Assembly (NCBI GenBank): GCA_025774865.1
Contig: JALGZO010000183.1
Coordinates: forward strand, 1-15,619
Source: a bacterium
Lineage (GTDB): Bacteria > ARS69
Direction: 5' to 3'
Length of the DNA stretch: 15,619 nt
Made by a program: the position numbers and the translations under genes
Part shown: positions 1-15,619 of the stretch, piece after piece
How the letters are laid out: every line of letters starts with the position of its first letter
How positions within the stretch are numbered: the stretch's first letter is position 1
The notes under the pieces: model-generated
Databases searched by the model: none
What the model saw: only the letters and a program-made list of their open reading frames with translations
Told to the model about the DNA's origin: nothing

Positions 1-10
1 GCTCCGCGTC

Positions 11-27
11 TGCCCGCCCCGCGGGCA
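11..27. other. GC-rich hairpin upstream of glyQ
   Basis: A perfect 7-bp inverted repeat (TGCCCGC / GCGGGCA) surrounds a CCC loop. It lies just before a -10-like element. No T-run follows (only CTTCC), so a classic intrinsic terminator is not supported. It could be the remnant stem of an upstream gene's terminator or simply a GC-rich palindrome. Confidence 0.4.
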
Positions 28-34
28 CTTCCGG

Positions 35-40
35 TATACT
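35..40 (+). promoter_or_regulatory. Possible -10 box of the glyQ promoter
   Basis: TATACT matches the sigma70 consensus TATAAT at five of six positions and is one of very few AT-rich hexamers in this region. No convincing -35 hexamer occurs 16-18 nt upstream, where the sequence is GC-rich. If used, transcription would begin near base 47 and leave a leader of about 40 nt. Confidence 0.35.
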
Positions 41-72
41 GCTCCGTTCCCGAGGCCCACGATCGTCCGGAT

Positions 73-84
73 CCTCCCCGGAGG
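73..84 (+). promoter_or_regulatory. glyQ ribosome binding site inside a short inverted repeat
   Basis: GGAGG at 80-84 lies 4 nt before the glyQ ATG. Its exact complement CCTCC lies at 73-77, separated by two C residues. A small stem, for example CCTC/GAGG with a 4-nt loop, could mask the ribosome binding site. The palindrome is seen directly; any regulatory effect is speculative. Confidence 0.5.
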
Positions 85-88
85 CCCC

Positions 89-970
89 ATGCTGACCCTG
101 CAAGAGATCATCCTCCGCCTCGAGCGGTTCTGGGAGGAGCAGGGCTGCATTCTGACCCAGCCGATCAACACCGAGGTCGGCGCGGGGACCTTCAACCCGA
201 ACACGTTCCTGCGGGCGCTGGGACCGGCCCCCTGGCGGGTGGCCTACGTCGAGCCCTCCCGCCGGCCGAAGGACGGTCGCTACGGCGAGAACCCGAATCG
301 GATCCAGGAGTTCTACCAGTACCAGGTCGTCCTGAAGCCTTCGCCCTCGGACGTGATGGACGTCTACCTCGACAGCCTCCGCTCCCTCGGCCTCGAGCTC
401 GAAAAGCATGACGTACGCTTCGTCGAAGACGACTGGGAGTCACCCACTCTGGGCGCCGCCGGACTCGGGTGGGAGGTCTGGCTCGACGGAATGGAGATCA
501 CGCAGTTCACGTACTTCCAGCAGGTCGGCGGCATCGAGTTGGATCCGATCTCGGTGGAGCTCACGTACGGGCTCGAGCGCATCGCCATGTACGTGCAGGG
601 GATCGATCACGTGAAGGACATCCGCTGGAACCGTGACTCCCTCTGGGGAGACGTGATGATGGAGCGGGAAAAAGACTTCTGCCGGTACAACTTCGACGAG
701 GCGAACGTCGATCTGCACTTCCGACTGTTCTCGGACTACGAGAGCGAAGCGAAGCGTCTCCTCGAGGCGGAACTCCTGTACCCCGCTTACGATTGCGTTC
801 TCAAGTGCTCACACTTCTTCAACCTGCTCGACGCGCGCGGCGCGATCAGCGTAACGGAGCGCGCGTCCTACATCGCACGCGTGCGGACGCTCGCGGTGAA
901 GTCGGCGCGGCTCGCTCTGAGCCGGGCGGAAGCGGTCCCGGCGGCCGTAGCCGGAGGCAACGGAGGATGA
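89..970 (+). CDS. glyQ: Glycine--tRNA ligase, alpha subunit
   Basis: This is the catalytic alpha subunit of the bacterial alpha2beta2 class II glycyl-tRNA synthetase, which activates glycine with ATP and charges tRNA-Gly in the cytoplasm. The 293-residue length fits the family (about 290-305). Hallmark family segments are present: the N-terminal region with [16 protein letters not shown], the [16 protein letters not shown] block, the VVLKPSPSD segment, a class II motif-3-like [12 protein letters not shown], and the C-terminal [15 protein letters not shown] signature. The ATG start is supported by GGAGG 4 nt upstream and by alignment of the N-terminus ([20 protein letters not shown]) with the family. 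The last 15 or so residues are Ala/Gly-rich and low in complexity. The stop overlaps the next gene's ATG as ATGA, and the partner glyS follows one small gene later, which confirms the identification. Confidence 0.98.
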
Positions 971-1233
971 TGAAAGTCGACATCCGGCACGATACGGAAC
1001 GCCAACGTTTCTCGGCTCTCGTCGATGGTCGCGAGTCTTATCTCGACTACGGCGTCGTCGACGATGAGACGCTCGAGTACCGCCGCACCTACACGCCGCC
1101 GGACCTTCGGGGGCGCGGCATCGGCCGGGAGACCGTCCGGACCGCTCTCGAGTGGGCCTCCGTCGAAGGCAAGCGCGTGATCCCGAGCTGCTCGTTCGTC
1201 CAAGCGCACATCGATCGGGAGACCGCGCGGTGA
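967..1233 (+). CDS. Small GNAT-like N-acetyltransferase (YjdJ/GTLF3B type)
   Basis: This is an 88-residue protein. The segment [13 protein letters not shown] (about residues 41-53) matches the acetyl-CoA pyrophosphate-binding motif of the short GCN5-like family (COG2388/PF14542). The later [12 protein letters not shown] (71-82) matches its conserved Cys-containing C-terminal strand and helix. These compact proteins resemble only the core of a GNAT fold and their substrates are mostly unknown. Two adjacent ATGs (967 and 970) are possible starts. GGAGG at 953-957 sits 9 nt before 967, and GGAGG at 962-966 sits 3 nt before 970. The first gives an exact ATGA overlap with glyQ, and the 3' end overlaps glyS as GTGA. 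Its position between the two synthetase subunits is unusual and suggests co-expression, not necessarily a shared function. Confidence 0.85.
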
Positions 1234-3335
1234 AGCACCGGGACCTCGTCTACGAGATCGGCACCGAGGAAATCCCGGCGAGCTACCTGCCTCCGGCCGC
1301 GCGCCAGCTACGGGACGCCGCCGAGGCCTTCCTCCGAGAGAACCGACTGAAGGCTCGGAACGTCGAGACGCACGCGACGCCGCGAAGGCTCGTGCTATTC
1401 GTTCAAGGACTGCCGGTCGCGCAAGAGGATCGCACCGAGGAGGTCACCGGTCCGCCCTGGAAGGCCGCGTTCGACGCCGAGGGCAAGCCGACCCGGGCGG
1501 CGGAAGGATTCGCGCGCGGACGTGGGCTCTCGATCGACGATCTGCACGAAGTTCAGACGGAGAGGGGACCATACGTCGGCGCCACCGTCACGATCGAGGG
1601 CAGGCCGACGGGAGAGCTCCTGGCGTCCGCGCTGCCGGAGATCACGGGGCAGCTCGACTTCCCGAAGACCATGGTCTGGGGTCCCGCGCGCTTCGAGTTC
1701 GCCCGTCCGATTCGGTGGATCCTCGCGCTCTGGGACGGCGACATCATTCCGTTCGAGATCGAGGGCGTCGCGTCGGGGCGAACTACTTTCGGTCATCGCA
1801 TTCTGGCGAAGGGACCGTTTCGAGTGAAGAAAGCCTCCGACTACGAGGCTGCGCTCGCCAAGGGGCGAGTCGCGCTGCGCACCACCGATCGCGCGAGAAC
1901 GATCACCGAGCTTCTCGAAGAGACCGCGAAACAGGTGGGCGGCCACGTCGTCTCCGACCCCGGCCTCGTGGAGGAGGTGTCGTATCTCGTCGAATCCCCC
2001 TCCGTGTTCGCCAGCGACTTCGACGAGGAGTTTCTCGAACTCCCGGCCGCCGTCATCCGGACGGCGATGCGGGATCACCAACGTTATTTCGCGGTCGAAG
2101 GCGCGGACGGCGAGTTGCTCCCGCGCTTCCTGTGCGTCACGAACTCGTCGGCGGAGTCGGTCGAGCGGGTGAAGGACGGGAACCGCCGCGTGCTGCGCGC
2201 ACGCCTGGACGATGCCCGCTTCTACTGGAACGAGGATCTCAAGACGAAGCTCGTCGACAAGGTGCCGGAGCTCGGCGCGGTCGTCTGGCTCGACGGGTTC
2301 GGGTCGCTCGAAGACAAGACGAGGAGGATCGAGAAGCTGGCCGGTGGGCTCGCGGAGGTCGTGGCGCCGCAGGAGATGGACGCAGTAGCGCGGGCGGCGC
2401 TCCTCTCGAAGACGGACCTCGTGACCGAGATGATTCGCGACGGCAAGGAGTTCACGTCGCTCCAAGGCGTCATGGGTCGCGCGTACGCGCTCGAGAACGG
2501 CGAGCCGAAGGTGGTCGCGCTCGCGCTCGAAGAGCAGTACCGCCCGCGCTTCGCGGGCGACGGCCTGCCGTCGACCGGCGTCGGCGCGACGCTCGCGGTC
2601 GCCGATCGCCTCGACACGATGGTGGGAGTCTGGGCCGCCGGTCTCCGTCCGACCGGTTCGAAGGATCCCTTCGGTCTCCGCCGCGGCGCGCTCGGCGTCA
2701 TTCGAATTCTGCTCGACCGGGATCTCCGGCTCTCGGTGGGGGAGTTGGTGGAGCGCGCTGCCGACGGCTACGGTGATCGTCTCGAGGGTCGCGCGGAACT
2801 CGTGGAGGAGGTCAGCGAGTTCGTGCTCGACCGGCTCGCACAATACCTTTCCGACGAAGAGGGCATCGACGCCGACGTCGTCGCCGCCGTGGTCCCGTGG
2901 GCCGGCGGCAATCCAGTCGAGGCTCGGGCTCGCTGCGATGCGCTCGGGCGGTTGCGCTCCCAGAGCCGCGAGGACTTCGAAGCGCTCGCGGCGGGGTTCA
3001 AGCGCGCGAAGAACATCCTGAAGAAGGACCGTGCGGCGGGCCCGCCGTCCGAAAGTCTCCTCGTCGAGGCCGCGGAGCGCGACCTCTTCCATGCGTTCGC
3101 CTCGGTCGACCGGGACGTGACCGCGGCCGAGCGCGAGCAGCGGTACGGCGACGCCTTCGCCGGTCTCGCCCGGCTCCGCACTCCGATCGATACCTTCTTC
3201 GATTCGGTGATGGTCCTGACCGACGACGAGTCGTTGCGCGAGAACCGCCTTCGCCTGCTCGGTCGGATCGTGGATCGCGTGCAAGGACTCGCGGACCTGT
3301 CCCGCCTCGCGACCCGAGAAGAGACGAAGGTGTGA
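1230..3335 (+). CDS. glyS: Glycine--tRNA ligase, beta subunit
   Basis: This is the tRNA-binding beta subunit of the alpha2beta2 glycyl-tRNA synthetase. It has 701 residues, close to the usual 690 or so. The N-terminal EIGTEEIP (residues 9-16) is the family signature. Other conserved blocks are TPRRLVLFV, GPPWKAAF, KTMVWGPARFEFARPIRWIL, a HQRYF segment, NRRVLRARLDDARFYW, the HD-like region LLSKTDLVTEM (391-401), DRLDTMVG (459-466), GSKDPFGLRR (476-485), and the C-terminal DALR-like anticodon-binding part with FKRAKNILKK (590-599). The GTG start overlaps the upstream stop as GTGA and has GGGAG at 1217-1221, 8 nt upstream. A longer in-frame extension to 1152 would add residues unrelated to the family. 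The stop overlaps the GTG of the next gene in the same NTGA manner. Confidence 0.97.
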   Translation: MKHRDLVYEIGTEEIPASYLPPAARQLRDAAEAFLRENRLKARNVETHATPRRLVLFVQGLPVAQEDRTEEVTGPPWKAAFDAEGKPTRAAEGFARGRGLSIDDLHEVQTERGPYVGATVTIEGRPTGELLASALPEITGQLDFPKTMVWGPARFEFARPIRWILALWDGDIIPFEIEGVASGRTTFGHRILAKGPFRVKKASDYEAALAKGRVALRTTDRARTITELLEETAKQVGGHVVSDPGLVEEVSYLVESPSVFASDFDEEFLELPAAVIRTAMRDHQRYFAVEGADGELLPRFLCVTNSSAESVERVKDGNRRVLRARLDDARFYWNEDLKTKLVDKVPELGAVVWLDGFGSLEDKTRRIEKLAGGLAEVVAPQEMDAVARAALLSKTDLVTEMIRDGKEFTSLQGVMGRAYALENGEPKVVALALEEQYRPRFAGDGLPSTGVGATLAVADRLDTMVGVWAAGLRPTGSKDPFGLRRGALGVIRILLDRDLRLSVGELVERAADGYGDRLEGRAELVEEVSEFVLDRLAQYLSDEEGIDADVVAAVVPWAGGNPVEARARCDALGRLRSQSREDFEALAAGFKRAKNILKKDRAAGPPSESLLVEAAERDLFHAFASVDRDVTAAEREQRYGDAFAGLARLRTPIDTFFDSVMVLTDDESLRENRLRLLGRIVDRVQGLADLSRLATREETKV

Positions 3336-4681
3336 CGCCCAGGCTCGGCCTTGCCGTCACGGTCGTGAGTCTCGCCCTCGCCGGAGTCGTGGCCTGCGGC
3401 GGCGGCGACATCCGTCCCGACGACACCGGACGGGCATCGCGGTTCCTCATCATCGGCCTCGACGGCGGCGATTGGGATCGCGCGATTCCGCTGATGCGCC
3501 AGGGCAAGATGCCGCTGATGTCGCGTCTGGTCCGCACCGGGGTTCGGCGTACGTTACGCTCGCTCGAGCCGGAGCGGCTGTCGCCGACCATCTGGACGAC
3601 GGTCGCGACCGGCGTCCTTCCCGAGCGGCACGGCATTCACCATTTCGTGACCGACGACGGGGACGGGCTGCAGCCCGTCACGTCGAACCAGCGCCAGACG
3701 GCGGCGCTCTGGAACATCCTGTCGGCCCGCGATCGCACGGTCGGCGTCATCGGGTGGCTCGTGACCTGGCCGGCGGAGCCAGTGAACGGATACCTCGTGT
3801 CCTCTTACACACCGTATGTCTTCAACTGGGGTGCCGCGCGCCCCATCAAGGGCACACTCGTTGAAGGCGTTCCGAACCAGGTCTGGCCGCCCGACCTGCA
3901 GCCGACGCTCGAGCGCCTGAAGGTGCGACCGGAGGACGTGGCGATCGAGGAGCTCCGGGCTCGCTTCACCCATCGGGAGGTCCCGGAGTCTCCGGCCGAG
4001 GACGCGGCCGAGTCGTTGAAGGGAATGCGGTGGTCGTGGGCGACGGATCAGACGTACCGCCGCATCCACGAGCATCTCTCGCGCAACCCGCTCGGGGGCC
4101 GGCGACCGGAGGTGGAGCTCCTGTACCTCGCGTCGGTGGACGTGATCAGCCACCGCTTCTGGAAGTACATGGACCCGGACTCGTGGCGGCTGGGAGAGGT
4201 CTCGCCGATCGATGTGGCGCTCTTCGGTCAATCGGTCGAGAGCGCCTACCGATCCTTCGACGAAGTCATCGCGGGGACACTGGCGAGCGAGACGGACTCG
4301 GTTCGGGTACTGATCCTCTCCGACCACGGATTCCGAGACAACCGGGATCCGAAGCGGGCCACGAGCTCCGGCTGGCACCGTCCGGAGGGACTACTCCTGG
4401 CGGAAGGGCCGGGACTCCGGTCGGGTTCGGTTCTGCCGTCGGGGTCGGTGGTCGACGTTACTCCCACCGTCCTCTATGCTTTGGGGTTGCCGGTCGCCGA
4501 TGACATGGATGGGAGACCCGCCCTCGAGCTTTTCGACGACGATTTCCGGCGTGAGATGAAGCTCGATCGGATTCCCTCGTACGAACCGGAGGTCGTCCGT
4601 GCCCGCGTCGCCGCCCCCGTGGCGTCGCCGGTCGACGCGGAGATCCTGGCGCGGCTGAGATCGCTTGGCTATCTCGAGTAG
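3332..4681 (+). CDS. AlkP-superfamily phosphodiesterase lipoprotein 1
   Basis: This 449-residue exported enzyme belongs to the type I phosphodiesterase/nucleotide pyrophosphatase family (PF01663). The GTG start (GTGA overlap with glyS) gives an N-terminus with one Arg, a hydrophobic stretch and a lipobox ending VVAC (Cys22). This predicts signal peptidase II cleavage and membrane anchoring; +2 is Gly, so retention at the inner membrane is not indicated. The metal-site residues appear complete: D44 (GLDGGD), a Thr nucleophile at T90 (or T89) in WTTVATG, D270 and H274 (VDVISHRFW), D331-H332 (LSDHGF), and H349 (GWHRPEG). The C-terminal half has the family's DVTPTVLYALGL and DDMDGRP segments and ends RLRSLGYLE. 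The substrate is unknown; family chemistry is phosphodiester or phosphomonoester hydrolysis or transfer. It starts a block of envelope genes. Confidence 0.88.
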   Translation: MTPRLGLAVTVVSLALAGVVACGGGDIRPDDTGRASRFLIIGLDGGDWDRAIPLMRQGKMPLMSRLVRTGVRRTLRSLEPERLSPTIWTTVATGVLPERHGIHHFVTDDGDGLQPVTSNQRQTAALWNILSARDRTVGVIGWLVTWPAEPVNGYLVSSYTPYVFNWGAARPIKGTLVEGVPNQVWPPDLQPTLERLKVRPEDVAIEELRARFTHREVPESPAEDAAESLKGMRWSWATDQTYRRIHEHLSRNPLGGRRPEVELLYLASVDVISHRFWKYMDPDSWRLGEVSPIDVALFGQSVESAYRSFDEVIAGTLASETDSVRVLILSDHGFRDNRDPKRATSSGWHRPEGLLLAEGPGLRSGSVLPSGSVVDVTPTVLYALGLPVADDMDGRPALELFDDDFRREMKLDRIPSYEPEVVRARVAAPVASPVDAEILARLRSLGYLE

Positions 4682-6203
4682 AACGTCGCTCGTTCCGACG
4701 GGAGGTAATCAGATCACGATACCCGTTTTTGGGGGCGGTCTCCGGCCGTTTGCCACGCTCATTGCGCTGCTCTCGGTTGCGGCATGTGGTGGCGGCGGCA
4801 CCGGAGAGCAGGCGAGCCCGAGTGAAGCACCGGTTGAGGACCACACGCCGCCGGCGGAGCGGGGAACCTATCTGAATTTCGTGGCGCCGTCGGTGGTTCG
4901 CACCGGCGAGCCGCAGAAGGTCGAGCTGCGGGTCATCACGCAGGCGGGTCTTCCGCAATACGACTTCGAGGGCGCGTTCCGCATCGAGCCGTCTTCACCC
5001 CAGGTGGAGTTTCCGAAAAACGTCGTGATGGAGCCCACGAAGGAAGGGTCGCTCGTACTGCAGGGAGTCAAGTTCGGGGAGCGCGGCGTCCAGTTCCTCC
5101 GAGGGTCCGTGCCCGGAGACACCGTTCAACAGCTCGCGAACCCGATCGTCGTGATGGACGACCCCGAGTGGAACATCTACTGGGGTGACCTTAACGGGCA
5201 CTCGGATCTGAGCTCGGGAGTGCGCTCGCCAGGCCTGTACTACTGGTACGCGAAATCGGTCGCGCTGCTCGATTTCGTCGCGTTGACGGACAACGATCAC
5301 CTGGCAGATACCGACAAGGTCCTGGACGAAGAGACCTTCCGAGACCTGACCGAAGTCGTGACTGAGGCACACGAGCCGGGTCGGTTCGTCGCGCTGTCCG
5401 GCTTCGAGTGGTCGTCACGCGAGTACGGCAACCGGCTGGCCTTCCTCTCGGACACGCTGAGCGCGGTGCCGTCGGTCCGGTCCGGGGTCGACACGCCGGA
5501 GAAGCTCCGGGCGGCGCTTCCGACCGGTTCGGTGATCGCGCTGCCCCATCCGTCGGGATCCAAGGAGAACCCTCCCACGGACCCGGGAGCGGCAGGCCGC
5601 GGCTCCGAAGAGCTCGTCGAGATCTACTCGGCCGTCGGTCTCTTCGAGACCGGATCCACGCCGCGGGCCTCGACGCTCGAGACCCCGGGAGCGTTCGTGG
5701 TCGATCTCCTGCAAAAGGGGTTGCGTCCCGGGTTCATCGCGACATCCGACACTCGCTTGACGACGCCGGGGAATCCGCGCGGGTTCCCCTACGGTGACCT
5801 CCCGTACCCGGGTGGTCTGACGGCCGTCCTCGCGAAGGAGCTGACGCGCGAGGCCGTTCTCGAGGCGCTGCGAGCGCGTCGGTGCTACGCGACGACGGGA
5901 CTTCGATACCTCGTGGAGTTCACCGTCGACGGCAGTCAAATGGGCTCCGAGCTGAGCGTGCCGGTCGGACACCGGGCCGAAGTCTACGGGTCCCTCGGGT
6001 CGACCACGAACTGGATGCGAGTGGAAGTCGTGGGACCGAACGGCCCCGTGGCGACGCTCACCCCCGAGACCGACGCATCGGACGTCGTCGAGATCACTTA
6101 CACCACCGAGGCGATCACCGAGCCCACGTACCTCTACCTGCGTGGCGTCGACGAGCTCGGTGGGATGGCGTGGGCGAGTCCGATCACGTTGATTCCGGGA
6201 TAG
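4665..6203 (+). CDS. DUF3604/PHP-like lipoprotein
   Basis: From TTG 4665 this is 512 residues; from a rare ATC at 4713 it would be 496. A hydrophobic segment ends in SVAAC, with Cys41 from the TTG or Cys25 from the ATC. Gly-rich linker residues follow, as expected for a lipoprotein. About residues 65-170 look like a beta-rich, Ig-like N-terminal domain. The rest is a PHP-like fold of the DUF3604 type: GDLNGHS (174-180), LTDND (207-211), GFEWS (246-250), ALPHP (292-296), TSDTRL (360-365), then the typical GGLTAVLAKELTREAVLEAL and RRCYATTG. Three usual His ligands are replaced: N177, N210 and R364. H179, E248, H295 and D362 remain, so metal binding may be altered or lost. It sits between two AlkP genes, with the next gene 3 nt away. 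The reaction is unknown. TTG 4665 overlaps the upstream gene by 17 nt. Confidence 0.8.
   Translation: MAISSRTSLVPTGGNQITIPVFGGGLRPFATLIALLSVAACGGGGTGEQASPSEAPVEDHTPPAERGTYLNFVAPSVVRTGEPQKVELRVITQAGLPQYDFEGAFRIEPSSPQVEFPKNVVMEPTKEGSLVLQGVKFGERGVQFLRGSVPGDTVQQLANPIVVMDDPEWNIYWGDLNGHSDLSSGVRSPGLYYWYAKSVALLDFVALTDNDHLADTDKVLDEETFRDLTEVVTEAHEPGRFVALSGFEWSSREYGNRLAFLSDTLSAVPSVRSGVDTPEKLRAALPTGSVIALPHPSGSKENPPTDPGAAGRGSEELVEIYSAVGLFETGSTPRASTLETPGAFVVDLLQKGLRPGFIATSDTRLTTPGNPRGFPYGDLPYPGGLTAVLAKELTREAVLEALRARRCYATTGLRYLVEFTVDGSQMGSELSVPVGHRAEVYGSLGSTTNWMRVEVVGPNGPVATLTPETDASDVVEITYTTEAITEPTYLYLRGVDELGGMAWASPITLIPG
4701..4706 (+). promoter_or_regulatory. Strong Shine-Dalgarno bearing on the DUF3604 gene start
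   Basis: GGAGGT is the best SD match in this part of the window, yet no ATG, GTG or TTG lies at a normal distance behind it in the DUF3604 frame. The codons at suitable spacing are ATC (4713, 6 nt) and ACG (4716, 9 nt), with ATA (4719) farther away. Either a rare AUC or AUA start is used, a base is wrong in this copy, or the SD is fortuitous and the TTG at 4665 is the real start. Confidence 0.5.
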
Positions 6204-6206
6204 ATC

Positions 6207-7883
6207 ATGTCGCGGCGCGTGCTCGTGATCGCGCTCGATGGCGCGACCTTCGATCTGATCGGACCCTGGCTTCGCGACGGCAGCATGCCGAACCTCGAGC
6301 GTCTCCGTCGCGAGGGCGTCTCCGGCCAGCTCCGTTCCATCACACCGCCGGTGACCGCTCCCGCCTGGTGTTCGTTCATGACGGGGAAGAACGCAGGCAA
6401 GCACGGCGTCTTCGAGTTTCTCATGCGCGAGCCCGGGAGCTTCGAGGAAGTGCCCGTCACGTCGCAGCAACGGGTGGGGCGGACGCTCTGGCAGATTCTC
6501 GGCGATGCGGCACACAAGGTCCTGGTGGTCGGCGTTCCCGTCACGTACCCGCCCCAGCGGGTCAACGGCAACCTCATCGCGGATTTCCTCACGCCGATGG
6601 GCGATCGGCAGTTCACGTACCCGCCGAACCTCTTGGGCGAGGTGGAAGAAGCGACGGGTCCGTACGAGCTCTATCACGTGGAGGTCTATCGCAAGGGGAA
6701 GGGGCAGATCGTTCTCGACGAGCTCGATCGCGTCCTCGACGCGAATCGCCGCGCGAACCTATGGCTTCTCGAGAACAAACCCTGGGACTTCGCGATGCTG
6801 CACGTGTGGGGAACCGACCGGTACGGCCACGAGTTGTGGCACGTGCTCGACACCAGTCATCCGATGCACGACCAGGCGGAAGCGGCGATTCTTCGCGATC
6901 GATGCCTCGCGTACTGGCGTCGCGTGGACGAGACCGTGGGCGAGTGGATCGCCGCGGCCCCCGATGCAGCCACGGTGGTCCTCTCCGATCACGGCTTCGG
7001 TCCCATCCACCGGTTCCTCGTTCTGAACGTGTGGTTGTTGAACGTCGGGTTCCTGCGGCTGAAACGCAACGTCGCGACGTTCGTGAAGCGATCTCTCTTC
7101 GAGCTCGGCCTGTCGCCCGCCGCGGGCTACCGCTCCGCCATGAGGCTCGGTTTCGCCCGTATGCGACTGGCCACCGGGGTGGGGACGCGCTCGCGTCTCA
7201 TCCGCCGACTCAACCGGCTGTTCCTGTCTTTGGAGGACGTCGATTGGTCGCGGACGCGCGTCTATTCGAAGGGCAACTACGGACAGCTCTTCTTGAACCT
7301 GAAGGGTCGCGAGCCGCATGGCATCGTCGAGCCGGACGAAGCCGCGAACGTGGTCGAGGAGGTCGTCGCCGCGCTTCGACGCCTGGAAGATCCGGAGACC
7401 GGCGAGCCTCTCATCGGCGAGATCTGGACCCGGGACGATCTGTACTCGGGCCCGTTCGTGGGTCGCGCGCCGGATATCACTTTCCTACCGGCCGATATGC
7501 GAAACAAGGCGCTCGGCACCTTGGATTTCACGTCACACCGCTTCATCGAAGACGTCTATGGCAACTCGGGCGATCATCGCATGAACGGAATCTTCTTCAT
7601 GCGGGGGCAGGGAGTGAGGGAGGGGGTCGGCCTCGAAGGCGCGAATCTCGTCGACGTCGCGCCCACCGTGCTCCATTACCTCGGGGAAGCCATACCCTCC
7701 GACTTCGACGGACACGTTCTGACCGAGGCTTTCACGGACGCGGAGCTCGTGGCGAATCCGGTGCGGACCGTGGAGGTGTCCCCGACCGAGACGGGTGACG
7801 AATCGGGGCGCGAACGGGGGCTGACGAGCGAGGAGTCGAAAGAGATTCGCGAGCGGCTGAAAAGGATGGGCTACCTTGGGTGA
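6207..7883 (+). CDS. Cytoplasmic AlkP-superfamily enzyme 2 (COG3379-like)
   Basis: This 558-residue AlkP-superfamily protein has no signal peptide: the ATG start reads directly into the first core strand MSRRVLVIALDGA, so it is predicted to be cytosolic. Metal-site residues appear complete: D11, a nucleophile at S56 in AWCSFMTG (C55 precedes it), D204 and H208 (TDRYGHE), D261-H262 (LSDHGFG), and H457 (GDHRMNG). A basic, helix-rich insertion (about 270-345) leads into a block typical of COG3379 proteins, with VYSKGNYGQLFLNLKGREP and DPETGEPLI. The end has DVAPTVLHYLGEAIP, a DFDGHVL motif and the tail RLKRMGYLG. The start is 3 nt after the previous stop; the SD is weak (CGGGA). Family members are annotated as phosphodiesterases or nucleotide pyrophosphatases, but the substrate cannot be deduced. 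Unlike AlkP 1 and 3, it would act on a cytoplasmic compound or the inner face of the membrane. Confidence 0.87.
   Translation: MSRRVLVIALDGATFDLIGPWLRDGSMPNLERLRREGVSGQLRSITPPVTAPAWCSFMTGKNAGKHGVFEFLMREPGSFEEVPVTSQQRVGRTLWQILGDAAHKVLVVGVPVTYPPQRVNGNLIADFLTPMGDRQFTYPPNLLGEVEEATGPYELYHVEVYRKGKGQIVLDELDRVLDANRRANLWLLENKPWDFAMLHVWGTDRYGHELWHVLDTSHPMHDQAEAAILRDRCLAYWRRVDETVGEWIAAAPDAATVVLSDHGFGPIHRFLVLNVWLLNVGFLRLKRNVATFVKRSLFELGLSPAAGYRSAMRLGFARMRLATGVGTRSRLIRRLNRLFLSLEDVDWSRTRVYSKGNYGQLFLNLKGREPHGIVEPDEAANVVEEVVAALRRLEDPETGEPLIGEIWTRDDLYSGPFVGRAPDITFLPADMRNKALGTLDFTSHRFIEDVYGNSGDHRMNGIFFMRGQGVREGVGLEGANLVDVAPTVLHYLGEAIPSDFDGHVLTEAFTDAELVANPVRTVEVSPTETGDESGRERGLTSEESKEIRERLKRMGYLG
7862..7866 (+). 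promoter_or_regulatory. Ribosome binding site deciding the GT2 TTG start
   Basis: AAGGA lies 9 nt before TTG 7876, inside the end of the preceding gene. It favours TTG 7876 over the later in-frame GTGs (from 7918), which would begin inside the first core beta strand of the glycosyltransferase. Confidence 0.55.
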
Positions 7884-8598
7884 CGTTCCGGCTCCGGGCA
7901 TCGGGCGCAGGATCTCGGTGGTGCTACCTGCGTTCAACGAAGAAGAGAACATCGAGAAGCAGGTTCGGGACGTCGACGCCGTTCTTCGCGACTTCTGCTT
8001 CGACGAGTACGAGCTCCTGGTCGTGGACGACGGGAGCCGGGACCGGACCCGGGTCATCTGCGACGGTCTGGACATCGAGAATCTCCGCGTGCTCGGCCAC
8101 GACGTGAACCGGGGCTACGCGAAAGCTCTTCGAACGGGGTTCACCCAGGCCCGGATGTCGCTCGTCTTCTACACCGACGCCGACAACCAGTTCGACGTCC
8201 GGGAACTGAAGAATCTGCTCGCGGCCATCGATGACTACGACATCGTCTGCGGCTTCCGCATCTACCGCTACGATCCGTTCTCGCGGCTCGTTCTGTCGTG
8301 GGGATACAATCTGCTCGTGCGGATCCTCTTCCGGATCCGCGTCCGCGACGTCGACTGTGCGTTCAAACTGTTCCGGCGCGACGTGTTCGAGCGTATCCGG
8401 ATCGAGTCCGAGAAGTTCTTCGTGGACACGGAGATCCTGGCGAAGGCGTCGAAGCTCGGACTTCGCATGACGGAGGTCGGAGTTCGCCACCTGCCGCGAA
8501 CGGCCGGCGAGTCGACGGTGCGCGCCAGCCACGTGATCTCGACGCTCTCCGAGATCGCGCGCATGTGGAGGGACATCTACGTCCGGGGACGGATTTGA
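7876..8598 (+). CDS. GT2 family glycosyltransferase, polyprenyl-phosphate sugar synthase-like
   Basis: This 240-residue GT-A enzyme is of the dolichyl-phosphate mannose synthase type. The first strand ISVVLPAFNEEENI (13-26) is followed by VVDDGSRDR (D51-D52, nucleotide binding), NRGYAKALRTGF (78-89), the DXD motif DADNQF (101-106), and RDVDCAFKLFRRDVF, which matches the acceptor-side signature of DPM1-like enzymes. It should move a sugar from a nucleotide donor (for example GDP-Man or UDP-sugar) to a polyprenyl phosphate at the cytoplasmic face. There is no C-terminal pair of membrane helices like those in CsbB or GtrB, so it resembles soluble DPM1-type enzymes. TTG 7876 overlaps the AlkP 2 gene by 8 nt; its own stop overlaps the next TTG as TTGA. 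Co-location with two GT-C genes immediately downstream suggests it supplies their lipid-linked donor. Confidence 0.88.
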   Translation: MGDVPAPGIGRRISVVLPAFNEEENIEKQVRDVDAVLRDFCFDEYELLVVDDGSRDRTRVICDGLDIENLRVLGHDVNRGYAKALRTGFTQARMSLVFYTDADNQFDVRELKNLLAAIDDYDIVCGFRIYRYDPFSRLVLSWGYNLLVRILFRIRVRDVDCAFKLFRRDVFERIRIESEKFFVDTEILAKASKLGLRMTEVGVRHLPRTAGESTVRASHVISTLSEIARMWRDIYVRGRI

Positions 8599-10274
8599 GC
8601 CCGGCCCTCCGAAACGTACTGATTCTGTCCGGCCTGTTGAAGGTCGTCCTCGCCGTCACCTTCGCCGATCTCGAGCCCCGCTACGACGAAACCGAGTACC
8701 TCCGGTTCGGCCAGGAGGTCCGGGCCGGCGCACCGCCGGATCTCTGGCGGGCGCCGGGCTATCAGTGGTTCGTCGCGGCGGGTCTGACGGTCGCCGGGGG
8801 CCGCCCCGTGGGAGTTCGGCTGCTCCAGGTCCTGCTCTCGATGGCCGCCACGTTTCTCGTGTATCGAATCGGAAGGGAACGCTGGGGTGAGCGGGCGGGG
8901 CTCGCCGCGGCGACGTTCGTCGCTTTCTATCCGTCGCAGGTCGCGTTCTCCCACTATCTCTGGTCCGAAGTGCTCTACGGCTTCCTCGTGCTGTTCGCCT
9001 TCGAGCGCACTCTCGCGGCCGACCGTCGTGGCTCGCTGGCGGCGGCGGTGGGCGCCGGGGTGCTGTTCGGGACGGCGTCGCTCACGCGGTCGCTCGGCCT
9101 CGCGCTTCTGGCCGTGTCGCTCCTTTGGCTCGTCCACGGTCGGTGGCGCGAGCGAGGGCCGAAGCGTTCGCTGGCGCTCGCGGGAGCCGTGCTGGGCGTC
9201 GCGGCTCTGGTGGTCGTGCCCTGGTCGATTCGCGCCTCCGCTCTCGCGGGCCGGACCGTGATCGTGGATGTGAACGCCGCCTTCAATCTCTGGAGCGGTA
9301 ACAACGAGTACATTCCACCCGAGGCCCAGGGGATCTGGTCGGTCGGGCTTCCGCTGGGCAACGGGTCGAATCCGGGATTCGATCGTCAGTCGGTCGACGC
9401 CGTCTGGCGGGGGGAAGTCCGGCAGCGGATGGCCGCGGATGGAGTGCGCGAGCCCCTCGGTCCGGACGGAGCCGAGTGGTACCGCACCGAAGCGTCCCGG
9501 CACGTGCGCGAAGATCCGCTCGGGGTTCTGCAGCGCGCCCCGAAGAAGCTCGCTGCGCTCTGGGCGCCTGATTTCTTTCTGCCCCGGCATCTGGTGCGTG
9601 ATTGGTACGGCCCGACGCCTCCCACCCTCGCGGCGTTTCTCGTCGCCCTCACGTGGATCGCGGCCGCGATCCCGTTGCTGGCCGGGCCGGGTGCGCTCGC
9701 CGCGCTTCGACCGGGTCGATTCCGCTCGCTCGCGTGCGCGTGGATCATCGTCTACCTCGTAGTGCATGCCCTCGCCTACGGTCACTCGCGCATGCACCAG
9801 CCGCTCGTTCCCTTGCTCGTGCTCGCGGTGGCCGGTTTGCTGTTCGACGACACCGACGCTCCTCGCCACCGCCGCGTCGCCGGGAGGGCCGCACCCTGGG
9901 TGGGGCTGGCCGTCGCGAGCTGGATCTGGGTGTGGCCCGTGCTCGGCGGCTTGTATTTGATGCCGGGACCGAGCCACGTCGGCGTGGCACGACTGGTCGC
10001 GGTCGGCCGGCACCTGCCGCTGCCGGGGGCCGAGCGACTGACGTGGATGCTCGCCGCCGCCGAGGCATCACGGGGGGAAGGGGATCGAGCCCTGCGCGTC
10101 GTCGAGGGGAGTCGCCACGCGGAGGAATCCTGGTCGCTCTACCTGCGCGCCATGCTGCAGAAGGACGGGCGGAAGGCGGCCGACCTCGTCGAGCGGGCGC
10201 TTCGCGTCGACCCCGACCTTCGCCCCGCCCAGCGACTCGCGCGGGAACTCGCGCCGCCGGAGATGCATCGGTGA
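8595..10274 (+). CDS. GT39-type membrane glycosyltransferase with helical C-terminal tail
   Basis: This is a 559-residue integral membrane protein of the GT-C fold (ArnT/PMT-like, PF13231/PF02366 type). The first outer loop carries the acidic catalytic motif EPRYDETEY (27-35; D31 and E32 are candidates). RAPGYQW (52-58), PSQVAFSHYLWSEVLY and SGNNEY also fit the family, and late in the chain YGHSRMHQPLVPLLVLAVAG matches the conserved final-helix region. About ten hydrophobic segments occur. The last 90-100 residues are hydrophilic and helical, with a TPR-like unit (WSLYLRAMLQKDGRKAADLV, then ERALRVDP). It probably transfers a sugar from a polyprenyl-phosphate donor on the outer face of the membrane; the donor may come from the GT2 encoded just upstream. 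The TTG start is inferred from the TTGA overlap and GGGGA at 8585-8589. The stop overlaps the next GTG. Confidence 0.85.
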   Translation: MSPALRNVLILSGLLKVVLAVTFADLEPRYDETEYLRFGQEVRAGAPPDLWRAPGYQWFVAAGLTVAGGRPVGVRLLQVLLSMAATFLVYRIGRERWGERAGLAAATFVAFYPSQVAFSHYLWSEVLYGFLVLFAFERTLAADRRGSLAAAVGAGVLFGTASLTRSLGLALLAVSLLWLVHGRWRERGPKRSLALAGAVLGVAALVVVPWSIRASALAGRTVIVDVNAAFNLWSGNNEYIPPEAQGIWSVGLPLGNGSNPGFDRQSVDAVWRGEVRQRMAADGVREPLGPDGAEWYRTEASRHVREDPLGVLQRAPKKLAALWAPDFFLPRHLVRDWYGPTPPTLAAFLVALTWIAAAIPLLAGPGALAALRPGRFRSLACAWIIVYLVVHALAYGHSRMHQPLVPLLVLAVAGLLFDDTDAPRHRRVAGRAAPWVGLAVASWIWVWPVLGGLYLMPGPSHVGVARLVAVGRHLPLPGAERLTWMLAAAEASRGEGDRALRVVEGSRHAEESWSLYLRAMLQKDGRKAADLVERALRVDPDLRPAQRLARELAPPEMHR

Positions 10275-12694
10275 GAGCCCTGGCGCCCCTTGCGGTTTTG
10301 GCGGTCGCCGCCGCGTTCTTCGCGCCCGAGCTGTTCGGCGACCGCGTGGCCGCGACGGCGAACATGGCGCGTTGGCGTCCGTGGCTCGAGCACGCCACTC
10401 CGGAGCAGAGGATCGCTCCGTCGCACAACCCCGACTGCAATCTCTCGTACTACCCTCGCCGCTTCGTGCTGCACGAGACCTGGCGGGAGGGCTCGATCCC
10501 GTTCTGGAATCCGTACTCGTTCTGCGGAACGCCGTTTCTCGCCGACGTGCAGGCGGGCGTCCTCTATCCGCCGAATTGGGTTCTTCTGCCCTGGTCCCCG
10601 GCGGAACAACTCGGATGGTTTCTCTTCCTGCACGTCGCCTGGGGTGGTATCGGGGTGCTTCTTCTCGCGCGGCGAGCGGGGGCGCCCATCGGGATCGCCG
10701 CGCTCGCCGGCACGGCGTTCGGGCTGAACGGCTACTTCGTGAAGCACTTCGGACAGCTGACGTTCCTCGCGACGGCGGCGTGGCTACCGTGGGTGATTCT
10801 CGCCGGACTCGTTCTCGCGGATCGTCCGAGCGTCGGCCGCACGATGTGGCTCGCGCTGGCCGGTGCGCTCCTGTTTCTCGCGGGACAACCGCAGATCGCG
10901 TTGCTCGGCGCGTACGCGACGCTCGGCGTGGTGGCGACATCGCTTCTCGTGAGCCGGTCGGGAGAAGGGGAGGCGGCGAAATCACCGTTGCCGGTGGTGA
11001 TCGCGGTCGCGGGAGCGGGCGCCATCGCGTTGCTTCTCGTGTCCGCGCAGCTTCTCCCGACGCTGGATCTGGCGTCGCGGTCCGCCCGGGCGGTGCTTCC
11101 GTATTCCACCGTGATCTCCGGCGCGTTCCATCCGGTCGACGTGATCCGCTTCGTCGTGCCCGAGTTCTTCGGCACGCCCCTGACGGGTGACGAGTGGAGC
11201 CCGCTCTTCCCGCGCGGCGATGGTTTCTATATGAGGAACCAGCTCAACTCCGTATTCGCCGGCACTCCCGTCTTCTTGCTCGCACTGTGGGGGATGACCG
11301 GACCGCGGACGCGTCGAGCTGCCCTGCCGTTCACGGTGTTGTTCATCGTGTCGGTGCTCGTGGCGTTCGGCTCGCCGCTGGCGCGACTCGCGTACGAAAT
11401 GTTTCCCGGTTTCCGGTTCTCCCGGATCGATCGGGCGGGAAGCCTCGTGGTACTCGCGCAGCTCGTTCCGGCGGCGCTCGGCGCGGCCGACCTCACCCGG
11501 GCGCGCGGCGCCGGCCGACGGGTCTTCGGGAGCGGCGGCCTCGTGCTCGTCGTCGCGGGGGTCTGGCTCGTCGCCCGAGCGGGCACTTCCATGCCGGAAT
11601 GGCTCGGGCCGGAATGGCTCGGGGCCGGACCGCCGGCCGCTCTCGACGCCGAGAGCGCCGCGCGGCTTCTCCGGCGCACCCAGGTCGCGGGTCTGTTCGC
11701 GGCGGGGGGCGCCGCGGCATTCCTCCTGCCGGCGTCGCGCCTCGCGTCGGCCATCCCCCTGGCGCTCGCGATCGTTCAGCTCTTTGTCTTCGCGGCCCCG
11801 TACCGGGGGGATCGGTCGCCCGAAGAGTTCTTCGCCTCGACTCCGGGAATCGACGTTCTGGGACAGGCGGTCGCCGGGGGCGACGCAGGCGGCACCCGCT
11901 TCGTCCGTTTCGGGCGGGACCTGCCGGTGCGCCCGTACGCTCTTTCCAGTGTTCTCCCTCCGTCGACGAACGTGCCCTACCGGCTGCGCGATCTGCAGGG
12001 TTACAACGCGCTCACCGAGCGGCGCCTCGGCGACACCCTCGAGGACGTGCTCGGGGACGACGTCTTTTCGCACGGCATCTGGGCGGGCCGCCGAATCGTC
12101 GCGCCGACCCGGGCGGCGGCGCTCGAGCATCCGATGATCGACGCTCTGTCGGTCGGCGCCGCGGTCGGGGTGCATCCGATCGATGCGGCGGGCTGGACCG
12201 AGGTTCCGGCCCGCGGATTCCGCGTGTGGAAGAACGAGGAAGCCCTGCCCCGCGTGCGGCTCGCGACGGGCGGACAAGGGGTGTCGGAAGAGGACATGAA
12301 TGACATCGTCCGGCGGGGAACGTTCGATCCGCGGATCGATGTCTGGTGGGTCGGTGAGGGGAAGGTAGAGGGCCGCGTTTCCCCCGACGATGATGTGGAC
12401 GTTCTCGTGGACACGTGGAACGAGCTCGCCGTGCGCACGAGCACCGCGTCACGTGCGATGCTCGTCATTGCCGACTCGTACGGACCTGGCTGGCGCGCGA
12501 CGCTCGACGGGATCCCGGTCGAGGTTCTGGCGGTCTACGGCGTGGTGCGGGGGATGGCGATCCCGGCCGGCGTGCACGAGGTCGTCTTCCGCTACCGCCC
12601 GCCGGGCTTCGGCGTGGGAGTGGCTCTGTCGCTCGCGGGCTTGCTCCTCGCGGGAACCGGGATCGCGTTCAGCGTGGGGCGCGGAACCTTGTGA
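10271..12694 (+). CDS. YfhO family membrane protein (GT-C glycosyltransferase)
   Basis: This 807-residue protein matches the YfhO family (PF09586). The first outer loop has NPDCNLSYYPRRF (53-65, D55 candidate catalytic acid), then IPFWNPYSFCGTPFLADVQ (76-94) and LYPPNW (98-103), all strongly conserved in YfhO. At least ten hydrophobic segments follow. A large outer domain lies towards the C-terminus and contains the family's PRVRLATG and SYGPGWRATLDG motifs and an AIPAGVHEVVFRYRPP segment before a final membrane helix. In Bacillus and Listeria, YfhO transfers a sugar from an undecaprenyl-phosphate carrier made by a GT2 (CsbB) to lipoteichoic acid. Here the acceptor is unknown, and lipoteichoic acid is unlikely in a diderm. 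The GTG start makes a GTGA overlap with the previous gene, with GGAG 8 nt upstream. A 15-bp tandem duplication lies within the gene. Confidence 0.88.
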   Translation: MRALAPLAVLAVAAAFFAPELFGDRVAATANMARWRPWLEHATPEQRIAPSHNPDCNLSYYPRRFVLHETWREGSIPFWNPYSFCGTPFLADVQAGVLYPPNWVLLPWSPAEQLGWFLFLHVAWGGIGVLLLARRAGAPIGIAALAGTAFGLNGYFVKHFGQLTFLATAAWLPWVILAGLVLADRPSVGRTMWLALAGALLFLAGQPQIALLGAYATLGVVATSLLVSRSGEGEAAKSPLPVVIAVAGAGAIALLLVSAQLLPTLDLASRSARAVLPYSTVISGAFHPVDVIRFVVPEFFGTPLTGDEWSPLFPRGDGFYMRNQLNSVFAGTPVFLLALWGMTGPRTRRAALPFTVLFIVSVLVAFGSPLARLAYEMFPGFRFSRIDRAGSLVVLAQLVPAALGAADLTRARGAGRRVFGSGGLVLVVAGVWLVARAGTSMPEWLGPEWLGAGPPAALDAESAARLLRRTQVAGLFAAGGAAAFLLPASRLASAIPLALAIVQLFVFAAPYRGDRSPEEFFASTPGIDVLGQAVAGGDAGGTRFVRFGRDLPVRPYALSSVLPPSTNVPYRLRDLQGYNALTERRLGDTLEDVLGDDVFSHGIWAGRRIVAPTRAAALEHPMIDALSVGAAVGVHPIDAAGWTEVPARGFRVWKNEEALPRVRLATGGQGVSEEDMNDIVRRGTFDPRIDVWWVGEGKVEGRVSPDDDVDVLVDTWNELAVRTSTASRAMLVIADSYGPGWRATLDGIPVEVLAVYGVVRGMAIPAGVHEVVFRYRPPGFGVGVALSLAGLLLAGTGIAFSVGRGTL
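11594..11623 (+). repeat. 15-bp tandem duplication in the yfhO-like gene
   Basis: The 15-mer CCGGAATGGCTCGGG occurs twice head-to-tail without mismatch, and a partial third copy starts after it. It is in frame and encodes PEWLG-PEWLG in a loop between two hydrophobic segments. It is most simply a recent slippage duplication. Confidence 0.8.
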
Positions 12695-12717
12695 ACCCCA
12701 GCGGGGTCCCCTAGTAT
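12689..12717 (+). promoter_or_regulatory. Candidate sigma70-like promoter for AlkP 3
   Basis: TTGTGA (12689-12694, four of six matches to TTGACA) and TAGTAT (12712-12717, four of six to TATAAT) are separated by exactly 17 nt, in the only sizeable intergenic gap after glyQ. The -35 overlaps the stop codon of the yfhO-like gene. Transcription would start near 12724 and give a leader of about 40 nt. The matches are modest, so this is a candidate only. Confidence 0.42.
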
Positions 12718-12727
12718 CGTGAACCCC
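12691..12727. repeat. 9-bp direct repeat flanking the candidate promoter
   Basis: GTGAACCCC occurs at 12691-12699 and again at 12719-12727. Between them lies the palindrome GGGGTCCCC (12703-12711), whose left arm can also pair with the first CCCC to form a 5-bp hairpin (ACCCC-AGC-GGGGT). Copy 1 overlaps the candidate -35 and copy 2 the expected transcription start, as an operator pair might. No T-run follows the hairpin, so an intrinsic terminator is not supported. The remainder of the gap to 12765 contains only GGAG (12753-12756), the SD 9 nt before the next ATG. Confidence 0.45.
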
Positions 12728-12765
12728 TCGCCGTCGGGCCCGCGCCCGGACCGGAGCCGTCCGAA

Positions 12766-14304
12766 ATGCCCCGTCACTCATTCGGAGCGCACCCGCGACC
12801 GGCACGCTCGGCTGCCCTGGTTCTCGCCCTCTTCCTGGCCGCCGGATGCGCCGCCCCTCCGGAACGCGAGCCTTGGACCCCGGGGCCCGTGTTCATCCTC
12901 GGCTTTGACGGGCTCGCGCCCGATCTCGTCGACCGTTTCGAAGGCGAAGGCCTCCTGCCGAATTTTTCCGAGCTGCGACGGGAGGGTGCGGTCGGTCGAA
13001 TCCGAAGCACGCTGCCGATGATCTCGCCTCCTGCGTGGACGTCGGTCGTGACGGGTACGTCCCCCGGCGATCACGGGGTCTGGGGTTTCTGGCGGCCCGA
13101 CGGGAGCGGTTCCCTGGGAGCGTATGTCGATGCGACGCATCGTCTGGCCCCCGCGATTTGGGAGGACCTGACCGCGGCCGGTCGCCGTGTCGGAGTCGTG
13201 AACGTCCCGGTGTCGTGCCCCCCCGACTCCGTGAACGGTTTCATGGTCGCCGGCTTCCCCTATCCGCAGGGCGCCCCCCTGACGTGGCCGCCCGATCTGG
13301 AGAGCCGGATCGTGGAGGACGGGTACCTCCGCGACGCCTTCGGCGGGCCGCCGGCTCCGGGTCAGGAGGAAGCCTGGCTGGATCGGGCCTGGAAGATCGC
13401 GCGGGCGCGACGTCGCATCGGGCTCGGCCTGCTCCTCGATCGCGAGCCCGAGTTCTCCTTCATCGTGTTCACCACCCCGGACCGGATCCAGCATCATCTC
13501 TGGAAGTTCCACGACCCGAAGCATCCCCGTTACCGCCCGCCCGCTTCCGAGCGACTGAAGAGCGCAGTGCGTGACGCCTACGTCTGGTGCGACGACGTCC
13601 TCGGCGAAGTGATGGCGAAGCTTCCCGACGAAACGACGCTACTCGTTCTTTCGGATCACGGGTTCGGCCCGGCGTATCTCGGGATCTCGAAGGAGCGCCT
13701 GCTCGCGCAGATCGCTGACCCGGGGGGTGCGGCGAGCTCGCGAAACCTGTTCGGTGGTGATTTCTACCTCGAGAGGGATGATGACGAGAGTCGCGACCGT
13801 TTCGCGGCGGCGCTGGCGGCCGTCACCGACGAATCGGGAGCGTCGCTCGTACGCGCCGTCCACGACACTCGCGCGCAGAAGAGTCGTGGGTGGGGCGCCG
13901 GGCTCGGCCCCGAGATCGTCGCGGAGGAGGCCGAGGGATATCTGTTCGTACCGGGGGAGGAAGGCGACTCGCTCGTGACGTCGCTGTCGCCGACGGCGTT
14001 CTCGGGTTACCACCGCCGAGCGGGCTACTTCGCGGCGCGCGGGAGTCCGATCGAACCGGGCGCGGTACGCGACTGCGACCTGCGGGACGTACCGGCGATC
14101 GCGATGCACATTCTCGGCGAGGCGATTCCGCGTCGCTACCTGCACAACCTGCCTCGCGGTCTGTTCCCGCTCGAGTACTTCTTGAAACGGCCGATGTCGT
14201 TCGCCGGTGAGCCGCGTGACGGCCTGCGCAAACCGGGCGAGGCGGCTCCACGCGTAGATCCGGCGATCGAGGCACAGCTTCGCGCGATCGGCTATGTCCA
14301 GTAG
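12766..14304 (+). CDS. AlkP-superfamily phosphodiesterase lipoprotein 3
   Basis: This is a 512-residue AlkP-superfamily protein. The N-terminus has several Arg residues, a hydrophobic core and the lipobox LAAGC (Cys28), so it should be an exported lipoprotein; +2 is Ala. Metal-site residues are all visible: D48 (GFDGLAP), nucleophile T92 or S93 in PPAWTSVVTG, D239 and H243 (TPDRIQHHLW), D297-H298 (LSDHGFGP), and H416 (SGYHRRAGYF). The protein lacks the DMDG/DFDG motif near the C-terminus that AlkP 1 and 2 have; that place reads AIPRRYLHNLPRGLFPLEYF. It ends RAIGYVQ, like the other two paralogs. The ATG is preceded by GGAG 9 nt upstream and a possible promoter. It may begin a second transcription unit with the overlapping GT39-type gene. 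The substrate is unknown; a periplasmic phospho-substituent transferase or hydrolase is the general expectation. Confidence 0.88.
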   Translation: MPRHSFGAHPRPARSAALVLALFLAAGCAAPPEREPWTPGPVFILGFDGLAPDLVDRFEGEGLLPNFSELRREGAVGRIRSTLPMISPPAWTSVVTGTSPGDHGVWGFWRPDGSGSLGAYVDATHRLAPAIWEDLTAAGRRVGVVNVPVSCPPDSVNGFMVAGFPYPQGAPLTWPPDLESRIVEDGYLRDAFGGPPAPGQEEAWLDRAWKIARARRRIGLGLLLDREPEFSFIVFTTPDRIQHHLWKFHDPKHPRYRPPASERLKSAVRDAYVWCDDVLGEVMAKLPDETTLLVLSDHGFGPAYLGISKERLLAQIADPGGAASSRNLFGGDFYLERDDDESRDRFAAALAAVTDESGASLVRAVHDTRAQKSRGWGAGLGPEIVAEEAEGYLFVPGEEGDSLVTSLSPTAFSGYHRRAGYFAARGSPIEPGAVRDCDLRDVPAIAMHILGEAIPRRYLHNLPRGLFPLEYFLKRPMSFAGEPRDGLRKPGEAAPRVDPAIEAQLRAIGYVQ

Positions 14305-15619
14305 GCCGGAGCCCTGGGGCCCGGCCGAGCGGAGGTTCGTCGCCGCGGCAGTTCTGGTCGCGATCGTTTTCCGGGTCCTCCACTGGCAGAGCTTCGCCGC
14401 CTACCCCTGGTTCGACTTCCTCGGCCTCGACGCGAAGTTCTACGACGATTGGGCGCAACGCATTCTGCGCGAGGGCGTGCAGGCCGATCAGCCCTACTTC
14501 ATGGGTCCGCTCTATCCTCACTTGCTCGCGGCCGTATACGCGGTGGCCGGTCGCAGCTTCGACGCGATCCGGGGCATTCAGGTCGGCCTCTCGGGGGCGA
14601 CCGTGGTGCTCGTTCATCTTCTGGCCCGCCGATATGGCGGGCCGAGTCTCGCCATGCTGTCGTCGGGGATGGCGGCCGTATACGGGCCGTTCGTGTATTA
14701 CTCCGTCTCACTCCTCTATCCCACACTCACCGTGCTTCTCGCGACCGTGTTGTTGCTCTTGCTGCACGACGCGGCCGCGCGCCGATCACACCTGCTCGCA
14801 TTTGCCGCGGGCGCGACTCTCGGCACCTTCGCCCTGGGCCGCGGGAACATCTTGCCATTTGCGCCGATCGCGTTCCTCTGGCTGGTCACCGCCTGGGGCC
14901 ATCCGTTCGACCCCAAGCTCTCCCGATGGCGGCGCGGTCTTCCGGGTGGACTCGCCCTGACGTGCGGGGCCGTCCTCTTCGTGCTGCCGGCGACGATTCA
15001 CAACCTCCGCACCGGCGATCCGACTCTTCTCACGACGAACGCCGGTCTCAACTTCTACATCGGCAACGGTCCGATGGCGACCGGCGCTCACGAAACTCCG
15101 GTGCTATTCCTCCCGCGCGACGACGGCACGGTGCAGAAGATCGTGGCCGACCTGCAAAAGGACGTGGAGTGTCGAACCGAGGCTGAATTCGCGGTGGGTC
15201 GCTCGCTCTCGTACACGGAGGTCTCGTCGTTCTGGTTCGACCAGACGCTCGAGTTCATCGTGGAGAATCCGGGCGCGTTCGTCTCGAAGCTCGTCATGAA
15301 GGCCGTTCACTTCTGGAGCACGTACGAAATTCCGCAGATCGAGCACTTCGGATACTTGCGTCGATACTCCTGGCCGTTGAGCGGCCCGGTCCTCTCGTTC
15401 GGCCTCGTGGGACCGCTCGCGATCGTCGGTATGGCACTCGGCCTGCGGTCGGCGCGACGCTGGGCGTTGCTCTATCTCTTCGTCCTGGTCTACTCGACGT
15501 CGATTGTCCTGTTCTTCGTGCTCGCTCGCTACCGTCTGCCGATCGTTCCCGCTCTCGTCCCTTTCGCCGCGTACGCGGTGCTCACGATCGTGGACGCGTT
15601 CCGGCGTCGGCGCTGGGCG
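14294..15619 (+). CDS. GT39-type membrane glycosyltransferase (partial, runs off window)
   Basis: The reading frame opens at ATG 14294, overlaps the AlkP 3 stop by 11 nt, and continues without a stop to the last base, giving 442 residues so far. After a hydrophilic N-terminus and a first membrane helix (about 14-30), the outer loop carries LGLDAKFYDDWAQRI (43-57), with D51-D52 as candidate catalytic acids. MGPLYPHLLAAVYAV then fits the GT39/ArnT-like pattern. Later NAGLNFYIGN and VLARYRLPIVPALVPFAAYAV match conserved GT-C regions near the final helices. It should transfer a sugar from a polyprenyl-phosphate donor outside the cytoplasmic membrane. No strong SD is seen; translational coupling to AlkP 3 is likely. 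The missing 3' end is beyond the window, so a C-terminal tail like that of the first GT39-type protein cannot be judged. Confidence 0.85.
   Translation, partial: MSSRPEPWGPAERRFVAAAVLVAIVFRVLHWQSFAAYPWFDFLGLDAKFYDDWAQRILREGVQADQPYFMGPLYPHLLAAVYAVAGRSFDAIRGIQVGLSGATVVLVHLLARRYGGPSLAMLSSGMAAVYGPFVYYSVSLLYPTLTVLLATVLLLLLHDAAARRSHLLAFAAGATLGTFALGRGNILPFAPIAFLWLVTAWGHPFDPKLSRWRRGLPGGLALTCGAVLFVLPATIHNLRTGDPTLLTTNAGLNFYIGNGPMATGAHETPVLFLPRDDGTVQKIVADLQKDVECRTEAEFAVGRSLSYTEVSSFWFDQTLEFIVENPGAFVSKLVMKAVHFWSTYEIPQIEHFGYLRRYSWPLSGPVLSFGLVGPLAIVGMALGLRSARRWALLYLFVLVYSTSIVLFFVLARYRLPIVPALVPFAAYAVLTIVDAFRRRRWA

Follow-up and report, generated by a model that had tools for sequence, protein, structure and literature searches.

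What could be built by a set of genes that combines three PF01663-type enzymes (AlkP1, AlkP2 and AlkP3) with a GT2 glycosyltransferase and several GT-C proteins, and on which side of the membrane would the AlkP enzymes take part in it? An earlier note on the 15,619-nt stretch of DNA analysed here (the window) had proposed that these genes form an extracytoplasmic glycan/lipid assembly module, with a division of labour similar to that in GPI assembly. The conserved set, found in several little-known bacterial lineages, probably produces a sugar-bearing lipid in the cell interior, with which the cell surface is then decorated.

Components of the gene block

All eight genes listed in the earlier note (three for PF01663-type enzymes, one for a GT2, two for GT39-type proteins, and one each for a YfhO protein and a DUF3604-like lipoprotein) are indeed present as one contiguous block on the + strand, directly 3' of glyQ-glyS, and their Pfam matches are all above cut-off. 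The genes glyQ (89..970) and glyS (1230..3335) encode glycyl-tRNA synthetase alpha and beta, respectively, and are also on the + strand. The former is often found to the left of the block: homologs with 63-82% identity are located at the block in the window's phylum, in the Eisenbacteria-labelled lineage and in the families G446 and G583, and glyS homologs with 41-67% identity are found at the same loci.

AlkP1 (3332..4681) and AlkP3 (12766..14304) match PF01663 with 77.6 and 122.9 bits, respectively (cut-off 23), and both contain the catalytic motifs. Alignment with AlkP2 places Ser84 of AlkP1 and Ser87 of AlkP3 at the nucleophile position. Orthologs of AlkP1 are 63-65% identical in G003 and G001, and those of AlkP3 55-63% in G001-G003. 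Both proteins have a lipoprotein-type N-terminus (..GVVAC and ..LAAGC, respectively) and lack a multi-spanning membrane domain and, together with the DUF3604/CehA-like protein (4701..6203, with an uncertain start codon between 4665 and 4720), they look like lipoproteins. Among solved proteins, AlkP3 is closest in sequence to phosphonoacetate hydrolase and NPP3; a structure model of AlkP3 was discarded (pLDDT 41.8, three usable orthologs). The DUF3604-like protein reaches 44.9 bits to PF12228 (cut-off 20.4), and 74.9 to the NCBIfam CehA/McbA model, which is slightly under the cut-off of 80. An alignment of its orthologs shows that the first HxH-type metal motif is degenerate, being NGH in the window and SGV in G003.

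The GT2 (7876..8598; 94.2 bits to PF00535), whose start overlaps the stop of AlkP2, has ArnC and DPMS as its nearest solved proteins and contains a DAD motif, while C-terminal membrane helices are absent. The PF00535 match, the nearest solved proteins and the DAD motif are those of a GT-A enzyme predicted to make a polyprenyl-phosphate-sugar. The putative GT-C transferases, all above the Pfam cut-offs, are two PMT_2 proteins and a YfhO-family protein. The PMT_2 proteins, GTC1 (8586..10274, start approximate; orthologs 47-66% identical in the phylum) and GTC2 (14294..15619, cut by the contig end), match PF13231 with 49.8 and 32.0 bits (cut-off 26.1). Full-length orthologs of GTC2 have 812-813 aa with a C-terminal TPR-like tail, and TPR is recognised by Pfam in the orthologs of other lineages. 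The YfhO-family protein (10250..12694, start approximate) matches part of the PF09586 profile with 38.0 bits (cut-off 28.5), and its orthologs are 56-61% identical in the phylum and 28-37% in other lineages.

Conservation of the locus across lineages

Gene presence was determined by tblastn, because simple longest-ORF calling mislabels GC-rich loci. The named genomes of this phylum are MAGs, and the one that contains the window shows 8.3% contamination. As far as the contigs reach, the gene order is that of the window in all four other genomes of the phylum examined: all ten genes from glyQ to GTC2 are in the same order and on the same strand in G003, which is 100% complete, G001 and G002 have nearly identical blocks, and G004 contains a partial block on a 3-kb contig. 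The neighbourhood search called for in the earlier note hence reveals strong co-occurrence, so that the situation it had named as contrary to its proposal, that the genes rarely co-occur in relatives, does not apply.

A reduced core, in which AlkP2-GT2 is joined by GT-C/YfhO proteins and by a flippase-like protein of the PF03706 family, was found in Blastocatellia, in the Eisenbacteria-labelled lineage and in the two further families G446 and G583. In these two families, glyQ-glyS-AlkP2-GT2 is followed by consecutive YfhO, PF03706 and PMT_2 genes; Blastocatellia loci carry the AlkP2 core without adjoining glyQS. The genes for AlkP1, AlkP3 and the DUF3604-like protein are outside the core that is kept across lineages.

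A GT2 ortholog is present in 9 of 12 genomes outside the phylum that had been found by AlkP2, each time at the AlkP2 locus. The same partnership is observed in two samples chosen independently of AlkP2. Among 297 Acidobacteriota genomes, GT2 was found in six and AlkP2 in eight, and all six GT2 genomes have AlkP2 at a distance of at most ~3 kb. Among 386 domain-wide genomes, the ten with a GT2 match of at least 387 bits all carry an AlkP2 gene in the same orientation and no more than 5 kb away (hypergeometric probability ~1e-10, or ~1e-6 after collapsing related genomes). Gene linkage thus provides good support for the block being a module. AlkP2 is also present without GT2 in several genomes, and sister-clade AlkP2 genes adjoin GT9 or GT4/Wzx genes, and therefore AlkP2 is not tied to one GT2.

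The earlier note had stated that the window contains no flippase gene. This holds for the window, which has no PF03706 gene; in other lineages, however, a PF03706 gene is located inside the cluster, and its product scores above the cut-off of TIGR00374 ("flippase-like"). Each genome of the window's phylum has 6-8 PF03706 matches elsewhere, with ~23-31% identity to the clustered PF03706 proteins, and a clear ortholog of the clustered protein was not found in this phylum. Flippases of the GtrA/GtcA type (PF04138) were found in none of its five genomes, one of which is 100% complete. The recurring core corresponds to what a polyprenyl-phosphate-sugar/flippase/GT-C pathway needs, which supports the view that the block serves the assembly of a surface glycan or lipid.

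AlkP2, a predicted NPP-type enzyme

AlkP2 (6207..7883; 139.3 bits to PF01663) is the conserved AlkP of the core. Its N-terminus is the catalytic beta-strand, and it has no signal peptide and no membrane helices. AlkP2 hence appears to be cytosolic, so that the block is not wholly extracytoplasmic as had been supposed; AlkP1 and AlkP3 are the AlkPs that appear to be exported.

Residues D11, T50, D204, H208, D261, H262 and H457 are invariant in 16 of 16 aligned sequences and, judged by these residues, AlkP2 has the complete two-metal site and the Thr nucleophile of NPP-type AlkP phosphodiesterases. The AlphaFold2 (AF2) model of AlkP2 (pLDDT 87.7) predicts a fold of the NPP type, nearest to the soluble NPP phosphodiesterases: VIA-align matched it to ENPP1, ENPP3 and the Xac NPP with Z ~27 and rmsd 3.4-3.5 over ~350-360 residues, at 16-21% identity. 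Neither PIG-N/PIG-O nor EptA is among the 50 matches listed, although a list of this length leaves room for them as further matches. Of the comparisons that had been suggested, the one with NPP is thus supported for AlkP2 among the matches listed, and the GPI-like interpretation of AlkP2 was rejected on the basis of its topology and this fold.

Residues 283-345 (7053..7241, + strand) form a cationic, partly amphipathic insert of ~63 residues, having a net charge of +11 against -21 for the remainder of the protein, and the insert is positive in all close orthologs. It is possibly a membrane-surface element. Its charge was reached by 12 of 1000 shuffles for the window's AlkP2 and by 446 of 1000 for the ortholog L085; since in some orthologs it exceeds shuffled sequences only slightly, the insert was dropped as proof of membrane binding and kept as a hint.

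A possible pathway, its alternatives and known systems

We consider that there is about an even chance that the block encodes a polyprenyl-phosphate-sugar glycosylation pathway in which AlkP2 is a dedicated cytosolic phosphodiesterase acting on a lipid-linked sugar. On the inner side of the membrane, GT2 would load polyprenyl-phosphate with a sugar taken from a nucleotide donor, and the PF03706-type flippase-like protein, whose gene would have to lie outside the block in the window's genome, may turn the carrier-linked sugar over. An acceptor at the surface would then receive the sugar from the GT-C proteins (YfhO, PMT_2 and PMT_2-TPR). AlkP2, as a metal-dependent NPP-type enzyme, would act at the membrane face of GT2, where it would most likely cut the phosphodiester of the polyprenyl-phosphate-sugar or of a closely related lipid-linked intermediate, and thereby may release the carrier or edit the material that is flipped. 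The lineage-specific AlkP1, AlkP3 and DUF3604-like lipoproteins may work outside the cell, where their target would be the product or the phosphates that it carries. The direction of the pathway, the flippase role of PF03706 and the substrates and roles of all the AlkPs are inferred. It counts against a lipid-linked substrate that the solved NPP relatives of AlkP2 mostly act on nucleotides. It is conceivable, but rather doubtful, that these surface-glycosylation operons form a new class in which an AlkP-fold phosphodiesterase cleaves polyprenyl-phosphate-linked sugars in the cytosol, setting or proof-reading the amount that is flipped. If true, several deep bacterial lineages would share a conserved step of carrier-lipid control that is carried out by an enzyme with a new fold.

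Within the same module, AlkP2 may instead control how much donor is available to GT2, and to GT9/GT4 in the sister clades, by acting as a pyrophosphatase on nucleotide sugars or nucleotides. The fold matches include an ENPP3 complex with UDP-GlcNAc, and GT9 and GT4 use nucleotide sugars. However, such cleavage would be wasteful unless regulated, and the PDB sequence matches to nucleotide-type relatives span the N-terminal region only (~residues 3-108), whereas conserved blocks such as YSKGNYGQ fall outside it; we regard this explanation as unlikely. Less likely still is a cytosolic GPI-like variant, in which AlkP2, as a phosphotransferase or phosphodiesterase, attaches or removes a group such as phosphoethanolamine or phosphoglycerol while the lipid-linked sugar has not yet been flipped. 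PF01663 includes the PIG-N/PIG-O type transferases, a Thr nucleophile would give the covalent intermediate required for phospho-transfer, and the cationic insert could bring the enzyme to phospholipid, but such transferases, as far as known, work on the outer side and have membrane domains, of which AlkP2 has none, and its fold matches are hydrolases.

The full model of the earlier note, with AlkP1 and AlkP3 as extracytoplasmic ethanolamine-phosphate transferases on a GPI-like glycolipid, seems very improbable: their catalytic motifs and lipoprotein-type N-termini fit it, but a multi-spanning membrane domain like that of PIG-N/PIG-O is absent from both, AlkP3 is nearest to hydrolase-type solved relatives, and both are missing from the cross-lineage core. 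There is hardly any likelihood that abundant AlkP genes piled up by chance beside glyQS without forming a functional module. AlkP genes are certainly common in the window's genome, which has ~45-50 PF01663 genes (63 profile matches), some in tandem groups; yet AlkP2 is repeatedly accompanied by GT2, YfhO, PF03706 and PMT_2 genes across several lineages, also at the Blastocatellia loci without glyQS, and the AlkP2-GT2 partnership persists in the independently chosen samples.

Among known systems, PIG-N/PIG-O share with AlkP1-3 a PF01663-type catalytic domain, and differ from them by their membrane domain and, for AlkP2, by the side of the membrane. AlkP2 resembles NPP/ENPP phosphodiesterases and phosphonoacetate hydrolase in fold and in its metal/nucleophile set, and is unlike these enzymes in lacking a signal peptide and in having the insert and its own conserved blocks. 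The GT2 matches the model of streptococcal PgfS, and the YfhO proteins match those of PgfM1/PgfM2, all far under the curated cut-offs; we know of no AlkP partner of PgfS-PgfM1-PgfM2. The known kind to which the block appears to belong is multi-component transmembrane glycosylation, in whose systems described so far a flippase and a GT-C enzyme are combined with a glycosyltransferase for the carrier lipid, e.g., CsbB-GtcA-YfhO (PMC8035078, PMC7389260). The block shares with it a GT-A polyprenyl-phosphate glycosyltransferase-like gene, YfhO/PMT_2 GT-C genes and, in several lineages, a flippase-like membrane protein in the operon. Unlike for CsbB-GtcA-YfhO, no GtrA-type flippase was found in the window's phylum, the flippase-like protein of the other lineages is of the PF03706 type, the GT2 lacks membrane helices, and there is an extra, apparently cytosolic AlkP enzyme. 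In the literature searched, such a component is not described for systems of this kind. An operon that recurs in poorly cultured lineages and contains a cytosolic phosphodiesterase would suggest that lipid-linked sugars pass through a control or editing step, of a sort that we found in no described system. It would, moreover, assign a function to a so far unassigned AlkP superfamily branch and make PF03706 proteins candidate flippases in those lineages. We found no description of an association of AlkP/COG3379/PF01663 with glycosyltransferase clusters in the open-licence literature searched; the EboF phosphodiesterase (PMC5133447) was set aside as a match, as it belongs to a different operon. 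In Bacillus, UpsH and UshA are UndP-releasing enzymes, and the cytosolic UshA has been proposed to cleave UndP-sugars (PMC11898649). UpsH resembles metallophosphoesterases and UshA alpha/beta hydrolases, whereas AlkP2, encoded in a glycosylation operon, has a predicted AlkP/NPP fold instead of the alpha/beta hydrolase fold of UshA; as a comparison of how the enzymes may work, UshA provides a functional precedent for the role proposed for AlkP2.

The gene block and its conservation

The window is an entire contig of a draft genome (4.7 Mb, 785 contigs, 92.65% complete, 8.3% contamination). On the 3' side of glyQ (89-970, forward strand) and glyS (1230-3335, forward strand), and nearly without gaps on a single strand, lie AlkP1, a DUF3604/CehA-like lipoprotein gene, AlkP2, GT2, GTC1, YfhO, AlkP3 and GTC2, in which the three AlkPs are PF01663 enzymes, GT2 is a DPM1/ArnC-like PF00535 gene, and GTC1, GTC2 (PMT_2, PF13231) and YfhO (PF09586) are GT-C genes; Pfam bore out all the family assignments of the earlier note. 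The contig ends within GTC2, whose full-length orthologs have 812-813 aa and a TPR-like C-terminal part (TPR by Pfam in other lineages). GT2 overlaps the stop codon of AlkP2, and likewise, by 4 bases, in the new family G446. By eye, a small ORF between glyQ and glyS (970-1233) resembles a short GNAT-type acetyltransferase.

Our sample of the phylum comprises five genomes, all from one family. The 100% complete genome G003 keeps all ten genes from glyQ to GTC2 in order and orientation; AlkP1 to GTC2 are present in G001 and, but for AlkP1, which is not in place, in G002, and in G004 a 3-kb contig carries DUF3604-AlkP2-GT2-GTC1. In G003 and G001 (L065, L069), genes for several large proteins, lipoprotein-like or exported, lie 3' of GTC2, with an additional AlkP (35% to AlkP1) in G001. 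PHP-like hydrolases usually carry an HxH motif, at the position of which the DUF3604/CehA-like lipoprotein (4701-6203) has NGH in the window and in loci L078 and L082, and SGV in G003; with these residues in place of HxH, it may be inactive.

Linkage of AlkP2 to GT2

The earlier note, which proposed a GPI-like glycan/lipid assembly module, looked to co-occurrence of the block genes in relatives, and the AlkP2-GT2 linkage does recur in the phylum, in other lineages and in samples not picked by AlkP2. A search of named genomes for AlkP2 found orthologs of 48-52% identity in Blastocatellia, another Acidobacteria MAG, an Eisenbacteria/Gemmatimonadetes-labelled lineage and one Chloroflexi-labelled MAG. 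A GT2 ortholog (58-63% identical to that of the window outside the phylum) is present in 9 of the 12 genomes thus found outside the phylum, each time at the AlkP2 locus. The gene order is AlkP2-GT2-PF03706 in Blastocatellia and glyQ-glyS-GT2-YfhO-YfhO-AlkP2-PMT_2-PF03706-PMT_2/TPR in the Eisenbacteria-labelled lineage, while in two new families (G446, G583) YfhO, PMT_2 and PF03706 genes come after glyQ-glyS-AlkP2-GT2. In Eisenbacteria-labelled loci L123, L124 and L125, a second GT2 (44-46% identical) adjoins YfhO, apparently as a paralogous GT2/YfhO pair.

Among 297 Acidobacteriota genomes, GT2 was found in six and AlkP2 in eight; all six GT2 genomes (6/6) are AlkP2 genomes, with the two genes within ~3 kb. 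GT2 is present in 7/7 genomes of the Eisenbacteria-labelled phylum. Across 386 domain-wide genomes, ten had a GT2 match of at least 387 bits, each (10/10) with AlkP2 at most 5 kb away on the same strand, and a weaker GT2 (308 bits, in G672) has no AlkP2 so placed; these linkage counts are to be read with the GT2 profile having been built from AlkP2-linked copies. The hypergeometric probabilities of co-occurrence (9e-11 and 3e-11) become ~1e-6 once relatives are collapsed or profile-building genomes are dropped. G410, G548 and G676, counted as non-family in the domain sample, have match coordinates identical to those of the previously analysed G367, G065 and G064, and are probably the same genomes.

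In the tree, the GT2-linked copies of AlkP2 split into two clades, and the sister of the Acidobacteria AlkP2 clade contains copies located beside GT9 or GT4/Wzx genes; therefore, AlkP2 is a member of sugar-assembly loci generally and is not tied to one GT2. Sister-clade AlkP2 genes in Acidobacteria loci L156, L157, L159, L158 and L089 adjoin GT9, GT4/Wzx or a gene for a sulfatase-like protein with a membrane anchor.

Partner genes and candidate flippase

The closest solved proteins to GT2 are ArnC and dolichol-phosphate-mannose synthase, which synthesize polyprenyl-phosphate-sugars. Multi-component transmembrane glycosylation systems include PMT_2 and YfhO among their GT-C families (PMC8035078). 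The remark in the earlier note that the window has no flippase gene is answered in part: a PF03706 gene, whose clustered products score above the TIGR00374 'flippase-like' cut-off, is found in the cluster in other lineages, but none of the 6-8 PF03706 matches per phylum genome is a clear ortholog of the clustered protein, and the classical flippase GtrA was found in none (0/5) of the five phylum genomes searched.

Predicted location and role of AlkP2

As read from sequence, the N-termini of AlkP1, AlkP3 and the DUF3604-like protein each comprise a signal peptide and a lipobox-like cysteine. AlkP2 has neither these nor a predicted membrane helix: its residues 4-10 form the first catalytic beta-strand in the alignment and AF2 model, and its orthologs begin alike. 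Judged by these N-termini, AlkP2 should act inside the cell, and AlkP1 and AlkP3 outside. The seven AlkP catalytic residues of AlkP2 are invariant across the alignment. Structural comparison, as suggested in the earlier note, gave a result for AlkP2, whose model (pLDDT 87.7) is nearest to NPP phosphodiesterases (ENPP1 and ENPP3, Z ~27; Xac NPP, Z 27). Just behind come ENPP7 and ENPP6, whose substrates are choline phospho-compounds. An insert at residues 283-345 (63 residues) carries a net positive charge in every close ortholog and the remainder of the protein is negative, the statistical weight of this charge being modest.

Polyprenyl-phosphate-sugars are phosphodiesters, the bond class cut by NPP enzymes. 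In the simplest model, the polyprenyl-phosphate-sugar pathway would span the membrane, with AlkP2 as a predicted cytosolic phosphodiesterase at its first step. The main rival to this model is that AlkP2 would be a nucleotide-sugar pyrophosphatase. For the preferred phosphodiesterase role, a parallel is offered by UshA of Bacillus, a cytosolic enzyme proposed to free UndP from UndP-sugars, although it has another fold (PMC11898649). Our literature search, which covered open-licence papers, found no paper tying a PF01663 enzyme to such a glycosylation cluster.

An LxxxGY[LV]-like tail ends AlkP1, AlkP2 and AlkP3 (4640-4681, 7845-7883 and 14265-14304, respectively), and is common to 40 of 42 AlkP2-like proteins, cytosolic and lipoprotein forms alike. 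The AlkP superfamily is strongly expanded in the phylum of the window: the 4.7-Mb source genome has ~45-50 PF01663 genes (63 matches), many of which lie in long frames and some of which form tandem groups.
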